Shown: one piece after another, positions 1-64,000 of the stretch
How positions within the stretch are numbered: position 1 is the first letter of the stretch
How the letters are laid out: each line of letters begins with the position of its first letter
Assembly: GCF_004340665.1 (NCBI RefSeq)
Contig: NZ_SLWO01000004.1
Location: 310,001-374,000 of the forward strand
DNA length: 64,000 nucleotides
Direction: 5' to 3'
Source: Pedobacter psychrotolerans
GTDB taxonomy: Bacteria > Bacteroidota > Bacteroidia > Sphingobacteriales > Sphingobacteriaceae
Notes under the pieces: generated by a model
Database searches by the model: none
Seen by the model: the letters and a program-made list of their open reading frames with translations, nothing else
What the model was told of the DNA's origin: nothing
Position numbers and translations under genes: made by a program

Positions 1-1686
1 GGCATGTAAGGGTTGTTGTATCCCGAGAGATAAAGATTGTATGATATTTTGCAAGTGGCCTGCCATGCGCTCCACATACTCAAGCGTAAAAAGTGCGGTA
101 TCGTATTCTACTGATAAGAGGAGTGCTCCGTTAACCTCACGGAAATTAAATGTAAGGTCAAATTTACTGAAACCTCCGGGCAAAGGATAACTTTCGAAAG
201 CGGTACCGTTAAATGAAAGGTTTTCAGTAGCAAATGTGTGGTTGTTATGCAAAATCACCATTACATCAAATAATGGAGAACGGCCTAGGTTGCGCTCGGG
301 TTGCAATTCATTCACTAAATAATCAAAAGGATAAATCTGATGGTCAAAAGCTTGTAAAGCAACTTCCTTAACATTTTTCAGCAGATCCTCAAAAGTATTG
401 TTCCCCGAAAAGGTGGTTCGTAAAGCAAGCGTATTGATGTAAAGGCCAACCTGTTCTTCCAGGTCGCTATGGCTCCTCCCTGCTGAAACGGTTCCTAAAA
501 CAATATCTTCCTGGCCTGTATAATGGTAAAAGAGCGTATTTAAAGTAGCCTGAAGCACTACAAAAAAACTTACACCTGTACGCTCTGCTATTGAATGTAA
601 TAAAGTATTAATTTCTGCAGGAATCCTGCTCAGGTACGAAGCACCATGGTAAGATTTAACGGCAGGCCTGGCAAAATCTGTTGGTAGTGCTAAAACAGGT
701 AACGCTCCGCTAAACTGATTAAGCCAGTATTTGCGGTGGTTATTGCTGTATCCATCAGTAAGCTGCTCCTGCTGCCATGCGGCAAAATCGCGGTATTGGA
801 GGGCAAGCTGAGGCAATGGATCGGGGAGTTTATTGCAAAAAGCGTTATATGCCAGCACCAGTTCTTTCATCAGAATTTCCATCGATGTTCCATCACTTAC
901 CAAATGATGGACGACACAAATGAACAAGGTCTCGTTTGCTGATGTGCTGATGAGTGCTACCCTAACCGGAAGACCATTAACAAGATCGAAAGGAGTATTA
1001 ACAATGCGATTAACCAATTCTTCAGGTGTTGCTCCGTTAACGCTGCCATTTATGGCATCATACTCTTTAAGAAACATATCATAAGTAACCGCAGGAAGTA
1101 TTTTCTGCCTGGGTTCTCCATTTATTTCGGTAAAAACAGTGCGTAAACTTTCATGACGGGCAAGCAGCAATTCAAAAACCTTGTAAAATACAGGTCTGTT
1201 AACCGGACCGTTAAATTTACCTGCCACAGGAATATGATAAGTTGCATTTCCTTCAGAAAACCGATCAATAAACCATAACCTTTTCTGGGCATGCGAAACT
1301 GCATAATCCTCCTGCCATGGCAACTTCGGAATTTCCTGCAATTGTGTTTTTTCCAGCTGGCTTAGAAAAATGGCCTGTTTTTCTATCGTGGTGTGTTTAA
1401 ATAGATCTGTAAGTTTCAGGTGTACACCAAAATGCTTTTCCATTCGTGATACCAACTGCGTTGCTTTAAGGCTATTCCCCCCCGAACTAAAAAATTCGCT
1501 TTGAACACCCAAACCTTCCCGGTTGAGTATAAGCACCCACATATTAAGTAACTCTTGTTCTGTTTCATTGCGTGGGGCGATATAATTATCAGAATTAGGA
1601 TGCTCACTCCCGGAGATCCTCGATAGATTCATAATATCCTTTGCTTTCCTTCCAGCGATGGTTTTACGGAATAGATCCTTTTTCAT
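1..1686 (-). CDS. NRPS-3, N-terminal part: carrier (PCP) then condensation domain; truncated by window edge
   Basis: The minus-strand frame opens at ATG 1686 and stays open for 562 codons to the left edge, so the C-terminus is outside the window. Residues about 35-110 are a peptidyl carrier with the phosphopantetheine site FFSSGGNSLKA (Ser72). A condensation domain follows from about residue 125, with an intact HHLVSDG motif at about 260-266 and later LCL-like signatures. Starting with a carrier that has no A domain before it is unusual. The preceding NRPS-2 ends in an FkbH glyceryl-loading domain with no carrier, so this PCP is its natural acceptor (inference). The C domain would then pass the glyceryl-bearing intermediate to a module beyond the edge. 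The gene follows the TonB receptor gene by about 130 bases on the same strand. Confidence 0.9.
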   Translation of the reverse strand, partial: MKKDLFRKTIAGRKAKDIMNLSRISGSEHPNSDNYIAPRNETEQELLNMWVLILNREGLGVQSEFFSSGGNSLKATQLVSRMEKHFGVHLKLTDLFKHTTIEKQAIFLSQLEKTQLQEIPKLPWQEDYAVSHAQKRLWFIDRFSEGNATYHIPVAGKFNGPVNRPVFYKVFELLLARHESLRTVFTEINGEPRQKILPAVTYDMFLKEYDAINGSVNGATPEELVNRIVNTPFDLVNGLPVRVALISTSANETLFICVVHHLVSDGTSMEILMKELVLAYNAFCNKLPDPLPQLALQYRDFAAWQQEQLTDGYSNNHRKYWLNQFSGALPVLALPTDFARPAVKSYHGASYLSRIPAEINTLLHSIAERTGVSFFVVLQATLNTLFYHYTGQEDIVLGTVSAGRSHSDLEEQVGLYINTLALRTTFSGNNTFEDLLKNVKEVALQAFDHQIYPFDYLVNELQPERNLGRSPLFDVMVILHNNHTFATENLSFNGTAFESYPLPGGFSKFDLTFNFREVNGALLLSVEYDTALFTLEYVERMAGHLQNIIQSLSLGIQQPLHA

Positions 1687-1815
1687 TTATTTTTATTTAT
1701 AAATATGATGGATATGTTTTTATAGCATTAAAGGGCAGTTTTATCCCATCAAACCGTTTTAGATTTTAAAAAAAATCTTTAAACAGTTAGCGATTAATTA
1801 TGGTATACTGATGGC

Positions 1816-4296
1816 TTATTGTATTTTTAAACGCTCGTTTCCGTTGTCTTTTTCGCTGGATTTCCGGTTATTTAATGATTTTCCACCAAAATTATAGGTA
1901 AATGATAAACGCAGCTGGCGGTAATCCAAACTCCGTCTTTCTGTAGAATGGACGTTAAAATAATCATACTGATAATTGTATTTCATGGAATTTAAAAGAT
2001 CATAAACACTGAGTTTTACATTTGCTTTTTTATTCATCAGTAATTTCTGGACACCCAGGTTTAGATAGTAAATCTCTTCAAGCCGGTTTAAGCCAATTAA
2101 CTGAGGGGCATCATATTTAAACTGGCACTCTAACTTATAATTGTTTTTTAATGTAAACGTATGATTGGTGCTGAACCCAAACCCAAACAGGTGGCGATCG
2201 TAACTTTTCCCCATATAATCGGCAGCTTTGGTTTGATTAAAATACCCGTAGGCATTGTTATTCATGTTCCACCAGTTGGTTACAGTTACCGGTATATCAA
2301 GTGCTACCGATACATTACTTAATACATCCAGGTTGGTTACTGCAAAAATATTAATGTTTGTTTTTTCCTGTATCTCCTGGATACTCACTATGGGGTTTGA
2401 GGTTCTGCTGTAGCTAACTGAGAGCGAATAATTCTCTTTAAAGGTATCTGAAAAGCTATATACATTGGTATATTCTGGCTTCAGAGATGGATTTCCCTGC
2501 AAATAATAATACTGGTTAAAATAAATAAGGGTTGGGTCAAGGTCCTGATATGATGGTCTGCCAATCCGCCTGCTGGCAGATATTCTTAAATCATGGGCAT
2601 TAAATTTTTTATCGGCACTTACGCTCGGAAACAGGTTTGTGTAGTCATTTTTAATACGCAAACCCGAAGTAAAAAAATTTGCATCTGATGATGTTCCTTC
2701 CAAACGAAGCCCTGCATGCAGGTTATAACCATCAATTTTCTTGGATAAATTTAAATAGGCCGCGAGTAAATTCTCACTATAACTAAAACTGCTATTTTTA
2801 GCCGGAACATTTACAATAGCCCCGTTAATTATTGAATCGTAAATAAGGTCGTTTTCCTGCCTGATCCATCCTCCCTTTACCCCTGCTTCCAATTTTGTAG
2901 TTTTATTAAACGGAACGGTATAATCTATCCTGGCCACATTATTATTGACCAGAAAAGGAACATTGTTTCGGATGGAGTTGGGCATTTTCAATTCTCTTCC
3001 ATCGGGATAGTAATAGAAGTTATTACTTATGCGATCGTCGAAATTATCAAATTGTGAAAAGGTATAGTTGAATTCGATGTTGTGGCCTGTTTCTTTAAAT
3101 TTATGGTTGTAATAAAAGTTATAGGCTGTATTGGTTAGTTTTTTGAGATTGCTGGTCTGCGTACTGTAAACAGAATCAATTCTAAAGTTGCGGTCGCTAA
3201 TCAGGGTAACATCATCAATGGTGCGGTTGCGCTCGAAAATGTTAAGGTCGAATGTAAAACCCATCGCACTGGAATTGTTAATATCATAGTCTACCCCTAC
3301 CTTCGCCACCTGGTTATCAAACCTCGGTTTAAATTTCATTTCCTGCTGAAAATTTAATGGCACACTGGCATCAATAAACCGGTCTATTTTAAAATTAACC
3401 GATCTTTTCATTTTATTATAGCTGTAGGAACCAAATACATTAAATCGTCCTTTTTTTACATTAAGCATAAACGAACCCAGCAGATTTGGATAAATACCCT
3501 GATTGTAACCGGCAGAAGCTGATCCGTTAACCCCGGCCTGTGTATTCTTTTTAGTAATGATATTAATAATGCCACCCGCCCCTACAGCATCATATTTTGA
3601 ACTTGGATTGGTGATGATTTCTATTCTTGAAATGCTTCCGCTTGGCATATTCTGCAAGAGCGAAGAAAGTTCTGAAGCAGATAACGGGCTCACCTTATTA
3701 TCAATCATCACGCTCACTCCTGCCCTGCCATTTAACCTTATCTGTCCATCATCACCAGCCGATAAACCTGGTATCTGTTGCAGTAGTTCGTTGGCAGTGC
3801 TTCCATTCGTTAATACACTATTACCCACGTTCATAATTATTTTATCTGCCCTTCTTTCAATCAGGTTTTGCTTAGCTACAATTGTAACGTCGCCCAGGTT
3901 TTTTGTATCCTTATTCATCAGGATATTACCTATAACCAGCACTCCGCTATCAGGAAGTTTTAAAGATCTTTGGTATTGCAGGTAACTAAGGGCAGTAATC
4001 TCCAGGGAATAGTTACCCGGTTTAACAACAGGGATAGAAAACTTTCCGTCAGGGTCGGTTTGGGTTGCTGTTCCTAATTTAGGATCCTGATTTTTGATCC
4101 GTATGGTACAATAAGCAATTGGATTTTTTGTAATACTGTCTAAAACAGTTCCGCTAATGCGCGTTTGTGCATCAGATGAAATTGACATAAACAGGAGTAC
4201 GATTACAAAGAGGTAGAAGCCTGAATATGGCATTAGAAAGCGGTATGCTGTGTTGAAAGTTTTAAATTTAAAATATCTGTTTATTTTATTCTGCAT
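1816..4296 (-). CDS. TonB-dependent outer-membrane receptor with CarboxypepD_reg domain
   Basis: The product is about 826 residues. After a hydrophobic export segment ending near SSDAQ comes a carboxypeptidase-regulatory-like beta domain (ISGTVLDS onward). A plug region follows, with NELLQQIPGLS and the GAGGIINIITKKN plug motif, and then a long beta-barrel ending LRLSFTYNFGGK, typical of the outer membrane beta-barrel family. The C-terminus continues about 20 residues past the aromatic barrel strand. ATG at 4296 is preferred; a GTG at 4323 also lies in frame but directly abuts the upstream stop. The gene lies inside the NRPS operon between the SbnB-like gene and NRPS-3. It may take up the product or its metal complex, or serve in self-protection (inference). 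The substrate cannot be read from sequence. Confidence 0.88.
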   Translation of the reverse strand: MQNKINRYFKFKTFNTAYRFLMPYSGFYLFVIVLLFMSISSDAQTRISGTVLDSITKNPIAYCTIRIKNQDPKLGTATQTDPDGKFSIPVVKPGNYSLEITALSYLQYQRSLKLPDSGVLVIGNILMNKDTKNLGDVTIVAKQNLIERRADKIIMNVGNSVLTNGSTANELLQQIPGLSAGDDGQIRLNGRAGVSVMIDNKVSPLSASELSSLLQNMPSGSISRIEIITNPSSKYDAVGAGGIINIITKKNTQAGVNGSASAGYNQGIYPNLLGSFMLNVKKGRFNVFGSYSYNKMKRSVNFKIDRFIDASVPLNFQQEMKFKPRFDNQVAKVGVDYDINNSSAMGFTFDLNIFERNRTIDDVTLISDRNFRIDSVYSTQTSNLKKLTNTAYNFYYNHKFKETGHNIEFNYTFSQFDNFDDRISNNFYYYPDGRELKMPNSIRNNVPFLVNNNVARIDYTVPFNKTTKLEAGVKGGWIRQENDLIYDSIINGAIVNVPAKNSSFSYSENLLAAYLNLSKKIDGYNLHAGLRLEGTSSDANFFTSGLRIKNDYTNLFPSVSADKKFNAHDLRISASRRIGRPSYQDLDPTLIYFNQYYYLQGNPSLKPEYTNVYSFSDTFKENYSLSVSYSRTSNPIVSIQEIQEKTNINIFAVTNLDVLSNVSVALDIPVTVTNWWNMNNNAYGYFNQTKAADYMGKSYDRHLFGFGFSTNHTFTLKNNYKLECQFKYDAPQLIGLNRLEEIYYLNLGVQKLLMNKKANVKLSVYDLLNSMKYNYQYDYFNVHSTERRSLDYRQLRLSFTYNFGGKSLNNRKSSEKDNGNERLKIQ

Positions 4297-4323
4297 GTTT
4301 TTCTGTTTAATCTGCTGTTGCAC

Positions 4324-5295
4324 TTAATCTTCTAGTAATACTCCGGCATTTAGTTCCATTGCAAGATGGTAATACTCACTGGCTATGGCAATATCAAATA
4401 TAGCCATCCCCATAGGGTTAAACATAATGATATCATCGGGTTGCTTATTCTTCAACAGGTCTCCGCAAATTACCTCAGTAAGGGTTATGGTATCCTTTTG
4501 CTGCAAACCCGTTTTTAGGTGCATATTTTCAATATCAGTATTTTCACGGCACACTTCATCCCAATCATCAATAATGATCATGTCTACCCAACTTCTGTAT
4601 TCAGGCACATAATCGCGTAAAGATACGTTCAGCTGTAGCGAACCTTTTTTCGGAGGCAGATTGATATAAGGTTTTTTGGAAACCGTACAGGTTATAAATA
4701 TATCGGCGTTTTTATAGGCACTTTCCCAATCCCCGCAAACGGTAACATGCTCCCGCAGCCGGGCAGGTACCTTTTTCAGGTCTACGCCCTGCAAATCAAA
4801 CATACGGATTTCCAGTTCACGATTTCCTGTTATTCCGGCCAGCATTTGCAGATGCAGTTGCCCGATTGGTCCAAAACCAATTATTCCAATACAAATTTTG
4901 TCCTGTTCTGGCCTTTGCAAAAGGTAAGCATCAACCAGAACACCTGATACCGCAGCAGTACGAATACCGCTAACAAGAGCCGTATTAAAAATGCAGCGCG
5001 GAACGCCTGTTTCTGCTTCATTAAGAATGGTTACGGAATGTGCCCTCGCCAAACCTTTATCCAGATTACGCGGAAAACTTGCAATCCATTTAATACCCGC
5101 CGTGGCTATATTCCCACCAACATAGGCAGGCATGGCTATAATCCTGTTAGATAGGTCCGAATAACGCAAATATGGTTTTACGGGCTGTACAACGTCCTGA
5201 TCTCTTAAAATATATAGGGTATTCCTGATTACATCCAATAGCTGATGCCAGTTGATGCCAATTTTTTCTAATTCCTTTTTGTTCAGATATAACAT
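4324..5295 (-). CDS. SbnB-like N-(2-amino-2-carboxyethyl)-L-glutamate dehydrogenase (2,3-diaminopropionate synthesis)
   Basis: The 323-residue protein belongs to the ornithine cyclodeaminase/mu-crystallin family. The N-terminal half has RIIAMPAYVGG and GIKWIASFP (Lys69 region), the latter closely resembling SbnB. A Rossmann motif GFGPIGQLH lies near residue 140, and a conserved GIRTAAVS segment precedes it. In staphyloferrin B and related pathways SbnB oxidises the SbnA product to L-2,3-diaminopropionate (Dap) and 2-oxoglutarate. No SbnA-like PLP enzyme is visible in the window, so the partner should lie beyond the left edge or elsewhere. The gene sits 25 bases after the sulfotransferase gene. 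Lysine or ornithine cyclodeaminase function is a weaker alternative, because the IASFP region fits SbnB better. Confidence 0.8.
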   Translation of the reverse strand: MLYLNKKELEKIGINWHQLLDVIRNTLYILRDQDVVQPVKPYLRYSDLSNRIIAMPAYVGGNIATAGIKWIASFPRNLDKGLARAHSVTILNEAETGVPRCIFNTALVSGIRTAAVSGVLVDAYLLQRPEQDKICIGIIGFGPIGQLHLQMLAGITGNRELEIRMFDLQGVDLKKVPARLREHVTVCGDWESAYKNADIFITCTVSKKPYINLPPKKGSLQLNVSLRDYVPEYRSWVDMIIIDDWDEVCRENTDIENMHLKTGLQQKDTITLTEVICGDLLKNKQPDDIIMFNPMGMAIFDIAIASEYYHLAMELNAGVLLED

Positions 5296-5320
5296 TTTTG
5301 TTTTTATAAAAAATAGATAA

Positions 5321-6184
5321 TTATCGGGTTAACTTAATGTAAAAATCCCAGAGTGTAAATCCCAGATTACCTGTATACGGGCGGCTAATTTTTTCGATTA
5401 TACGGTTGTATTTTCTAAATTTCTCCAGATCACGCTGAAATGCAGGTCCTTTATTGTTGATGATCTGATTAAATTGCTCTACAGCAAACGCATAGAGTTC
5501 GATATCATATTGGTTGGCTTTTTCGATGAGTGCTAAAGCACGGGCTGAGATTTGATTCCGGCCTGGTTTATTTTCAATGGTATTGAGCGCGGTATAAAAC
5601 GGATAATTCCAGCCGAATTGCTGCTGAAGCAATAACAACGTTTCATCAAATCTTTCAGTAATGCCAAAAATTTTATAATGGGTGATGAGGTTATGTTTAG
5701 CCGTTTCCAACATATTACGGTCGCATTTTTCATGGCTTTTGAGCTGGATACCGGAAATTTGCCGGGTTTGTATATTATCAAGCTCTGCACTTAAGCCACT
5801 GTCAGCAAATCCTTCGAGCTTCATTTTATTGCTCATCAGGATATTGTGCAAATAATGCCCCGGTAGTTTTAAGATGTAGTAGTAATAGGAAATCACCCTT
5901 TCTACAGGATCACGAAGTAAGGTAATATAGGTATAATCCTTATAATACTCATGAATTCCGTAACTGGTATGCCCTTGCAGCAATTTCATTTGCATTTGTC
6001 GGTTTTCCGGCATCTTGCTGAATTCGGCCAAAGCTTCATCAGTATTACCCGATTTTTCTCTTACATAGAAAAAAAACTGATCCTCTTTTTTGTATTGGCG
6101 CCCCATCACCGAAACCAATGTTGTACCTCCACTGCGTGGCACATGTGTAAAAATAATAGGGTACTGATTAATTGAGTTAAACAT
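5321..6184 (-). CDS. PAPS-dependent sulfotransferase-family protein
   Basis: The 287-residue protein has the two sulfotransferase nucleotide-binding signatures. The 5'-phosphosulfate loop THVPRSGGTTL lies at about residues 13-23, and the 3'-phosphate motif LRDPVERVISYYY at about 90-102. Length and motifs fit the Sulfotransfer_2 group, which also includes heparan and natural-product sulfotransferases. It lies between NRPS-2 and the SbnB-like gene with gaps of about 30 and 25 bases, so it is almost certainly a tailoring enzyme of this pathway. Candidate acceptors are the Tyr phenol, the glyceryl hydroxyl, or the side-chain amine of a Dap residue, as SulN does in sulfazecin biosynthesis. The last is attractive because Dap synthesis is encoded next door, but sequence alone cannot decide. 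Confidence 0.85.
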   Translation of the reverse strand: MFNSINQYPIIFTHVPRSGGTTLVSVMGRQYKKEDQFFFYVREKSGNTDEALAEFSKMPENRQMQMKLLQGHTSYGIHEYYKDYTYITLLRDPVERVISYYYYILKLPGHYLHNILMSNKMKLEGFADSGLSAELDNIQTRQISGIQLKSHEKCDRNMLETAKHNLITHYKIFGITERFDETLLLLQQQFGWNYPFYTALNTIENKPGRNQISARALALIEKANQYDIELYAFAVEQFNQIINNKGPAFQRDLEKFRKYNRIIEKISRPYTGNLGFTLWDFYIKLTR

Positions 6185-6215
6185 ATGGGATGATGAATGA
6201 TATTATGATGTGTAC

Positions 6216-9200
6216 TTATTCAGGTTGGACTACGGCCAGGGCATACCTGCCTTGTATACCTGTTTCAATCCACTGGGTGCGTTCCAAAAACTGCTTAAAA
6301 GGCGTATTCTTTGCAGTAGGTATAAATTTTGCAACCAGCTGGCTTAATCCCTGTTGAGCAGCATCAGTATGCAGGAAACGGAGTACAATATCTTCTACTC
6401 CCCTTCCAAGAACCCTGCAGCTAAGCATGAAATTTTCGAGCAACAATGAGTTCCCGTCTACACGCGAAATAATAAGACCTGCCAAGCCATAATTCCCGAA
6501 ACGATCTTCTACATGGATTATTCTATTAAAGCTATCAGGCGCATTAATAATTTGCTGTACCTCTTTCGATGTTCGTTGTAAACCATTCATATTAAACTGA
6601 TTGGTTCGCTGTATAAGTTGCACCGCACGCTCTGTTTCTGCATTAGTTAAGGACAGCATGTTTACCTTAATGTTTAATGAGGCTATAAAACCGGCTAGCG
6701 AGTCGCTTTTAGTTTGCACATCGTTTCTCTCTTTTTCAGCCTTGTACCTATCATTGCGTTCCAGGTCTTCTTCTGTAAGGTAAAAGCGGTCAAAAGCCCA
6801 GTTATGCAATAAAAAATCAGTCATATCTGCAGGGTCTTCCGGAATAACCATGGCCAGTACCTCAGGACATCTGGCCGTTACCTGCTCTACCTCAAACTCG
6901 CTGTCATCAAGAAAGATAAAGCTGTCGGTTCCTAAATTCAATTCGTGGGCAATTGATTTTAAATTATCTGGTTTATGTTCCCAGTTTATTCTATGCGTAA
7001 TAATATGCGAGCGCTGTAGCACCATTTGCGGATGATGATCGAAAACGTTCCATACGTCGGCCTCGTTATTTTTACTGGCCAGTACAATTAAAAATCCCTC
7101 ATGGTATTTCTCTACCAAAAAACGTTGCAAAGCAGCGTATTGACCATCTATTTTTATTCCATCTAAACCTGCCTCCCCAACAATTCCCTTCCATAAAGTG
7201 TGGTCGCAATCTACCGCTATTACTTTATAGGGAGCAGTTTTCCAGGCATATATTTTTCTGACCAGGAATGTACCTAAAGCAGCATAATATTCTGGTGTAA
7301 AAGTGATATGGCCAATGTTATCAGCCCCATTATCAAATATTTCATCAACCTCATAAAGTTCGGTAACACCATTCATATCTAGCAGGTAACAACCGGTAAG
7401 GCTGGTAAAAAAATCTGTAAGCAATTGGCAAAGTTTGTTAATGGTATTGATCACTTCTATGTCATAATTACTGGAAGCTGAGGCAGGTACCACACCAACG
7501 AAACAAGGTGATAACATGCTATTTCTGCTATGGCTAAATGCAGCTAGCAACTCATTATAAGTTTTTTCCAGCAGGGCTGACTGATCTTTGGAGTTTAATG
7601 TGGGTTGATCACGTAACCAGTCTTCGGGACGTATAAATACAATATTTAGACCTTCATTTTTGCAGAGTATGCTATTTTCGTCATACAATTGCTGAAATAC
7701 CTGGTTATAGGGCGCAAAATCAATTTTTAAGCCCAGATCAACTTCTTTACCCCAGTATTCCATATATTCTTTAAGCGGATCGGCTACAAAGGATGAACAG
7801 ATGGTAATGCTTAGTTCGCTTTGCTGCGGTAATTCAGATGGTTCGGCAACCCACGGAAAATAAGCAGATAATGGCTGTGATGGATGGGCAATAATATCTT
7901 CCAGTAAATCAGTATACCGGGTTAGAAAAGTTGCCATACGTGGCTCTTTAAAAAGTGCTTTATTATACGTGAAGTACAGCTTTATCTCATTTCCTAGCGG
8001 ATATATATCCAATTTAAAATCTAACACAGCATGAACCTCGCTGTTTTGATCTTTGATATAAGGACTCATCCTGATGCCTGTATCTCCAGTTGACAGATCA
8101 CGGCCTGTAATGGATGTTTCGGAGTGAAAATTAACCATCGTATCAAAAAAAGGATTGCGTGCCCTATCACGTTCTGATAAACAATCGTCTACCATTAGGT
8201 CAAATGGATAATCCTGGTGCAGGTAAGCATTTACCAGTGTTTGATGGATAAAACGAAGGTAATCATCCAACTGATCGTTCTTATTGGCAGTGATGCGTAC
8301 CGGCAGGAAATTGATAAACACACCAAGCATATTTTCCAAGTCGATATGACTTCTGCCTGAAACAAGAGAGCCTATTACCAGGTCCTGCTGATCGGTATAA
8401 TGTGCCAGCAACATTCCATATAATGCAAACAACAGGTTATTTAAAGTAGTATTGCGTTCTAAAGCGAATGCTTTAAGCCTATCGGTTAATTCTGCAGACA
8501 ATTCGTGAACCAGTGACCCGCCAGAAAAAGATAATACTTCCGGACGCTCAAAATCGGCCGGAAACCGGAGCACAGGAATGTTGTTCTGATACAGATCATT
8601 CCAGTATTTACCTTGCGATTGGTAAATGCCGGTATGCCAGGCCGCATAATCCCGGTATTGTAAGGTAAGCGGTGATAATGCCTTTCCAATTCCGGTAGCA
8701 TAAAAACGATAGAGGTGCAACAGCTCCCGGGTAAGTATATTTCTCGACCATCCGTCGCTTACAATGTGATGGATATTAAAAAGGAAAATATATTTTTCTT
8801 CTGCCACCCTAACAAGTGTAGCCCGCAGCAGGGGGCCTTTTGATAAATTAAATGGCGCATGCATATCTTCGGTGATCATCTTTTCGATCACCTCAGCCGA
8901 ATTTGCTGTATGCCCCAAATCTTTTTCGTTTAGCAAAAAGTTAATGTCGGCAGGTGGTAAAATGAGCTGGCGGGGCGCTCCGTTAACCGTAATAAATACG
9001 GTTCTCAGACTCTCGTGCCTGGCAATCAGTTTTTCCAGTACATATTTAAATTTCGCTGTATCCAGCTTACCTTCCAACAAAGTTGCACTGGGGACATTAT
9101 AAGCGGCATTGCCTTCTTCAAACTGACTAAGCACCCACAAACGCTGCTGCGCATGCGATAATTGAAAATCTTCTTTTTCGGCTAATGCAGGTATTTCAGA

Positions 9201-12200
9201 AAACTGCTGTTCGGTTGCTCCAGGTATTAATTTTGCCAAAAGGTTAACCGTAGGGTAAGCAAAAATTTTACCTATATCAAGTTTTACGTTAAAGTGCTTG
9301 TGTATATGCGAAGTGAGCTGTATCGCTTTAAGACTATGCCCTCCCAGATCAAAGAAATTATCCGTAATGCCGATGCGGGTTTTACCCAGCACAGCTTCCC
9401 AAAGTGTAATCATTTCTTCTTCAATGCGGTTACTTGGAAGCACATATGCTGTTTCATTACCAGCATCTACTGCCGGAAGTGATTTTACATCGATTTTTCC
9501 GTTGGCAGTTATGGGAAGGCTCTTCATCGGAACAAAGTAGCTGGGAATGAATGCATCCGGAAGAAATTCATTAAGAAAATCACGGAGCTGCTTTGGTGAA
9601 ACCGGAACATTGCTTTCGTAATAAGCCGCGAGTTCCTTACCAAAAACATCATTTTCAATGGCAATTACTGCAACCCGATTAATGTCTTCATACCGCAATA
9701 GTGCATTTCTTACCTCATTTAATTCGATCCGGTAGCCACGTATTTTTACCTGGTCATCTTTTCTTCCTTTAAAAACAATTGTTCCGGAAAGTGTCCAGCA
9801 GGCCTGATCACCGGTTTTATACATAATCGAACCCGGTTTCCTGGGATGATCAGTAAATTTCTCCCTGGTCAGTTCATCATTATTCAGGTACCCTGAAGCC
9901 AAACCTGCGCCAGAAATACAAAGTTCTCCGGCAACACCCGGAACAGCATAATGGCCATGCTCATCTAAAATAGAAACAAAACTGTTTGCAATGGGATAAC
10001 CGATTACCGGATGGGTAGCGTAGGAATCGATCTTGTTGTTATCAATCAGTATGGCGATAGTGCCAATGGTGGTTTCTGTAGGCCCATAGTGATTGGCCAG
10101 TTGGACAGATGGTTTAATGCTGATCATTTTTTTCAGATCAGGTACACGTATCGGTTCGCCACCCATAATAACTAAACGCAGTGCACTATCTGTAAAAAGA
10201 TCGGCATTGGTAGCGCTAACCAGCAGTTGAAAAAGGGATGGTGTTGTTTTTAAAAAAGTAATTTTTTCATCTGCAATATATTGTACCATTACCCCGGGAT
10301 TTCTAATCAAATTATCGGGAATAAGGTGTAAACAGCCTCCGCCCAAAAGCATGCCCCATACACTTGTATAACCAAGATCGAAAGCATAAGAAGAGAGCAA
10401 TACCGCACTGTCTTTTTCTGTAACTTCAAAGTAAGCCCGGAGCCAGCTCACATAATTGACCAGGGATTGATCAGAGATTAAAACACTTTTTGGCTTTCCT
10501 GTTGTACCTGAAGTGTAAATGACGTAAACCACAGCATCTGTTTTTCGTACAGGGAAATGAGCTGCTACCTGATTTTCATTTAAAATGAGCTCGTCAATCC
10601 ATACGGTATCTATTTTATCATCCAGCATATTGCCCAAACTACTGTGGCTAAGTAATACTTTGGCAGAACTATCTTCCAGGATAAAAAGGGTGCGGCTAAC
10701 AGGACTTCGAGGATCAATTGGTACGAAAGCAGCACCTGCTTTTATGATCCCCAGCATCCCAACAATCATGTGTTCATTTTCTTCACATAACAACCCTATG
10801 CGGTCGCCCGGCCTGATTGATTTTTCTTTAATCAGATAATCCGTCAATCTGTTGGCTTTATTGGATAATTCAGCATATGAAATTCGTTTATCCCCTGCAA
10901 CCACAGCAATTGCTTCAGGATATCGTGCCGCTGCTTTATCGAACATTTCATCAACAGTGTAGGACGAAGCAGGAAATACCTGGTGATGAGGATTGAATGA
11001 TTCCATCATGTCATCCAGTAACGAAGCCGGGAGCAGCTGCAAGTTGTTTAACCGAATGGTAGTATCCGAAAAGCATTGTGCTGTAATGTTGCTGTACACT
11101 TCTGCCAGCAATTGAATACTTTCTTTACTGAAGGCATTTTTATTATAAATAAATTCCAGATTCAACGCTCCGTTTTCATTAATACACCTTAGCTGGATTT
11201 TTTTAGCTTCAACAAGGGTTTCGCGGTTCAAAACCTCAATTAAACCATCATTAATTACCTGATTATGGATGCTTAATGGCGAATTTATAAATTCAAACAC
11301 ATAAGAATATGTAGCATCTGGCCTGCCCGAAACTTCGTGTAAGAGCTTATATTCACCATTAGTTTCTATCATATCGCGATATGCTTCGAGGCAGAAGGCA
11401 AAAGACGTGTTTTCATCAATGGCCAGCGATATCGGTAAACAAAAGGAAAGCAATCCCATTATATCGTGAAGTTCTTCAAAATCACGGCCATTGTTAATAT
11501 GCTGTGTAATGATATCCTGTTTACCGCAGAAATTCCAGATTAACCATTGCCAGCAAACGCCCAGCCGAGCCTCTAAATCCTCATCAGCATGAGTTGAAGG
11601 GGGAAGCTGAAGGGCATACACACCGGGATCGAACACTGCGGTGTTTAAAGGATCTTCATCAAAAATCATTGCCGACATCTGGGCAATAAAACTATTTTTT
11701 TTCCAGTAAGTAATTCCATCTTCGTTTTCTTCGGCTTCGAGAAGTTGATTCTGCCATTCGGAGAACTGAAGATAGGGCAAAGCTTCTTCTGGTGTGGCAG
11801 TTGCATCATTCCCTGCCAAATAGCCCGCTATTAATTGATTTGCCAATACGTTAATGCTGTAAAAATCTGCACACAGCGCAGGGGTAGTCATCAGGATATG
11901 ATTAACTTCATCCGGGCCATTTACCACATCAAGCCGTACAAGCGGCCCGTTTTCAAGATCAAAAACCTGTTTCGAAGCAATTTTAATTATTTTACTTAAT
12001 GCATCCGGGTTAGTTATCATATGCTCACCAAAAATAAAGTCAGCAAAATCGTTAATAACCTGCACCGGCCATTCAATTCCGGCAGGCTTGATGTAAGTGG
12101 TGCGGAATATGCTGTATCGGTTGATAATTGCGCTCAAAGAACTTTTAAGCCTTTCCGGCTCAAGCACTCCTGTAATCTTAATGGTTACTTGGGTATATGG

Positions 12201-12275
12201 AATATGATGGTCCTTATACTTTTTAAAAAAATGTTGCTGCTGTGGCGATAAGCGGTAATAAGATAGCTGTTCCAT
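6216..12275 (-). CDS. NRPS-2: interface-like C, A (Asp-type), PCP, C, FkbH-like glyceryl-loading domain
   Basis: The protein has 2,019 residues. Residues 1-430 have the condensation fold, but the catalytic HHxxxDG is replaced by PALCADF (132-138). Residues 440-940 are an adenylation domain (YTSGTTGKPK at 587) whose pocket reads DLTKIGHIGK, near the Asp code. A carrier follows with GGHSL (Ser981), then a second C domain with intact HHIVSDG (1169-1175). Residues about 1490-2015 are an FkbH-like HAD domain (DCDHTLWKG at 1689) with a C-terminal acyltransferase-like lobe. FkbH proteins move the glyceryl group of 1,3-bisphosphoglycerate to a carrier. The protein has no carrier after FkbH; NRPS-3 begins with one. 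The degenerate first C matches the idea of an interface domain that recruits an Asp beta-hydroxylase, and the TauD gene lies 5 bases upstream. Confidence 0.93.
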   Translation of the reverse strand: MEQLSYYRLSPQQQHFFKKYKDHHIPYTQVTIKITGVLEPERLKSSLSAIINRYSIFRTTYIKPAGIEWPVQVINDFADFIFGEHMITNPDALSKIIKIASKQVFDLENGPLVRLDVVNGPDEVNHILMTTPALCADFYSINVLANQLIAGYLAGNDATATPEEALPYLQFSEWQNQLLEAEENEDGITYWKKNSFIAQMSAMIFDEDPLNTAVFDPGVYALQLPPSTHADEDLEARLGVCWQWLIWNFCGKQDIITQHINNGRDFEELHDIMGLLSFCLPISLAIDENTSFAFCLEAYRDMIETNGEYKLLHEVSGRPDATYSYVFEFINSPLSIHNQVINDGLIEVLNRETLVEAKKIQLRCINENGALNLEFIYNKNAFSKESIQLLAEVYSNITAQCFSDTTIRLNNLQLLPASLLDDMMESFNPHHQVFPASSYTVDEMFDKAAARYPEAIAVVAGDKRISYAELSNKANRLTDYLIKEKSIRPGDRIGLLCEENEHMIVGMLGIIKAGAAFVPIDPRSPVSRTLFILEDSSAKVLLSHSSLGNMLDDKIDTVWIDELILNENQVAAHFPVRKTDAVVYVIYTSGTTGKPKSVLISDQSLVNYVSWLRAYFEVTEKDSAVLLSSYAFDLGYTSVWGMLLGGGCLHLIPDNLIRNPGVMVQYIADEKITFLKTTPSLFQLLVSATNADLFTDSALRLVIMGGEPIRVPDLKKMISIKPSVQLANHYGPTETTIGTIAILIDNNKIDSYATHPVIGYPIANSFVSILDEHGHYAVPGVAGELCISGAGLASGYLNNDELTREKFTDHPRKPGSIMYKTGDQACWTLSGTIVFKGRKDDQVKIRGYRIELNEVRNALLRYEDINRVAVIAIENDVFGKELAAYYESNVPVSPKQLRDFLNEFLPDAFIPSYFVPMKSLPITANGKIDVKSLPAVDAGNETAYVLPSNRIEEEMITLWEAVLGKTRIGITDNFFDLGGHSLKAIQLTSHIHKHFNVKLDIGKIFAYPTVNLLAKLIPGATEQQFSEIPALAEKEDFQLSHAQQRLWVLSQFEEGNAAYNVPSATLLEGKLDTAKFKYVLEKLIARHESLRTVFITVNGAPRQLILPPADINFLLNEKDLGHTANSAEVIEKMITEDMHAPFNLSKGPLLRATLVRVAEEKYIFLFNIHHIVSDGWSRNILTRELLHLYRFYATGIGKALSPLTLQYRDYAAWHTGIYQSQGKYWNDLYQNNIPVLRFPADFERPEVLSFSGGSLVHELSAELTDRLKAFALERNTTLNNLLFALYGMLLAHYTDQQDLVIGSLVSGRSHIDLENMLGVFINFLPVRITANKNDQLDDYLRFIHQTLVNAYLHQDYPFDLMVDDCLSERDRARNPFFDTMVNFHSETSITGRDLSTGDTGIRMSPYIKDQNSEVHAVLDFKLDIYPLGNEIKLYFTYNKALFKEPRMATFLTRYTDLLEDIIAHPSQPLSAYFPWVAEPSELPQQSELSITICSSFVADPLKEYMEYWGKEVDLGLKIDFAPYNQVFQQLYDENSILCKNEGLNIVFIRPEDWLRDQPTLNSKDQSALLEKTYNELLAAFSHSRNSMLSPCFVGVVPASASSNYDIEVINTINKLCQLLTDFFTSLTGCYLLDMNGVTELYEVDEIFDNGADNIGHITFTPEYYAALGTFLVRKIYAWKTAPYKVIAVDCDHTLWKGIVGEAGLDGIKIDGQYAALQRFLVEKYHEGFLIVLASKNNEADVWNVFDHHPQMVLQRSHIITHRINWEHKPDNLKSIAHELNLGTDSFIFLDDSEFEVEQVTARCPEVLAMVIPEDPADMTDFLLHNWAFDRFYLTEEDLERNDRYKAEKERNDVQTKSDSLAGFIASLNIKVNMLSLTNAETERAVQLIQRTNQFNMNGLQRTSKEVQQIINAPDSFNRIIHVEDRFGNYGLAGLIISRVDGNSLLLENFMLSCRVLGRGVEDIVLRFLHTDAAQQGLSQLVAKFIPTAKNTPFKQFLERTQWIETGIQGRYALAVVQPE

Positions 12276-12280
12276 AATAA

Positions 12281-14134
12281 TTATTTCAACTGTTCGGGTT
12301 TTAGCAAAGAAAAGTCAGTGTACACCCGTTCTACTTTCCGTAATAAAGCATTAAATTCTATAGCAAGACCAAAATCATTCCCGATCCAGTCGCGTGTTAA
12401 TCTGGCAGTTTCCCCATCAATAAGTTTTATATCCTGAGTTTGCATGGCCAGCATATTTAAACGATAAGCCCTTTCTGCCGCTACCATTCTGATTACAGCA
12501 GATTCTATATTGGCACCGCAGGTTATAGTGCCGTGATTGCGGAGCACAATCATATCCTTACCTTTTAAAGCCGCAGCAAGCTGCATCGCCTCTTCAGTGT
12601 CGTTTACCGGACCACCAAAATGCCCGTATAATTCATGATTCTCAAAAAAAAGGCAGCAATTTTGATCTATGGGTTTTATATACCGATCGAGCGCACTAAA
12701 AAGTGTTCCCCATGGAGAATGGGTGTGTACTACGCAATTTACCTGGGGATAATGGTTGTGGATAGCCGCGTGGATACAGAATCCGGCAACATTAACCGGA
12801 TAATCTCCTTCAATCACCTCACCATTTTTATCAACTTTAATCAGGTTTTTTGCGGTTATTTCCTCCGCCAGCATACCAAAAGGATTTACCCAAAAACAAT
12901 CCGACTCCCCGGGTACACGCATACTGATGTGCCCGCTGATACCGCCCTCATCCAGCCCTTCGGTAACCATCACTCGGTAAGCAGCGGCGAGTTTATACTT
13001 TAATATACTATGGTCTGTATCATGGCTTGCATGATTGATAAAAAATTGTGCTGTAGCATGGCGGGTATTATTTACAACTTTGCTGTTTAACTGTTCTTCT
13101 ACAGGTTTGTAATGATAAGGATCGGCCATGGCTACAAGTACCTTTCGCGTTCCCTCGAAAGGTTCGCGCCCATGCGCAAAAAGTAAATTATCCAGCATAA
13201 TTACATCCGATGCCTTCCAGTCAAATTTAAATTGTGCCCTCCTGTAAGCTTCTCTTATTTCTTCCAGGTAAGCAATTGGAATGGGCGAACCATCGCCAAA
13301 AAAGGTATTTCTGGGCAGATGATCAAAGCCGCACTGCTCAATCAGGTAATCCTGAACGGCAGGAGCCTGACTAGAGATATGGAAAAGATGTGCCTGATTA
13401 AACCATACCCATTCTTTACTTTCCGGATGTTGAATAACAGCCTGGCACACCTGCCTGGTTCTTAAAGCATTATGCTCTTTCCATTCAAAGGTTATATTTT
13501 TTTTGCGGAAATATTTTTCTGCATCTTCTTTGCTTTCAGTTTGATAAACCTCCTGCCAGGGCAGGTCTAGTTCGTTACCGAAATTACGCACATACATTAC
13601 CCCTTTTTTTATAAATTCATTGCGCAAGCTTTCACTAAGGCCTGCAAATACCTTTCGGCTATCTGCCAGCGGTGTTGCACCGCCAACCTCGGCGGGTTTT
13701 ACGCTATAAAACCAAATTTTTTGAGGCCAATCGTTGCTGTAAGAATGTTCATTGTGCATGGGAATATGTTCCTCTTTCGGATATTCTGTTGAGGTATATA
13801 CTTTTTCAGCCACCTGCCTACGGGGTGTAGAAGGTTCAGAATAGTCCATAAGCTCATTCGATAATTTCCGTGTAAATGAGTTGAATGCGGCATCATCATT
13901 AACGTTGAAACCACGGAATAATACGGCTCCGTAGCGTTTATAGGCATCGTCAATACTGCTTTTATTTACTGTTGCCCACGCATTTAAATCAAGCCGCTCC
14001 CCTGTTTCAAACATTGCCAGTTCTCCGTTTCCTGTGTTAAGAAATGATAATCTGACTGTGGTAAGGGGATCAATTTTAATGGATTGAGGCTGAGTATTCA
14101 TGAGCCCTTTTAAGGCATCCTGCTTTAATTTCAT
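12281..14134 (-). CDS. TauD/TfdA-type Fe(II)/2-oxoglutarate dioxygenase fused to class II aldolase/adducin domain
   Basis: The protein has 617 residues. Residues about 25-340 are TauD/SyrP-like, with iron ligands HNE (127-129) and the distal His in AHGR (321), plus EVGGATPLADSR, typical of this family. Residues about 360-600 are a class II aldolase/adducin domain with the metal-binding HTH (470-472) and RNHG (534). The acidic residue used by fuculose-phosphate aldolase is not visible at the expected place (AGFCIH is present instead), as in the adducin-like subgroup. The dioxygenase is expected to beta-hydroxylate carrier-bound Asp, since an Asp-type A domain follows at once in NRPS-2. The aldolase half could act on the hydroxylated residue or on a separate precursor; its reaction is unknown. 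A single frame covers both domains with no sign of frameshift. Confidence 0.87.
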   Translation of the reverse strand: MKLKQDALKGLMNTQPQSIKIDPLTTVRLSFLNTGNGELAMFETGERLDLNAWATVNKSSIDDAYKRYGAVLFRGFNVNDDAAFNSFTRKLSNELMDYSEPSTPRRQVAEKVYTSTEYPKEEHIPMHNEHSYSNDWPQKIWFYSVKPAEVGGATPLADSRKVFAGLSESLRNEFIKKGVMYVRNFGNELDLPWQEVYQTESKEDAEKYFRKKNITFEWKEHNALRTRQVCQAVIQHPESKEWVWFNQAHLFHISSQAPAVQDYLIEQCGFDHLPRNTFFGDGSPIPIAYLEEIREAYRRAQFKFDWKASDVIMLDNLLFAHGREPFEGTRKVLVAMADPYHYKPVEEQLNSKVVNNTRHATAQFFINHASHDTDHSILKYKLAAAYRVMVTEGLDEGGISGHISMRVPGESDCFWVNPFGMLAEEITAKNLIKVDKNGEVIEGDYPVNVAGFCIHAAIHNHYPQVNCVVHTHSPWGTLFSALDRYIKPIDQNCCLFFENHELYGHFGGPVNDTEEAMQLAAALKGKDMIVLRNHGTITCGANIESAVIRMVAAERAYRLNMLAMQTQDIKLIDGETARLTRDWIGNDFGLAIEFNALLRKVERVYTDFSLLKPEQLK

Positions 14135-14168
14135 CTGAACTTCGGGTAAGTATTTATAATGATTATCC

Positions 14169-17100
14169 TTAACTGTTAATCCTTTTAGGGGCGGTATTAA
14201 TCAGCATTTTCAGGTTGTTTTTATGTGTATTCGTTCTGTTTGCTTTTTTGTTTTCGCTAACCAGCGCATCATATCTGTTTAATTCTTTTATGCTCTGATC
14301 AGGATTTAAGGTAATATCTTCCAGTAACTGCATGTAACCTGTAACCACCGCCTGGATGGTTTCTTTTTTAAAGAGCGCATACTTATATTCAAAAACACCA
14401 GTTAAATTACGGCCTTTACGCATCACCAGGCTAAAATCGAACTTGGAATTTATTTCTTTAGGAATGATTTTGGTTGTCTTGAAATTGAGCTCTTGCAATG
14501 CTGAGTGCGCATGTTCATTGTCATCATTCATCACAAACCTGGCTTGAAAAACAGGATTTAAGCCAACCTGCCTTTTATAATCCAGGCTGGTAATGAGCTG
14601 ATCGAAAGGCATATCCTGGTGGGCAAAATCTAAAAGTACTTGCTCTGCAGTGCCTGTTAATAATTCACCAAAGCTTTCTTCGGTATTTATTGTTGTTTTA
14701 ATGGCCAGTGTATTTACAAAAAAACCAATGATAGATTCGAGGTCTGCATGCCTGCGCCCTGCAGTTGAGGTACCCAGTATAATTTCATTCTGGTTGGAAA
14801 TGTGATGAAGCAATACATTAAATGCGGTAAATAAAACAGCAAAAAGCGAGGTCTGGTGCGCGGCTGCCAATTGCTTTAGTTTTTCATACAGGCGATCTTC
14901 AACACTGAAAACAAATCCTTCGCCATCTGCCTTGTTATTCTCCTCCCGGTTAAACGAAAGTGGCAGATTTAAAACCGGAATATTACCTCCAAGCCTCGAT
15001 TTCCAGTAAGCAATGCTTTCTTCAAATTGCGGGCTCTCCAGGTATTTTTTCTGCCAGGCTGCAAAGTCTTTGTATTGTATGCCAAGTGCGGGTAACTTTA
15101 TGGTTTCTTTAGCTGTTATGGCCTGGTAAATGGTAATCCAATCATGAATGAAAATATCCATAGACCATCCATCGCTGATGAGATGGTGCATGGCCACTAC
15201 CAGCATGGCAGTGTGATTGTTAAATGTATATATTTCTACCCTGGTAAGTAAAGCATTTACCATTGAAAATGATTTGGCATTTTCATATTCAATCAGGCTA
15301 AAACATACAGATTCATCAGGAATGCCATTTTTTTGTATAACGTTAAAATAAGGATCGGCTTCATCCAGGATTTTCTGTCGTGGCAGCCCCTGTTCATCAT
15401 TGATAAAAACGGTACGCAAACTTTCATGACGGGCTGTTAGCAATAAATAAGCTTCTTTTAATGCGCTTATATTTAATTCCCCTTCAATCAGCAGCCCCCC
15501 TGTAATATTATAAGCAGTGGCATTTTCGGGATATTGACAGGCAAGCCAAAGACGGAGCTGATTGCTGGATAATTCATAATCATCAGCCAGGGGTACTTTA
15601 TTGATGCGGCTATATTTTTGCTGCTCTTTTGAAGCAACAAACTGTGCTAAATGAAAAATATCCTTATTACTGAACACATCCCTTAAAGTAATTTTCACCT
15701 CGAGCTGCTGTTCTATTTTATTAATGAGCCTGAGTGCGATAAGACTATTTCCGCCACACTCAAAAAAATTATCATTTACACTAATTTTTTCCCTATTCAG
15801 TAATGCTTTCCAGATATCGGCCAGGAGCAGTTCGGTTTCCGTTTCTGGTGGACGGTAAGCTTCCTGAACAACATTAACAGCAGTTACATCAGGCAATAAC
15901 CTCCTGTTAACCTTACCATTAGAAGTTAATGGAATATGATCTACCTCTACAAAGATTGATGGTAGCATGTAAGCGGGCAATCGCTCTTTTAAATAAGCTA
16001 TTAAAGTGCTCCTGCTATAAGTATCTTTTACTGTTAAATAGGCTACCAGCTGCTTATTGCCCAAGGCATCATCACTATCGGTTACGATACATTGGTTTAC
16101 CGTGCCTGATTGAAGTAGGTGCGTAACAATTTCTCCGGGTTCTACACGGTATCCACGGATTTTTATCTGTTGATCAACCCTGCCCATAAATAAAATACCA
16201 CCATTTGGCAACCGCTGCACAAGGTCTCCGGTTCTGTAAACTTTATTTGTATCTGCCGGGTTAAATGGATTATTGATAAATTTTTCGCCGGTAAGCACCG
16301 GATTATTTACATAACCTTTAGCTACACCCTTACCACCAATCAGTAATTCTCCGGCTATTCCCAGAGGGCATAATGAGAAATCACGGTCTACAATATACAC
16401 TACACTGTCGGAAAAAACATCTCCTATGGGTACAGTGTGGCAATTTTCTGCTGGATTAGTTTCATATAATAATTTTCCAATGGTGGTTTCTGTTGGCCCG
16501 TAATGATTAATTACCCTAACATCAGGCCTTTGGTCATTAATCAGCCGAATAATCTCACCGGATAACTCTTCCCCGCCAAAAATGATCATTTTTGAAGGGT
16601 ACAGAAAGCCAGCTTCTGTATCCATCGATTTCCAGTAAGAGGGTACTATTTTTATACAATCTATGCTATGTTCCCTAAAATACCGCTGCATACTGCCCGG
16701 CATACTCAACATATCTTTAGAAAAAAGGTGAAGGCTGGCTCCGGATGTAATTGCACTAAAGAGTACTGTATTTCCAAGGTCAGTTGATATGGTAGACATT
16801 AATCCATAACTGCGGTTAGCCGCTAAACTAAGCTTAGAAAAAATACCAGATAAATAGTCGATAATATTGCCATGGGTTACCATTACTCCTTTAGGGTTTC
16901 CGGTAGAGCCTGAGGTATAAATTACATAAATGAGGTCGTCTGCAATTAAGTTGTTTCGAACTGCTGTTGCAGGCTGCGAGTGCATTTCTTCAATGATCAC
17001 AATCAGGAGCCCGCTATCTATAAACAAGTGCGCGGCAGCTTTATTGCAAACCAGAATCTTCGCGTTAGTATCTTTTATAATAAAGTTTACCCTCTCTGCC

Positions 17101-20100
17101 GGGTAATCAGCATCCAGCGGTACATAGGCTGCTCCAGCCTTTATAATACCCAGCATACCGGTTATGGTAAGTTCTAATGTGTCTGCTATACAAAGCAGAA
17201 TTAATTCGCCCGAGTTTAACTCCTGCATGCTTAAATATCCAGCTAATTGATCAGATGTTTTGTCAATTTGCCTGTAGGTTATTTTTTTTTCCTCAAAAAC
17301 AACAGCAATTTCGTCGGGTACTTTTTCTACCTGCGCTTTAAACAAGGTTAGGATTGTATTTGGCTGAGCCTTTTTTATCTCACTATTTTTGTTGGCCAGC
17401 AATTCACTTTGCTCTTCGGGCTGGAGCATTTGAATATGGCCGATCCGTTGTGAGGGATCATTTACAATAGAAGACAGGAGCATTTGAAAATGCCCTTTCA
17501 TCCTTAAGATCGTTTCAGGGAGAAACAGGTTGCTACGGTATTGTATGCTCACGTCTAATCCCGACAGGTTTTCGGCTATACTTAAAGTCAGATCAAATTT
17601 TACCGTTTTCTGTTCGAGCTCCTGCAGGGAAAAGCTTACCTCACCAATTTTTGATGCCGTGATGATCTGGTTGTTCTGAAAAACAAATAAAGATTGGAAC
17701 AAAGATTCATGAGCTGTATCTCCGTCATTTTTAATGCTATTGAGAACTTTTTCGAAAGGAACATCCTGGTTTGCAAATCCATCTATTGTCGTGTTTTTTA
17801 CACTCGCCAACAAATCGGTAAAAATAGGATTACCACTAAGATCGCTACGCAATGCGATGGTATTAACAAAAAAACCAATTAAAGTTTCTACCTCTTTCCC
17901 CGTTCTATTAGCCGTAGGAGATCCTACACAAATATCAGTGTGCCCGGTGTACCGGTACAACAAAACTTTGAAAACAGCCAGCAAGGTCATGTAAAGGGTA
18001 ACGCCTTCTTTAATGGATAAAGCGGTCAATGCTTCACATAATTCTTTTTGGATTTTAAAGTTTAATGATCGCCCGGCAATGTTTTTCACCGGTAAAGGAA
18101 TAAAGTCTGTAGGAAGATTCAGCGGGCTAAGATCTTTCAGCTGTTCTTTCCAATATAATAATTTATGATCTAAAACTGGTCCGCTAAGATAGTTGCGCTG
18201 CCAGATCGCATAATCTGCATATTGGATGGCAAGTTCAGGCAGCATAACCGCTTGCCCTGCTTTAATTGCATTATAAACGGCAATCAGTTCATCTATAAAT
18301 ATAACCATAGACCAGCCGTCAGAAACAATGTGATGCATTACAATCAGCAGCTGATATTCATGCTGCGTAAGTTTCAGCAAACTGGCACGTATTAAATGGT
18401 CTGTTGAAAGATCGAAGGATCTGCCTAGTTCTAAATTGATAAAGTTTTCCTTATCATTTTGATCAACGTCAGTAAGTTTCCATTCATTTTGAGGAAAAAT
18501 TTTCTGGTAAGCCTGATTTTCGTGCTGAGCAATAACGGTACGCAATACTTCATGCCTGTTAATTAAGTAAGAGAATGCATCTTCCAATGCATTTCTATCC
18601 AAATCGCCTTCCAGCTTTAACAATATGGGTACATGATATTGACTGCTGCCTTCTATCTGGTCAATTAACCATAAACTTTCCTGCGAAAATGACAGGGGAA
18701 TAAATGCAGGCTTTGTAACAGCAACAACCGACGGAACCGAAACGTCTTGTTCTTTTTTATGAATTTCGGTGCTTAATGCACTTACGGTAGCACTTGCAAA
18801 TAATGTTTTGATTGGTATATCTACAAAGAAAACCGCTTTAATTGCAGATGAAACACGTGTTAGCATCAACGAATTCCCGCCAAGCCTGAAAAAATCGTCG
18901 TTTACCCCAATCCTATCTACTTCGAGGATATCCTGCCAGATCTTTATTAGTTTTTCTTCGGTATCATTTGCAGGAGCCAGGTAATCTTCCCTGACCAGGT
19001 CGCTTTCAACCGGGTTGGGCAGGTTGTTTTTATTTACCTTACCGTTTGGTGTTAGCGGCAGTCGATCTAAATGTACAAAAAATGATGGCAGCATAAATTC
19101 AGGAAGCAAGCGGCGCAGTTTTTTGAGCCAGCCTGGTATATTGATTGCTGTAGCTGATACATAATAAGCCACCAATACTTTTTGCCCCTTAACCACTTTA
19201 ACCGCTACCGAAGCCTGTTGTAAACCCGAACGAGTGCTGAATAAGGCATGCTCAATTTCACCGGTTTCTATTCTGTACCCTCTTATTTTAACCTGTTCAT
19301 CTTTCCTTCCTAAAAACACTACATTGCCGTCTTCAAGCCATTTACCCAAATCACCCGTTTCATACATCCTGTTTTCGGGAATAAATGGATCTGAAATAAA
19401 TTTTTCTGAGGTTAATGTTGGATTATTTAAATAACCTCTGCCTACACCTACGCCAGAAATATAAATCATTCCTGCTACTCCTACTGGTACTGGTTCCATC
19501 TCCTCATCCAAGATATAGACTGATAAGTTGGCTATCGGCTTTCCGATAGGTATGTTTACACGGTTTGTATCAGCTGTACTAACTTGATATGTGGTAGCAC
19601 AAACAGCACATTCGGTAGGCCCGTAAGCATTAAAATAATGGGTATATTTTGCCACTTCTCTTGCTTTTGATACATTTGCCACTTCTCCTGCAGTAATAAT
19701 GCACCTCAGGTTTTTTACATCATCAATGCTTAGCAAATCAAGATAGCTTGGCGGGAAAGTGACTACAGTAGCCCCGCTATCTTTTAAAAACACTTTAAAC
19801 TTTTGTTGATCTATAATGGTGTCTTCATCAGGAATAAGTAAAACAGCCCCGCTATATAATGCCATCATCATTTCAGATATACTGGCATCAAATGCAACGG
19901 CTGCAAACCATACTACGCGGTCAGTTTCGGTAATGTTAAATTTCCTGATCTGATCAAGCGACATATTTACGTTACCCGCATGCTCAATAATTGCTCCTTT
20001 AGGCATTCCGGTTGATCCTGAAGTATAGATTACATAAGCCATATCATTCGGAGCAATAGACTGGCTAAGGTTTGTAGCAGGCAGGTAATCAATTTTTAAT

Positions 20101-21191
20101 TCGTCCAGGTAAATGGTATCAATACCTGTAGGCGTACCTCCAGTATCACTGATAACCAGTTTAGCCATACTATCTTTCAGGATATAATTCTTCCGGTCAT
20201 CCGGATATTTCAGATCCAATGGCAGGTAAGCTGCACCTGTTTTTAATATGGCCAGCACCGATATCAGAAAATTATCTGATTTTGGCATCAGCACGATCAC
20301 GATATCGCCGGCACCAATTGCACAATAATCTTTTAAGTAATGCGCCAAACGGTTAGCAGTTTCGTTCAGTACCGAATAAGTGAGACTGCTGCCTTTAAAA
20401 ACAGAAGCGGTGTGGTTTGGTTGTTTTGCCACCCGATCTTCAAACAGGCTGATGATGGTCTGATCTTTGGGATAATCAAAGCGGGTCTGATTAAAATCGC
20501 AAAGGATTTGATGCTTTTCTACAGCGGATAAAAGCGGTATATCTTTGCAGGGCAATTGCAGGTAACTTTCTAATTGCATCACCAACTTGCGGTAATTGTG
20601 TAGAAAATGCCCTGCAACACCATCTTCTGTAAAAATTTTAGAAAAGTTTATACTGATGCTTATCCCCGCTAACCCCCTGTTTGTTACCATGAGTTGGAAA
20701 GGCATTTGCTCACTTTCAATGGCCACATTATTTGTATAAGAAAATCCAAACTGTGCTACCTCATTAAAACCGATAAATCCCAGCCTGTTTTCCAGTGAGG
20801 TAAGATCATAATCGGCATATTGATATACTTCCTCTATCTCCGCCTTACCTTCCTGAAAAGATTGTTTTAAAGTATCTTCTTTTTGATGGTTAATGGCAAT
20901 GAACAAAGGATTACCATCTTTATGCACTTCCAGGTGATTTAAGGTATAGATAGCTGTTGGCGAACCCGGAAAATACCGCTCTAACAATACCCTGTAGAGG
21001 GTGATTAAAATGGTTAACTCGGCAGTATATCTGTTGCCGGTTATTTTATTAAAAAAAGCTTTATCACCATTGCTAATATACAAGGTAGTAGTAGATAAAG
21101 ACCTATCCACTTTAAGGGGCAGAATATCTTTATTTTTTATCTTATTTACCCAATAATCACTTTTAAGTTTATTTTCAATATTATCAGCCAT
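14169..21191 (-). CDS. NRPS-1: truncated C, A (Tyr/Phe-type), PCP, C, A (Asp-type), PCP, C
   Basis: The protein has 2,340 residues. Residues 1-225 resemble only the C-terminal lobe of a condensation domain with no HHxxxDG, a common start for loading modules. A1 (240-730) has pocket residues DASTIAAVC(K), a Phe/Tyr-type code with Ser in place of the pocket Trp, which favours Tyr. PCP1 has GGNSL (Ser774). C has HHIVSDG (953-959). A2 (1280-1770) reads DLTKIGHIG(K), Asp-like. PCP2 has GGNSL (Ser1816). A final C domain has HHLISDG (2002-2008). The protein ends with C, so its acceptor is the Asp module of NRPS-2, making a split module. No epimerase or thioesterase domain is present. It stands 34 bases upstream of the TauD-aldolase gene and 471 bases after the nucleotidyltransferase gene. 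Confidence 0.95.
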   Translation of the reverse strand: MADNIENKLKSDYWVNKIKNKDILPLKVDRSLSTTTLYISNGDKAFFNKITGNRYTAELTILITLYRVLLERYFPGSPTAIYTLNHLEVHKDGNPLFIAINHQKEDTLKQSFQEGKAEIEEVYQYADYDLTSLENRLGFIGFNEVAQFGFSYTNNVAIESEQMPFQLMVTNRGLAGISISINFSKIFTEDGVAGHFLHNYRKLVMQLESYLQLPCKDIPLLSAVEKHQILCDFNQTRFDYPKDQTIISLFEDRVAKQPNHTASVFKGSSLTYSVLNETANRLAHYLKDYCAIGAGDIVIVLMPKSDNFLISVLAILKTGAAYLPLDLKYPDDRKNYILKDSMAKLVISDTGGTPTGIDTIYLDELKIDYLPATNLSQSIAPNDMAYVIYTSGSTGMPKGAIIEHAGNVNMSLDQIRKFNITETDRVVWFAAVAFDASISEMMMALYSGAVLLIPDEDTIIDQQKFKVFLKDSGATVVTFPPSYLDLLSIDDVKNLRCIITAGEVANVSKAREVAKYTHYFNAYGPTECAVCATTYQVSTADTNRVNIPIGKPIANLSVYILDEEMEPVPVGVAGMIYISGVGVGRGYLNNPTLTSEKFISDPFIPENRMYETGDLGKWLEDGNVVFLGRKDEQVKIRGYRIETGEIEHALFSTRSGLQQASVAVKVVKGQKVLVAYYVSATAINIPGWLKKLRRLLPEFMLPSFFVHLDRLPLTPNGKVNKNNLPNPVESDLVREDYLAPANDTEEKLIKIWQDILEVDRIGVNDDFFRLGGNSLMLTRVSSAIKAVFFVDIPIKTLFASATVSALSTEIHKKEQDVSVPSVVAVTKPAFIPLSFSQESLWLIDQIEGSSQYHVPILLKLEGDLDRNALEDAFSYLINRHEVLRTVIAQHENQAYQKIFPQNEWKLTDVDQNDKENFINLELGRSFDLSTDHLIRASLLKLTQHEYQLLIVMHHIVSDGWSMVIFIDELIAVYNAIKAGQAVMLPELAIQYADYAIWQRNYLSGPVLDHKLLYWKEQLKDLSPLNLPTDFIPLPVKNIAGRSLNFKIQKELCEALTALSIKEGVTLYMTLLAVFKVLLYRYTGHTDICVGSPTANRTGKEVETLIGFFVNTIALRSDLSGNPIFTDLLASVKNTTIDGFANQDVPFEKVLNSIKNDGDTAHESLFQSLFVFQNNQIITASKIGEVSFSLQELEQKTVKFDLTLSIAENLSGLDVSIQYRSNLFLPETILRMKGHFQMLLSSIVNDPSQRIGHIQMLQPEEQSELLANKNSEIKKAQPNTILTLFKAQVEKVPDEIAVVFEEKKITYRQIDKTSDQLAGYLSMQELNSGELILLCIADTLELTITGMLGIIKAGAAYVPLDADYPAERVNFIIKDTNAKILVCNKAAAHLFIDSGLLIVIIEEMHSQPATAVRNNLIADDLIYVIYTSGSTGNPKGVMVTHGNIIDYLSGIFSKLSLAANRSYGLMSTISTDLGNTVLFSAITSGASLHLFSKDMLSMPGSMQRYFREHSIDCIKIVPSYWKSMDTEAGFLYPSKMIIFGGEELSGEIIRLINDQRPDVRVINHYGPTETTIGKLLYETNPAENCHTVPIGDVFSDSVVYIVDRDFSLCPLGIAGELLIGGKGVAKGYVNNPVLTGEKFINNPFNPADTNKVYRTGDLVQRLPNGGILFMGRVDQQIKIRGYRVEPGEIVTHLLQSGTVNQCIVTDSDDALGNKQLVAYLTVKDTYSRSTLIAYLKERLPAYMLPSIFVEVDHIPLTSNGKVNRRLLPDVTAVNVVQEAYRPPETETELLLADIWKALLNREKISVNDNFFECGGNSLIALRLINKIEQQLEVKITLRDVFSNKDIFHLAQFVASKEQQKYSRINKVPLADDYELSSNQLRLWLACQYPENATAYNITGGLLIEGELNISALKEAYLLLTARHESLRTVFINDEQGLPRQKILDEADPYFNVIQKNGIPDESVCFSLIEYENAKSFSMVNALLTRVEIYTFNNHTAMLVVAMHHLISDGWSMDIFIHDWITIYQAITAKETIKLPALGIQYKDFAAWQKKYLESPQFEESIAYWKSRLGGNIPVLNLPLSFNREENNKADGEGFVFSVEDRLYEKLKQLAAAHQTSLFAVLFTAFNVLLHHISNQNEIILGTSTAGRRHADLESIIGFFVNTLAIKTTINTEESFGELLTGTAEQVLLDFAHQDMPFDQLITSLDYKRQVGLNPVFQARFVMNDDNEHAHSALQELNFKTTKIIPKEINSKFDFSLVMRKGRNLTGVFEYKYALFKKETIQAVVTGYMQLLEDITLNPDQSIKELNRYDALVSENKKANRTNTHKNNLKMLINTAPKRINS

Positions 21192-21662
21192 TGCGGTTAA
21201 TTTCTAGGGATAAATAATTTTTAACCAGTTTTCTGCCTTCTGGATTAAACAATAGAATATACAGCAGATTAGATTTAGGATTTTCCTTGGAATTTTTATC
21301 GTTACAAATTACTTTATACCCAAAGTTTTATTGCCAGCCACCGGATATACCAATAATTGCTGAATAAAACCGAATGAATAAAGCTAGCGCTACAATGAAC
21401 AACATGAGCAACTGGAAAAACAGAGATTATTGTTCGGATTTAACTACATTATCAATGCCATTTACTAAGGCAACAATGATAATAATTAATTCTTACTGAA
21501 CAAAATATATTTGTCATTTTACTTAATTATTGTAATCACCAACTGTAATATTAAGAAGACACAAATCATTGCGATGTTTTGGCTTAAATTAAGGTTTATG
21601 ACCACTAAACATTTTTAAAGCATATTAAATATTTAAATCGATTATATTTGTGTGTTAAAGCA
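21192..21662. other. 471-base gap inside the NRPS locus
   Basis: This is an AT-rich stretch between the nucleotidyltransferase stop and the NRPS-1 start. I see no credible gene on either strand. Two TATATTTG strings (near 21508 and 21644) match the Bacteroidetes -7 element on the plus strand, antisense to the operon. I could not find a matching -33 TTG at the right distance, so I do not call promoters. An internal minus-strand promoter or RNA structure for the NRPS genes is possible but not visible. Confidence 0.5.
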
Positions 21663-23438
21663 TCATTTTTCTTCAAAAACATATACACATTCCAGGATGG
21701 TGTCTAAAACGCTATTTTCCAGTTCAGCATTTAATTTAAATCCGCAGGTATACGCCAGTTCGTGAGAAATTTTTCTGTATAATTCTACCTCTCCTACCAG
21801 CGACTGAAACATGGTATTGATATCAGAATGAGGAAAATTCCGTAGCAACCCGACATAAAATTCAGGATCGCACCACTGCTGTATTTTTTTGGCCTGAGGA
21901 TAAATATTTTTCACTGGATGATGAATTGCTGCATGCCACTCCATCATTTTAATTAATTGATTTTTCATTGAATTATCCAGAACAACAATGGCATAGTAAA
22001 AATCTTGACGCATCAGTTTTGCTGCCATTTTATTTGCCGTATGCCAAAATCTTTTATAATTGTTATAAAACCGTTTTGCATCAGCCTGGCCGGCTAAAAA
22101 ATGTTTCGGAGCATCCTGGTACCGGTGTAAAATGGTTTCCAAAATCTCCTCTTTAGCATGGATCAATTCAAAGCCATTATTTAATATCTGGTCAAAATTC
22201 TGTTGAAAATGGTTGTCATTTTTAGTAAGATGTAAGTTATTAATCACATTTACATTAATGCAGCATCCATTTTTTAAAAGAATATTTACCACAACACCAA
22301 AAGCACCCTCAGCGTTTGACAGGCTTAAATTGTCTTTAAAAGATTTACGCCAAGTATCGTGGTTGGTGTACTTATAACAGTTTGTCGTAATTAAAAAACA
22401 ATCTATTTCCAAAAGGCTTCCATCCTTGCTACATAACCCATTATCGGAAATGAAAATTGCATCAATATCATCTTCACCTTCAGGCAATTTATATAGCGGA
22501 ATGGTGATTTCTTTTAAATCGGTAACTGTTCCTATCAGTTGTTTCTCCATAAAGGCATTGTACACCTGTTTTTCAAGTAACCTGTTTGGATTAAATTCTT
22601 TTTTAAGTGCTATATGATTAGATAACTTGATATAAATTTGCATGGTTTGCAAAACTGCGTCTCTTACCTCATCTTCGCCGGCATTTGGAAAAACGTTAAA
22701 TAGCGCTAAGTATAGTTTCGGATCACACCACTGTTTCAGTTTGGCACCATAATAAAATACATCTAAATTTTTATCGTTAGTTTCGAGCAAAGTGTACCAC
22801 TGGATAAGCAGGATCAAGTTTCGTTTCAGAATATTGTCTACCATAATGTTGGCATAGGCCAGTTCGTTCCCAATTAACCAGGTATTCATTTTATAACAAT
22901 TTTGCCAAAACTGGTTCCAAAGCCCGTTAAACCGCTCTTCGTTCAAAATCATATCCTTATCTTCACTCCCTGCCTCGTGTTTAAATACAAGATTTATAAT
23001 TTCCTGAATATCGATAGTATCAAAAACAATCTGGTATCCCCTTTTCAGGTAATAATGAAAATCATAAATATGGTTGTTGATTAACCGGATTAAATTTTCG
23101 GGCAGTTGTAAGGGCGTTTCCGCCAAATAATTCTTTACTTGAGTAAATTCTTTAACATCAACAATTAACAAATCCAGGGCAGGACCATCTTTCATGATTA
23201 ATTTGTTAACTTTCATGTGCGCTACGATATCTTTTACAACCAATCTTGAAATCACTTCGCCAAGCTCATCTACCCATTCTAAATCAGCATCGTTAATATA
23301 TTTTAACGGATCAGAAGTAAATATAATCAGATCTAAATCTGAGTATTTATCGCTACTGGTTAAAGCGGCCGATCCAAAAGCAATAATCGATTTTATATCA
23401 TCGCTTTTGTTTCCAAATAATTTAAATCTATCAATCAT
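21663..23438 (-). CDS. Tandem-duplicated ANT(6)/AadK-like nucleotidyltransferase
   Basis: The 591-residue protein starts with a nucleotidyltransferase domain bearing the metal and nucleotide motif FGSAALTSSDKYSDLDLIIF (about 21-40). A helical region with WCDPKLYLALFNVFP follows, as in streptomycin 6-adenylyltransferases. The second half repeats this plan: a weakened copy with SDNGLCSKDGSLLEIDCFLI, then a helical part with WCDPEFYVGLLRNFP. The second copy has lost the GS and DxD residues, so only the first copy is likely catalytic. Its start codon lies 2 bases beyond the exporter stop, so the two are translationally linked. It may modify the peptide for self-protection or tailoring, or act on tRNA or an aminoglycoside-like substrate. 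The target is unknown. Confidence 0.75.
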   Translation of the reverse strand: MIDRFKLFGNKSDDIKSIIAFGSAALTSSDKYSDLDLIIFTSDPLKYINDADLEWVDELGEVISRLVVKDIVAHMKVNKLIMKDGPALDLLIVDVKEFTQVKNYLAETPLQLPENLIRLINNHIYDFHYYLKRGYQIVFDTIDIQEIINLVFKHEAGSEDKDMILNEERFNGLWNQFWQNCYKMNTWLIGNELAYANIMVDNILKRNLILLIQWYTLLETNDKNLDVFYYGAKLKQWCDPKLYLALFNVFPNAGEDEVRDAVLQTMQIYIKLSNHIALKKEFNPNRLLEKQVYNAFMEKQLIGTVTDLKEITIPLYKLPEGEDDIDAIFISDNGLCSKDGSLLEIDCFLITTNCYKYTNHDTWRKSFKDNLSLSNAEGAFGVVVNILLKNGCCINVNVINNLHLTKNDNHFQQNFDQILNNGFELIHAKEEILETILHRYQDAPKHFLAGQADAKRFYNNYKRFWHTANKMAAKLMRQDFYYAIVVLDNSMKNQLIKMMEWHAAIHHPVKNIYPQAKKIQQWCDPEFYVGLLRNFPHSDINTMFQSLVGEVELYRKISHELAYTCGFKLNAELENSVLDTILECVYVFEEK

Positions 23439-23440
23439 AT

Positions 23441-25096
23441 TTATAAATTAACAGGGATATTCCATAGTTCATCAGCCTCCAATGAATGGCTTTTCAGGTC
23501 TATATCTTTAACAACCTGGCCGTAATCAAATTTAATAATGCGATCTGCATGTTTAAAGTAAGCATCATCGTGTGTAACTGCGATAATGGTTTTTCCTTGT
23601 TCTCTTAATTTAATCAGCATTTCCTCGTAAAAATATTTTCTAAAGTGCGGGTCCTGGTCTGCCGCCCATTCATCCAGTACCAGTATTGGGCGTTCTTCCA
23701 GTAAGGCAAAAATCATTGCCATCCGTTTGGTTTGCCCCTTAGAAAACTTTCTTCTCGCTGCAGCATCATCAATACCTGATACTACGGTATCGAGTTCCAT
23801 CGTTTCTAATAAGGCTTTATATACCGCGTTATTTTCAAGTTTATATCCTTCATAATTTGCAGAAAAGAGATGAGGTTCGGAATAAACAGCAGAAATATGG
23901 TTTCTGTAATATTGAGAATCATTGCCCACCCTTTTCCCGTTAAAAAAAATATTTCCCGAGGTGGGATGATAAATACCGGTAAGCAAATTGATAAAAGTAC
24001 TTTTACCACTTCCATTTCCACCAATTACAAAAATAAACTCCCCTTTTTTAATTGTCAGGTTGATTTCTTTTATCGCGAATCCATCACCAGATAAAGCAGA
24101 TTTATATTGATAAGAAACCTGATCAAATACGATTTCATTTAACCCTTCTGGGTGAGTTGTTAATGACTCTGCAACATTTGAAACAGGGAGATCTTTAATG
24201 TCTTTCAAAAAGGTAGCAATTCTTTTATTTGCTACAAACGCCCTGTTAAAGAACCCTTGGAGCGCCATTAAACTATTTATTGGTCCGCGTATAAAAAGAA
24301 GAATAATTACAAATGTAGTTACCTCTTGCTTGTTCAGCATTCCAGTTCGCGGAAGGATAAATATTACAATGCCAATAAGTAAGTACAGGCCATATTGACT
24401 AAAAAGATTAATAACAGACATCAGTCCGGATACCCTGGTTTCTATTTTATTAACGGATAACCTGTTCGGGCGTAGATAATTTTCCCTGATACCTGTTCTT
24501 CTGATCATACTTAACTTAAATTCTCTAAAGCCTTTAAGAATATCATCAACAATTGCAAAATAACTATTATTAAGCTCTTTAAGCCTATCCATACTATGCT
24601 TTACTTTTATATTTACGGCATAATAAACTGACGAAATCACCATAATCAGTGTAATGATAAAAATGGCAGATGGAAGCGAAACAACCAGAAAATAGATTAA
24701 ACAGATAAACAATGTCATTAACGATGTAATAGCAGTATTGATGATGCCCGGTAAAAAAACGAGCACCCGAAGGTCTTCTATTATACTGTAAATTCTTTGT
24801 AAACCAATTTCTTCCAGGTGATGCATACTAGCCTTCTGGAAATTTTCCATAATATGCAGTTCACTTTCATAAATAAGCTTATTTGAAAAAACAATAATTT
24901 TCTTTTGAAAAAATATATTCAGTAAAAAAGAAAATATAACAAGTGAGAAAAAGTATATATCCAGGTTACCATAAATAGCTAACATTTTGCCTGATACAAT
25001 ATAATTTACCATAGTTAATATACCGAGAGTAAGTATTGTATTTGGAATTGAAAAAGCCACCAAAAACAAAATACTCTTTACTGAAATTCTGAACAT
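23441..25096 (-). CDS. Cyclic-peptide-type ABC exporter (PvdE/SyrD family)
   Basis: The 551-residue protein is a half-transporter with a permease and an ATPase fused. About six membrane segments occupy residues 1-290. The ATPase has Walker A GGNGSGKST (359-367), an atypical signature FSKGQ (451-455) and Walker B ILVLDEWAADQDP (471-483). DEWAADQDP is a hallmark of the PvdE/SyrD group, which exports siderophore precursors and lipopeptides to the periplasm. Its place between the type II thioesterase and the biosynthetic genes supports export of the NRPS product or an intermediate across the inner membrane. Some members also work with periplasmic maturation enzymes, but none is seen here. Confidence 0.9.
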   Translation of the reverse strand: MFRISVKSILFLVAFSIPNTILTLGILTMVNYIVSGKMLAIYGNLDIYFFSLVIFSFLLNIFFQKKIIVFSNKLIYESELHIMENFQKASMHHLEEIGLQRIYSIIEDLRVLVFLPGIINTAITSLMTLFICLIYFLVVSLPSAIFIITLIMVISSVYYAVNIKVKHSMDRLKELNNSYFAIVDDILKGFREFKLSMIRRTGIRENYLRPNRLSVNKIETRVSGLMSVINLFSQYGLYLLIGIVIFILPRTGMLNKQEVTTFVIILLFIRGPINSLMALQGFFNRAFVANKRIATFLKDIKDLPVSNVAESLTTHPEGLNEIVFDQVSYQYKSALSGDGFAIKEINLTIKKGEFIFVIGGNGSGKSTFINLLTGIYHPTSGNIFFNGKRVGNDSQYYRNHISAVYSEPHLFSANYEGYKLENNAVYKALLETMELDTVVSGIDDAAARRKFSKGQTKRMAMIFALLEERPILVLDEWAADQDPHFRKYFYEEMLIKLREQGKTIIAVTHDDAYFKHADRIIKFDYGQVVKDIDLKSHSLEADELWNIPVNL

Positions 25097-25379
25097 AAGT
25101 TTAATTTAAGGAGTTGCTTTATAAAAAATCATGTATAATACTAATTAAGCGCACTATATAAAAAAATTTGATAGCTAACAGTTTTAAATATTTATAAACC
25201 AGTAAAAAAATCATTTTAATACCTGTTGTGTATATGATAGAACACGAGTACCATGCTTTAACAACAATTAATGATCTGCATATATTTAATCAGTAATATC
25301 CCAGCTCAAAAGGGCGTAAATAAGCACTTACAGCTTTAATCATTTGCTTTTTTACATTATTATTGCTAACAAAATGTTA

Positions 25380-26093
25380 TCAGTACTGAAGGCTTTCTGC
25401 TACTCTAAAGTTCATTAGTTTGATTAATTGTTCCATGTGCTCCTGGTGGAAGAAATGTCCGCCGTTAAAATGATAGATACTGCATAAACCGGAAGTATGT
25501 TTTTTCCAGCTATCGCATTGGTCAGCAGAAAACTCATCACTTTTACCAAGAAAAACAGTAATTGGAAAAGGCAGTGGCCGAATGCTTTCCTGAACATCGT
25601 GTGTTTCTACAATCTTAAAATCATTTCTTAAAAGCGGAAGAAATATATCCAAAAAATCTGCGCTGTTAAACAATTCCGGAGATGTACCTCCAAGTTCTAA
25701 AATGGAAGCCTTAAACTCACTTTCGCTTAACAAATGATATTTTTTTTTCCTGTCTGCAAGGTGCGGAGCGCGACAACCCGAGAAGAAAGCATGAATTGGT
25801 ATTTGGTTATTGCTATTTACCAGTTTCTGGATAACTTCATAGGCTATCATCGCACCCATACTATGACCAAACAATACATATGGTAACCCATTTATTTTTT
25901 TTTTAATCAGGTGATATGCGTCATCCACTGCTGCTGATAAATTTGGGTAAAAGCTATCGTTTATACGCGTACCTCTACCAGCAAGCTCAAGCGGAATTAT
26001 TTCAATAGAGGGATGTAAATATGGTTTCCAATTGTAATAAGCCAATGATGACCCACCCGCGAATGGCAAACAGAATAACTGAATTTTATTCAT
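25380..26093 (-). CDS. Type II thioesterase (GrsT-like)
   Basis: The product is about 237 residues and has the alpha/beta-hydrolase fold of stand-alone NRPS editing thioesterases. It starts LFCLPFAGGSS, carries the nucleophile elbow GHSMGA (near residues 76-81) and has candidate catalytic Asp and His in LGKSDEFSADQ and FNGGHFFHQEH. The ATG at 26093 is preferred over an upstream in-frame TTG because FCLPFAGG normally lies within the first 20 residues. The role is to clear misloaded or stalled acyl groups from carriers, keeping the assembly line working. A 283-base AT-rich gap separates it from the exporter gene; I see no gene in that gap. Confidence 0.9.
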   Translation of the reverse strand: MNKIQLFCLPFAGGSSLAYYNWKPYLHPSIEIIPLELAGRGTRINDSFYPNLSAAVDDAYHLIKKKINGLPYVLFGHSMGAMIAYEVIQKLVNSNNQIPIHAFFSGCRAPHLADRKKKYHLLSESEFKASILELGGTSPELFNSADFLDIFLPLLRNDFKIVETHDVQESIRPLPFPITVFLGKSDEFSADQCDSWKKHTSGLCSIYHFNGGHFFHQEHMEQLIKLMNFRVAESLQY

Positions 26094-26156
26094 AAAGAAC
26101 TTAATTGTTAACAATTGTATAGTTTGGAAGATTAGATTTTATGAGATAAAAAAGAT

Positions 26157-26260
26157 TAAAGTTCTCGTTTTAGTTAGCAATATTCTAAGCAGACAACATA
26201 TCTTGTGAAAAATTTACAAGGAGACTTCTATTTAACAAATTAACCCTAACGAGAACTTTA
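26157..26260. repeat. 13-base perfect inverted repeat spanning the nusG-paralogue 3' end
   Basis: TAAAGTTCTCGTT at 26157-26169 is the exact reverse complement of the segment at 26248-26260. The 78 bases between hold the last codons of the NusG paralogue. The arms lie between the antiterminator and the thioesterase start at 26093. They could form a long-range RNA stem in the operon transcript. There is no U-run, so it is not a standard terminator. Function is unknown; a recruitment or attenuation element is possible. Confidence 0.4.
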
Positions 26261-26685
26261 TTTTTCCCTTTATGGTTAACTACCTCACAACCTAGCCCAT
26301 TAAATGAACCTTTACTTATTGTAATCTTCATTCCTGGTGAAAATTTTTCATTTGAAACCTCGAAGTTATCTACTTCCTTCAATGCTAAATTGATATTTTC
26401 AATTACAGAATTTCTAACTATTGCCAACTTTTTACCTGTTTTAATGTAGCTTATAAATCCCCTAGCTTTTGATGAACTATAAAACTGAAGGTAGTTTTTT
26501 AATTTTACAAATACGTACGATGGAAATAGAGGATATTCTATCACTTTAATTCTGTCCTTCCATTTTCTTTTTTCATTAGTTATGGGCAAATAGATTTCAA
26601 TTCCCATAAAACCCAAGTCTTTTACCAAATTTTTCTCTTGTTTTGGTTTTGTATAAATAATATACCAACCGACTTCAAAGCTCAT
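26185..26685 (-). CDS. UpxY-type NusG paralogue (transcription antiterminator)
   Basis: The 166-residue protein starts with the NGN-domain signature GWYIIYTKPKQEKN, then LFPSYVFVKL. The C-terminal KOW-like part has FSPGMKITISKGSFNGLGCEV. Length and motifs fit UpxY proteins, which act on single capsule operons in Bacteroides, or LoaP-like proteins in Firmicutes. As the first gene of a same-strand run of about 26 kb with very large NRPS genes, it likely binds RNA polymerase at the operon leader and prevents early termination (inference). Decayed polysaccharide genes lie about 1.3 kb away across a divergent regulator, which suggests the regulator may come from a capsule locus. Confidence 0.88.
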   Translation of the reverse strand: MSFEVGWYIIYTKPKQEKNLVKDLGFMGIEIYLPITNEKRKWKDRIKVIEYPLFPSYVFVKLKNYLQFYSSSKARGFISYIKTGKKLAIVRNSVIENINLALKEVDNFEVSNEKFSPGMKITISKGSFNGLGCEVVNHKGKNKVLVRVNLLNRSLLVNFSQDMLSA

Positions 26686-26993
26686 AATTCAATTTTAATA
26701 GATAAACACTTTAATCTTTGATAACCTAATGAGGTTTTACCATTTACTTTACCTGATATTTTAAATATCCAAAAGTCAGTGAAGGCAATTTCACTTTGCA
26801 CTTAGGATAAAGATATAGGTTAAAAAAAAGGAAAAAAATCCAATAGACAAACAGCCGCAAATAGAGAGTAAACGACACATTTAAACGTGCGAAAAGCATT
26901 TTTTTAAGTCTGAATTTGTCTGATTAATTATTTAGTTATATATTAGTATCATTCATTTTATATCTTAAATATTAACCTTAACAATCGCATATC
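26686..26993. promoter_or_regulatory. Divergent intergenic region (NRPS operon leader and LytTR gene promoter)
   Basis: This 308-base AT-rich region separates the NusG paralogue (minus) from the LytTR regulator (plus) and must hold both promoters. I could not find a perfect TTG/TAnnTTTG pair for either direction. On the plus strand TGAATTTG near 26912 is one mismatch from the -7 element. A LytTR or UpxY recognition site could lie here but cannot be assigned by eye. Confidence 0.45.
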
Positions 26994-27701
26994 ATGTTTA
27001 CATGCGCTGTAGTCGATGACGACTATTCATCTCTAGAATTAATTTCGGAATATATCCAATTGCATCCAAATGTTAAACTAGTCAAGATGTTCAGCGATCC
27101 TTTATTGTGTCTGAAAGGGGTAAATGAATCTCTTAGGCCCATTGATATACTATTCGTGGATATAGAAATGCCCAATATCAATGGAATCGAACTTGCCCGA
27201 CTAGTGAGGCACAAGGTAAAAACACTAATATTTACAAGTGCGCACACTAAATATGCATTTGATTCTTATGAAGTAAAAGCTGATGCATATTTACTAAAAC
27301 CGTTTTCTTATTTGAAGTTTTCTCAAACAGTAGACGAAGTTTTACAGGAGGAGAAAATTAACTTCAAGCAGTACATCACGCATGATTTTATTCTGATAAA
27401 AAGTAAAAGGTATAACGCTAAATACACCAAGGTTTACCTAAGTTCCATTATTGCAATAGAATCTCAAAATCAAGAAGTAAAAATTTGCACTTCTGATGAT
27501 GTCATATTTGCGAACCATTCTCTTTCGGGGATATTAAAACTACTTGAACAAACTGATAATTTTGTTCAAGTCCATAAATCTTTTGTGATATCACAAAATC
27601 ACATTAAAGGTATTGAACGAAAATATGTTTTGCTTACTAATAATTTAAAAATACCCATAGGTAGAAAGTATAAAGAATTCTATGATAAGATTTTTAAATA
27701 G
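26994..27701 (+). CDS. LytTR-family response regulator (orphan)
   Basis: The 235-residue protein has a receiver domain with the acidic pocket VVDDDYSS, phospho-acceptor Asp in ILFVDIEMPNINGIE (about residue 55), a conserved Thr/Ser in LIFTSAH and Lys in YLLKPFS. Residues about 130-235 are a LytTR DNA-binding domain ending IPIGRKYKEF, with the FVQVHKSFVI strand typical of the fold. No histidine kinase gene is adjacent. It diverges from the NRPS operon and shares its intergenic region, so it is a good candidate regulator of that operon (inference). Confidence 0.88.
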   Translation: MFTCAVVDDDYSSLELISEYIQLHPNVKLVKMFSDPLLCLKGVNESLRPIDILFVDIEMPNINGIELARLVRHKVKTLIFTSAHTKYAFDSYEVKADAYLLKPFSYLKFSQTVDEVLQEEKINFKQYITHDFILIKSKRYNAKYTKVYLSSIIAIESQNQEVKICTSDDVIFANHSLSGILKLLEQTDNFVQVHKSFVISQNHIKGIERKYVLLTNNLKIPIGRKYKEFYDKIFK

Positions 27702-27760
27702 TAATAAATGTGGATTATACAATATATGACTATCACATTTTATTCATTAAAAAGCAAATG

Positions 27761-27792
27761 CTGTTATCATGAACTTTTAAAGCCGATAACAG
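27761..27792. other. Hairpin-forming inverted repeat after the LytTR gene
   Basis: CTGTTATC (27761-27768) and GATAACAG (27785-27792) are perfect 8-base arms around a 16-base loop, 60 bases past the LytTR stop. No T-run follows. It may be a weak terminator or an operator. Confidence 0.35.
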
Positions 27793-27969
27793 TAAGTATC
27801 CGGAAACCACAAAACACTGTTCACGCAAGGAGTGAAGAACATTTGAATCAGAATCTTGAGGTCACTATCACAGTTTCTTTCATTTTGACAAATAAAATTT
27901 AGAATTCGATAATTTCGCGGCCATCTCCATGATTATAAAATAATTCAAAACCGTATAAAATCTACATTA

Positions 27970-28489
27970 GGCCTCTTTTGCGGTCATATGAAAATTGCAA
28001 GGCTGGTTGAAAGCTTTGTTGTACAGATGAAAGTTAGCTGCCAGAGGTTGGGAAAGTTGAATTTCGTCACAAATTGCCCGATCGGGCAGCCTATCGGTAT
28101 AACGCCAGGCTGATCCTAAAAGATGGTTCGATTGTAAAGAAAGATTGGAGATACTTAAATGATGGCGACTGGGGGTGCTGGTTTTTTATGAATTCAGCAT
28201 GTAACTTTTGTGATGATGTGCTTGGCAAAACCGCCAATGTGTCTTTGGTGATGCGTGGGTTGAACCATATCATATGCCTTGGATAGACTGGTACCAATGT
28301 GGTCGTTGTCAGATCAAATGTAGTCGGGCTTTTGATCAGCAAAGGCATTGATTCAGGGAGATTATTACTGATTGGGGTAGACAAAGAATTTATAGTACGA
28401 ACACAAGAAGATGGGTTAAGGCAAAGACGTGATGGTTTACCTTATCGGTTAAGTTGGAATAATACCAAAATAGAAGCAAAAATGGGTTA
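27970..28489 (+). pseudogene. Remnant of F420 hydrogenase/dehydrogenase beta-subunit-like gene (FrhB C-terminal type)
   Basis: Conceptual translation needs at least two or three frame changes. Pieces in order are GLFCGHMKIARLVESFV, then PDRAAYRYNARLILKDGS with FFMNSACNFCDDVLGKTA, then FGDAWVEPYH, then GTNVVVVRSNVVGLL and FIVRTQEDGLRQRR. Together these follow the order of a coenzyme F420 hydrogenase/dehydrogenase beta-type protein found in Bacteroidetes exopolysaccharide loci, often beside polysaccharide pyruvyl transferases. The N-terminal half is missing and no intact frame remains, so it is dead. It points to a former polysaccharide cluster beside the UpxY-type regulator. Confidence 0.65.
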
Positions 28490-28729
28490 ATCCTAACAAC
28501 AATATACCGATCAGAAGGAAACTGATCTACATCGTAAGGTTTCATATTGAAATATGACACAGTAAGATTTTTTTGTTTTCCAAAAAATTAAATTTGATGT
28601 CGTTTTACCTTGCCTAGGCCAAATGCGCGCTACTGGTTTATTATAAGGTAAGGGGCAAACAATAAAAACACATTTGCGAATCTTGTTTCAGATCTGTATT
28701 ATGCTAGCATTTAACAAAATTATCGCCTG

Positions 28730-28986
28730 ATGAACCTTAAAGAAATAACAGTATTTGCCGATAGCAATTCCAGTAAAATTGAAACATGGTCGAATGTACC
28801 CTATTTTTAACCGGGCAATTGATGGCCCGGGGGATCAAAATTAATCGCATAAATATAGGGCTAGAGCGAAAGCTCGAGATGTTTTTTAAAAAAGAATCTT
28901 TAAAATATGGAAATTCTTCAGCGAAAACACCGTATTTCATTTTAAACCTACCAGTTTGCATCGCTGGATCACTCAATGCAAGATAA
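28730..28986 (+). pseudogene. Frameshifted glycosyltransferase N-terminal fragment
   Basis: The frame from ATG 28730 reads MNLKEITVFADSN... to SNVPYF and then meets TAA at 28808. The neighbouring frame carries on as LTGQLMARGIKINRINIG to a stop at 28984-28986. The joint lies in a short T-run (ccctattttta), which suggests a one-base indel. The pattern of an ADSN start, a WSNVPYF segment and RGIKINRI resembles the start of Bacteroidetes polysaccharide glycosyltransferases; the family call is from memory. The rest of the gene is gone. Confidence 0.5.
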
Positions 28987-29226
28987 AACAGGCTACACGT
29001 TGTTTTCCGTTAACAGATGCATGGTTATTTATTAACTTTAGTTAATATACAGCAAGAGAAGAACAACTATGCGTTCAGGCAGAATTGAGTATTATTTTAT
29101 AAAACATGTATTCCGAAAATAAAGACTGAAATAGAAAAATTTTCTTTCTCCGAAACACCAAAGCCCGGATCAGATCTGCTTTGCCAGCCAATCATCTACA
29201 AGGCGAAGCATACCTTTCCCTTCACC

Positions 29227-29262
29227 AGTAAGCGCATCTCATATCCTCCCCCTGCGCTTACT
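29227..29262. repeat. 10-base inverted repeat over the HTH gene stop codon
   Basis: AGTAAGCGCA (29227-29236) and TGCGCTTACT (29253-29262) are perfect arms around a 16-base loop holding the stop codon of the excisionase-like gene. There is no T-run on the minus strand after it. It could be a terminator stem or a recombination-associated site. Confidence 0.35.
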
Positions 29263-29517
29263 TTGTTTATACTCCGCCAGCAGTTCACTCTTATAAAACT
29301 TATCACCTCCTGGAAGCTTCATCGGTTTGAGCTTTCCATCTTTAACCTTACGCTTATAAGTGCTTTCACTAATACCCAGGTAATCCTTTACATCCTGCCG
29401 GTCCATCTGAGGGTCTTCGTCAAAAGCCAGGTTTCCATGAAACTTATTGTTGTAAACCAATACCAGAATCTGATAAATTTTAGATAAAATATCCAAAAGC
29501 GCATCCATTTTATTCAT
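29239..29517 (-). CDS. Excisionase-like helix-turn-helix protein
   Basis: The 92-residue protein has a short coiled N-terminus and then a MerR/HTH_17-type DNA-binding domain: MDRQDVKDYLGISESTYKR, followed by the wing segment KLPGGDKFYKSELLAEY and a basic tail KQSKRRGRI. Such small proteins are common on Bacteroidetes conjugative and other mobile elements and in accessory islands. It is divergent from the next gene across about 340 bases. It starts at ATG 29517. The target is unknown. Confidence 0.7.
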   Translation of the reverse strand: MNKMDALLDILSKIYQILVLVYNNKFHGNLAFDEDPQMDRQDVKDYLGISESTYKRKVKDGKLKPMKLPGGDKFYKSELLAEYKQSKRRGRI

Positions 29518-29859
29518 ACCTCAAATATTCAAAAGTTAACTATTGGCATCTGCTCCTTTGTTTGCGAATCATGACCTTGCTCCGGCACTGAACATCAACC
29601 CCTTTAATATCCGAGAAAAAAGATAGACACCTCAATATCAGGCAAATAAAATAAAATTTTCCACATTCGTCAAGTTGCCGAAAGGTTGCCGGTGGCAGCA
29701 ACCCTAGCAGATAATCACCCCAGCGAGCATTATTCCCGGTCACAATCCAGCTGACAAGTAACCGAAACACCGGTTTCACCACGGAAACCATGCAGTTCAC
29801 CAAGCATACGGCGCCGTTGCCCGTCCCTTCCCTATATTCAACTGCTAATCCATCGTAAA
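29518..29859. other. Divergent gap, 342 bases, no gene seen
   Basis: The gap lies between the excisionase-like gene (minus) and the 307-residue ORF (plus). An open minus-strand frame exists at 29540-29803 but has no recognisable domain and I do not call it. Near 29690 GTTGC...GCAAC forms a small hairpin (TTGC arms around CGGTGGCA). The stretch is richer in G and C than the NRPS region. Confidence 0.4.
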
Positions 29860-30783
29860 ATGAATTATGAACTTTTTGGCCTTAGTGATCGCCTGGAAAT
29901 CCTCCTAAGCAAAGATGCAGCCTGCAAGGAACAGGAAGACCTGAAAGAAACCAGCCTGGAAGCTGAAATCAAACGCACCTATCGGGCCCTCCTGCAGCAA
30001 GCCTGTCCGCTTCACCAGGACCAGGTCCGCAGCTATATCCAACTGCATCAGCAGGGTCTGGAACAAATGCTCTCAAGAATAGCTGAACATCAAGATTGCC
30101 AGCACACCAGGAAGGAAGAAACTCAAGTGAAAGATCTGTCCCTGCTGAATGCCTTCAAGCAAGAAATACTGAACCTGCTTTTGCAGCTCAAAATGAATTT
30201 TCCAAAAGCATTCCGCCATACAAACCCGCTTCCCATCACGCTAATTCACCCATTTCGGGCCAGATCCGGCAAGTCCATCCAGCAAGTGACCAGTATACTT
30301 TCTGACAAAGGTCTACATCCCGAAATTCTTTCCGCATTTACCACCATGCTTGATGCCTTGATCAATCCCGAAAATCCCATAAGCTATGCATCCCAGGAAT
30401 TTATGGATCATTTTTTCACGACCCTACTGCTAAAAACAGCATCTTTTGGAACCTATGAAGAACCCTTAACACTCATTCTCACCCTGATCGCTCTAAACCT
30501 CAATCATCCCACCTGCTATGCGTTCTGCGGCCAATACTTTCAAAGTGAAATCAGCAAATGCGAACACCGCCCGAATCAATACCGCACCCTGTATGTTATC
30601 AGAAAGACCATTGACCAGGCAAGGGCAACATCCGCCCGCCCATACGATGCGAATTACCCGCCGATCGGCCAGGCGCTACTAAGCTTCATTGATGCAGAAC
30701 TCAAACACCTGGAATCCATCAACCAGATCGCAGCAGACTCCAGTACGGTGGTTTACTGGAAAACAGCTACAAAGTCAACATGA
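29860..30783 (+). CDS. Hypothetical protein, 307 residues (mobile-element type)
   Basis: I do not recognise a named domain. The protein is rich in Gln, Glu and Leu and probably mostly helical (LEAEIKRTYRALLQQACP, LLNAFKQEILNLLLQLK). Composition and codon use look more GC-rich than the neighbours. The stop overlaps the next start (ATGA at 30780-30783). The next frame extends upstream as SYKV before the Met, so the pair could be one gene split by a frameshift or two coupled genes. I favour an accessory-island protein next to the excisionase-like gene. Confidence 0.55.
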   Translation: MNYELFGLSDRLEILLSKDAACKEQEDLKETSLEAEIKRTYRALLQQACPLHQDQVRSYIQLHQQGLEQMLSRIAEHQDCQHTRKEETQVKDLSLLNAFKQEILNLLLQLKMNFPKAFRHTNPLPITLIHPFRARSGKSIQQVTSILSDKGLHPEILSAFTTMLDALINPENPISYASQEFMDHFFTTLLLKTASFGTYEEPLTLILTLIALNLNHPTCYAFCGQYFQSEISKCEHRPNQYRTLYVIRKTIDQARATSARPYDANYPPIGQALLSFIDAELKHLESINQIAADSSTVVYWKTATKST

Positions 30784-31178
30784 CCGTACGTCAGCTGGCC
30801 ATATTCATCCGCCTTCAGGTGGAAGCCAAAATGATCGTTTTCCAAAGCCCCAAAATGCTTCATCAGTTCATCGCCAAACATTACAGTACCACAGAGCAGG
30901 ATCAGATCTCCTCTAAAAGTTTTAAGAATGTCTATTACGCAAACGCCGACCAGGACATTGAAAAAGTGATCGAAATGATGGTCACCATGCTTGCCCTTGC
31001 GCAGGAAAAAATGGGCCTTCCCATTAAAGACAAAACTGATCATACTGATGTCTTCAGCATTATCGTCGATAATAAAAATCAAAGCCGAGTAGCCGCACTT
31101 CCAAACCCTGTTTTAGCCAAGCAGGTTTATGCGCGCACCCCGTTTATTGTTTTTCTTTCGGTTTTGGCACAGGCTTGA
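30780..31178 (+). CDS. Small protein overlapping the previous ORF; possible C-terminal half of it
   Basis: The 132-residue frame starts MTVRQLAIFIRLQVEAKM and has ISSKSFKNVYYAN, then a helix with IEKVIEMMVTMLALAQ. From memory this looks like the C-terminal domain of proteins from Bacteroidetes accessory regions that carry a related segment near their end. Its 3' end runs 35 bases into the convergent SMP-30-like gene, which suggests the original end has been lost at a rearrangement joint near 31,140. It could be a natural second gene or the tail of a frameshifted one. Confidence 0.45.
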   Translation: MTVRQLAIFIRLQVEAKMIVFQSPKMLHQFIAKHYSTTEQDQISSKSFKNVYYANADQDIEKVIEMMVTMLALAQEKMGLPIKDKTDHTDVFSIIVDNKNQSRVAALPNPVLAKQVYARTPFIVFLSVLAQA

Positions 31179-32133
31179 ATACCGCTTTTTGGATAGCAAA
31201 CTGTTTTGAGGGAACGGCGTTACTATCCAGTAGTTCGTTGAATCTTGCATTCATTACCCAGACCTGTCCTTCATTTAGCGTCGCTGTAGCAGGATAGGTA
31301 AAACGATCAATGATTAGGGTTGTGGCTGCGAGCTTTACGCTTTTCCATTCATCGGTTGAAATTAATTTAAAAATCTTATCGTTTCCACCATTGACAACGA
31401 CGGTGAGAGAGTCGCCTGCACTCAATAACAATCCGTCTGCTCCAAGGAAAAACTGATCAGTTTTGATCCGTTCCACATTTTTTGGATTGTTCAGCATTAC
31501 TTTGTATAACATACCGGTCGCACTGTTATCCACAATCAAGAAGCCTGATTTATGAAAAGCTATTCCATTGATGCCAATTCCCTCGGTCACGAATTTTTCA
31601 TCATTTGCAAAAAGGCTAGCCTTGGCATTCGCATCGATTTTATAGATCGAATGGGCGAAGCTATCAGTGATATATGCATTGCCCGCGTCATCAAAGGTGA
31701 GGTCATTTGGAAAGTGCTTTCCAGCCTTTAGTCCGGAAAGATCCACATCGGAGAGCATCTTCCCGCTTTCCAGGTCAATGATCAGAAGGCGAGCCATCTT
31801 TGTTCGGGTATCAGAAGAGGTAAACTTACTGTAGTTCGCATCGCCGATGCAAACATATAGTCGCCTTCCATCCGGGTGGATCTTCATTCCATATGATGAT
31901 TTTAAACTGTTGTCGGAATATAGCGTAGAGTAAGCGCCAGCAGGGGTCACCTTTCCAATAGTCCCAAGTCTAGCTGAGGAAACATAATAAAGATTGCGGC
32001 TATTATCATAGGCAATTCCCTCCGGGTAACTGTCTTCTGCAGTGAAGGTGATCCGCTGTGTTGGCTCAGGCTGAAGGACCTTGCATCCGGCAATAAGAAC
32101 AAGGCCGAAGAATATATAGTGATAGATTTTCAT
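31144..32133 (-). CDS. SMP-30/gluconolactonase-like beta-propeller lipoprotein
   Basis: The 329-residue protein has a lipoprotein signal (FFGLVLIAGCK, Cys17), then repeated propeller strands such as YPEGIAYDNSRNLYYVSS and HFPNDLTFDDAGNAYITDS, the pattern of the SMP-30/gluconolactonase/LRE family. It is probably anchored at the outer membrane facing the periplasm. It lies 5 bases after the sugar-dehydrogenase gene on the same strand, so the two form an operon. Lactone hydrolysis after sugar oxidation would make sense, but the metal ligands were not checked and a non-enzymatic propeller is possible. Confidence 0.78.
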   Translation of the reverse strand: MKIYHYIFFGLVLIAGCKVLQPEPTQRITFTAEDSYPEGIAYDNSRNLYYVSSARLGTIGKVTPAGAYSTLYSDNSLKSSYGMKIHPDGRRLYVCIGDANYSKFTSSDTRTKMARLLIIDLESGKMLSDVDLSGLKAGKHFPNDLTFDDAGNAYITDSFAHSIYKIDANAKASLFANDEKFVTEGIGINGIAFHKSGFLIVDNSATGMLYKVMLNNPKNVERIKTDQFFLGADGLLLSAGDSLTVVVNGGNDKIFKLISTDEWKSVKLAATTLIIDRFTYPATATLNEGQVWVMNARFNELLDSNAVPSKQFAIQKAVFKPVPKPKEKQ

Positions 32134-32138
32134 GTTGA

Positions 32139-33329
32139 CTAGATTTTTTGTTTGATAGAATAAATTACCCCGTTTGCATCATCCGAAACATAAATTACAC
32201 CTTTTTGGCTGATGGTGATTCCTGCAGGTCTTCCAAAACGGTTATTGCCTTGTAAAAAGCCCGTAAGAAAATCCTCTGCGCCAACAGCTGTACCATTTTT
32301 AAACCGGATGCGTTGAACCTTAAAACCGACCGCCTTTTTGGCATTCCACGACCCGTGCCAGGCTACTAATCCATCGCCCTTATATTCCGCAGGGATTCCA
32401 GACTGGCCCTTAAAAAACACGAATGCAATGGGGGCCATATGCGCGGTAAGTTCCAAGACAGAAGGCTGGGTAGTCTTAACCACTGACTCCTTAATGTCGC
32501 CTGCAGGATCTTCCCTGCTCTGATCAACTTCCTGCTTTCCGTAAGCGAACGGATAACCATAATTTCCATCCTTTACAATTCGGTTCACCTCTTCAGGTGG
32601 CCATGTGTTTCCCTTTCCGTCGCCGCCATTGTCTATGCCCCATAATTCTCCGGTCTGCGGATGAAAGTCGAAACCTATAGTGTTTCGAAGTCCACTGGCA
32701 AAAATAGTCCTCTTCCAGGTTTTTGGATCAATCTGCAACATGGTAGCCGCATCCTTATCACTTTCCTTACAATCATTACACAAGGTCCCGACTGATAAAT
32801 ATAACAGGCCATCCGGTCCAAAACTCATTGTACGGTTCGGATGCTGACCGCCATTTGGAAGGTCACTGATCAGAAGTTCCATATCACCAAGGGTGCCGTC
32901 TGCTTTTAGCGGGTATCGCCTTAGCTGGGTATTGTTGCAGAGATACAGGTAATTGTCTTTCATGGTGATGCCATGCACACCCTTGAAATCATAAAGAACA
33001 GTTTTGATTTCATCGAATTGATCATCTCCATCATTATCTGTAAGCATCAGCACATCTCCACCGTCCCTGCGCGTGACGTATAATGACCCATTTAGAGCGG
33101 GGTATAACATCCTCGGTTTCCCCAGTCCAACAGCTGCTGCCTTTACTTCCCAGCCCTGGGGAACTTTCAGAAGACTGACCATTTCAGGCAAAAAATCCAG
33201 GTGTTGAGGGTAATTGGTTACCAGCATACTTTTGGTACCCTGTTTGGGCGGAAGCCCACGCTGAGCGTTCACGGATCCCAGGCTTGTAAAGCAGCAGAAG
33301 ATAAATATCAATAGTTTCACTTTCATCAT
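32139..33329 (-). CDS. Exported PQQ-dependent sugar dehydrogenase-like (glucose/sorbosone dehydrogenase family)
   Basis: The product is about 396 residues. ATG at 33329 gives a signal peptide MMKVKLLIFIFCCF...VNAQ; an in-frame upstream start would add nine residues. The body is a six-bladed propeller with NGSLYVTRRDGGDVLML, NGGQHPNRTMSFGPDGLLY, GLRNTIGFDFHPQTGELW and GRPAGITISQKGVIYVSDD, all typical of the soluble GSDH family. The conserved His in GVHGI and Arg in RNTIG fit a PQQ site. PQQ synthesis genes are not in the window. It forms an operon with the downstream propeller lipoprotein. Confidence 0.82.
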   Translation of the reverse strand: MMKVKLLIFIFCCFTSLGSVNAQRGLPPKQGTKSMLVTNYPQHLDFLPEMVSLLKVPQGWEVKAAAVGLGKPRMLYPALNGSLYVTRRDGGDVLMLTDNDGDDQFDEIKTVLYDFKGVHGITMKDNYLYLCNNTQLRRYPLKADGTLGDMELLISDLPNGGQHPNRTMSFGPDGLLYLSVGTLCNDCKESDKDAATMLQIDPKTWKRTIFASGLRNTIGFDFHPQTGELWGIDNGGDGKGNTWPPEEVNRIVKDGNYGYPFAYGKQEVDQSREDPAGDIKESVVKTTQPSVLELTAHMAPIAFVFFKGQSGIPAEYKGDGLVAWHGSWNAKKAVGFKVQRIRFKNGTAVGAEDFLTGFLQGNNRFGRPAGITISQKGVIYVSDDANGVIYSIKQKI

Positions 33330-33832
33330 ATGTTTATGTCTAGACAGAGAGAACATGGAGTATGTTGGATGGTTTAAGAATAACTACCTTTATTAATACG
33401 CATTTGCAGGGAGTATAATAAGGGTATCATTTGAGTAGATATACCCTTTATAATGCTTTTGAATGAAGTTTGTGATTTTCGTTTTTAATAATGAGTCATA
33501 TCTCAATCGGATCTGATCCGATATATCTAAAACCTGATATATACCCAATCAGGAATTTACAGGTAAACCCCAATTGATACTTTTATCACAAGCTGGCTTT
33601 GCTAAAAGGCCCGACGCATCACCGTCTGCGTTTTATTTTGCCTCATGAACATAGAGGGAAATAAACATTCATGATAATAAATGTCTTTCCCCTATTCTGT
33701 GCCAGACCGCAAAAGTCTGCTTGATCAAATTAAAAGATCTGTCTATTACATCACTTTGCTTTAAACTGCGTACCTCAGCGTGTAACTAAATCTAAAAAAT
33801 TCAAAACAAATTAATAAATATATTGTCTTATA
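33330..33832. promoter_or_regulatory. 500-base divergent region with two palindromes
   Basis: The region lies between the sugar-dehydrogenase operon (minus) and the TetR gene (plus). ATCGGATC-T-GATCCGAT at 33506-33522 is a perfect 17-base palindrome. AAGGGTAT/ATACCCTT at 33420-33427 and 33441-33448 form a second inverted repeat about 90 bases upstream of the dehydrogenase start. I see no gene. Confidence 0.45.
33506..33522. promoter_or_regulatory. Perfect 17-base palindrome, operator candidate
   Basis: ATCGGATC (33506-33513), a central T, then GATCCGAT (33515-33522). It sits about 180 bases upstream of the sugar-dehydrogenase start and 310 upstream of TetR. It differs from the TGACT-type sites near TetR, so another regulator is expected. 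Confidence 0.45.
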
Positions 33833-34468
33833 ATGACTAACAGTCACTTAATGAATTCACCAAAAAAACATCTATCTAAATCGCTCAGGGAACAAGAGAT
33901 TATTAACGCGGCAGATTACATTTTGACGACTGTCGGTGTAAGGGATTTTACAGTTGATAAGGTAATTGGTCATCTGGGCGTTGCCAAGGGAACCATATAT
34001 AAATATTATAAAAGTAAAGATGATGTCCTAGCAGAAGTGAGTGTTAAAGGGCTGACAATATTACTCAATCATTTTAAGGAATCAGTACAGAAAGAAAAAG
34101 ATCAAATGGACGGCTTGAATTCCTTAGTTATGGCCTTTTACAAATATTACTTGAAATATCCAAAATATTTTGAGCTTTTCACTCACATGGAAAGACCTGA
34201 ATTTCAGAGTGAAATGCGTAATTATCTCAAAATTAGCTTAGAAATAAAGAATTACTTTACAGACTATCTCATTCAATGCCAGTCAGCCGGTTTAATAAAA
34301 AAAGATTTGGACCCTTCCTACTGCACCTATATGATTTGGGGAAGTTGTATGGGTTTGATGAATTTTGTAGATGCAAAGAAAGTGTTCATTAAAGAGATTG
34401 TTAAACTCGGGCAAGAAGATTTGCTGAAATTATATGCTGAAATTTTAATAGGTGGATTAAAGGTATAA
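33833..34468 (+). CDS. TetR/AcrR-family transcriptional regulator
   Basis: The 211-residue protein has a TetR helix-turn-helix at residues about 18-65: IINAADYILTTVGVRDFTVDKV, then HLGVAKGTIYKYYKSKDDVL. The ligand-binding half is helical and resembles C-terminal domains of Bacteroidetes AcrR proteins (YYLKYPKYFELFTHME). ATG 33833 overlaps a TGACT-AAC-AGTCA palindrome; ATG 33851 is the other possible start. A second, perfect TGACTA-A-TAGTCA palindrome lies just after its stop and before the NmrA-family gene, so it probably represses itself and that gene. Confidence 0.88.
   Translation: MTNSHLMNSPKKHLSKSLREQEIINAADYILTTVGVRDFTVDKVIGHLGVAKGTIYKYYKSKDDVLAEVSVKGLTILLNHFKESVQKEKDQMDGLNSLVMAFYKYYLKYPKYFELFTHMERPEFQSEMRNYLKISLEIKNYFTDYLIQCQSAGLIKKDLDPSYCTYMIWGSCMGLMNFVDAKKVFIKEIVKLGQEDLLKLYAEILIGGLKV
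33834..33846. promoter_or_regulatory. TetR operator candidate 1
   Basis: TGACT-AAC-AGTCA, 5-base arms, overlaps the TetR start codon. It shares sequence and symmetry with the site at 34485. Binding here would block transcription or early translation of the regulator. Confidence 0.55.
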
Positions 34469-34484
34469 TTTTTTTGAACAAAAG

Positions 34485-34497
34485 TGACTAATAGTCA
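34485..34497. promoter_or_regulatory. TetR operator candidate 2
   Basis: TGACTA-A-TAGTCA, perfect 6-base arms, lies 17 bases after the TetR stop and 88 bases before the NmrA-family start. Two near-identical palindromes flanking one TetR gene make direct control of both genes likely. Confidence 0.6.
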
Positions 34498-34584
34498 TTT
34501 TTGAAATCATTTAAAATTACATAGGATTCCATTATCAGGTGAGAAATATCAAATAATATATATATATCATTAAAACGAATAATT

Positions 34585-35442
34585 ATGATTTTAGTAACAG
34601 GAGCAACAAGTGTTATTGGCCAGAAACTATGTCAATTGCTGGCTGAAAACAAAAAGCCATTTCGTGCCATGTGCCGCAAAGAAGATCAAGTGGAAAAAAT
34701 GCTTAAGAAAGGCATTGATGCAGTTTTGGGTAATTTTGAAGATTCAGATAGTTTAAGGTCGGCTATGAAAGGGTGCAAGACTTTATTTTTGGTCAGTCCG
34801 CCAAATAAAAACCAGCTTGAAAGCGAAACTAAAGTTATTGACGTGGCAAAAGAAGCAGAAATCACTTATATCGTCCGGGTATCTGCATCAGATGCAAATT
34901 TGAGATGCTCTGTTCCATGGGCAAAAAATCACGCTCATATTGATCATTACCTCCGGAAATCTGGTATCGACTGGACGATACTCAAACCAACTGCTTTCAT
35001 GCAAAACTTTTTGACGATGACTAAACCAATCTCAAAGGGGTATTTGCCACAGATTAGTGGTAATGGTTTGGTGGGTTACATTGATGCACAAGATATAGGT
35101 AGTGTTGCTTACCATGTTTTAACACAAGATCATCACAAGAGAGCGACCTACTATTTGAATGGACCTGAAACGTTAGATATGAAAGAAGCATCTTCAAAAC
35201 TGTCCGAAGTATTAGGTAAAAAAGTACGGTACATACATTTGCCATCATTCGCATTCCGCATTCTATTAAGAGCAACAGGCGCATCCAAATGGTTGGCTAA
35301 TGGCTTAATAGAGCAATACGGAGAAGTGGTTGCAAAAAATCATGACCACGACCTTGGTGAAGAAGTTTTCCGACTTACCAATTGCCAACCACGTTCCTTT
35401 AAAGACTTTACGGAAGAGAATAAGAAAGCATTTATGGCCTAG
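34585..35442 (+). CDS. NmrA-family NAD(P)-binding oxidoreductase (QorB-like)
   Basis: The 285-residue protein has an N-terminal Rossmann motif ILVTGATSVIGQ and the usual NmrA/HSCARG segments: FRAMCRKEDQ, AVLGNFEDSDSLRSAMKGC, TLFLVSP, YIVRVSASDAN and TILKPTAFMQNF. This group includes quinone reductases such as QorB and redox sensors. The probable TetR operator lies upstream, so expression is likely induced by the TetR ligand, perhaps a quinone or electrophile. No catalytic Tyr-Lys pair of classical SDRs is needed in this family. Confidence 0.82.
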   Translation: MILVTGATSVIGQKLCQLLAENKKPFRAMCRKEDQVEKMLKKGIDAVLGNFEDSDSLRSAMKGCKTLFLVSPPNKNQLESETKVIDVAKEAEITYIVRVSASDANLRCSVPWAKNHAHIDHYLRKSGIDWTILKPTAFMQNFLTMTKPISKGYLPQISGNGLVGYIDAQDIGSVAYHVLTQDHHKRATYYLNGPETLDMKEASSKLSEVLGKKVRYIHLPSFAFRILLRATGASKWLANGLIEQYGEVVAKNHDHDLGEEVFRLTNCQPRSFKDFTEENKKAFMA

Positions 35443-35914
35443 TTAATCTACTGCATGCTAAAAAATCAGGTCCGTACATTGAAGATTTCAATCCCCTTGG
35501 GACTCCTATGCCTTGCAACTCACAGTCAAGGACACCAAACGCAAGCAGTTCTGCGAAAATGAGGTGGTCATTTCCAGCTGAGTATTGAAAATAAGGGGGC
35601 CTCTCCCCCCCTTAAAATAAAATCTAATTTCAAATCCATAACTCTGCTTTAATATTCGGTAAGACCTAAATACTGTTACAGTCTTAAATTGGAAGGTATT
35701 GTGTAGTCGGTCTTTCCAGACTCTATCTTTTAATTCAATTAACTTTTATCGTAAAATCGTTGCAGAATTGATTTACTGCATCCGCTGCCTAAGCTGACAA
35801 TGTCCCCAGACAGCAAAAAAATCAAATTGTTTGGAGAAATTCTATCACTTTCAACAGATTTCCAAGTTTTAAAATTTATAATGAGACTACTATTTCTAAT
35901 CAATAAACTAAACA
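35443..35914. other. Non-coding stretch with a GC-rich hairpin
   Basis: The stretch lies between the NmrA-family gene and a TetR fragment. AAGGGGG (35593-35599) and CCCCCTT (35607-35613) form a strong stem with a 7-base loop. It is followed by an A-rich run on the plus strand, so it would terminate better on the minus strand. No gene is seen otherwise. Confidence 0.4.
35593..35613. terminator. Possible terminator hairpin
   Basis: Stem AAGGGGG/CCCCCTT, loop CCTCTCC. On the minus strand it is followed by TATTTTCA, a weak T-run. It is 150 bases past the NmrA-family stop. Confidence 0.35.
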
Positions 35915-36061
35915 GTGGCCAATGGCACTATATATAAATACTATAAAAGCAAAGACGATATTCTTGCGGAGGTAAGTGTCGAAGCCTTAAATTTTGACAA
36001 TTCTCTTGGATTACTTTTGCGAGATAAATATTTGGTTAATATTAAAAGTCAGGTTAGTTGA
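35915..36061 (+). pseudogene. TetR-family helix-turn-helix fragment
   Basis: The frame from 35915 reads VANGTIYKYYKSKDDILAEVS and on to TGA at 36059-36061. It matches the recognition helix and following segment of the intact TetR upstream (VAKGTIYKYYKSKDDVLAEVS) at nearly every residue, then diverges. The N-terminal helices and the whole ligand domain are missing. It is the remains of a second, closely related TetR gene. Confidence 0.7.
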
Positions 36062-36123
36062 CACCTAAAAGCCCCGATGGATATCCGGAGCTTTTAATGC
36101 TAAATACCTTTCATTTCTTAGGA

Positions 36124-37026
36124 TTAATAAGTAAGATAGCTTTCCTCAAAGCTTCCATCCGAATATAAATCAACAATACCATATCCGGGAGGTGTCTCTC
36201 GCCTCTGCCCTTTCCACCAGGCGCCAGAAACTGCGCCATTGCAGAGATAAGTAACTTTATTGTAAATCACCTTGTCTCTCATATGTAAATGACCGCTTAA
36301 ACAGAGTTTTACATTAGGATATCTGTAAAAAAGATTTATAATTCTAGCCGTATCAGTATGCATATCACCGCCAAGCATTGTCCATTTGTTTACAATATTA
36401 TCTTCAATCATTAATAAAGCGGTAAGAATCGGAATATGCGATAAAACTAATATAGGCATATCTTTAGGCGTAGCTTTTAGTTCCTGCTCCAACCACTCAA
36501 ACTGTGCATCCCCGAGCTTTCCGATATACCAACTCTTATCGATATCCAGATGAACACTATCCAGAATTAAAAACTTCCATCCTTTTTGCACAAAGCTATA
36601 ATATGGTTTGGCCAGGCCCAACTGATCCATTGAATACTTCTTTCCATAAAAAACGTCATTTTGACTATCCTCACCCCACCAAACATCGTGGTTTCCTAGG
36701 CAATAATGAATTGGAATATTGGACTCATTCTTCATGATATCCTTAACCAAACTCCATTGATCGTTGATGGTGTGGATATTTTCTTTATTCATATCAAATA
36801 CCACGTCTCCCCCATTAAGAATGAGATCTACCTTTGGCAACTGCGCTTGGAGATGGTGCAGGCATTTAATAAATTTATCGGGTGCTCCAAAATCATTTTT
36901 AAGGTGTACATCTGTAATGTGTGCAATCCTGAGCACGGGCTTTTTTGGGGGTTCGGTAGCATCTATACCCAGTGATGGGAGGAGTAAAAGTCCGCCTAAA
37001 TTTTTTAAAGCTAATCGTCTTTCCAT
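36124..37026 (-). CDS. Exported calcineurin-like metallophosphoesterase
   Basis: The 300-residue protein has all core motifs of the family in order: ITDVH, NGGDVV, GNHD, LSHIP and SGHLHM, which bind a two-metal centre. The N-terminus MERRLALKNLGGLLLLPSLG looks like a signal with a paired Arg, as often seen for Tat-like exported Bacteroidetes phosphoesterases. The family cleaves phosphomonoesters or diesters; the substrate is unknown. It stands alone, with long gene-poor stretches on both sides. Confidence 0.85.
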   Translation of the reverse strand: MERRLALKNLGGLLLLPSLGIDATEPPKKPVLRIAHITDVHLKNDFGAPDKFIKCLHHLQAQLPKVDLILNGGDVVFDMNKENIHTINDQWSLVKDIMKNESNIPIHYCLGNHDVWWGEDSQNDVFYGKKYSMDQLGLAKPYYSFVQKGWKFLILDSVHLDIDKSWYIGKLGDAQFEWLEQELKATPKDMPILVLSHIPILTALLMIEDNIVNKWTMLGGDMHTDTARIINLFYRYPNVKLCLSGHLHMRDKVIYNKVTYLCNGAVSGAWWKGQRRETPPGYGIVDLYSDGSFEESYLTY

Positions 37027-37625
37027 GCTGTTTTATTATGTTGCAAAGCTAAGCCAAAAATATTTTCTTAATATTAAATCTTCCTTACAGAAAGCGCACA
37101 ACATGTACCACATTGGTATAGAAAGTGCAATTGGGGAAGCCTCTACATTTGGTTCACTTTACCTGAAATATCCTAAAGAATTTCATTTGCGGCAGTGGAT
37201 AAGATTAATAGTTTAGGAATCTATTCATTGGTGCGTTTAGACTAGTGTTGTGGAGTATCGTTACGACATGATTTATCATTCGCATGTGCTAATTATTCAA
37301 TAGAAAAATCAATTTCAACAATTGCATTTTCGTTTTCTATTCTTTCCGCTCATATACTCCAGAAATCTCCATATATTTTCTAAGATTCATATTTTTTCCA
37401 ATTCATATACTTACCCCTTCCAAAGTGACAAAGCCAACTCTTGTGTTCGGAGAAGATCTATGTTCACTTCCTTTTTAAGAAGACAGCTTTTGGTTACCTA
37501 AGAAAACACTGCTATTGTTGACAAAAGCAGTATATCTTTACAGATAAATAAATGTTCATAGTCATGAAATCAAATAGCATCGTATCTCATGATTTGATTT
37601 ATCTTTGAAGCTTAGATATCCGTAA
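37027..37625. other. 600-base stretch with no supported gene
   Basis: Short open frames exist but none shows a domain, a plausible start or a partner. The AT content is high and I see no strong hairpin. It may be eroded DNA like the fragments that follow. Confidence 0.4.
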
Positions 37626-37893
37626 ATGACAGCAGAAGAAGTGAATAAATTAGAAGATTAATTCAGCAATGCCCCGCGGACAAATGCCTGTATATTTAAA
37701 CGCTGCTGTAATCGTTACCGATTATGACCTATTCCTGGAATCCCATTTTCTTCCTTTAAGCACCTATCCGGACACTAAAATCAATAAGCCAATCATTTAC
37801 CGATTAGCGCAGATGATGCTCATCATTGATGAGCAACGTTTAGTGTTTCTAAATTTAACCCTTAAAAAATCCAACATTCCAATACCAGGATAG
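37626..37893 (+). pseudogene. Broken small gene (DUF6965-like)
   Basis: ATG 37626 opens MTAEEVNKLED and meets TAA; FSNA follows in the same frame, and then the frame shifts to MPRGQMPVYLNAAVIV and on to YDLFLESHFLPLSTYP and PIIYRLAQMMLII. The joined protein resembles small Bacteroidetes proteins of the DUF6965 type (from memory), where a DYF motif would replace the D-stop-F seen here. A nonsense change and a frameshift make it a pseudogene, though the frame from 37669 could still be translated. Confidence 0.5.
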
Positions 37894-37984
37894 TCAAGCG
37901 AAAAATGCGCTTTATTCATGTATCCTTCGGATTTAACAAGTTTTATCTCCATCCACTAGTCCAGGTAAAGTAACATTTCTCGTC

Positions 37985-38494
37985 TTATTTGCAATAGTAA
38001 GCCTCAAAGTGCCCTTTAAAATCAATATTCTGTTCCGGCCATTTCACATTAACTTGGCCGCTCACCTTATCCCCTGTGATGGAACTGATGGTGATAATGG
38101 TTTGTTCTGAAGAGAATAATGAACCATCCTGACCGCTGGGGTCTCCTGGATCATTAACCAGGATATAGGTATCATTGCCCGAAAAAGTGCCTGTCTTTTT
38201 GGGCACCGTCAAGCGTATCGAAAAATCACTCAATGGCGAGCTACAGGTTTTAGATCCATCTCCTGCCAGGTATATATTGAACAGGTCTTCGGGGCGATAG
38301 TTGTTCATACCAAATTTTGTATAACGCTCCAGTGTCACTTTCGCCGTAAAAGGCGATCCGTATAGCTTTCCTGTAACTACCGTCGGCACATCTACCTCGG
38401 GTTGTGGTTGATCTTCCTTTTTCTTACAGCAGGTTAATATACTGATTAGTAAGATTAGACAAAAGAATCGTCTTAGGAGCTGATAAAAAGTCAT
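37985..38494 (-). CDS. Small lipoprotein, 169 residues
   Basis: The signal ends at a lipobox LISILTCCKK (Cys22 or 23) and is followed by a short charged and Pro-rich linker. The rest is a predicted beta-rich domain with two Cys residues near SKTCSSPLSD and AYYCK. This plan resembles DUF6252-like Bacteroidetes lipoproteins, but I cannot name the family with confidence. It is probably anchored in the outer membrane. It is followed on the same strand by no obvious partner; the DUF1311-type gene lies 75 bases upstream. Confidence 0.7.
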   Translation of the reverse strand: MTFYQLLRRFFCLILLISILTCCKKKEDQPQPEVDVPTVVTGKLYGSPFTAKVTLERYTKFGMNNYRPEDLFNIYLAGDGSKTCSSPLSDFSIRLTVPKKTGTFSGNDTYILVNDPGDPSGQDGSLFSSEQTIITISSITGDKVSGQVNVKWPEQNIDFKGHFEAYYCK

Positions 38495-38568
38495 TGTTAT
38501 TAGTGTTAGGTAAAAAGTATAGGGAATTGATAGGATTGATTAATGCATCATTAAAAGACCAGAATGTG

Positions 38569-38985
38569 CTACGATTTCATCTTGACCGAGCCCAAGCAAA
38601 CTTCACCTTCTTCGATTCCCGTAACCCATAAATTTAAAAATTTAATCCGGTCCCTGGTCAGCGTTTCCAGGTATATCGATTCGCACATGGGTGCCACCGA
38701 ACCATAGGTTCCGCTGTTGGGGTATTTAGCGGCCAGTTCTGCATCACGAAGCTGGATCCAGAGCCGTTGTGCATTCCTGAATTTTTTAATGAAAGTAGTT
38801 TCCCTGAAATAGCTTTTCAGGATCTTTTGGTACACGCCATTTAGTTCAGCATCTGCCTTTTTATAGTCCGAATAGGCCTTCATATTCATGGCGGTTTGTG
38901 ACTGTGCAAAAGTTGGAGCGATAAAGAGCATCGTCATGACGACAAAAGCCAACAGGAAAATCAGGGATTGGTACAGGTTTTTCAT
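38569..38985 (-). CDS. Exported DUF1311/LprI-type protein
   Basis: The protein is 138 residues from ATG 38985, with a signal peptide MKNLYQSLIFLL...APTFAQ. The mature part has YSDYKKADAELNGVYQKIL, a Leu-rich helical region with RNAQRLWIQLRDAEL and YGSVAPMCESIYLETLTRDRIKFL, the pattern of the lysozyme inhibitor LprI family (DUF1311). Many members are periplasmic and bind lysozyme, but most are uncharacterised. An upstream in-frame TTG and ATG 39003 are less likely starts because they precede the signal. Confidence 0.78.
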   Translation of the reverse strand: MKNLYQSLIFLLAFVVMTMLFIAPTFAQSQTAMNMKAYSDYKKADAELNGVYQKILKSYFRETTFIKKFRNAQRLWIQLRDAELAAKYPNSGTYGSVAPMCESIYLETLTRDRIKFLNLWVTGIEEGEVCLGSVKMKS

Positions 38986-39166
38986 GGATTTAATTTTGGA
39001 CATTCCCAATCTAAACCATAGAAAGATCCTTTTGTTTGAGCAATTTGTTTACCATGCTTAGCCATATCGATACATTTGACCCCTTCTCGCCAATTTACAA
39101 ATACGCAGCCAATCAAAAACTTACAAAAAATCTATTGCTGGTGAGACGGGGTAAATTTATCCCGGT

Positions 39167-39289
39167 TTATCCAGCTACTTCATTGACTGATAGCAATTGA
39201 ACAATTTCTTCGGCATCTGTTTTATGCATCACATTTGTTTTAAAAACATCAACTTCTTTAGTTTGAGGAATTTCGAATTTAGTAGTCAT
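39167..39289 (-). pseudogene. Truncated small gene beside an RND pump remnant
   Basis: The 40-residue frame carries VDVFKTNVMHKTDAEEIVQLL and then stops early. From memory this segment matches the start of a small Bacteroidetes protein often found just after heavy-metal RND efflux genes, and the RND fragment indeed lies directly upstream. The C-terminal half is absent. Confidence 0.45.
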
Positions 39290-39315
39290 GATGATATGTG
39301 TTTAAGTTTAATGAG

Positions 39316-39435
39316 CTAAGCTGAGGGTTTAATCTCTTTTTTTCTGGTTTTCCTGCTGATCATATTCTCTATGATCAAGTACATTGCAGGAACAACAAAC
39401 AGCGTCAGTACCATTGAACTGGTCAGTCGCGACAG
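39316..39435 (-). pseudogene. C-terminal fragment of a CusA/CzcA-type RND efflux pump
   Basis: The last residues read LTSSMVLTLFVVPAMYLIIEN and a basic tail, the final transmembrane helix of heavy-metal RND transporters. The frame stays open upstream but becomes unrelated sequence with GGGAHTASSP, so the pump has been cut and joined to foreign sequence. Over 1,000 residues are missing. Confidence 0.65.
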
Positions 39436-39638
39436 ACCCAACCTCGGCCTACGTCCACTAATAAAAAAAGGAGAGGAAGCTGTGTGTGCTCCTCCCCCTT
39501 TTTCTTCGATTGGACTTAATATTAATTGTACAATCTTTACACCATATGCCCAGCTCCTATATGACTGACTGGAGCTTATTTCTATCATACCATCATTTTT
39601 TAGCAAGCCCAGTTCCTTCAATCAATTCTCATACCTGC

Positions 39639-39890
39639 TTAAGTCTCTTGTGTTGTTGCCGCTACATTCCACTTTGTAAAACCACGGATATTAGTAACCA
39701 GAAATATGGCGTTGCCCACCACAAGTGCGATGCTTCCTATCATCATATAGCTTACAACTATCATGGTGATGTTGGCCAATATAAAAAAGACAAATCCCCA
39801 TTTAACCTTGTTGCCCAAAAGCAACATTGCTCCAAAACTTAAGAGCATAGAAAGCCAATCAAGGCCATAGTATTTTAATAAAATTTCCAT
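39639..39890 (-). CDS. Small inner-membrane protein, about three helices
   Basis: The 83-residue protein is almost wholly hydrophobic: LSMLLSFGAMLLLG, WGFVFFILANITMIVVSYMM and IALVVGNAIFLVTNIRGF are three membrane helices. The pattern of a short loop after GNK and a terminal N-I-R-G-F-T-K-W resembles small PnuC-like or YgjV-like membrane proteins. Function is not known. It is the last gene of the AldDH-ADH-AraC-SDR run and follows the SDR gene by about 40 bases. Confidence 0.65.
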   Translation of the reverse strand: MEILLKYYGLDWLSMLLSFGAMLLLGNKVKWGFVFFILANITMIVVSYMMIGSIALVVGNAIFLVTNIRGFTKWNVAATTQET

Positions 39891-39931
39891 GTTAATAGAT
39901 CAAAAAGTAAATAGGATAAGGATATTTGATG

Positions 39932-40630
39932 TTAGGGATTTGTTGCCCAAACATTGGCTTCAGGAATAAAAGCGATGTTATTTAAAGCTAACATAGCAAC
40001 AATAACTTGCGCAATCTCCAGTCCTTTCAGCTTTTTCTCCGTATCCACAGATTGATGCCCAATTTTTTCTGCGAACGGCGTAATTACTTCGCTCGGATTA
40101 ACCTGCATTACACGGATATTATGCTTTCTGAGTTCTGCCTGCCAACACAGGGTAAGGCCAGACATTGCGGCTTTACTAGACACATAAGCCGAGCCGTTGG
40201 CAAATCCTCTTACTGCACCCATAGATGAAATGTTAACGATATTACCAGACTGCTGTTCGATAAAATGCTTTGCAGCCAGTTTTCCGCAGAGAAAGGCACT
40301 TTTGGTATTCGTTTCCCAAATTTTTATAAAATCTTCGCTACTAGTTTCGAGCAATGACCCCATAAAACCCAGTCCTGCATTATTGATCAGCACATCAAGA
40401 CCACCCAAATTTTCAAGGGCATACGCAAACATGCGCTCTACATCTGCTTCCTGACTTACATCGGCTTTAATCCCAAATATCCCAAGCTCCTTCGCTACCG
40501 AATTTACGCTTTCCTCACTACGTCCGCAAATAACTACTTTTGCTCCCTGAGTGCTAAGTAGCTTCGCGGTTTCATAACCTATACCGGTTGTTCCCCCAGT
40601 TAATAATATTCGTGCATTTTTAATTTCCAT
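39932..40630 (-). CDS. Short-chain dehydrogenase/reductase
   Basis: The 232-residue classical SDR has the cofactor motif TGGTTGIG, the NNAG strand motif, catalytic Ser in NISSMGAV and the YVSSK Tyr-Lys pair. The residue after the second beta strand (GRSEES) suggests NADP(H). It starts 1 base after the AraC regulator stop, so the two are translationally coupled. With the aldehyde and alcohol dehydrogenases upstream it forms a carbonyl and alcohol processing operon. The substrate is not predictable. Confidence 0.85.
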   Translation of the reverse strand: MEIKNARILLTGGTTGIGYETAKLLSTQGAKVVICGRSEESVNSVAKELGIFGIKADVSQEADVERMFAYALENLGGLDVLINNAGLGFMGSLLETSSEDFIKIWETNTKSAFLCGKLAAKHFIEQQSGNIVNISSMGAVRGFANGSAYVSSKAAMSGLTLCWQAELRKHNIRVMQVNPSEVITPFAEKIGHQSVDTEKKLKGLEIAQVIVAMLALNNIAFIPEANVWATNP

Positions 40631-40631
40631 A

Positions 40632-41558
40632 TCAATTCGGATTAAAGGAGTTTCTATAATTTGTAGGCGAAACCGATGTTTTCTTTTTAAATAGCTTATT
40701 GAGCGATTGCGGATATTCGAACCCTAACTGGTATGCGATTTCGCTGATGCTCGAGCTAGTGCTTGTTAATAAAATTTTTATCCGTTCTATCAATGCGCCA
40801 TGGATGTGTTGCTGCGCACTTTGCCCGGTCAGTTCGCGAAGCATATCGCTTAAATAATGGGGCGATACGTGCAGTTCATCAGCAAGGTGTTTAACCGTGG
40901 GTTGCCCCAGTAACTGAAGTTTGTCGCTTTCCCAATATCCAGCCAAAACCGTATCCATCTTGCTCAGCAAATCGCTGTTCAGGTTTTTACGGGTAATGAA
41001 CTGTCTGTTATAAAACCTGTTGCAATATTGTAGAAGTAGGTCAATCTGCGAAACCATTACATCTTGGCTAAATCGGTCTATTCTTGTGCTATACTCCTTT
41101 TTAAGGCTGTCCATCAAACTATTTACCATTGTCTCTTCTTCGTCAGATAGGTGCAATGCCTCACTTGCAGCATAGGAGAAAAAACCATATTTTCCTATCG
41201 TTTGCGATAATGTATATCCTTTTAAAAAATCAGGATGAACCACCAGCCACCAGCCAGACAATTTAAGGTCGGCAATAATCTCGGTGGAAATTACTTGATT
41301 TGGTGAGAAAAATGTCATTACCCCTTCATCAAAATCGTATGCATTCTGACCGTATTTCATTTTGCCCACAAAACCTTTTTTTAGGGCGATACAATAAAAA
41401 TTGTAGGCCACGCTTTCCAGGGTGTCATCATCATAACACTTGATCTTGCTAAAATCGATAACGCTGATTAGTGGATGTAAGGGCTTGGGAAGCTCCAAAA
41501 TACGGTGCAGTTCGGAAATGGTTTCCATCCGGTAAGGCGTTTTTCTTTCTTGCTTCAT
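40632..41558 (-). CDS. AraC-family transcriptional regulator
   Basis: The 308-residue protein has an N-terminal sensor domain (about 1-190) and a C-terminal pair of AraC helix-turn-helix motifs: VKHLADELHVSPHYLSDMLREL and SISEIAYQLGFEYPQSLNKLFKK, ending with SPTNYRNSF. It lies between the alcohol dehydrogenase and SDR genes on the same strand. TTATCC boxes spaced 21 bases apart upstream of the alcohol dehydrogenase, and one copy upstream of the aldehyde dehydrogenase, are good candidate binding sites, since AraC proteins usually bind such direct repeats. Confidence 0.87.
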   Translation of the reverse strand: MKQERKTPYRMETISELHRILELPKPLHPLISVIDFSKIKCYDDDTLESVAYNFYCIALKKGFVGKMKYGQNAYDFDEGVMTFFSPNQVISTEIIADLKLSGWWLVVHPDFLKGYTLSQTIGKYGFFSYAASEALHLSDEEETMVNSLMDSLKKEYSTRIDRFSQDVMVSQIDLLLQYCNRFYNRQFITRKNLNSDLLSKMDTVLAGYWESDKLQLLGQPTVKHLADELHVSPHYLSDMLRELTGQSAQQHIHGALIERIKILLTSTSSSISEIAYQLGFEYPQSLNKLFKKKTSVSPTNYRNSFNPN

Positions 41559-41580
41559 GATGTTAAATTAAGCAATTCTT

Positions 41581-42624
41581 TTAATTTTTTATGGTTGCCA
41601 TGTCAATTACAAAACGGTAACGCACATCTCCTTTTTCCATACGCTCAAATGCATGGTGAATGTCTTTGATGTCGATCACCTCCACATCCGATACGATATT
41701 ATGCTCGGCACAATAGTCTAGCATTTCCTGGGTTTGTGCCAGTCCGCCTGCACCAGATCCGGCCAATGCCTTATTACCTGCAACAAGAGAAAAAGGCGAA
41801 ACTTCGAAAGATTCCAGCGGAATACCCACGCAGATATGTACGCCGTTGGTGTTGAGCAAAGATAAATATTGATTGATATCATGCTTAGCAGACACCGTAT
41901 CGAGTATAAAATCAAAAGAAGATTTCACTTTTTCAATTTGTTCTTCATCTTTTGTAACTACAAAATGGTGTGCGCCCAATAACTTTGCGTCTTCCCGTTT
42001 GGATTCTGATGTGCTCAATACCGTTACTTCAGCACCAAAAGCGATACCAAATTTAACGGCCATGTGTCCAAGTCCGCCGAGGCCCACAACGGCAAGCTTG
42101 TGCCCTTTTCCAACTTTCCAGTTTTTTAGTGGCGAGTAAGTGGTAATACCTGCACAGAGCAATGGAGCAACTGCTTCTGGGGCTAATTTTTCAGATACAG
42201 ACAATACAAATTCTTCCCTCACCACAATATTATCTGCATATCCACCATAAACCGGCTGTCCGTCATGCCCTTTGGCATTATAGGTTTGTACGCCGGTGGC
42301 ACAGAACTGTTCTTGATAATTTTTGCAATTTTCACACTCCAGGCAGGAATCTACCATCACACCTACACCCACCAAATCTCCAATAGCAAATTTAGCGACA
42401 CTGTTCCCGATTTTAGCTACCCTTCCTACAATTTCATGACCGGGTACCATAGGAAACATTCCAGGAAACCAATCATCTCTGATGGAGTGGAGGTCTGAAT
42501 GGCAAACGCCACAGTAAAGGATATCGATTAAAATATCATTATCGGCAAGGTCCCTTCTTTTAAAAGCCCATGGGGCCAAATTGCTCGTAGGGCTTTGAGC
42601 TGCATATCCATATGATTGAATCAT
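41581..42624 (-). CDS. Zinc-dependent NAD(P) alcohol dehydrogenase (YahK/CAD-like)
   Basis: The 347-residue medium-chain dehydrogenase has catalytic zinc ligands in CGVCHSDLH (Cys38, His-containing) and GHE (62-64), structural zinc cysteines CLECENCKNYQEQFC (94-108) and the cofactor motif GLGGLGHMAVK. Motifs and length fit the cinnamyl-alcohol-dehydrogenase/YahK group, usually NADPH-dependent aldehyde reductases. It lies between the aldehyde dehydrogenase and AraC genes. The 105-base gap upstream holds a 15-base inverted repeat and TTATCC boxes, so this gene may have its own promoter. Confidence 0.9.
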   Translation of the reverse strand: MIQSYGYAAQSPTSNLAPWAFKRRDLADNDILIDILYCGVCHSDLHSIRDDWFPGMFPMVPGHEIVGRVAKIGNSVAKFAIGDLVGVGVMVDSCLECENCKNYQEQFCATGVQTYNAKGHDGQPVYGGYADNIVVREEFVLSVSEKLAPEAVAPLLCAGITTYSPLKNWKVGKGHKLAVVGLGGLGHMAVKFGIAFGAEVTVLSTSESKREDAKLLGAHHFVVTKDEEQIEKVKSSFDFILDTVSAKHDINQYLSLLNTNGVHICVGIPLESFEVSPFSLVAGNKALAGSGAGGLAQTQEMLDYCAEHNIVSDVEVIDIKDIHHAFERMEKGDVRYRFVIDMATIKN

Positions 42625-42656
42625 TTTTTTTTAATTTTTATTTTAAACAAAGATCT

Positions 42657-42697
42657 ATAATAACCCAATTTTTGACTTATCCAAATTGGGTTATTAT
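42657..42697. repeat. 15-base perfect inverted repeat between aldehyde and alcohol dehydrogenase genes
   Basis: The arms at 42657-42671 and 42683-42697 (core AATAACCCAATTT/AAATTGGGTTATT) pair perfectly around an 11-base loop. On the minus strand it follows the aldehyde dehydrogenase stop by 33 bases. The T-run after it is weak. It may be a terminator, an operator, or both. Confidence 0.6.
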
Positions 42698-42706
42698 TTA
42701 TCCATA
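42676..42706 (-). promoter_or_regulatory. TTATCC direct repeats, AraC-site candidate
   Basis: TTATCC occurs at 42677 and again at 42698, spaced exactly 21 bases, two turns of DNA, as AraC dimers prefer. The first copy is within CTTATCCAAA, repeated upstream of the aldehyde dehydrogenase at 44271. Confidence 0.5.
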
Positions 42707-42729
42707 TTGAAGGTTAGTTTGGTTATAAT

Positions 42730-44217
42730 TTAAAATCTGACTACAACTGATTTTATCTGCGTATAAGCGTCGATTGATTCTGCGCCCAATTCTCGGCCAA
42801 GTCCAGATTGTTTATAGCCTCCAAATGGGGTGATAGGATCAAGTTCGAAGAGTGTATTGATCCAGACTGTACCTGCTTTCATCGCTTTTGCTACCTGATG
42901 GGCACGATTGATGTCCTTAGTCCACACCATTGCAGCCAGGCCGAACTCGGTATCATTGGCTTGGAATACCACATCATTTTCATCCTTAAAAGGGATCAAG
43001 GCTACTACCGGGCCAAAAATTTCTTCCTGTGCCAGTCTCATTCCATTTTTTACATTGGTAAAAACGGTAGGCCTTAGGAAGTAGCCTTTAGTTGAGGATC
43101 TTTCTCCGCCGGCGGCAAGCGTGGCGCCATCTTTAATACCAATTTCAAAGTAGGTCTGAATTTTTTCAAACTGGCCCTTGGTAGTAATTGGTCCCATTCC
43201 ATTTGCGGGGTCGGTACCAGGGCCAACAACCACCTTGTTTGCCAGTTCGATAATCTTAGCCGATACTTCTTCGTAGATTTTTTCGTGGATAAAAACCCTC
43301 GATCCTGCCACGCATCCCTGTCCGGCTCCAGCAGTAAAACCTGTTAGTGCACCAGCAATTGCTTTGTCCATATCGGCATCGGGGAAAATAATATTTGCAC
43401 TTTTACCACCCAGTTCTAGGGTTACTTTTTTCATGGTATCGGCGGTCGATTTAAGTATGCCTTTGCCCACAGGGGTAGACCCTGTGAAGGCAATCTTTGC
43501 CACATTGGAATGTTCTACCAAGGCCGAGCCAACTACTGAGCCCTGCCCGGTAACGATGTTGACCACGCCTGCTGGCAAACCAGACTCTACGATAAGCTCA
43601 CCCAGCCTGATACAGGTTAATGAGGTGAACGAAGAAGGCTTAACTACAATGGTGTTTCCAAAGGCAATTGCAGGAGCGATTTTCCAAGCTACAGATTGAA
43701 TTGGTCCATTCCAGGGTACAATGGCACCGCATACACCCAAAGGCTCCCTCAGTGTATAATTAAAAGAACCGCCATCAGTTGGATTGGTTTTTCCATATAT
43801 CTTGGTTGGCCATCCGGCGTAATATCTAAAGGTATCTATTGCGCCTTGAACGAGCCATGCACTGGTAGAAAGGGACATTCCGTTATCCAACGTTTCGAGT
43901 AGGGCAAGCTCCTGCGCATTTTGTGCGATAAGATCGGCAATTTTGTGCAGGTATACCTCTCGCTGGTGCGCCGTAATATTTGCCCAATCTGCTCTTTCAA
44001 AAGCACGTTGGGCAGCTTCTACTGCAAGGTCGATATCTGCTTTTCCGCCTTCAAAGATAGTGGCAATAACTTCCTCGGTAGCCGGATTAATGCTTTCGAA
44101 GGTATTGCCAGAAATTGATGGAACCCATTTGCCATTTATTAATAATTTTTTAGTGTCCCTGTTTAGATAATCAAGTACGAGTTGATCTACATTTTTTGTT
44201 TGCTGAAGATTTTCCAT
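42730..44217 (-). CDS. Aldehyde dehydrogenase
   Basis: The 495-residue NAD(P)-dependent aldehyde dehydrogenase has the family motifs VPWNGP, IAFTGSTPVGKGI, the catalytic Glu in VTLELGGKS and the catalytic Cys in GAGQGCVAGSR, then EEIFGPVV and PFGGYKQSGLGRE near the end. It is close in plan to broad aldehyde dehydrogenases such as betaine-aldehyde or phenylacetaldehyde types. It is first of the operon with alcohol dehydrogenase, AraC and SDR genes. A TTATCCAAA box lies about 55 bases upstream. Confidence 0.92.
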   Translation of the reverse strand: MENLQQTKNVDQLVLDYLNRDTKKLLINGKWVPSISGNTFESINPATEEVIATIFEGGKADIDLAVEAAQRAFERADWANITAHQREVYLHKIADLIAQNAQELALLETLDNGMSLSTSAWLVQGAIDTFRYYAGWPTKIYGKTNPTDGGSFNYTLREPLGVCGAIVPWNGPIQSVAWKIAPAIAFGNTIVVKPSSFTSLTCIRLGELIVESGLPAGVVNIVTGQGSVVGSALVEHSNVAKIAFTGSTPVGKGILKSTADTMKKVTLELGGKSANIIFPDADMDKAIAGALTGFTAGAGQGCVAGSRVFIHEKIYEEVSAKIIELANKVVVGPGTDPANGMGPITTKGQFEKIQTYFEIGIKDGATLAAGGERSSTKGYFLRPTVFTNVKNGMRLAQEEIFGPVVALIPFKDENDVVFQANDTEFGLAAMVWTKDINRAHQVAKAMKAGTVWINTLFELDPITPFGGYKQSGLGRELGAESIDAYTQIKSVVVRF

Positions 44218-44772
44218 GATTTGTTGTAATTACTTTAGATCACAAAAATCCACTTTCAAATACCGTAAAACTTATCCAAACTACCGAAATGCCAATCCAG
44301 AACGTGGCTACCAATCCTTAAGACCTGGCAGCCACGTGCAGAAATTCAGTCCTTTACTAATTTAGCAAAGCTGTTCACCGCTCGTATATCATCAACTCGG
44401 ATCAATTAGACGAAGTGGAGGGGACACACTATACCTGAAAGGTTATCAGGTGATTATGTCCCCCACCTATAATGCTACTTTCATGGACTGGTGTAAACAT
44501 ATTAATCTGAAAACCCGCCGAAAATAGCTTTCACTTTTTTGCCTAAATCACCGTCGTGCGTGGTGGTGATGATGGTCAATGTTGTGGTGGTGGGATCAGT
44601 TGTTTGACGATCCCTTTTTGCTGCTGAGCGGAAAACAAACACGGTTTTCTTGCTCAATTTTAGAGTATTGATTGCTTTCATTCCGGAAAACTAGCCGTAC
44701 TGATCGCCTTAAAAGATTGCCCGTGGTCAAGTCTGCAGTTCCCATGGTGAAAGACCTAAAACGAAGGAAAAT
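44218..44772. other. 555-base region: candidate AraC box, nested hairpin, eroded DNA
   Basis: Near the aldehyde dehydrogenase start lie CTTATCCAAA (44271-44280) and repeated TACCG strings at 44261 and 44282, spaced 21 bases. GGGGACA (44420-44426) pairs with TGTCCCC (44457-44463), enclosing ACCTGA/TCAGGT (44433-44438, 44446-44451). A plus-strand frame through this hairpin gives a short peptide that I do not recognise. The rest shows no gene. Confidence 0.45.
44261..44290 (-). promoter_or_regulatory. TACCG/TTATCCAAA repeats upstream of aldehyde dehydrogenase
   Basis: TACCG occurs at 44261 and 44282 with TTATCCAAA between them at 44272. The TTATCCAAA copy matches that upstream of the alcohol dehydrogenase, which argues for one shared regulator, probably the AraC protein of the operon. 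Confidence 0.45.
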
Positions 44773-45867
44773 ATGAAAACGTTATTTAGAAAATACCGCT
44801 GGCATCCCCTGCTATGGGCACTGTTTGCTGCCTACGAAATTATTTCCATCTATACGGTATATGATAAACTGGCTAATTTCGAAAATTATTAAGTACACTA
44901 TGCCATCAACATTGCACTGGCCTACACCCTTTCCGGCTGGATTCTTCCGTTTACTTTGGGAGGAGACAAACGAAGATTACTGACATTGACCATATCCATA
45001 CCCTTCGCACTGATGCTATATCTAATGGCAAGTAACTTTGCCGACAGGCTCCTGGGCTACATCAGCGAGGCTGAATTTTTTGCAAGCGCAGGTCTTGATG
45101 AAATTTTCATTGCGGCAACAATATGGCGAGGGATCTATTTCATGGGAATAGGCAGTACTATTTTTCTTTTTCAAAACCGGGTCACTATACTCCAGCAAGC
45201 AGCGGAAATGCAGCAAGCGGCGTCAAATGCAGAAGTGCAAAAGTCAAAGTTAGCGCTGGAACTGGCCAATGCCAGAAATGCCTACCTGCAGGCGCAGATC
45301 AACCCACACTTTATGTTAAGCAGCCTGAGCTATATTTATGACCACACCAGAAAGTCAGCACCGACAGTTGCGCAGACTGTGCATTATCTTTCCAAACTTT
45401 TGAGATATGCCCTATCGAGTGAACGTGGGCCTGAAAAAATAAATATCAGTGAGGAAATCGAACAGGTGGAAAACCTGCTTAAGATTACCCGGATCAAAAA
45501 GCATAACTCCTATGTGCAGTTTAACTGCGAACCAGGTTGCAATAAGGTACAGATCATACCTTTTGTTTTATTATCTCTGGTTGAAAATATGCTCAAGCAC
45601 GGTGATCTGAGTAATCCCGCGATCCCTGGAAGTATTTCAGTTTTCAGACAGGAAGAAAACCTCATCATTGAAACCAAAAACCTGAAAAGTGATGGCATTA
45701 ATGATACCGGACTTCATACCGGATTATTAAATATTCAGCAGCGTTTAGCACATGTCTATGGGAATCTTGCCTCTATCAGTTACTTTTCGGAGGGTCAATT
45801 TTTCCGAACAACAGTGCGCATTCCCTTTGAAAGTTATTTACCACTTCAAATACCATCTTCCATCTAA
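44773..45867 (+). pseudogene. LytS-type sensor histidine kinase interrupted by one in-frame stop
   Basis: The frame from ATG 44773 reads MKTLFRKYRWHPLLWALF onwards for 39 codons and then meets TAA at 44890-44892. The same frame continues with VHYAINIALAYTLSGW and stays open to 45867. No frame change is needed, so a single Tyr codon to TAA change explains it. The rest has three more membrane segments, a coiled linker and a His_kinase domain with AQINPHFMLSSLSYIYD and a C-terminal ATPase region. A TTG at 44956 could give a shorter protein. No response-regulator gene adjoins it. Confidence 0.75.
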
Positions 45868-45913
45868 GAGATAGGCAATTGAATTTGATCTGTTTAGTCC
45901 AGGTCGCTACAAA

Positions 45914-46237
45914 ATGCATAATCAAGGCTGTTTGAACGGAACTTTGATTTACCGGAAGGGGGAACATGCACTTGATACAATATCTCAAACTGCAGAAAAA
46001 CCATCGTATTTTATTTGTCTTATATCCATCGATACCAAAGAAAGTTTAATCGGCCGCGGTGAATCAGTTGCTGAAGCTGTTAATGCCTGGGATGTTCATT
46101 TGAAGGGGCATTTAAGAAACGCAGCTAATGATGATCGTGTTGTAGTTCATGCACGGGCATTAATAAACAGAACAACCCAGTCAAATGAAGTACCATCAAT
46201 TGTAAAGGGAAAAGTTAAAGAAGATATTTGTGAGTGA
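45914..46237 (+). CDS. Hypothetical protein, 107 residues
   Basis: ATG 45914 opens a frame with RKGEHALDTIS, FICLISIDTKESLIGRGESVAEAVNAW and VVVHARALINR. I recognise no domain. The alternating hydrophobic pattern SYFICLISIDT could be a strand of a small alpha/beta protein. It may be real or part of the eroded DNA around it; the overlapping XRE-type remnant follows. Confidence 0.35.
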   Translation: MHNQGCLNGTLIYRKGEHALDTISQTAEKPSYFICLISIDTKESLIGRGESVAEAVNAWDVHLKGHLRNAANDDRVVVHARALINRTTQSNEVPSIVKGKVKEDICE

Positions 46238-46442
46238 GGTGCTGGGCTTTAATTTTTTTAGTCATTACGAAAAGGGCAAACTGTTCTCCAAGCTGAACAA
46301 AAAGGAAACACAGGCATCAGCAGAAGAAATTAAAAGACTAAAAAGCCCGCTAAGTGAAAAAAACAAAACGATCGAACTGAAAGATAAAATGATCCAAAAT
46401 CTCTCACATACCGTTTCTTTGCTCGAAAAAGTTCAATACCGT
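46230..46442 (+). pseudogene. C-terminal remnant of an XRE-type regulator
   Basis: From a GTG the frame reads VSEVLGFNFFSHYEKGKLF, then a coiled coil IKRLKSPLSEKNKTIELKDK and KMIQNLSHTVSLLEK. From memory this is the tail of Bacteroidetes helix-turn-helix regulators in which the coil follows the XRE domain. The DNA-binding domain is missing. Confidence 0.4.
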
Positions 46443-46485
46443 TAATTTGGACGGTGGAGCGAGTGATCGTTTTGGAAAGTCATTC

Positions 46486-46517
46486 AAATGAATGATGAAA
46501 ATACCAATCATTCATTT
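46486..46517. other. Hairpin with 11-base perfect arms
   Basis: AAATGAATGAT (46486-46496) and ATCATTCATTT (46507-46517) flank a 10-base loop. It lies between the XRE remnant and the LytTR membrane protein, 126 bases before its start. It could be a terminator for upstream transcription or an operator. Confidence 0.5.
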
Positions 46518-46642
46518 TCACTAAAATCGAAGTTTACATTTTACAAGATAAAACCTTCCACCAATTTAAGCTTTTACTCATTCCCAAATCTACCTAACAT
46601 AAAATTCCATAAATTTGATGAGTCTGAAAACGGACTTTGACA

Positions 46643-47551
46643 ATGAAGATTTATTTCAACAGAAAGCACTTATTTAAAGAAATTAATTATCCGGATCGTT
46701 ACCTCAATAAAAATCTTCTTAAAACAGTTTTAATCATTTTTGGCGCCATTCTCGGATTTTTAATCCTCTTGAAGCCTTTTGAAGTTAATACATCGCAGCA
46801 GAAAGTTTATTATATTATCATATGTTGCCTCCATGCCTTATTACCGGCAGTAATCCTATATTTTTACTTTACTGCACTTAATTATTTACGGGCGAAGCAT
46901 TCTGAAAACAAAAGCTGGTCTTTGACATCGGAATACGCACATATCAGCATTTCACTTCTTTTCACAGGGATAGTTAGCTTCCTGATCCGCGATCTGATTT
47001 ACTTCAATCCAAATAACTGGTCATGGCACTATTTATGGGAAGAGGTGAGAAACTGTTTTGTAGCTGGTATACTTTTGTATTTTTTCATGAGGATGGCGAT
47101 ATTCTATTTGGAATCCAAAAAAGATACTTCCTTAATTTTCCAGTTTACTCCGCTTGATCTAAAATCAGAAAACAATTCGGGAAACACCTTGATTTATATT
47201 AAAACCCAAGTCAAGCAAGATAATTTCACTTTAGATCCAAACGATTTACTTTTTGCCAAAGCAGACGGGAATTACATCCAGATAGCAACCTGCAATAATA
47301 ATCAGCTAAATACAGAGTTAAAAAGAATTTCCCTAACACAATTTGAATCACAGCTGCTTTCCAATCGTAATTTCTTCCGTTGTCACAGGGCCTTCCTTGT
47401 CAACATGCGATATATAACAAACGTAACTGGAAACTCGCAGGGATATACGCTTTCCTTTGATCATACGGTTGATAAGGTACCCGTTTCACGGGCACAGCTT
47501 GTTGCATTTAATGCGCTTTATCAAGAACTACGTCTTACCCAAAATTCATAG
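46643..47551 (+). CDS. Membrane-anchored LytTR transcription regulator
   Basis: The product is 302 residues from ATG 46643 (a TTG six bases earlier is in frame). Four membrane helices occupy about residues 28-165: LKTVLIIFGAILGFLILL, YYIIICCLHALLPAVILYFYF, ISISLLFTGIVSFLIRDLI and NCFVAGILLYFFM. The C-terminal 110 residues are a LytTR DNA-binding domain with LLFAKADGNYIQI, FFRCHRAFLVNM and VPVSRAQL. One-piece membrane LytTR regulators sense a signal directly without phosphorelay. The target is unknown; the acyltransferase downstream is a candidate. Confidence 0.85.
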   Translation: MKIYFNRKHLFKEINYPDRYLNKNLLKTVLIIFGAILGFLILLKPFEVNTSQQKVYYIIICCLHALLPAVILYFYFTALNYLRAKHSENKSWSLTSEYAHISISLLFTGIVSFLIRDLIYFNPNNWSWHYLWEEVRNCFVAGILLYFFMRMAIFYLESKKDTSLIFQFTPLDLKSENNSGNTLIYIKTQVKQDNFTLDPNDLLFAKADGNYIQIATCNNNQLNTELKRISLTQFESQLLSNRNFFRCHRAFLVNMRYITNVTGNSQGYTLSFDHTVDKVPVSRAQLVAFNALYQELRLTQNS

Positions 47552-47574
47552 CCTAGTTGTTGATCACAAAGATT

Positions 47575-47588
47575 TGTTGCCGGCAACA
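47575..47588. promoter_or_regulatory. Perfect 14-base palindrome
   Basis: TGTTGCCGGCAACA reads the same on both strands. It lies between the LytTR membrane regulator stop and the acyltransferase start, about 87 bases before the latter. It could be an operator or the stem of a tight hairpin. Confidence 0.4.
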
Positions 47589-47674
47589 TTAGCAATAAAT
47601 AACATGATATCCATTGTATGTTTGCGTTAGTAGCGGCTTAACCGAGCCTGATAATTAAAGCAACGCATTCCCTT

Positions 47675-48829
47675 ATGGCATCCAAAATATTACTTCAGCA
47701 AACTGTTCCAAACAAAGTCAACAAAGTGTTTTATATCAATAATCTTAAAATACTTTTAACAACATTGGTTGTATTACACCATACTATTATTGTGTATTGT
47801 GCTCCAGGTGGATGGTATTATACCGAAAAAACAACCCAAATGGCCGCTATTGTACCCTCAACAATTTTTGTAAGCTTAAACCAATCATTTTTTATGGGCT
47901 TTTTTTTCCTCCTTGCCGGATACTTTACGGCACCATCCTACGATAGAAAAGGCAGTTGGCAGTTTTTAGGAGATCGCTTTATCAGGCTCGGGATACCCTT
48001 GTTATTTTATTCATTTGTGCTTTCACCATTACTAAGTTACCTCGTTTATTATTTTGCTGAAGGCAATCACATTGGCTATCTCCAATATCTTTCAGATTAC
48101 CATTTGTGGATAGATTTTGGCGTACTGTGGTTTGTCGCAGCCTTATTGCTATTTACACTGATCTATGTTGGCGCGAAGCACTTCATGACCATTAAATTTA
48201 AAAATCCTATCCCAACGCCTGGTACGGGCATCATTTTGCTTTTTGCTGTTTTACTGGGGGTGCTCACCTTTTTCGTTAGGATTGTATTTCCTGTTGGTTG
48301 GGTTCTTAAACCGTTTGGATTTCAGCTAGGTCACTTTCCACAATATATCGTTATGTTTATTATAGGTTTATTGGCCTATAAGAATCAATGGTTTGATAAC
48401 TTGTCTTTAAAAGTTGGTAAAAGCCTCAGGCGAGTTGCCTGGTTAAGTCTAATATTCTTTCCTTTGTTCTTTTTGATCAAGGCTAAGCTTAATATGCCCA
48501 TTGCCTGGTATTCGGGTGGCTTTCACTGGCAATCTCTACTTTATGCCGTTTGGGAACAGTGTATAGGACTTTCGATTCTTACTGCCTTGTTGAGCCTGGG
48601 CAAAAATTCCTTGAACAAATCATCGCCCTTGCTGAATAAACTTTCCAGATGTGCTTTTGCCACTTACATTTTTCATCCATTGGTCATTACAGGCATTTCG
48701 CTTATTTTTAAATACTGGCTGGCAGATCCGGCAATCAAATTTTTAGTACTGGCTCCATTTGTGGTAATGGGAAGCTTTTTATTAGGCTCAATTATGCTGA
48801 TGATTCCTGGTGTAAAAAGAATTATCTGA
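47675..48829 (+). CDS. Acyltransferase 3-family membrane protein
   Basis: The 384-residue protein has about ten membrane helices. Early segment INNLKILLTTLVVLHHTIIVY carries the conserved His pair region of acyltransferase 3 proteins, followed by the Arg in FLGDRFIRLGIPLLFY. These proteins O-acylate sugars, glycans or peptidoglycan at the membrane; others such as OpgC-type succinylate glucans. The substrate is unknown. It follows the LytTR membrane regulator with a 123-base gap holding a palindrome. Confidence 0.82.
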   Translation: MASKILLQQTVPNKVNKVFYINNLKILLTTLVVLHHTIIVYCAPGGWYYTEKTTQMAAIVPSTIFVSLNQSFFMGFFFLLAGYFTAPSYDRKGSWQFLGDRFIRLGIPLLFYSFVLSPLLSYLVYYFAEGNHIGYLQYLSDYHLWIDFGVLWFVAALLLFTLIYVGAKHFMTIKFKNPIPTPGTGIILLFAVLLGVLTFFVRIVFPVGWVLKPFGFQLGHFPQYIVMFIIGLLAYKNQWFDNLSLKVGKSLRRVAWLSLIFFPLFFLIKAKLNMPIAWYSGGFHWQSLLYAVWEQCIGLSILTALLSLGKNSLNKSSPLLNKLSRCAFATYIFHPLVITGISLIFKYWLADPAIKFLVLAPFVVMGSFLLGSIMLMIPGVKRII

Positions 48830-48977
48830 TAATAGATTGAAAATGGAGGGCTGAGATTACCTAAAAACACTGATCTTTATTCTGCCTGCAATTCCTGGAG
48901 GCAATAAAAATTTGTTGTTAATGACCGAACTTTGGATACGGTAAAAAGGAGTTTTCGCATTCCGGATCCCTGTTGAT

Positions 48978-49394
48978 CTAAAAATCCAACTCGTTTTGTA
49001 TTTGCGCAAGCTGAGTTAATTTGCTTTTAAATTCCTGCCATATTTCTTTCAGGATAGTGCTCGCGGGTTTGATTTCTTTCAGCATGGCCGATACCTGACC
49101 GATTTCGAGTTCACCATTTTCTATATCGCCTTCAAACATTCCCAGTTGCGCCTTGGCATGGCCCAAAAGTTCTGCCAGCTGCATCCGGCTTGCGCCCTCA
49201 GCCTCAGCACTGGCAACAGCTTCGGCAAATTCATTCTTCAATAGCCTAACCGGAATCAGTTTTTTCATCGCCAGTTTAGTGTCTCCTTCAGTAGCAGCAA
49301 TAATTTTATGTTTAGATGCTTGGTGAGCAGATGATTCCTCGGCTAACGCAAAAGCCGAACCGATTTGTACCGCATCTGCACCTTTATCTCTCCT
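48978..49394 (-). pseudogene. C-terminal remnant of nitronate monooxygenase
   Basis: Translation upstream of the internal Met gives RRDKGADAVQIGSAFALAEES, then TEGDTKLAMKKLIPVRLLKNEF and MFEGDIENGELEIGQVSAM. This order matches the last third of NMO/2-nitropropane dioxygenase flavoproteins, including the FMN-binding ADAVQIGSAF loop. Sequence upstream of about 49394 is unrelated and soon reaches a stop, so about two thirds of the gene is missing. Confidence 0.7.
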
Positions 49395-49475
49395 TAAGTA
49401 TAACTTTAGCGTGGTATCATCAGGACATTAAAAAACCACCTGTCATGGTTGTCTAAAAAGAATAAGAAACTTATC

Positions 49476-49877
49476 TTAATCCTCGACGTATCGGGATAGT
49501 TCGCAAAACTCATTTAGTAAGTCTAATTGTAGTCGGCCATATTGTGTAGATGAATAATAGCCCTGTCTTTCAAATCCTTTTTTCCAGCTTTCAAAATATT
49601 CATCAGCTTCTTGACGTGTTCCGAAGTCCTCCATTGCAATTGCAAATCCATCTGGGGAAACGTAGTTGTAAAGGACATTTGCGGTTTTGATCACTTCATT
49701 AGCTTGAGCGTTCCTGTTGATTTCGCTCTTTATAACATTAATGTTGTAAAGAAAAATATCATTCTCAAAAACCTTGCAAATAAGCTGATCTGCTTCCGGC
49801 AAGTTGGTTTCTACTATCCACGACAGCACTGTCTTTTTTTCTTCGGTCTGGGCGGTTATTAGGTTATCTGTCTGCAT
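49476..49877 (-). CDS. Hypothetical protein, 133 residues
   Basis: The protein is acidic, with EADQLICKVFENDIFLYN, YVSPDGFAIAMEDFGTR and EADEYFESWKKGFERQGYY. I do not recognise a family. The frame, composition and ATG start look natural, and a striking inverted repeat lies 30 bases upstream. It has no export signal, so it is cytoplasmic. Confidence 0.55.
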   Translation of the reverse strand: MQTDNLITAQTEEKKTVLSWIVETNLPEADQLICKVFENDIFLYNINVIKSEINRNAQANEVIKTANVLYNYVSPDGFAIAMEDFGTRQEADEYFESWKKGFERQGYYSSTQYGRLQLDLLNEFCELSRYVED

Positions 49878-49905
49878 ATTTTTTGTTTTTGATTAGAACA
49901 TTTGC

Positions 49906-49981
49906 AGTAACATTCCCATGCTGTCAAGGGCGGTCCTTCACCGTTTATATACCCTTGATGGCATAAAAGGGAATTGTTACT
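49906..49981. repeat. Long imperfect hairpin (25 and 30 base arms)
   Basis: Left arm 49906-49930 and right arm 49952-49981 pair as AGTAACA with TGTTACT, TTCCC with GGGAA, and TCAAGGG with CCCTTGA. The right arm has five extra bases in total and there are a few mismatches around ATGCTG/GGCAT. Inside, CGGT (49931-49934) and ACCG (49940-49943) form a small extra stem. It lies just upstream of the 133-residue gene. The ends and symmetry recall a miniature inverted-repeat element, or a structured leader or small RNA. Confidence 0.65.
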
Positions 49982-50212
49982 ATGTTCGTTTTTGTCAAAA
50001 GAAAAATGCAGATTGATCCGATCATTACACGCAGTAACTAGGACATAGGTAAGTTAAAAGTTACCTTATAGGTGTACTATAAAACGGCGGTATTGTGACA
50101 TTTTTAAATCAATCTCGGACTGAATCATATTTTACAGCCTTACTTTTCTGAAAATTTGTGTTACAAAACAAATATTATTAAATTTACAGATAAACATTTT
50201 AATTATACAATA

Positions 50213-50400
50213 ATGAAGATCGGATACGCTAGGGTTTTTACCAAAGAACGAAATTTGAATTGCAGATTGAAGCGCTCGAAAAGGCGGATTGTGAAATCAT
50301 TTTTAGAGAAACAATTTCCGGAGCAACGAAGGTTCGTCCGGAACTCGATAAGATGATTGCTCAACTTGTAAAGGTGATGAATTAGTTGCCTGGCAATTAA
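50213..50400 (+). pseudogene. Serine recombinase (resolvase) N-terminal fragment, frameshifted
   Basis: ATG 50213 opens MKIGYARVFTKERN, then a frame change gives LQIEALEKADCEIIFRETIS and GATKVRPELDKMIAQL, and another gives GDELVAW. These are the start of the resolvase catalytic domain, with the usual YARVST changed to YARVFT, which replaces the active-site Ser. It is dead, and marks former mobile DNA. Confidence 0.7.
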
Positions 50401-50626
50401 ACGTATTTATGGAAATGTTTGTAAATTAATCGATTCAGCAGTTACAGGAGCGAGATCTTGCATTTCACCTATGCGGCAAAGTGTAAGAAAAGCAATGGTC
50501 TTAATTTGGCAAATAATCTCCGCGCATAAGGGATGTGCCCATTGTTTGAAACACTGTTTCATTCTCATTGATTATTTTCTGGATACCTTTCGCACCCTAT
50601 TAAAAGGAATTAATAATTATTACCAT

Positions 50627-51946
50627 ATGAAAACGACAAGACGCGTCCTTAACACCTTTATTTTATTAGTTTCCACGTTTGTTTCCTTACATGCGCAAAA
50701 ACTGGAAATTCACCAACTCAATGTAGATCAGGCAGATGCGGCTGTTGTTCTTACACGAAAAAACGATACTATCAGCAAGATCATGATTATCGACTTCGGC
50801 GAAGATCATACTAGTGAGCTTGTTGGCTCGTATATCCAACATGTACTCAAATATACCGGAGATATAGACTATGCAATAGTGTCACACTATGACAGCGATC
50901 ACTACGGCGGCTTTAATAGCTTTACAAAGAAATATTTGTTGGCTTTAGGGAAAAAAGTAAAGTGTTTAATTGTTCCTGGTGGTTTTGGTCCAAGTATACA
51001 GTATCCGGATGCAGGGCTAACAGCCGGGGCATCTGACTGGAATCCAAACTTAAAACCCGAACATACCGCCACCGCAACGCTTAAGGATTTCGTCACTTTG
51101 ATTAGTAATCCGACATACGTACAAACGGTTTTTCAGATAAGCGAAATAAAAAGTATAAGCAAGTCTATCGATTTCGATACGATCGATAATATACCCGTTA
51201 CTCTTGATCTCGTTGCCGGATTGCAATATGTCAGGGGTAATACAAGGCGGATAATATCTCCCAAGCATAGTACAAATAACGATGATGGTCTGGCGTGGGT
51301 CTTGCACTTTGGCCAGTTCAGGTTTTATACAGGCGGTGATTTAGGCGGCGGCACAGGGAATTATACAGATCACGAGACACCGCTTGCAACTTATTTTAGC
51401 TCAAATCCTTCCTACAATGCCATAAGCCTTGCAACCAAAGATAGTTTGTATAAGGGCCATATATGCGTGGCTAAGCTCAATCATCACGGGAGTAAGGAAA
51501 GCTCAAATGATACCTTTCTTAGCGTAACAAACCCATCCCTATGGCTAATTTCATGCGGCCAGCAAAGAGGTTTCAATCACCCTAATGTTGAGACATTAGA
51601 ACGAATGGCTAAGGCGCCAAAACCAATAAACGAGGCTAAGCTCAGAGGCATTTGCATTACAACGATCCCCTACAATGAGGATACCATTAAAGTGACGAAG
51701 CGATTTGCTGATACAAACCTCTACTGGCTGGCATTTAGTCAAGCGCAAATGCATAAGCAAAGTACACCTTTTCCTATCGGGACGTATGTCGTTACAGTTG
51801 ACCTGAAAAATGAGATACAGCTCACAGATGTTGCCTTTAAGGAAACGCCGATAACCGAACAGAGTGTGTTTTCTGTTGAGTTTCACGACCCTAAAAAACC
51901 TGAGGAGAAAATTTACCAGGTATTCAATTGTCATCACATAAAATAG
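50627..51946 (+). CDS. Exported metallo-beta-lactamase-fold hydrolase (ComEC-C-terminal-like)
   Basis: ATG 50627 gives a 439-residue protein with a signal peptide RVLNTFILLVSTFVSLHAQ. The long in-frame extension upstream, to 50471, lacks support. The metal motif is SHYDSDHYGG (about residue 86), an HxxxDH variant, with IDFGEDH before it and LNHHGSKESSND later, as in the MBL domain of ComEC-type and related competence hydrolases. Many of these are nucleases or phosphodiesterases. It starts a two-gene unit: the 2,062-residue gene begins 12 bases after its stop. Function is probably exported and linked to that giant protein. Confidence 0.78.
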   Translation: MKTTRRVLNTFILLVSTFVSLHAQKLEIHQLNVDQADAAVVLTRKNDTISKIMIIDFGEDHTSELVGSYIQHVLKYTGDIDYAIVSHYDSDHYGGFNSFTKKYLLALGKKVKCLIVPGGFGPSIQYPDAGLTAGASDWNPNLKPEHTATATLKDFVTLISNPTYVQTVFQISEIKSISKSIDFDTIDNIPVTLDLVAGLQYVRGNTRRIISPKHSTNNDDGLAWVLHFGQFRFYTGGDLGGGTGNYTDHETPLATYFSSNPSYNAISLATKDSLYKGHICVAKLNHHGSKESSNDTFLSVTNPSLWLISCGQQRGFNHPNVETLERMAKAPKPINEAKLRGICITTIPYNEDTIKVTKRFADTNLYWLAFSQAQMHKQSTPFPIGTYVVTVDLKNEIQLTDVAFKETPITEQSVFSVEFHDPKKPEEKIYQVFNCHHIK

Positions 51947-51958
51947 CCATTTGCGTCT

Positions 51959-54900
51959 ATGTCACCACAACCTGAAACTATCACTTCGTTAGATAATACC
52001 ACCTATAATTTTCAATCATGGAAGCAATTATTCGATTTGCTATCCTTGACGCACATACCGGTTCAAAACGCTGTCGTTGAAAGAGACGAAAGCAACATGA
52101 TTATTTCTGTCCATGCTGATGGCACAGTGTATGACCAGGTGGCAACGGTCGATTTAACTCGTAAGGGTGCCGGAATTAAAAGCGATTTTAAACTTAGAGT
52201 AGAAATTCAACAATTGCCCTTACGAAGCTTGCTGATCCAACCCGGGCTCGCTTCGATATATGACCAATTGACATCGGCTGGTTTACTGCCCAGCATTGCA
52301 TTTCAGCAGATAATTATTGAAGGCGATACAGCAAAGAATAATATTCGTTTTACATCCATTGCCGGGACGAGCGAATGGGCATTGCCTGGCTTTAATCAGT
52401 TAAAGCTAAAGCAGCTATCATTTATATACTATAGGACGTATTCCCGTATCACTAAAGGGGGATCCGCAATTGTCACATTTGGTGGCCGTCTCAATATTGG
52501 GCAAACTGGTTTGGAGGCGTCCGTACAGACCGGAACTGACAGGCCCGGCCAATTGATTATACGCACGAAACAGGAAGTACCTCTTCAAAAAAGCTTGGAC
52601 GAAATAAGTGCTTTTCTCTTAGGTCAGTCAATCTCCGCCATTTTACCCGAATCCTTTAGCAACGTTCCTGGTGTCTATTTATGTGACTTATATACACTAG
52701 TAAACCTGCGAGAATTAACAATTATCTCTACAGGAATTACCCTTGAAGTCAGGGAGGCATGGACATTAATGGAAGGTATTTGCCGAACAGGCAAATCAAG
52801 CCTATCACTGCGATTGGATAAAACCGCTAGCGGTGTTAGCTCGGTTCTTACAGTAATTTCAGAAATTACGCTTGTCGAAAATCTTACCACAACGTTGCTG
52901 ATTGAGGTAGATAACCTGACGGCTAATTGGCTTGTTAGCCTGAATGCAGCATTGAGACTTCCTCGATTGAAAGACATTGATGTGCTGTTAGGCCTTTCAA
53001 CACTATCCAATTCAGGATTGCCAGCTTCCCTCCTTGAACAGCAGTTACAGATTGATATACGAGATTTAAAAATGCAGTTCAGCCCTGCTGAAAAAACATT
53101 CAATGAATTCTCCCTAACCATTGCTTCCGAACAGCTTTGGGAGGTTATGTCAGGAATAAAAATTGGCAACACGTTATTTGAATTGAGTTGGACAAAGCAA
53201 GAGGGCATTCTCACAGGTAGTGTTTCCGGAGAGTTGTTACTCGGCAATAATCTAAAAGTTGCCTTATCGGGGGAAAAGCTTCCCGGAGGTATTATGATGG
53301 CAGGCAACTTTACCGCAAATTCACCACTTAAGCTTACCGAAGTGTTGTCCTATCTCTTCCCTGGCTTTCAGATGCCTGATGATTTATTTGAAGTGAAAAT
53401 TATCAGTGGTTCTGTCAAAATTGATACATCTAACGGCGCGTTTGATCTGGATATTGATAATGACAGTTATCTGAACCTGGCGCCTCTTGCTAGGCTGGAA
53501 TCGAAAAAGCTGACCGTTAGCTATAAAAAAGGCGATAACAGATGTACAATTAGCACAAAAGGTGCTTTTCGACTGATTAATCTTTCTGAAGGCGTAGCTG
53601 AGGCCAGTTACTTACTAAACCTCGAAGGAACGCTTAAAGCCAATATCGAAAAGGATCAGAATAGTGTTGGGTTTGTCAGCGATGAAGGCAAATCATCAAT
53701 AGAATTGCCTACGCTTATTCCAGGCATAGACGGGAAGAATGTTTTGCTGCGCTTTGGACTACAGCGCATCGAGTTAAAGCAGGAAGCAGACAAAGGCTGG
53801 AAATTTAGTGCGACAACTGAGACGCAGTTGAGGAACCTAAATAAGAATATTGCCTCCATATTTCCCGACAAGATGACCGCATCGCTTACAATTAGTAAGA
53901 CAGAACAGGTGATTACCTTAGACCATATAGTTCGGCCGCTCACCTTCGTGTTGCCAGAAGTTGAGTTTCCAACTGGCAAGGTACAGCTTGGCACCCTGGC
54001 CATCGGCTTGAGTAATTTTACTTTTGCACTGCGCAAGGAGGCTGAGGCATCTGTTGATATAGCCCTTGGATTGCCATCGAACCTGAATAAAATGTTTGGT
54101 GCAATGCCGGACCCGGCGGACACAAGCAAAACCAAGCCAGCCTTTGAACTATTCCGCACCTATGTTGAAGGAGACGCCGACAGTTATTTTAAATTAACCT
54201 TTGCTGCTACCGCCTCCGGAGGGGTAAAGCTGAGGTTAGGCAATTCGCCATTTAAGGTCAAAGCTTTTGAAATTAAGGACGGCTACTGGTACTGTGATCT
54301 CGGTTACTACGGCAAGCTGAAAATTATGTTACCTGTTTTGACTTATAAAAACGGTGCATTCAGCGGTAGAATCAGTTTCGAGCGGGAAGGAGAATTACGC
54401 TTCCCAATGTACCTGTTCAAGCAGATCATCAAAGACCAATTTAAGCTTGCCAAGGCAGCTGAATTCATCCCGGATGCCATTCCTATTACTAATATTGCCA
54501 TACTGAACGATAGCGGGCATCTGAACGTAGCTACTATCCTGCAAGCCTTAAATCTCACCGGGGACGACCCAACCAGTAAAATAGTTCGAAGTATTATATC
54601 AGCCGTCGATGGAGTATTGGACGAACTTCCCGAGCGACTGCGTGATGTGTATATGAAACACCTGACCATTCCTGAGAAATTCTATGCAGAAGTTGCAGTC
54701 GGAGCCGATGGTGGTATCAATATAGATATGGGCGTCGAAGGCAATAAACAGCAAGGGACGGATGTGCTCCGTCTGTTATTCCCTGCAGCTATTGGCCCAT
54801 TACCGGTGCTCAATGGTATTGAGTTACGCGGGTTCTCAGTAGGCACGACAATGGGCGGCAGCTTACTAACCTGTTCGATGGATATGGTTGTGGACCAGTT

Positions 54901-57900
54901 TGATCTTTTGACTTTAGGGTCTGCATTGCTTCGAGCGACAACTCCCTGGAAGGAAAGCTTGCCCGATGCCCGACAGGTACAGCGCACCTATACGGTTTCC
55001 AAGCTGTCGATGATTATTATTTATCAAACTTATGTACCCATTCCTATTCCAGTCTTTTATGACGAGCTTGGTTATGACTATTGTGGTATAGAGGGGATTC
55101 GGATGGCCGGGCATATAAAGTTCCCGCAGCCGAGGTTAAACATTGTCGCGTTACTAAAGCGTATAGGTGAATTAGTACGGTTCTTTAAAGAACCAGGCTT
55201 TGCACTTCCGGAAACATTACCGGAGGCTGAAAAGGATCTGGATTTTCGTTTTACGGTCAGTAAGACCTTTTTACAGATGCCAGAATATTTAGGGGGCGCG
55301 GTTATCGGACGAAATCAAACAGACTTCTTTAGCATTAGCGGCTATGAGATCGTCACCCAAATCCTGAATGACATAAAATTCTTCAAGGTCAACAAACTGA
55401 TCCAAAGTATGCCGATTGACTGGCGCATCAACAGCGCCAAAACACCGGCCAACAGCTTTGGTATTAATGCTACACTTGCCTATGCGATAACAACACCCGA
55501 GGAATTCCTGCTGAATAAAACGGCCATAGCGCGCCTCCTGAGTTCGCTGAATATGCCGGGGGCAGATGACAACATGGCGGCTGTCTTGCATAGCTTTGTA
55601 CCGTCGACCGTCACAAAAGACACGCAAGGCATGATTGCGCTCATTAACGGTCAGCTCAACATTGCCTCTGTATTGCAATTTAAGTCTCGTTTTGGCTTAG
55701 CGATTATTCAAAACCAAGGTTTTGCTACTTATATTCACATGCAAACCGGTCTGCTCAACTTGCTCGAAACAAAATTAGAAGGCTTGGTATCCATTGACAC
55801 TTATAACAAGGCAAACCCCGTGATGGTGAAAGGAACGGCACTGTTGCGTTTTCCGGCATTTAACCATACCATGCTGGAGGGGGAATTACAGTATCCTGCA
55901 TCTGAGAAGCCACACACTTTTTATTTCTCAGGTAAGTTTAGCCTGCTCCCATCTGCGGCAGAAGTAGGGTTGAATTCGCCAGCTGGAATATCGAGCCATT
56001 CCAAGGTTTTTATATCTAAGGATGAATTTTTGCTCGACCAGGCCACTATGCGTTTAACGCTGCCGGGCTTAGGCGAACTTTATTCATCAACGACCATTAA
56101 GATTAGTGCAACAGAGCAATTATTCTATACACGGACTATCATCTGGGGAAAGAATATAGCACTATCTATCAGTAATACAGCGGCAAATGGCTTCACCATG
56201 AAGGGTGACATGGATAGGATAGAATGGCTTGGAGGATGGCTTGTGCTGGAGGCTGCCGAAGAAAGCGGCAGAGGCCCGGCAATGTTGGTTGCCGTCAATA
56301 ACGACATGCAGCTCACCGATCTTTATGTGTCGGCTCGCATATCGCTTTTCAAACTTACAAGTAGTCAAGTCAAGCTTGAACTAAAAAGAGATACCTGGAC
56401 GTTCGCCCTCAAATCGACGACAGCCATCTTTGGAATCAAATCCGAGTTCAATTTAGCCTGCCTATTAAAATCAGACTATAGCAGGCTCACTGCACAGAGT
56501 AGCTTTACCGTTGGTTTTAAACACATTTTCGGCCGTAAAAGCTTCTGGCTGTTTTCTATTTTCACCTGGCAGTGGTATGAAGTAGTGGTATTTGACGGCT
56601 TCACCATTTCTGGGGATTTTATAGTACGTATGGATATGGACATGTACAATCCGGCTGCGGCTACGGATACCATTCGGCAGGAACTGGAAGCGGTACGAAT
56701 AGAAATGGCCGGAATGGAAGAAGCTATTGAACACAAAAAGGCCGAGCTCGCGCCAAAGGTCAACGGCTATAAGCGTATCACAGATGATGTAAAAAAATAC
56801 CGCTGGTTGCTGGAATTGCAGCAAAGCATGACTGATGCTGAGAAGGTAAAAAGTTTATATGAGGCCAAGCACAGAAGCGGCGGTGATCCCGAGGCAAAGA
56901 AGCAGTTTTTGCAGATGAAAGAAGACATGCTGCGGGAGGTAAATAACTATCTTTTGGTATTGTCCACTTCATTACTTGAGAACGACGCTGAAAAGCGGTT
57001 GTTCCTATACCGGCTCAATTACATTGACACCATACTGTGGAATGCTTCAGACGAAATTGGCTCTTATCAGGTCAAAAATCTGATTGATGGTGGGGCGGCT
57101 CCTGATTACGATTTTGTGCAGCAATTCTTTACCGAACTGGTTCAGTTGAAGAACAAATACGCCGCGCGCTATATACCGGTTGTTACATATACCAATCAGG
57201 AAAAAGCGTTGCAGGATATTGCCGAACAGCTTACTGATATATACCGCACCAGGCAGTTATTTGAGGCCTACATTAACCGTTCGTCAGACCGCAACAAAGA
57301 GGAACAGTTCAACACTGCGAAGGCAGAGCTTTTAAGTCTGTTAAATCAGTATGTCGATCAACTCAATGCAATAGGATTCACTGATGAAGATGAAAAGCGC
57401 ATCTATATCAGCCGCCTCTACGTGCTCGACCGTGTGGTTGCCAATTTCAATGCTTATGGATCGCACGCTGGAACCATGCAGGACATTGCGAGGGCAATGC
57501 GATATATTAAAGGTCGTGAGTCAGGTGAGATCAAGGAAAAGGACATGGACCTTGAAAATCAGTGGCTCTTACTGTTAGCGGCCAAGATTTATAAAAAAAA
57601 GGTTGACCTCATCAATGATCAAATTCGCAACCATTTTATGCTTGATGCGGATGAAAACCTTACGCAAATGATGACTTTGGAAAAGCAAATGGAATGGCTT
57701 AATCAACAGGTAATCCCTGATATGGTCGAAATGAAAGCATTAGAAGAAAAGCAACAGGCTTTACAACATAAGTTATCTGAGTTCGAAAGTAGCCAGCAGA
57801 CAACGCGAATCAGTATCAAATTTAATTCTGCGCTGGAAGCGTCTATCAACGATACCCGGTTTAGGTTAGCATTGCCGGAAATTGCCCTTTATGTAACGCC

Positions 57901-58147
57901 GACCGGCAATAGTATTCCAGACCTGATCTCCAGCTTACAAACACATATGGTTAACAGCATCACAAGCAATCTTTGGGAAGTCGGTACGTCAATTATCTCC
58001 GGGAAACCGATGGGTCGAGCAGAATTGGTACCTACAGCAGCACCATTAACATACAGACGAAGAAGCACTGGCACATCACAAGCCCCGCCTGTACCAGAGG
58101 GTTATGACGCATCTTTGGATATCAGCGAGTTTATTAAAAGGAAATAA
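51959..58147 (+). CDS. Giant protein of unknown function, 2,062 residues
   Basis: I do not recognise this protein. Residues 1 to about 1560 are rich in short beta strands with alternating polar and hydrophobic residues, and phrases like LSGEKLPGGIMMAGNFT recur, suggesting long beta repeats. Residues about 1570-1930 are helical and coiled, with a segment at about 1630-1696 (KSLYEAKHR...RLNYIDTILWN) echoed at about 1765-1830 (RQLFEAYIN...RLYVLDRVVAN). The end is a short low-complexity tail. There is no signal peptide or membrane helix. Base composition seems slightly richer in G and C than the NRPS region. It is probably co-expressed with the exported MBL hydrolase. Confidence 0.75.
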   Translation: MSPQPETITSLDNTTYNFQSWKQLFDLLSLTHIPVQNAVVERDESNMIISVHADGTVYDQVATVDLTRKGAGIKSDFKLRVEIQQLPLRSLLIQPGLASIYDQLTSAGLLPSIAFQQIIIEGDTAKNNIRFTSIAGTSEWALPGFNQLKLKQLSFIYYRTYSRITKGGSAIVTFGGRLNIGQTGLEASVQTGTDRPGQLIIRTKQEVPLQKSLDEISAFLLGQSISAILPESFSNVPGVYLCDLYTLVNLRELTIISTGITLEVREAWTLMEGICRTGKSSLSLRLDKTASGVSSVLTVISEITLVENLTTTLLIEVDNLTANWLVSLNAALRLPRLKDIDVLLGLSTLSNSGLPASLLEQQLQIDIRDLKMQFSPAEKTFNEFSLTIASEQLWEVMSGIKIGNTLFELSWTKQEGILTGSVSGELLLGNNLKVALSGEKLPGGIMMAGNFTANSPLKLTEVLSYLFPGFQMPDDLFEVKIISGSVKIDTSNGAFDLDIDNDSYLNLAPLARLESKKLTVSYKKGDNRCTISTKGAFRLINLSEGVAEASYLLNLEGTLKANIEKDQNSVGFVSDEGKSSIELPTLIPGIDGKNVLLRFGLQRIELKQEADKGWKFSATTETQLRNLNKNIASIFPDKMTASLTISKTEQVITLDHIVRPLTFVLPEVEFPTGKVQLGTLAIGLSNFTFALRKEAEASVDIALGLPSNLNKMFGAMPDPADTSKTKPAFELFRTYVEGDADSYFKLTFAATASGGVKLRLGNSPFKVKAFEIKDGYWYCDLGYYGKLKIMLPVLTYKNGAFSGRISFEREGELRFPMYLFKQIIKDQFKLAKAAEFIPDAIPITNIAILNDSGHLNVATILQALNLTGDDPTSKIVRSIISAVDGVLDELPERLRDVYMKHLTIPEKFYAEVAVGADGGINIDMGVEGNKQQGTDVLRLLFPAAIGPLPVLNGIELRGFSVGTTMGGSLLTCSMDMVVDQFDLLTLGSALLRATTPWKESLPDARQVQRTYTVSKLSMIIIYQTYVPIPIPVFYDELGYDYCGIEGIRMAGHIKFPQPRLNIVALLKRIGELVRFFKEPGFALPETLPEAEKDLDFRFTVSKTFLQMPEYLGGAVIGRNQTDFFSISGYEIVTQILNDIKFFKVNKLIQSMPIDWRINSAKTPANSFGINATLAYAITTPEEFLLNKTAIARLLSSLNMPGADDNMAAVLHSFVPSTVTKDTQGMIALINGQLNIASVLQFKSRFGLAIIQNQGFATYIHMQTGLLNLLETKLEGLVSIDTYNKANPVMVKGTALLRFPAFNHTMLEGELQYPASEKPHTFYFSGKFSLLPSAAEVGLNSPAGISSHSKVFISKDEFLLDQATMRLTLPGLGELYSSTTIKISATEQLFYTRTIIWGKNIALSISNTAANGFTMKGDMDRIEWLGGWLVLEAAEESGRGPAMLVAVNNDMQLTDLYVSARISLFKLTSSQVKLELKRDTWTFALKSTTAIFGIKSEFNLACLLKSDYSRLTAQSSFTVGFKHIFGRKSFWLFSIFTWQWYEVVVFDGFTISGDFIVRMDMDMYNPAAATDTIRQELEAVRIEMAGMEEAIEHKKAELAPKVNGYKRITDDVKKYRWLLELQQSMTDAEKVKSLYEAKHRSGGDPEAKKQFLQMKEDMLREVNNYLLVLSTSLLENDAEKRLFLYRLNYIDTILWNASDEIGSYQVKNLIDGGAAPDYDFVQQFFTELVQLKNKYAARYIPVVTYTNQEKALQDIAEQLTDIYRTRQLFEAYINRSSDRNKEEQFNTAKAELLSLLNQYVDQLNAIGFTDEDEKRIYISRLYVLDRVVANFNAYGSHAGTMQDIARAMRYIKGRESGEIKEKDMDLENQWLLLLAAKIYKKKVDLINDQIRNHFMLDADENLTQMMTLEKQMEWLNQQVIPDMVEMKALEEKQQALQHKLSEFESSQQTTRISIKFNSALEASINDTRFRLALPEIALYVTPTGNSIPDLISSLQTHMVNSITSNLWEVGTSIISGKPMGRAELVPTAAPLTYRRRSTGTSQAPPVPEGYDASLDISEFIKRK

Positions 58148-58256
58148 ACAAACTTATGTACATTGGATTCAACGAATTGAGAAACTTAAAAGATACTACG
58201 TAAAATTCAACATCACTTACCTGTTTCTTTATCTGCTTTCCTCCTGTCAAATGTAG

Positions 58257-58541
58257 CAACTTACCTTTGGAAATGGACAGGAGGCATTGGCTTTATATGA
58301 CAAGGCTGACCTTATTTTAATGGATATCCAAATGCCTGAAATGAATGGTTACGAAGCAAAAAGAATTATCCGGCAATTGGAGACTGACCGCCGTGTACCA
58401 ATAATTGCATTAACTGCAGGCAATGTAAAGGGCGAAAAAGAAAAGTTCCTGGAAGCGGGAATGGACGGTTTCGTGGCAAAGCCGTTTGTAGAGGATATGA
58501 TCATCAGGTTATTTAAGGACTGGCTGGATCCGGCTTTATAG
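58257..58541 (+). pseudogene. Receiver-domain fragment of a hybrid kinase or regulator
   Basis: The frame starts after a TAG at 58254 and reads LTFGNGQEALALYDKADLI, then LILMDIQMPEMNGYEAKR, IIALTAGNVKGEKEKF and GFVAKPFVEDM. It holds the phospho-acceptor Asp and Lys of a receiver domain, but the first beta strand with the acidic pocket is absent. It looks like the end of a larger kinase gene. It is unlikely to function. Confidence 0.65.
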
Positions 58542-58575
58542 AACAGGGATTCCATGGCACAAGAGAATGGACAAC

Positions 58576-58857
58576 TTAAGCAGAATCACTTTGATCTGTC
58601 GGTACTCCAAAGCCACATAGGTACCGACTTATAATGAGCGGCGCATGACCATCCACCAAATCCAGCACATGCAAAATCACCGGAAGCTGGCTGCTGCTCA
58701 GTTCATGCCGTATCTGCACATTAAAGAGACTCCTTTGCCTCCCCGCCCCGATAGAAACCAATGCATCAACCATACGTTCTTCTATAAGCACTTCAGTTTT
58801 AAGCACCTCATAATCGAGCCCAGTCAATTCGCTTAGCCTTTTAAGTCCTGCATATAG
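58576..58857 (-). pseudogene. Truncated AbiEi-type antitoxin-like fragment
   Basis: The frame reads LKRLSELTGLDYEVLKTEVL, IEERMVDALVSIGA, LFNVQIRHELSSSQLPVIL and PLIISRYLCGFGVP. The order matches the N-terminal part of type IV toxin-antitoxin AbiEi-family proteins as I recall them (a GL...VL...DALV segment, a strand, then a terminal VP). It ends early at TAA, and its start codon is lost because the likely start is in a different frame. Operator-like repeats precede it. Confidence 0.45.
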
Positions 58858-58882
58858 TATTCATTGTTCACTCATATCAACA

Positions 58883-58901
58883 TGTTCATGATTCATGAAC
58901 A
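58883..58901. promoter_or_regulatory. Near-perfect palindrome among TTCAT/ATGAA repeats
   Basis: TGTTCATGA-T-TCATGAACA (58883-58901) has perfect 9-base arms. Several further half-sites (TTGTTCA at 58864, ATGAACA at 58912, ATGAAC near 58951) lie within 90 bases. It looks like an operator cluster for the adjacent AbiEi-like fragment. Confidence 0.55.
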
Positions 58902-59120
58902 ATCAACAATAATGAACAATTTCATCATTTCAAAGCGAAAAATGAACTTTTTCATAAAAGTAAAATATTCATTAAACCTGAACAAAATGGACGGCTGAAT
59001 TTTCAAGGGACTGCGTGCATAGTGTTGGCAGGTCAATCGTTGATTTTCCCTTAGAGACGGTTTTGCAAAAAAATGCCTTCCAGAATATGATTTACAGCTA
59101 ATAACCCCCTTTTTATATGG

Positions 59121-59867
59121 TTAAGCGATATTTTCCAGATACCGTAAAACCTCTTCTTTCTTCCTGCTTGAAACCAGGATGTTTTCCTTGTTTTCCATTT
59201 GCAAATAACCTTCCCGATAGTATTTCTTAACGTATTTAAAATTCACCAAATAGGATTGATGACACCTTAAGAAGCCAAAAGGCGTAAGTAAACTTTCGTA
59301 TTCCTTCAGGCCTTTTGATACCACAATTTCACGGCCGTCATTCAAAAAGAAGCTGGTATAACCCTTATCGCTTTTGCAAAACATGATGTCCTCGATCGCT
59401 ACCACTTCGATATATTCTACACTTTTTAAGGCAATGCGCTTGCTTGCCCCTACTCCTTGCGTCAAATAATGGTCTTTCGCAATGGCCAGTTGTTGTTGCC
59501 CGAAACTTTCATGCTCCCGGTGGTGGTAACATTTATTTAAAGTGGTGGTTAGTAATACTTCATCAATCGGTTTGAGCAGATAACCAAAAGCGCCCAAATT
59601 TAGGGCTTGAATAGCATATTGATCGTAAGCGGTGAGAAAAACTACCTGAAAATCGGTCATTCCAATAGTATGAAAAAGATTAAAACTGTCGCCATCTTTT
59701 AAGCGGATATCAGCCAAAATAATATCTGGCTTCAATGCAGGAATTTCCTTTTCGCCCACTGCTATTTCAGCAGCAAAGCCAACAACTTCCAAGTAATCTA
59801 TTCTTTTAACAATTTGCAAAATATGTTGCAAAATGCGGATTTCATCTTCCAAAATATAAAGTTTCAT
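59121..59867 (-). CDS. LytTR-family response regulator
   Basis: The 248-residue protein has a receiver with YILEDEIRIL, the acceptor Asp in IILADIRLKDGDSF, Thr in VFLTAYD and Lys in YLLKPIDEV. Residues about 140-248 are a LytTR domain with SVEYIEVVAIEDIMFCKSD and FLRCHQSYLVNFKYV. It lies 11 bases after the histidine kinase gene and is its cognate regulator (inference). The divergent exported genes at 62 kb are possible targets. Confidence 0.9.
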   Translation of the reverse strand: MKLYILEDEIRILQHILQIVKRIDYLEVVGFAAEIAVGEKEIPALKPDIILADIRLKDGDSFNLFHTIGMTDFQVVFLTAYDQYAIQALNLGAFGYLLKPIDEVLLTTTLNKCYHHREHESFGQQQLAIAKDHYLTQGVGASKRIALKSVEYIEVVAIEDIMFCKSDKGYTSFFLNDGREIVVSKGLKEYESLLTPFGFLRCHQSYLVNFKYVKKYYREGYLQMENKENILVSSRKKEEVLRYLENIA

Positions 59868-59878
59868 ATTAATTTTTC

Positions 59879-61801
59879 TTAATCTTTAATAACTGGTATG
59901 GTGATTTCCACGCTAACCCCTCTGCAGCCCAGTGCTTTTTTGTCTTTTACCTCAAATGCTGCATGTTGATTATTTGATTTAAACAGTAATTCAAACCGCT
60001 CTTTTATAATAATTTGGGCCAAAGATTGTTTTTTGGGCTTATCTGCCGGATTTTGTACCAGCCCACTACCGTTATCATCTACCTCAATCCACAACAAATC
60101 ATCCTTTAATTTGAAAGAAATCAGGAGCAAACCTTTATAGGCAATATTTCGGAAACCATGCTCAATTGCATTCTCAACGAAGGGCTGGATCAGCATGGGC
60201 GGAATAAGTATTTCATTTACATCGAGTTGCTGATCTACATCAATTTGATAATCGAAAACCCCTGCATAGCGCATTTGCTGTAGTTGAATGTAATTATTCA
60301 ACGAAGTTACCTCTTCGGCTATTTCAATAAAATCTTTCCTGTTTTGTTCTAAAATACCACGTAGCAAACCAGAGAACGATTTAAGATAGCGTGTAGATTC
60401 ATTAATATGCCCTGAAGCTACAATACTTTGCAAATTAGCAATAGCATTAAAAATAAAGTGCGGGTTTAACTGGGCTTGAAGCATTTTTTGCTCCATGTTA
60501 AGGCGTTGATTTTCTGACTTCAATAAATTGTTTTTCGATTTCAATCGCTGCTGGCGGTACATGATGAAAAAGAAAGAAATTAAACCTAAAAAAATAAGTA
60601 AAAGTAAAAACATCGATGAACGTTGCTGCTTAATAATCGTTTCATTCAGTTTATTCCTACCTTTTAATTCCGCAATATTCCGATCTTTTTTTTCTGTTTC
60701 GTACTGCTCATGCATTTCTGCAACCTTAACCGATTCGATTGCTTCATTATTTTTAAGTTCAATTCTGTGCGAAGCCTCTGCAGCTTCCAACGCCTTGGCA
60801 TATTCACCCTTTAGTTTATACGCATCAATTAGCCCGTTGTAATAAACGTTTTTTTGCTTTCCAGATAAATCATTTTTTTCGAATGCAATGCCTTCTTTGT
60901 AATATTTAATGGCAGAATCGGGTTGACTATTCCTGATAAAACTAGTGGCCAAATTGTTAAAAGCAATATCGTTGAGGTTATCAGTTCTCTTCAGATAGTT
61001 GAAATATCGTTTGCTGGAAACCACAGCTTTTGCAGACAGGCCTTGCTGACTATAAATCTGCGCCTGGTTATCGTAAGTGCGGGCCAATGCTAAGCTATCG
61101 CCAATTTGCTTCGCCAATATTCGAGCCTGGTTGTTGTAAAACTCCATTTTTTTGAGGTTTTTCAATCCAGAAGCCAACAGAAAAGAGATGTCAAAATAGC
61201 GCTGCTTCACTGCTGGATGAGATTTGAATGGATGGTGATTAAAGTAAATGGATGCATATTCCAATGATTTTTTCTCGTTCTGATTTTGGAAATAAGCTTG
61301 TGCCAGCAAATCGTAAAAACGATAAGTTAATCGGCTATTCGCACCCTCTGCCAATTTGATAGCAGTAAATATTTTGCCCGTTAATGCCGATTCAACCGTG
61401 GAGCCATTACCCATGTTTAGTGCCAGAATTCCATAGGTTTTCAAAAGCGCTATTTCATCATTTGGTTTGGTAGATTTTATTTTTTGATATTCACTTAATG
61501 CACTATCACGTTTTTTCTCAAAACCATATTTTCGAGCTTTAAAAAAATGGTAGTATGGATTACCGTCTTTATCTATGGCAACACTGAGCAGACTATCTTC
61601 CTTTAAAATCATTTTTTTGACCCTAAAAGCCGGAAGGGTGTCAAGAGCAATGATGAACGATAAATAATTTTTTTCACCAATAACAATTTGATTGGCCTTT
61701 TGCTGGCCGTTGCTTTTACCTTCCTTATTTCTGCAAGAGGAAATAGACAGGAAGCTCAAGATAGCGCAAAGGGCTAATGCAGTTCTTGCAGTGATATTCA
61801 T
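59879..61801 (-). CDS. Lipoprotein-anchored TPR sensor histidine kinase (LytS-like)
   Basis: The 640-residue protein starts with a lipobox-like signal AILSFLSISSCRN. Residues about 80-370 are helical TPR-like repeats (SALSEYQKIKSTKPND, NNQARILAKQIGDSLALARTYDNQ, SAIKYYKEGIAF). A membrane helix FLLLLIFLGLISFFFIMY follows, then the His_kinase domain with AQLNPHFIFNAIANLQS, LIQPFVENAIEHGF and VDDNGSGL. With both a lipobox-like Cys and an internal helix the topology is unclear; the helix may be the true anchor. It forms a two-component pair with the regulator 11 bases downstream. Confidence 0.87.
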   Translation of the reverse strand: MNITARTALALCAILSFLSISSCRNKEGKSNGQQKANQIVIGEKNYLSFIIALDTLPAFRVKKMILKEDSLLSVAIDKDGNPYYHFFKARKYGFEKKRDSALSEYQKIKSTKPNDEIALLKTYGILALNMGNGSTVESALTGKIFTAIKLAEGANSRLTYRFYDLLAQAYFQNQNEKKSLEYASIYFNHHPFKSHPAVKQRYFDISFLLASGLKNLKKMEFYNNQARILAKQIGDSLALARTYDNQAQIYSQQGLSAKAVVSSKRYFNYLKRTDNLNDIAFNNLATSFIRNSQPDSAIKYYKEGIAFEKNDLSGKQKNVYYNGLIDAYKLKGEYAKALEAAEASHRIELKNNEAIESVKVAEMHEQYETEKKDRNIAELKGRNKLNETIIKQQRSSMFLLLLIFLGLISFFFIMYRQQRLKSKNNLLKSENQRLNMEQKMLQAQLNPHFIFNAIANLQSIVASGHINESTRYLKSFSGLLRGILEQNRKDFIEIAEEVTSLNNYIQLQQMRYAGVFDYQIDVDQQLDVNEILIPPMLIQPFVENAIEHGFRNIAYKGLLLISFKLKDDLLWIEVDDNGSGLVQNPADKPKKQSLAQIIIKERFELLFKSNNQHAAFEVKDKKALGCRGVSVEITIPVIKD

Positions 61802-62119
61802 TAATGCGGAGATTGACTTCTTAAAATCTGTAAATATGCTCTAAATATATCAATACAAATTTCCCTAAAAGAATCAGTTGAACATTCGCAGTTTTTCATT
61901 CCATATCCGTATTACTTCAATACTTATTTGATTTTTCGGAAACCTTATTCAAATCGATCAGCAAAAATACGGAGAAACCAAACGAATATCAGTTGGGCAT
62001 CGGCAGATGTAGGTTAGCCTTTTTTTTGAAACTCATTTCTCTACATATTTAAATCGGAAATAAGAAACCATCCTCTGATTTCTAATCACTATTAACCATT
62101 TATTTAAACAAAAAAGATT
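61802..62119. other. Divergent region, 318 bases, no gene
   Basis: It separates the histidine kinase (minus) from the small secreted genes (plus). It must hold both promoters. I see no perfect Bacteroidetes promoter pair and no strong hairpin. Confidence 0.4.
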
Positions 62120-62452
62120 ATGAAAAAATTATTCTTTGCATTGATTTGCACCGCGATTTGCTTTAGCGCATCAGCTAACGATTTAACTCCAAAAAGGGAA
62201 TCACCAACGGAGGCAAAAGTAGAAACATTGAAAAAATCGGGTGAGGTAAAAACGATTATTGTGGAACAGGCTGGTAAGGAGGTCTCAAATTTATTTCGTA
62301 GGCAAATGAATTTTACATTTACCGATGCCTGTGGAACACAAACTACAATATATGTTTCAGGTGCAAGTAGTGCATCTAATCATTCACTGTGGCAGTTCGC
62401 ATGGGATCACTTTAAAGACAATCTTATAACTGGTTGTTTCTGGGTAGGATAA
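62120..62452 (+). CDS. Small secreted protein with FTDACGT motif (copy 1)
   Basis: The 110-residue protein has a signal peptide LFFALICTAICFSASA. The mature part ends in a conserved block: FTFTDACGTQTTIYVSGASSA and a helix, then GCFW. Two Cys (DACGT and GCFW) may form a disulfide. It shares the same plan with the next gene and is a tandem duplicate. I do not recognise a named family. The pair lies upstream of a GLPGLI gene and a TonB-type receptor. Confidence 0.75.
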   Translation: MKKLFFALICTAICFSASANDLTPKRESPTEAKVETLKKSGEVKTIIVEQAGKEVSNLFRRQMNFTFTDACGTQTTIYVSGASSASNHSLWQFAWDHFKDNLITGCFWVG

Positions 62453-62476
62453 TAATAGAAATATAAAGAAAAAGTT

Positions 62477-62809
62477 ATGAGAAAAATATTTTTCGCAGTT
62501 ATATGCGCACTAATAGGATTTAGTGCATCTGCTAACGATTTAAAATTGAAGGTTTCTCCAGTAGCCAAGTTATTTAAAAATGTTGCAATTGAAAAAAACG
62601 TCTATTTAGATGTGAGCAACAAACAAAGTAGCTTGTTACGCAGGGCAAAAACCTTTCAGTTTACCGATGCATGTGGCACGAAATGGAATATACATGTATC
62701 TGGCGCTAACCATGTTGATGATATGACGTTAATGCAATCTGCTGTAAATTATTTTGACAACGGTATTGCTGATGGTTGGTTTGGTGACGGTTGTTTTCAC
62801 CCCTATTAA
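62477..62809 (+). CDS. Small secreted protein with FTDACGT motif (copy 2)
   Basis: The 110-residue paralogue of copy 1 lies 24 bases downstream, with signal peptide IFFAVICALIGFSASA and the block FQFTDACGTKWNIHVSGANH, then GCFHPY. The middle parts (residues 25-55) have diverged, but the ends are similar and lengths identical. Two tandem copies with conserved Cys suggest a secreted ligand, inhibitor or toxin-like peptide, but there is no evidence for activity. Confidence 0.75.
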   Translation: MRKIFFAVICALIGFSASANDLKLKVSPVAKLFKNVAIEKNVYLDVSNKQSSLLRRAKTFQFTDACGTKWNIHVSGANHVDDMTLMQSAVNYFDNGIADGWFGDGCFHPY

Positions 62810-62831
62810 TATAACATAATTAAACAAGAGG

Positions 62832-63695
62832 ATGGTTTCTTTTAACTCCAATATGATGAACAGCTATTTAAAATTTATAATACCCACAATCTTTTTAGGC
62901 GCTTTATTTTCGTTCAAATACAAAGACACCAGGCAAAAAGATTTACCTACTGCAATTGCTTACTATCATTTTTACCACATTAAAGACAGTACCCAAACGG
63001 GTAGATTATATAGTGAAGATTTTATCCTTGCTTTTAATACCAAAAAAAGTGTTTACAGTAGTCAAACCCGGGTAAAGCAAGATTCTACCGTTCAGGCTAT
63101 TTTAGCTGCAGCAGAAGCCAAAAATAGCGATGTAGTTGATATGGGAACCTATTTACCGGTTACCGAAGATGATATTTACATCGACAATGGCAAGATTTCA
63201 ATTGTAAAAAATACCCCCCAACAACGTTATTTAATTACCGAAGTTTCTGGTAAAATCGATTGGAAGATTGATAAGGAAACCAAAGATCTGTTGGGTTATA
63301 CTTGCCAAAAGGCCACTGGTATTTGCAAAGGCAGAAAATATACAGCCTGGTTTACAACAGATATCCCGGCAAGCTTTGGCCCATGGAAACTACAGGGTTT
63401 ACCTGGTTTAATATTGGAAGCCTATGATGACCGTCATTTCATAAAATTTACCTGTACAAAGTTGGTCACTCAAGGCAATCTGCAAACTGTTAAGTCAATT
63501 AATATTCCATCCGATGCAATTTCAACAACCAACAAAGAGTATGAGCAAATGAAGAAAGCACAAGCTGATGGCTTCAACATGTTCGGCAACGATAGCGGAA
63601 TTACCGTTGATAAGATCACCTCAAACGGCGGAAATACTAACGCTGGCCCAAAGAAAAAATTCACCATTAACTATCCCTTGGAATTAACCGATTAA
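62832..63695 (+). CDS. GLPGLI-family exported protein
   Basis: The 287-residue protein carries the eponymous motif LQGLPGLILEAYD near residue 195 and GYTCQKATGIC with KYTAWFTTDIPASFGPW before it. GLPGLI proteins (TIGR01200) are periplasmic or outer-membrane Bacteroidetes proteins, often encoded before a TonB-linked receptor, as here. Function unknown. ATG 62832 is preceded by AAGAGG; ATG 62853 or 62856 gives a cleaner signal sequence. Confidence 0.85.
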   Translation: MVSFNSNMMNSYLKFIIPTIFLGALFSFKYKDTRQKDLPTAIAYYHFYHIKDSTQTGRLYSEDFILAFNTKKSVYSSQTRVKQDSTVQAILAAAEAKNSDVVDMGTYLPVTEDDIYIDNGKISIVKNTPQQRYLITEVSGKIDWKIDKETKDLLGYTCQKATGICKGRKYTAWFTTDIPASFGPWKLQGLPGLILEAYDDRHFIKFTCTKLVTQGNLQTVKSINIPSDAISTTNKEYEQMKKAQADGFNMFGNDSGITVDKITSNGGNTNAGPKKKFTINYPLELTD

Positions 63696-63705
63696 GCGCA
63701 AAAAT

Positions 63706-64000
63706 TTGTTAAAGAAAGGCTTCCTTTTATGTTTAACACTATTATTTTGTGCGACGTTTTTATCCGCACAAAATACCGTATCTATAAGTGGTTCGGTAAA
63801 AGATAGTATCGGCAATCCGGTTGCTTCGGCATCAATAGCTATCGTAAACCAAGCTGGGGCAGGCGTTACCTTTGGTACAACAAATGATAAGGGTTTGTTT
63901 AAATGTGATTTCCAAATCGGTTATGAAAGCTACTCTATAAAAGTAACTGCAATGGGTTTCCAGCAGTTTTACCAGGCCATTGAACAAAAAAACAACGAGC
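63706..64000 (+). CDS. Start of a TonB-dependent receptor-like protein (truncated by window edge)
   Basis: From TTG 63706 the frame gives a signal peptide LLKKGFLLCLTLLFCATFLSAQ, then the carboxypeptidase-regulatory beta domain SISGSVKDSIGNPVASASI, FGTTNDKGLFKC and YSIKVTAMGFQQF. The frame runs off the right edge. An ATT at 63691, overlapping the GLPGLI stop, is an alternative start and would add KRKN. GLPGLI genes are often followed by this type of receptor. Confidence 0.75.
   Translation, partial: MLKKGFLLCLTLLFCATFLSAQNTVSISGSVKDSIGNPVASASIAIVNQAGAGVTFGTTNDKGLFKCDFQIGYESYSIKVTAMGFQQFYQAIEQKNNE

Follow-up and report, generated by a model that had tools for sequence, protein, structure and literature searches.

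Does the pairing of a gene for L-2,3-diaminopropionate (Dap) synthesis with a sulfotransferase gene, inside an NRPS operon of Pedobacter psychrotolerans, reflect a monobactam-like pathway? The window, meaning the whole 64,000-nucleotide stretch of DNA that was analyzed, is C4:310001-374000 (C4 being contig NZ_SLWO01000004.1) of a 5.19 Mb genome. As the original prediction had stated, the SbnB-like and sulfotransferase genes (4324-5295 and 5321-6184) are adjacent on the minus strand of one operon, which extends from 26685 leftwards across base 1, as far as about C4:285177, with every gene on that strand and intergenic gaps that are mostly 0-130 bp and at most 471 bp. With the operon crossing the window edge, the genome sequence left of base 1 was retrieved, and the gene set came to about 50 kb in total. 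Its features are as follows, in window coordinates unless marked C4; those marked C4 lie left of base 1.

26185-26685, minus: UpxY-family antiterminator, at the operon head
25380-26114, minus: type II thioesterase
23441-25096, minus: peptide exporter ABC permease/ATPase (PvdE/SyrD type)
21663-23438, minus: double ANT(6)/AadS-like nucleotidyltransferase, 591 aa
14169-21191, minus: NRPS-1, partial C-A(Tyr)-T-C-A(Asp)-T-C
12281-14134, minus: fusion of a TauD-type Fe/2OG oxygenase and a class II aldolase-like domain, possible Asp beta-hydroxylase
6216-12275, minus: NRPS-2, degenerate C (lacking HHxxxDG)-A(Asp)-T-C-FkbH (glyceryl loading)
5321-6184, minus: SulN-like PAPS-dependent sulfotransferase, motifs PRSGGTT and RDPVERVIS
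4324-5295, minus: SbnB-like dehydrogenase, Dap synthesis step 2
1816-4323, minus: TonB-dependent outer-membrane beta-barrel (OMP_b-brl_3, plug); most relatives of the cluster have a gene of this kind
1-1686, minus: NRPS-3, N-terminal part; whole gene C4:299180-311686, 4168 aa, T(glyceryl acceptor)-C-A(Gly)-T-C-A(Ser)-nMT-T-C-A(Ala)-T-E
C4:295197-299168, minus: terminal NRPS, C-A-T-TE, 1323 aa
C4:294168-295172, minus: SbnA (TIGR03945, 385 bits; cut-off, 350)
C4:293572-294150, minus: APS kinase
C4:291842-293548, minus: NodU-type carbamoyltransferase
C4:290403-291791, minus: FAD/NAD(P)-binding oxidoreductase
C4:285941-290398, minus: C-A-T-C NRPS (Gly module), 1485 aa
C4:285177-285830, minus: phosphopantetheinyl transferase
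C4:283801-285012 (L004:8801-10012), beside the phosphopantetheinyl transferase: Dap ammonia-lyase (NF006058, 498 bits)

The Dap ammonia-lyase was considered as a pathway member and rejected; homologs occur in 2 of 27 other genomes of the genus, and around one of these homologs no NRPS was seen. Immediately left of the cluster lies a DNA polymerase III alpha-like gene (L004:5742-8767), apparently in broken pieces.

Terminal module, Dap supply and sulfotransferase

The gene set is very probably a monobactam biosynthetic gene cluster. A monobactam-like pathway had been expected to bring with it, left of base 1, an SbnA-like gene, a Dap-type A domain and a C-terminal thioesterase (TE) of the SulM type, and the presence of all three there supports it. 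Searched against the PDB, the TE gave its best matches to the SulM didomain (8w2d, 9e-59) and SulM TE (8w2c, 8e-41), followed by ObiF1 (5e-31). It carries the Gln-Cys-Asn (QCN) nucleophile motif (IIIYGQCNGAG), as well as an Asp at position II and a His (in GDRDP and GHFMWRD) that align with SulTE Asp2926 and His2956. Two of the three positive positions on the sulfamate side are retained, equivalents of Arg2849 (ALPRT) and Arg2858 (DRTD) being conserved. These features agree with those used by Patel et al. 2024 (PMC11298585) to mine genomes for SulM-type, beta-lactam-forming thioesterases. Structural modeling was done on the TE of [Flexibacter] sp. ATCC 35208, a stand-in that is about 72-73% identical to the window-genome TE; the AlphaFold model (pLDDT 75) best matched 8w2c (7e-23), with ObiF1 (8e-13) as the next match outside SulM. 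The last A domain is predicted to be Dap-type, with the code DIWEVTADDK compared with DVWEMNADDK for Dap in SulM and DIWEITADDK in ATCC 35208.

Both genes for Dap supply, SbnA and SbnB, were found in the cluster. The SbnB-like gene encodes an OCD/mu-crystallin protein (PF02423, 8e-32) that is 70% identical to its ATCC 35208 counterpart and for which SbnB itself (TIGR03944, 1.5e-94) was the best NCBIfam model; its 316.7 bits fall about 10 bits short of the curated cut-off of 326.9, which counts against the monobactam reading. The arrangement of SbnB, sulfotransferase and NRPS genes recurs in ATCC 35208, so that this neighborhood is not a product of chance.

The sulfotransferase (PF03567, 1.1e-13) is the sole copy in the genome. 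We ranked it by similarity against nine sulfotransferases from clusters, SulN included, and 15 others: all cluster members, including SulN, came above all 15 others, the cluster set again came first when SulN was the query, and HS2ST lay far below. The closest proteins were those of the TE-matched clusters described below, closeness to SulN was reciprocal, and the window protein was nearer to SulN than to any sampled Sulfotransfer_2 protein outside such clusters. Long branches dominated the trees in which remote members of the phylum were included, and a trimmed, still weak and long-branched tree left a SulN group neither rejected nor proved (p-AU 0.17). Because of these long branches, assignment of the enzyme to the SulN kind rests on ranked similarity and gene neighborhood; the expectation that it would side with SulN and not with O-sulfotransferases holds in the ranking, although the long branches of the tree leave it short of proof.

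Assembly line and proposed pathway

A-domain codes were read from a multiple alignment with PheA; other extractions were set aside, as motif anchoring misplaced residues and pairwise alignment misread some. The substrate names and the PheA reference sequence are those we take to be the published ones.

1485-aa NRPS: Gly, DILQLGMIWK
NRPS-1, first: Tyr, DASTIAAVCK
NRPS-1, second: Asp, DLTKIGHIGK
NRPS-2: Asp, DLTKIGHIGK
NRPS-3, first: Gly, DILQLGVVWK
NRPS-3, second, with N-methyltransferase: Ser, DVWHISLVDK
NRPS-3, third, followed by the E domain: Ala, DLFNNALTYK
Terminal module: Dap, DIWEVTADDK

NRPS-2 ends in an FkbH domain (TIGR01686, 278 bits; cut-off, 147). Its first C domain (10985-12275) lacks HHxxxDG in all four homologs (the window, ATCC 35208 and two Flavobacterium-type relatives); it may be where the TauD enzyme docks. 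In the TauD fusion, which is kept in relatives, the aldolase-like domain is similar to TqaM and NovR among PDB structures, and one or both Asp residues are possibly beta-hydroxylated by this enzyme. The predicted chain is (Gly)-Tyr-Asp-Asp-glyceryl-Gly-N-Me-Ser-D-Ala-Dap, closed to an N-sulfo beta-lactam; the module order at the front is deduced, and the bracketed Gly, from the 1485-aa NRPS, is placed there only tentatively. A Dap module after the glyceryl carrier had been said to fit, and one does follow it, but not directly, the Gly, N-Me-Ser and D-Ala modules lying between.

From the genes present, their domain order and the codes and motifs that they carry, we infer all of the chemistry, including the site of sulfonation. 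SbnA and SbnB would make Dap, and the NRPS line would build a peptide ending in D-Ala-Dap behind earlier units of Tyr, two Asp, D-glyceryl (loaded by FkbH and probably ester-linked), Gly and N-methyl-Ser. While Dap is still bound to the last carrier, its side-chain nitrogen would be sulfonated by the SulN-like enzyme, with PAPS that the operon's own APS kinase can supply. Attack of the sulfonated nitrogen on the thioester held by the terminal Cys thioesterase would then release the N-sulfo-beta-lactam, while the separate Gly module and the carbamoyltransferase probably modify the front end. No beta-lactamase for self-resistance was found among the scanned cluster proteins, which counts against the monobactam reading; a search of the genome gave just two weak matches, both on other contigs.

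Related clusters

An earlier scan with the whole terminal NRPS, whose patterns were poorly conserved, returned no match, and the TE alignment was then used. This pattern-limited contig profile scan, covering one genome for each of 84,980 species, found six loci in four genomes: one in ATCC 35208, two in [Flexibacter] sp. ATCC 35103, two in Flavobacterium sp. Leaf82, and that of the sulfazecin producer, the positive control. At strong E-values the TE was present in none of 58 other relatives, in the window's own genome only among about 395 sampled from the class, and in no other genome among 395 sampled from the phylum; since the Flavobacterium-type positives fall outside the class and phylum samples, this sampling shows rarity only.

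The nearest cluster found is that of the known producer strain ATCC 35208 (contig NZ_MTKN01000034.1), making the mention of Flexibacter in the original prediction apt. GenBank KY502195, whose title names a monobactam cluster, is cited for ATCC 35208 in PMC9248904, the text of which says ATCC 35103. Orthologues about 40-79% identical (minimum 39.5%; TE, 72-73%) have an identical arrangement in the core: TauD-aldolase, FkbH-NRPS, sulfotransferase, SbnB, TonB barrel and a 4150-aa NRPS (58% identical to NRPS-3 over the full length), then C-A(Dap)-T-TE, SbnA, APS kinase, carbamoyltransferase and oxidoreductase. The clusters differ in the position of the ABC gene and at one front module, where ATCC 35208 has Val and the window cluster Tyr. 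In addition, the ATCC 35208 homologs nearest to the Gly module and the double nucleotidyltransferase belong to a PKS/NRPS locus of a different contig, where the Gly-module homolog adjoins a double nucleotidyltransferase and an exporter that both resemble window genes.

With the sulfazecin cluster (SulM/SulN, Paraburkholderia acidicola ATCC 31363) the window cluster shares the order of domains in its final two modules, A(Ala)-T-E-C-A(Dap)-T-TE, the QCN thioesterase (32% identical) and the adjacent sulfotransferase (36%). Its assembly line is, however, far longer, with glyceryl, N-Me-Ser and Asp units. In a comparison that bears on sulfazecin-type 3-methoxylation (an oxygenase and a methyltransferase next to SulN), no window-cluster protein matched the remaining proteins of the 20 kb sulfazecin stretch. 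The Leaf82 and ATCC 35103 clusters likewise have a SulM-type TE, a Dap-type last A domain and a SulN-like sulfotransferase, and FkbH together with the TauD-aldolase fusion occurs in one of these clusters, but their TEs are just 36-41% identical to the window TE and their peptide codes differ. The Leaf82 cluster had been predicted by Patel et al. 2024 (PMC11298585); within its NRPS operon lies a Beta-lactamase2 gene (L038:1314-2201; PF13354, 1.3e-23), likely a self-resistance gene, and its presence in a related operon favors the monobactam reading. ATCC 35103 and Leaf82 also have a third sulfotransferase-NRPS locus (L036:473-3250, L043:4704-7481), in which the TE carries GHCKG instead of QCN; the L036 operon encodes a pyruvate kinase-ATP sulfurylase-APS kinase fusion.

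Alternative products and significance

Two other products deserve weighing. SbnA/SbnB, the pair of Asp modules together with the TauD oxygenase, and the TonB-dependent barrel in the operon would also suit a siderophore or metallophore, in which Dap and beta-hydroxy-Asp bind iron (compare staphyloferrin B and cupriachelin) and the TonB receptor imports the complex. Scans of the cluster proteins (Pfam for all scanned, NCBIfam for part) nevertheless revealed no NIS synthetase and no catechol or clear hydroxamate genes, nor a clear siderophore receptor: the barrel is OMP_b-brl_3, and its siderophore-receptor match is marginal. As such a product would also leave the sulfotransferase, APS kinase and QCN thioesterase unexplained, we regard it as highly improbable.

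A peptide sulfated on Tyr or another oxygen, released by the TE as a macrocycle, linear acid or beta-lactone and not as a beta-lactam, appears very unlikely as well. A Tyr module that could accept the sulfate is present, and among solved structures the sulfotransferase has only O-sulfotransferases as relatives (HS2ST, 1.4e-10), yet the enzyme is far nearer SulN than HS2ST, and ATCC 35208, with the same sulfotransferase and TE, has Val in place of Tyr. As to release, ObiF1, the obafluorin synthetase, shares with the window TE a Cys thioesterase, Asp at position II and the four-membered ring formation that is proposed for the latter, and it makes a beta-lactone; it lacks QCN and a sulfotransferase step, however, and the window TE is clearly closer to SulM. 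Among the TE domains compared by Patel et al. 2024 (PMC11298585), Gln-Cys-Asn was reported in SulTE only, and Dap, the predicted final residue, has an amine that favors a lactam.

It is conceivable, though improbable, that the peptide is both a monobactam and a chelator, with two beta-hydroxy-Asp residues binding iron and the operon's TonB barrel handling the complex; if so, it would parallel in nature the "Trojan horse" drugs, which are synthetic siderophore-monobactams.

To our knowledge, very few monobactam gene clusters are known. The kind of cluster described here is not new, and the locus appears to be a rare new member for which a different peptide is predicted, with Tyr replacing the Val of ATCC 35208. 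A second, diverged cluster of the ATCC 35208 type allows the conserved parts (FkbH glyceryl, N-Me-Ser, D-Ala-Dap and TauD-aldolase) to be compared, and this comparison could show how long-peptide monobactams are made, exported and, with no obvious beta-lactamase in the cluster, tolerated.

Follow-up and report, generated by a model that had tools for sequence, protein, structure and literature searches.

TauD-aldolase fusion gene in an NRPS cluster

The window, the whole stretch of 64,000 nucleotides of Pedobacter psychrotolerans DNA analysed here, contains one end of an NRPS cluster that reaches about 25 kb into the window and about 26 kb beyond its left edge (Table 1). Within this cluster, a gene encoding a fusion of a TauD-type oxygenase with a class II aldolase-like domain is located between an NRPS with a C-terminal condensation domain and an NRPS with an N-terminal interface-like domain. 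The frame begins with ATG at 14134 on the minus strand and contains no internal stops. A Pfam search of the 617-residue protein identified the TauD domain with an E value of 1.6e-45 and the Aldolase_II domain with an E value of 3.8e-43. In an AlphaFold2 model calculated from an input of 44 sequences, both halves were well folded (mean pLDDT 89.6), and the pTM of 0.61 means that their mutual placement is unreliable. A second copy of the fusion was not found in the source genome, in which one distant class II aldolase match is present elsewhere.

Table 1. Positions of the fusion gene, its domains and neighbouring features in the window
Feature	Position	Strand	Remarks
NRPS with bare N-terminal carrier domain	1-1686 and beyond	-	4168 aa; continues left of window
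TonB-type outer-membrane beta-barrel protein	1816..4323	-	Pfam
SbnB-like protein (2,3-diaminopropionate)	4324..5295	-	match just under family cut-off; SbnA partner left of window
Sulfotransferase (PF03567)	5321..6184	-	Pfam
Downstream NRPS, 2019 aa	6216..12275	-	interface-like domain, A3, T3, C4, FkbH
FkbH domain	6279..7229	-	C-terminal on downstream NRPS
C4 condensation domain	7860..9170	-	HHIVSDG intact
T3 carrier domain	9225..9413	-	Pfam; putative site of Asp modification
A3 adenylation domain	9495..10943	-	code DLTKIGHIGK (Asp type); would load the substrate
Interface-like domain, residues about 1-430	10986..12275	-	PALCADF in place of HHxxxDG; putative docking site for fusion
TauD-class II aldolase-like fusion	12281..14134	-	617 aa; ORF list, Pfam, homologues, AlphaFold2 model
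Class II aldolase/adducin domain, residues 381-559	12458..12994	-	triad H470, H472, H534; FucA E73 and Y113 replaced by G451 and Q491
TauD domain, residues 47-335	13130..13996	-	iron ligands H127, E129, H321
Upstream NRPS, 2340 aa	14169..21191	-	short N-terminal remnant, A1 (DASTIAAVCK)-T-C-A2 (DLTKIGHIGK, Asp type)-T-C
Cyclic-peptide-export-type ABC transporter	23441..25096	-	same cluster

The canonical Stachelhaus code for Asp is DLTKVGHIGK. The interface-like domain is a degenerate condensation domain. At the other end of the same NRPS, C4 is followed by FkbH, and the next NRPS begins with a bare carrier domain, which suggests that a glyceryl unit is joined by an ester. The two look like a split glyceryl-loading module, which would give a depsipeptide.

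Left of the window, the cluster continues with the 4168-residue NRPS, an NRPS with a thioesterase, a further NRPS and SbnA (above the cut-off), along with genes for an APS kinase, a carbamoyltransferase, an FAD protein, a phosphopantetheinyl transferase and a diaminopropionate ammonia-lyase. The sulfotransferase in the window, taken together with SbnA, the APS kinase and the diaminopropionate ammonia-lyase outside it, makes a sulfated product containing 2,3-diaminopropionate likely. A siderophore or antibiotic that is secreted would agree with the presence of the outer-membrane protein and the cyclic-peptide-type exporter. A monobactam-like product was considered on account of SbnA/SbnB, the sulfotransferase and TauD, but the NRPS line is much longer and includes Asp and FkbH modules. 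The cluster also encodes a 591-residue protein (21663-23438, minus strand) consisting of a nucleotidyltransferase half and an ANT(6)/AadS-like half. A shorter relative (35%) is present in the cluster of one other fusion-bearing genome (G323), and self-protection or tailoring by adenylylation is a possible function. Elsewhere in the window, a 2062-residue frame without a Pfam match (51959-58147, plus strand) adjoins a 491-residue frame with a weak metallo-beta-lactamase match.

Distribution and origin of the fusion

In a search covering about 1,100 genomes overall, full-length fusions were found in six more genomes of Bacteroidota, with 44-62% identity to the window protein. The highest identities were those of Chryseobacterium rhizoplanae (62%) and of G687, a genome from another family of the same class (61%). 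The remaining four, from genomes of the same family as the window (G345, G109, G323 and G332), displayed 44-48% identity. With seven full-length examples from about 1,100 genomes, the fusion is rare. The six homologues rule out a sequencing artefact or a frameshift joining two genes, and the single 617-residue frame of the original prediction is real.

Trees were calculated separately for the two halves. The seven fusions formed one clade in both, with support of 99/98 for the TauD half and 96/96 for the aldolase half. The subgroups were also identical, consisting of the window protein with those of Chryseobacterium and G687, G345 with G109, and G323 with G332. As matching clades and subgroups were obtained from separate trees, a single fusion event followed by joint descent of both halves explains the relationships among the fusions.

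TauD and class II aldolase-like genes also occur as unfused neighbours outside an NRPS setting, in cyanobacteria (L033, L041, L149), Cupriavidus (L150) and Thalassospira (L151). The class II aldolase-like proteins of the cyanobacterial pairs are about 50-55% identical to NovR. We considered such pairs as parents of the fusion, but neither half grouped with the fusions in the trees. Since the pairs fall outside the fusion clades, pairing of TauD with an aldolase-like protein may have arisen more than once.

The gene context of the fusions, whose examination had been proposed along with the original prediction, proved to be constant. All seven lie inside NRPS clusters, and all four cluster types include an NRPS with an N-terminal condensation-like domain devoid of HHxxxDG and an Asp-type adenylation domain. 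This NRPS directly follows the fusion in the window and in G345, G109, G323 and G332. In Chryseobacterium and G687, the fusion is a few genes away from the module. The code extracted from the Asp-type domain of G687 was DLTKAAHIGK, possibly reflecting an alignment slip.

The clusters of G345 and G109 (L102-L107) harbour, in one assembly line, a second and unfused TauD gene in addition to the fusion. The unfused TauD adjoins modules with the code DLTKIGEVGK, and modules coded DLTK[IL]GH[IV]GK also lie beside these genes. TauD in these clusters is thus not always paired with an aldolase half, and the two assembly lines provide a natural comparison for what the aldolase half adds.

The TauD half and Asp beta-hydroxylation

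The ligand motif HNE...H noted in the original prediction corresponds to the iron ligands of the TauD domain (HxE...H; Table 1). In structure comparison, the TauD half of the model matched 1y0z with a Z score of 32.9. Among records whose product is known, CcsK from Leptolyngbya NIES-3755 (BAU16062) was the closest, with 51% identity over residues 39-340. CcsK has been assigned as a self-standing Asp beta-hydroxylase preceding the Asp module CcsL in cyanochelin B synthesis, and the structure determined for cyanochelin B has beta-OH-Asp as the residue from the CcsL module (PMC12628792). The N-terminus of CcsL is also a domain devoid of HHxxxDG, the code of its adenylation domain is DLTKIGHVGK, and the order of NRPS, hydroxylase gene and interface-plus-Asp NRPS is the same as that around the window fusion. 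On the other hand, CcsK has no aldolase-like half, the product residue is beta-OH-Asp, and an epimerase domain follows.

Interface-partnered Asp beta-hydroxylases of NRPSs feature a TauD fold with HxD/E...H ligands, which is present here, and a neighbouring condensation-like domain devoid of HHxxxDG with an Asp-type adenylation domain, which is present for all seven fusions. The homology with CcsK and the shared layout therefore make hydroxylation of carrier-bound Asp at C-beta a well-supported predicted function of the TauD half.

Structure and residues of the aldolase-like half

The aldolase-like half was compared with solved structures. The nearest was NovR (PDB 9ryg; Z 36.5, 1.5 A, 250 residues, 31% identity), followed by 4xxf (Z 33.0), TqaM (32.3), pyruvic oxime dioxygenase (32.1) and 3ocr (30.1). 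Adducin (25.2), FucA (23.6) and AraD (22.3) were lower. In profile searches, NovR scored 176 bits, TqaM 128 bits and FucA about 50 bits, with 4xxf and NovR far above FucA. The entry 4xxf, which comes almost as close as NovR, carries the label of an L-fuculose phosphate aldolase.

The metal ligands proposed initially, HTH and H534, were found as the triad given in Table 1. The original prediction had also remarked that the usual acidic residue of fuculose-phosphate aldolase seemed to be missing. This is the case in all seven fusions, where Glu73 of FucA aligns with Gly451, and a second replacement that had escaped notice, that of Tyr113 by Gln491, accompanies it. The corresponding residues are Ala/Gln in NovR, Gly/Gln in TqaM and Gly/Pro in adducin. 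Gln491 and Cys494 are common to NovR and TqaM and are not found in adducin-1 or FucA, and the fusions have Asp490 at a position occupied by Thr in NovR and TqaM. FucA relies on Glu73 and Tyr113 for its acid-base chemistry, and the Fe(II) dioxygenase POD lacks both (PMC11841055). The absent acid is better read as a mark of this oxygenase-like group than of lost function.

Among the relatives, the aminocoumarin non-haem iron oxygenases NovR/CloR share with the fusion the fold, the His triad, the Gln at the place of Tyr113 and a small residue at that of Glu73, but they are stand-alone proteins, not joined to a TauD domain, and their substrate is a free prenylated aromatic compound. TqaM of the 2-aminoisobutyrate pathway (PDB 9m09, 9m0a, 9n43) has these same features and in addition the His at position 402. 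It is a fungal, stand-alone enzyme and acts on a free amino acid. Pyruvic oxime dioxygenase (8il8) is an Fe(II) dioxygenase of the class II aldolase fold with three His ligands and without Glu73 and Tyr113, although its substrate is different and it is more distant (Z 32, 24% identity). FucA and AraD have the fold and the His triad in common with the fusions, but not Glu73 and Tyr113, and their Z scores are 22-24. Based on residues and fold, the aldolase half is a poor candidate for an aldolase, and the O2-using iron enzymes NovR, TqaM and pyruvic oxime dioxygenase are closer to it in structure than FucA or AraD.

We also considered that the fusion yields beta-OH-Asp only, with the aldolase-like half playing a structural role in oligomerisation or docking as in adducin. 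Adducin and 3ocr have the same fold with 30-33% identity, and CcsK/CcsL, the known pair with the same layout, stops at beta-OH-Asp. Adducin retains the His triad though it has no known enzymatic activity, and possession of the triad does not by itself prove catalysis. The aldolase-half tree is compatible with both the NovR side (AU p value of 0.36) and the adducin/3ocr side (support of 70/24 for this rival split). However, all seven fusions, down to 44% identity, retain the His triad together with Gln491, His402 and His455. Invariance is enriched in the pocket, where 14 of 15 FucA-pocket positions are unchanged among the seven fusions compared with 86 out of all 249 columns (p 1.7e-6, a value for columns that are not independent and of which some are conserved superfamily-wide). 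Furthermore, unfused TauD proteins adjoin interface-Asp modules without an aldolase half. A purely structural role is therefore unlikely in our judgement, while still the strongest of the alternatives.

A two-step oxidation on the carrier

TqaM catalyses the decarboxylative oxidation of 3-amino-2-hydroxy-3-methylbutanoate to Aib, and acts downstream of the 2-oxoglutarate oxygenase TqaL, with the hydrolase TqaF between the two oxygenases (PMC11880133). Since beta-OH-Asp offers the same group as the substrate of TqaM, HOOC-CH(OH)-C-N, the same reaction would give an aminomalonyl-S-carrier. Taking this into account, we propose, with about even confidence, that one fusion protein converts Asp via beta-OH-Asp to an aminomalonyl residue on the NRPS carrier.

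The fusion would then be a two-step, carrier-acting oxidase. In the first step, the TauD half would dock on the following NRPS at its interface-like domain and hydroxylate C-beta of the T3-bound L-Asp, giving beta-hydroxy-aspartyl-S-T3. In the second, the aldolase-like half, presumably with a NovR/TqaM-like three-His Fe(II) centre using O2, would convert the side chain from -CH(OH)-COOH to -COOH by oxidative decarboxylation. The balance, R-CHOH-COOH + O2 -> R-COOH + CO2 + H2O, would leave an outside reductant unneeded. The remaining aminomalonyl-S-T3 would be handed on by C4. Here we infer that the metal is Fe, that hydroxylation comes first and that aminomalonate is kept rather than losing CO2 to become Gly. 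The idea in the original prediction that the pair rewrites an Asp residue on the carrier survives as regards the substrate, which is likely to be Asp in view of the DLTKIGHIGK adenylation domain beside the interface-type domain and the Asp-hydroxylase type of the TauD half. The chemistry proposed here is different.

The same conversion, from Asp to beta-OH-Asp and on to aminomalonate, is reported for SmaO/SmaX on a graspetide precursor (PMC13097080, citing Kim et al. 2025). So far, the overall two-step conversion proposed for the fusion is reported only from this pair of separate proteins, whose substrate is a ribosomal peptide. A literature search found no described NRPS product with aminomalonate of such origin, and no paper naming a TauD-aldolase fusion was found in the open literature searched. 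Each half represents an established type of protein, and a ribosomal peptide provides a precedent for the overall conversion. Within the scope of these searches, such a fusion on an NRPS carrier is undescribed.

The second step might also take place with a different outcome, the aminomalonyl group subsequently losing CO2 or being oxidised differently to leave Gly or oxo-Asp. Aminomalonic half-acids readily decarboxylate as a matter of general chemistry, and NovR is bifunctional according to the title of PDB 9ryg, so the fold does not fix the outcome. Nevertheless, a Gly-specific adenylation domain would be a simpler route to Gly, and Gly-like codes exist elsewhere in the same cluster. SmaX is reported to leave aminomalonate in the peptide (PMC13097080). 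We consider Gly or oxo-Asp as the final residue to be quite improbable. A retro-aldol reaction that splits beta-OH-Asp into Gly and glyoxylate, or epimerisation via retro-aldol/aldol chemistry, agrees with the Pfam label Aldolase_II and the fold of FucA/AraD, but is very improbable, with both essential FucA residues replaced as in NovR and TqaM and absent from POD, FucA and AraD 13-14 Z units under NovR, and a structure closer to O2-dependent iron enzymes than to aldolases or epimerases. The original prediction had put forward the retro-aldol step and mentioned epimerisation as a further possibility; neither was kept as the first choice, on the grounds of residues and fold.

Implications

If aminomalonyl formation by the fusion is correct, a compact two-step enzyme would be added to NRPS chemistry, with a new route to aminomalonyl units on the assembly line, and an oxygenase built on the class II aldolase fold would be acting on a residue bound to the carrier. 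A TauD-aldolase fusion beside an interface-Asp module would then be a sequence rule predicting aminomalonate, with a mass shift of -14 Da relative to Asp. Hydroxylation alone would instead predict beta-OH-Asp, with a shift of +16 Da, and a metal-chelating peptide. The fusion would thereby serve as a marker for a group of Bacteroidota peptides not yet studied.
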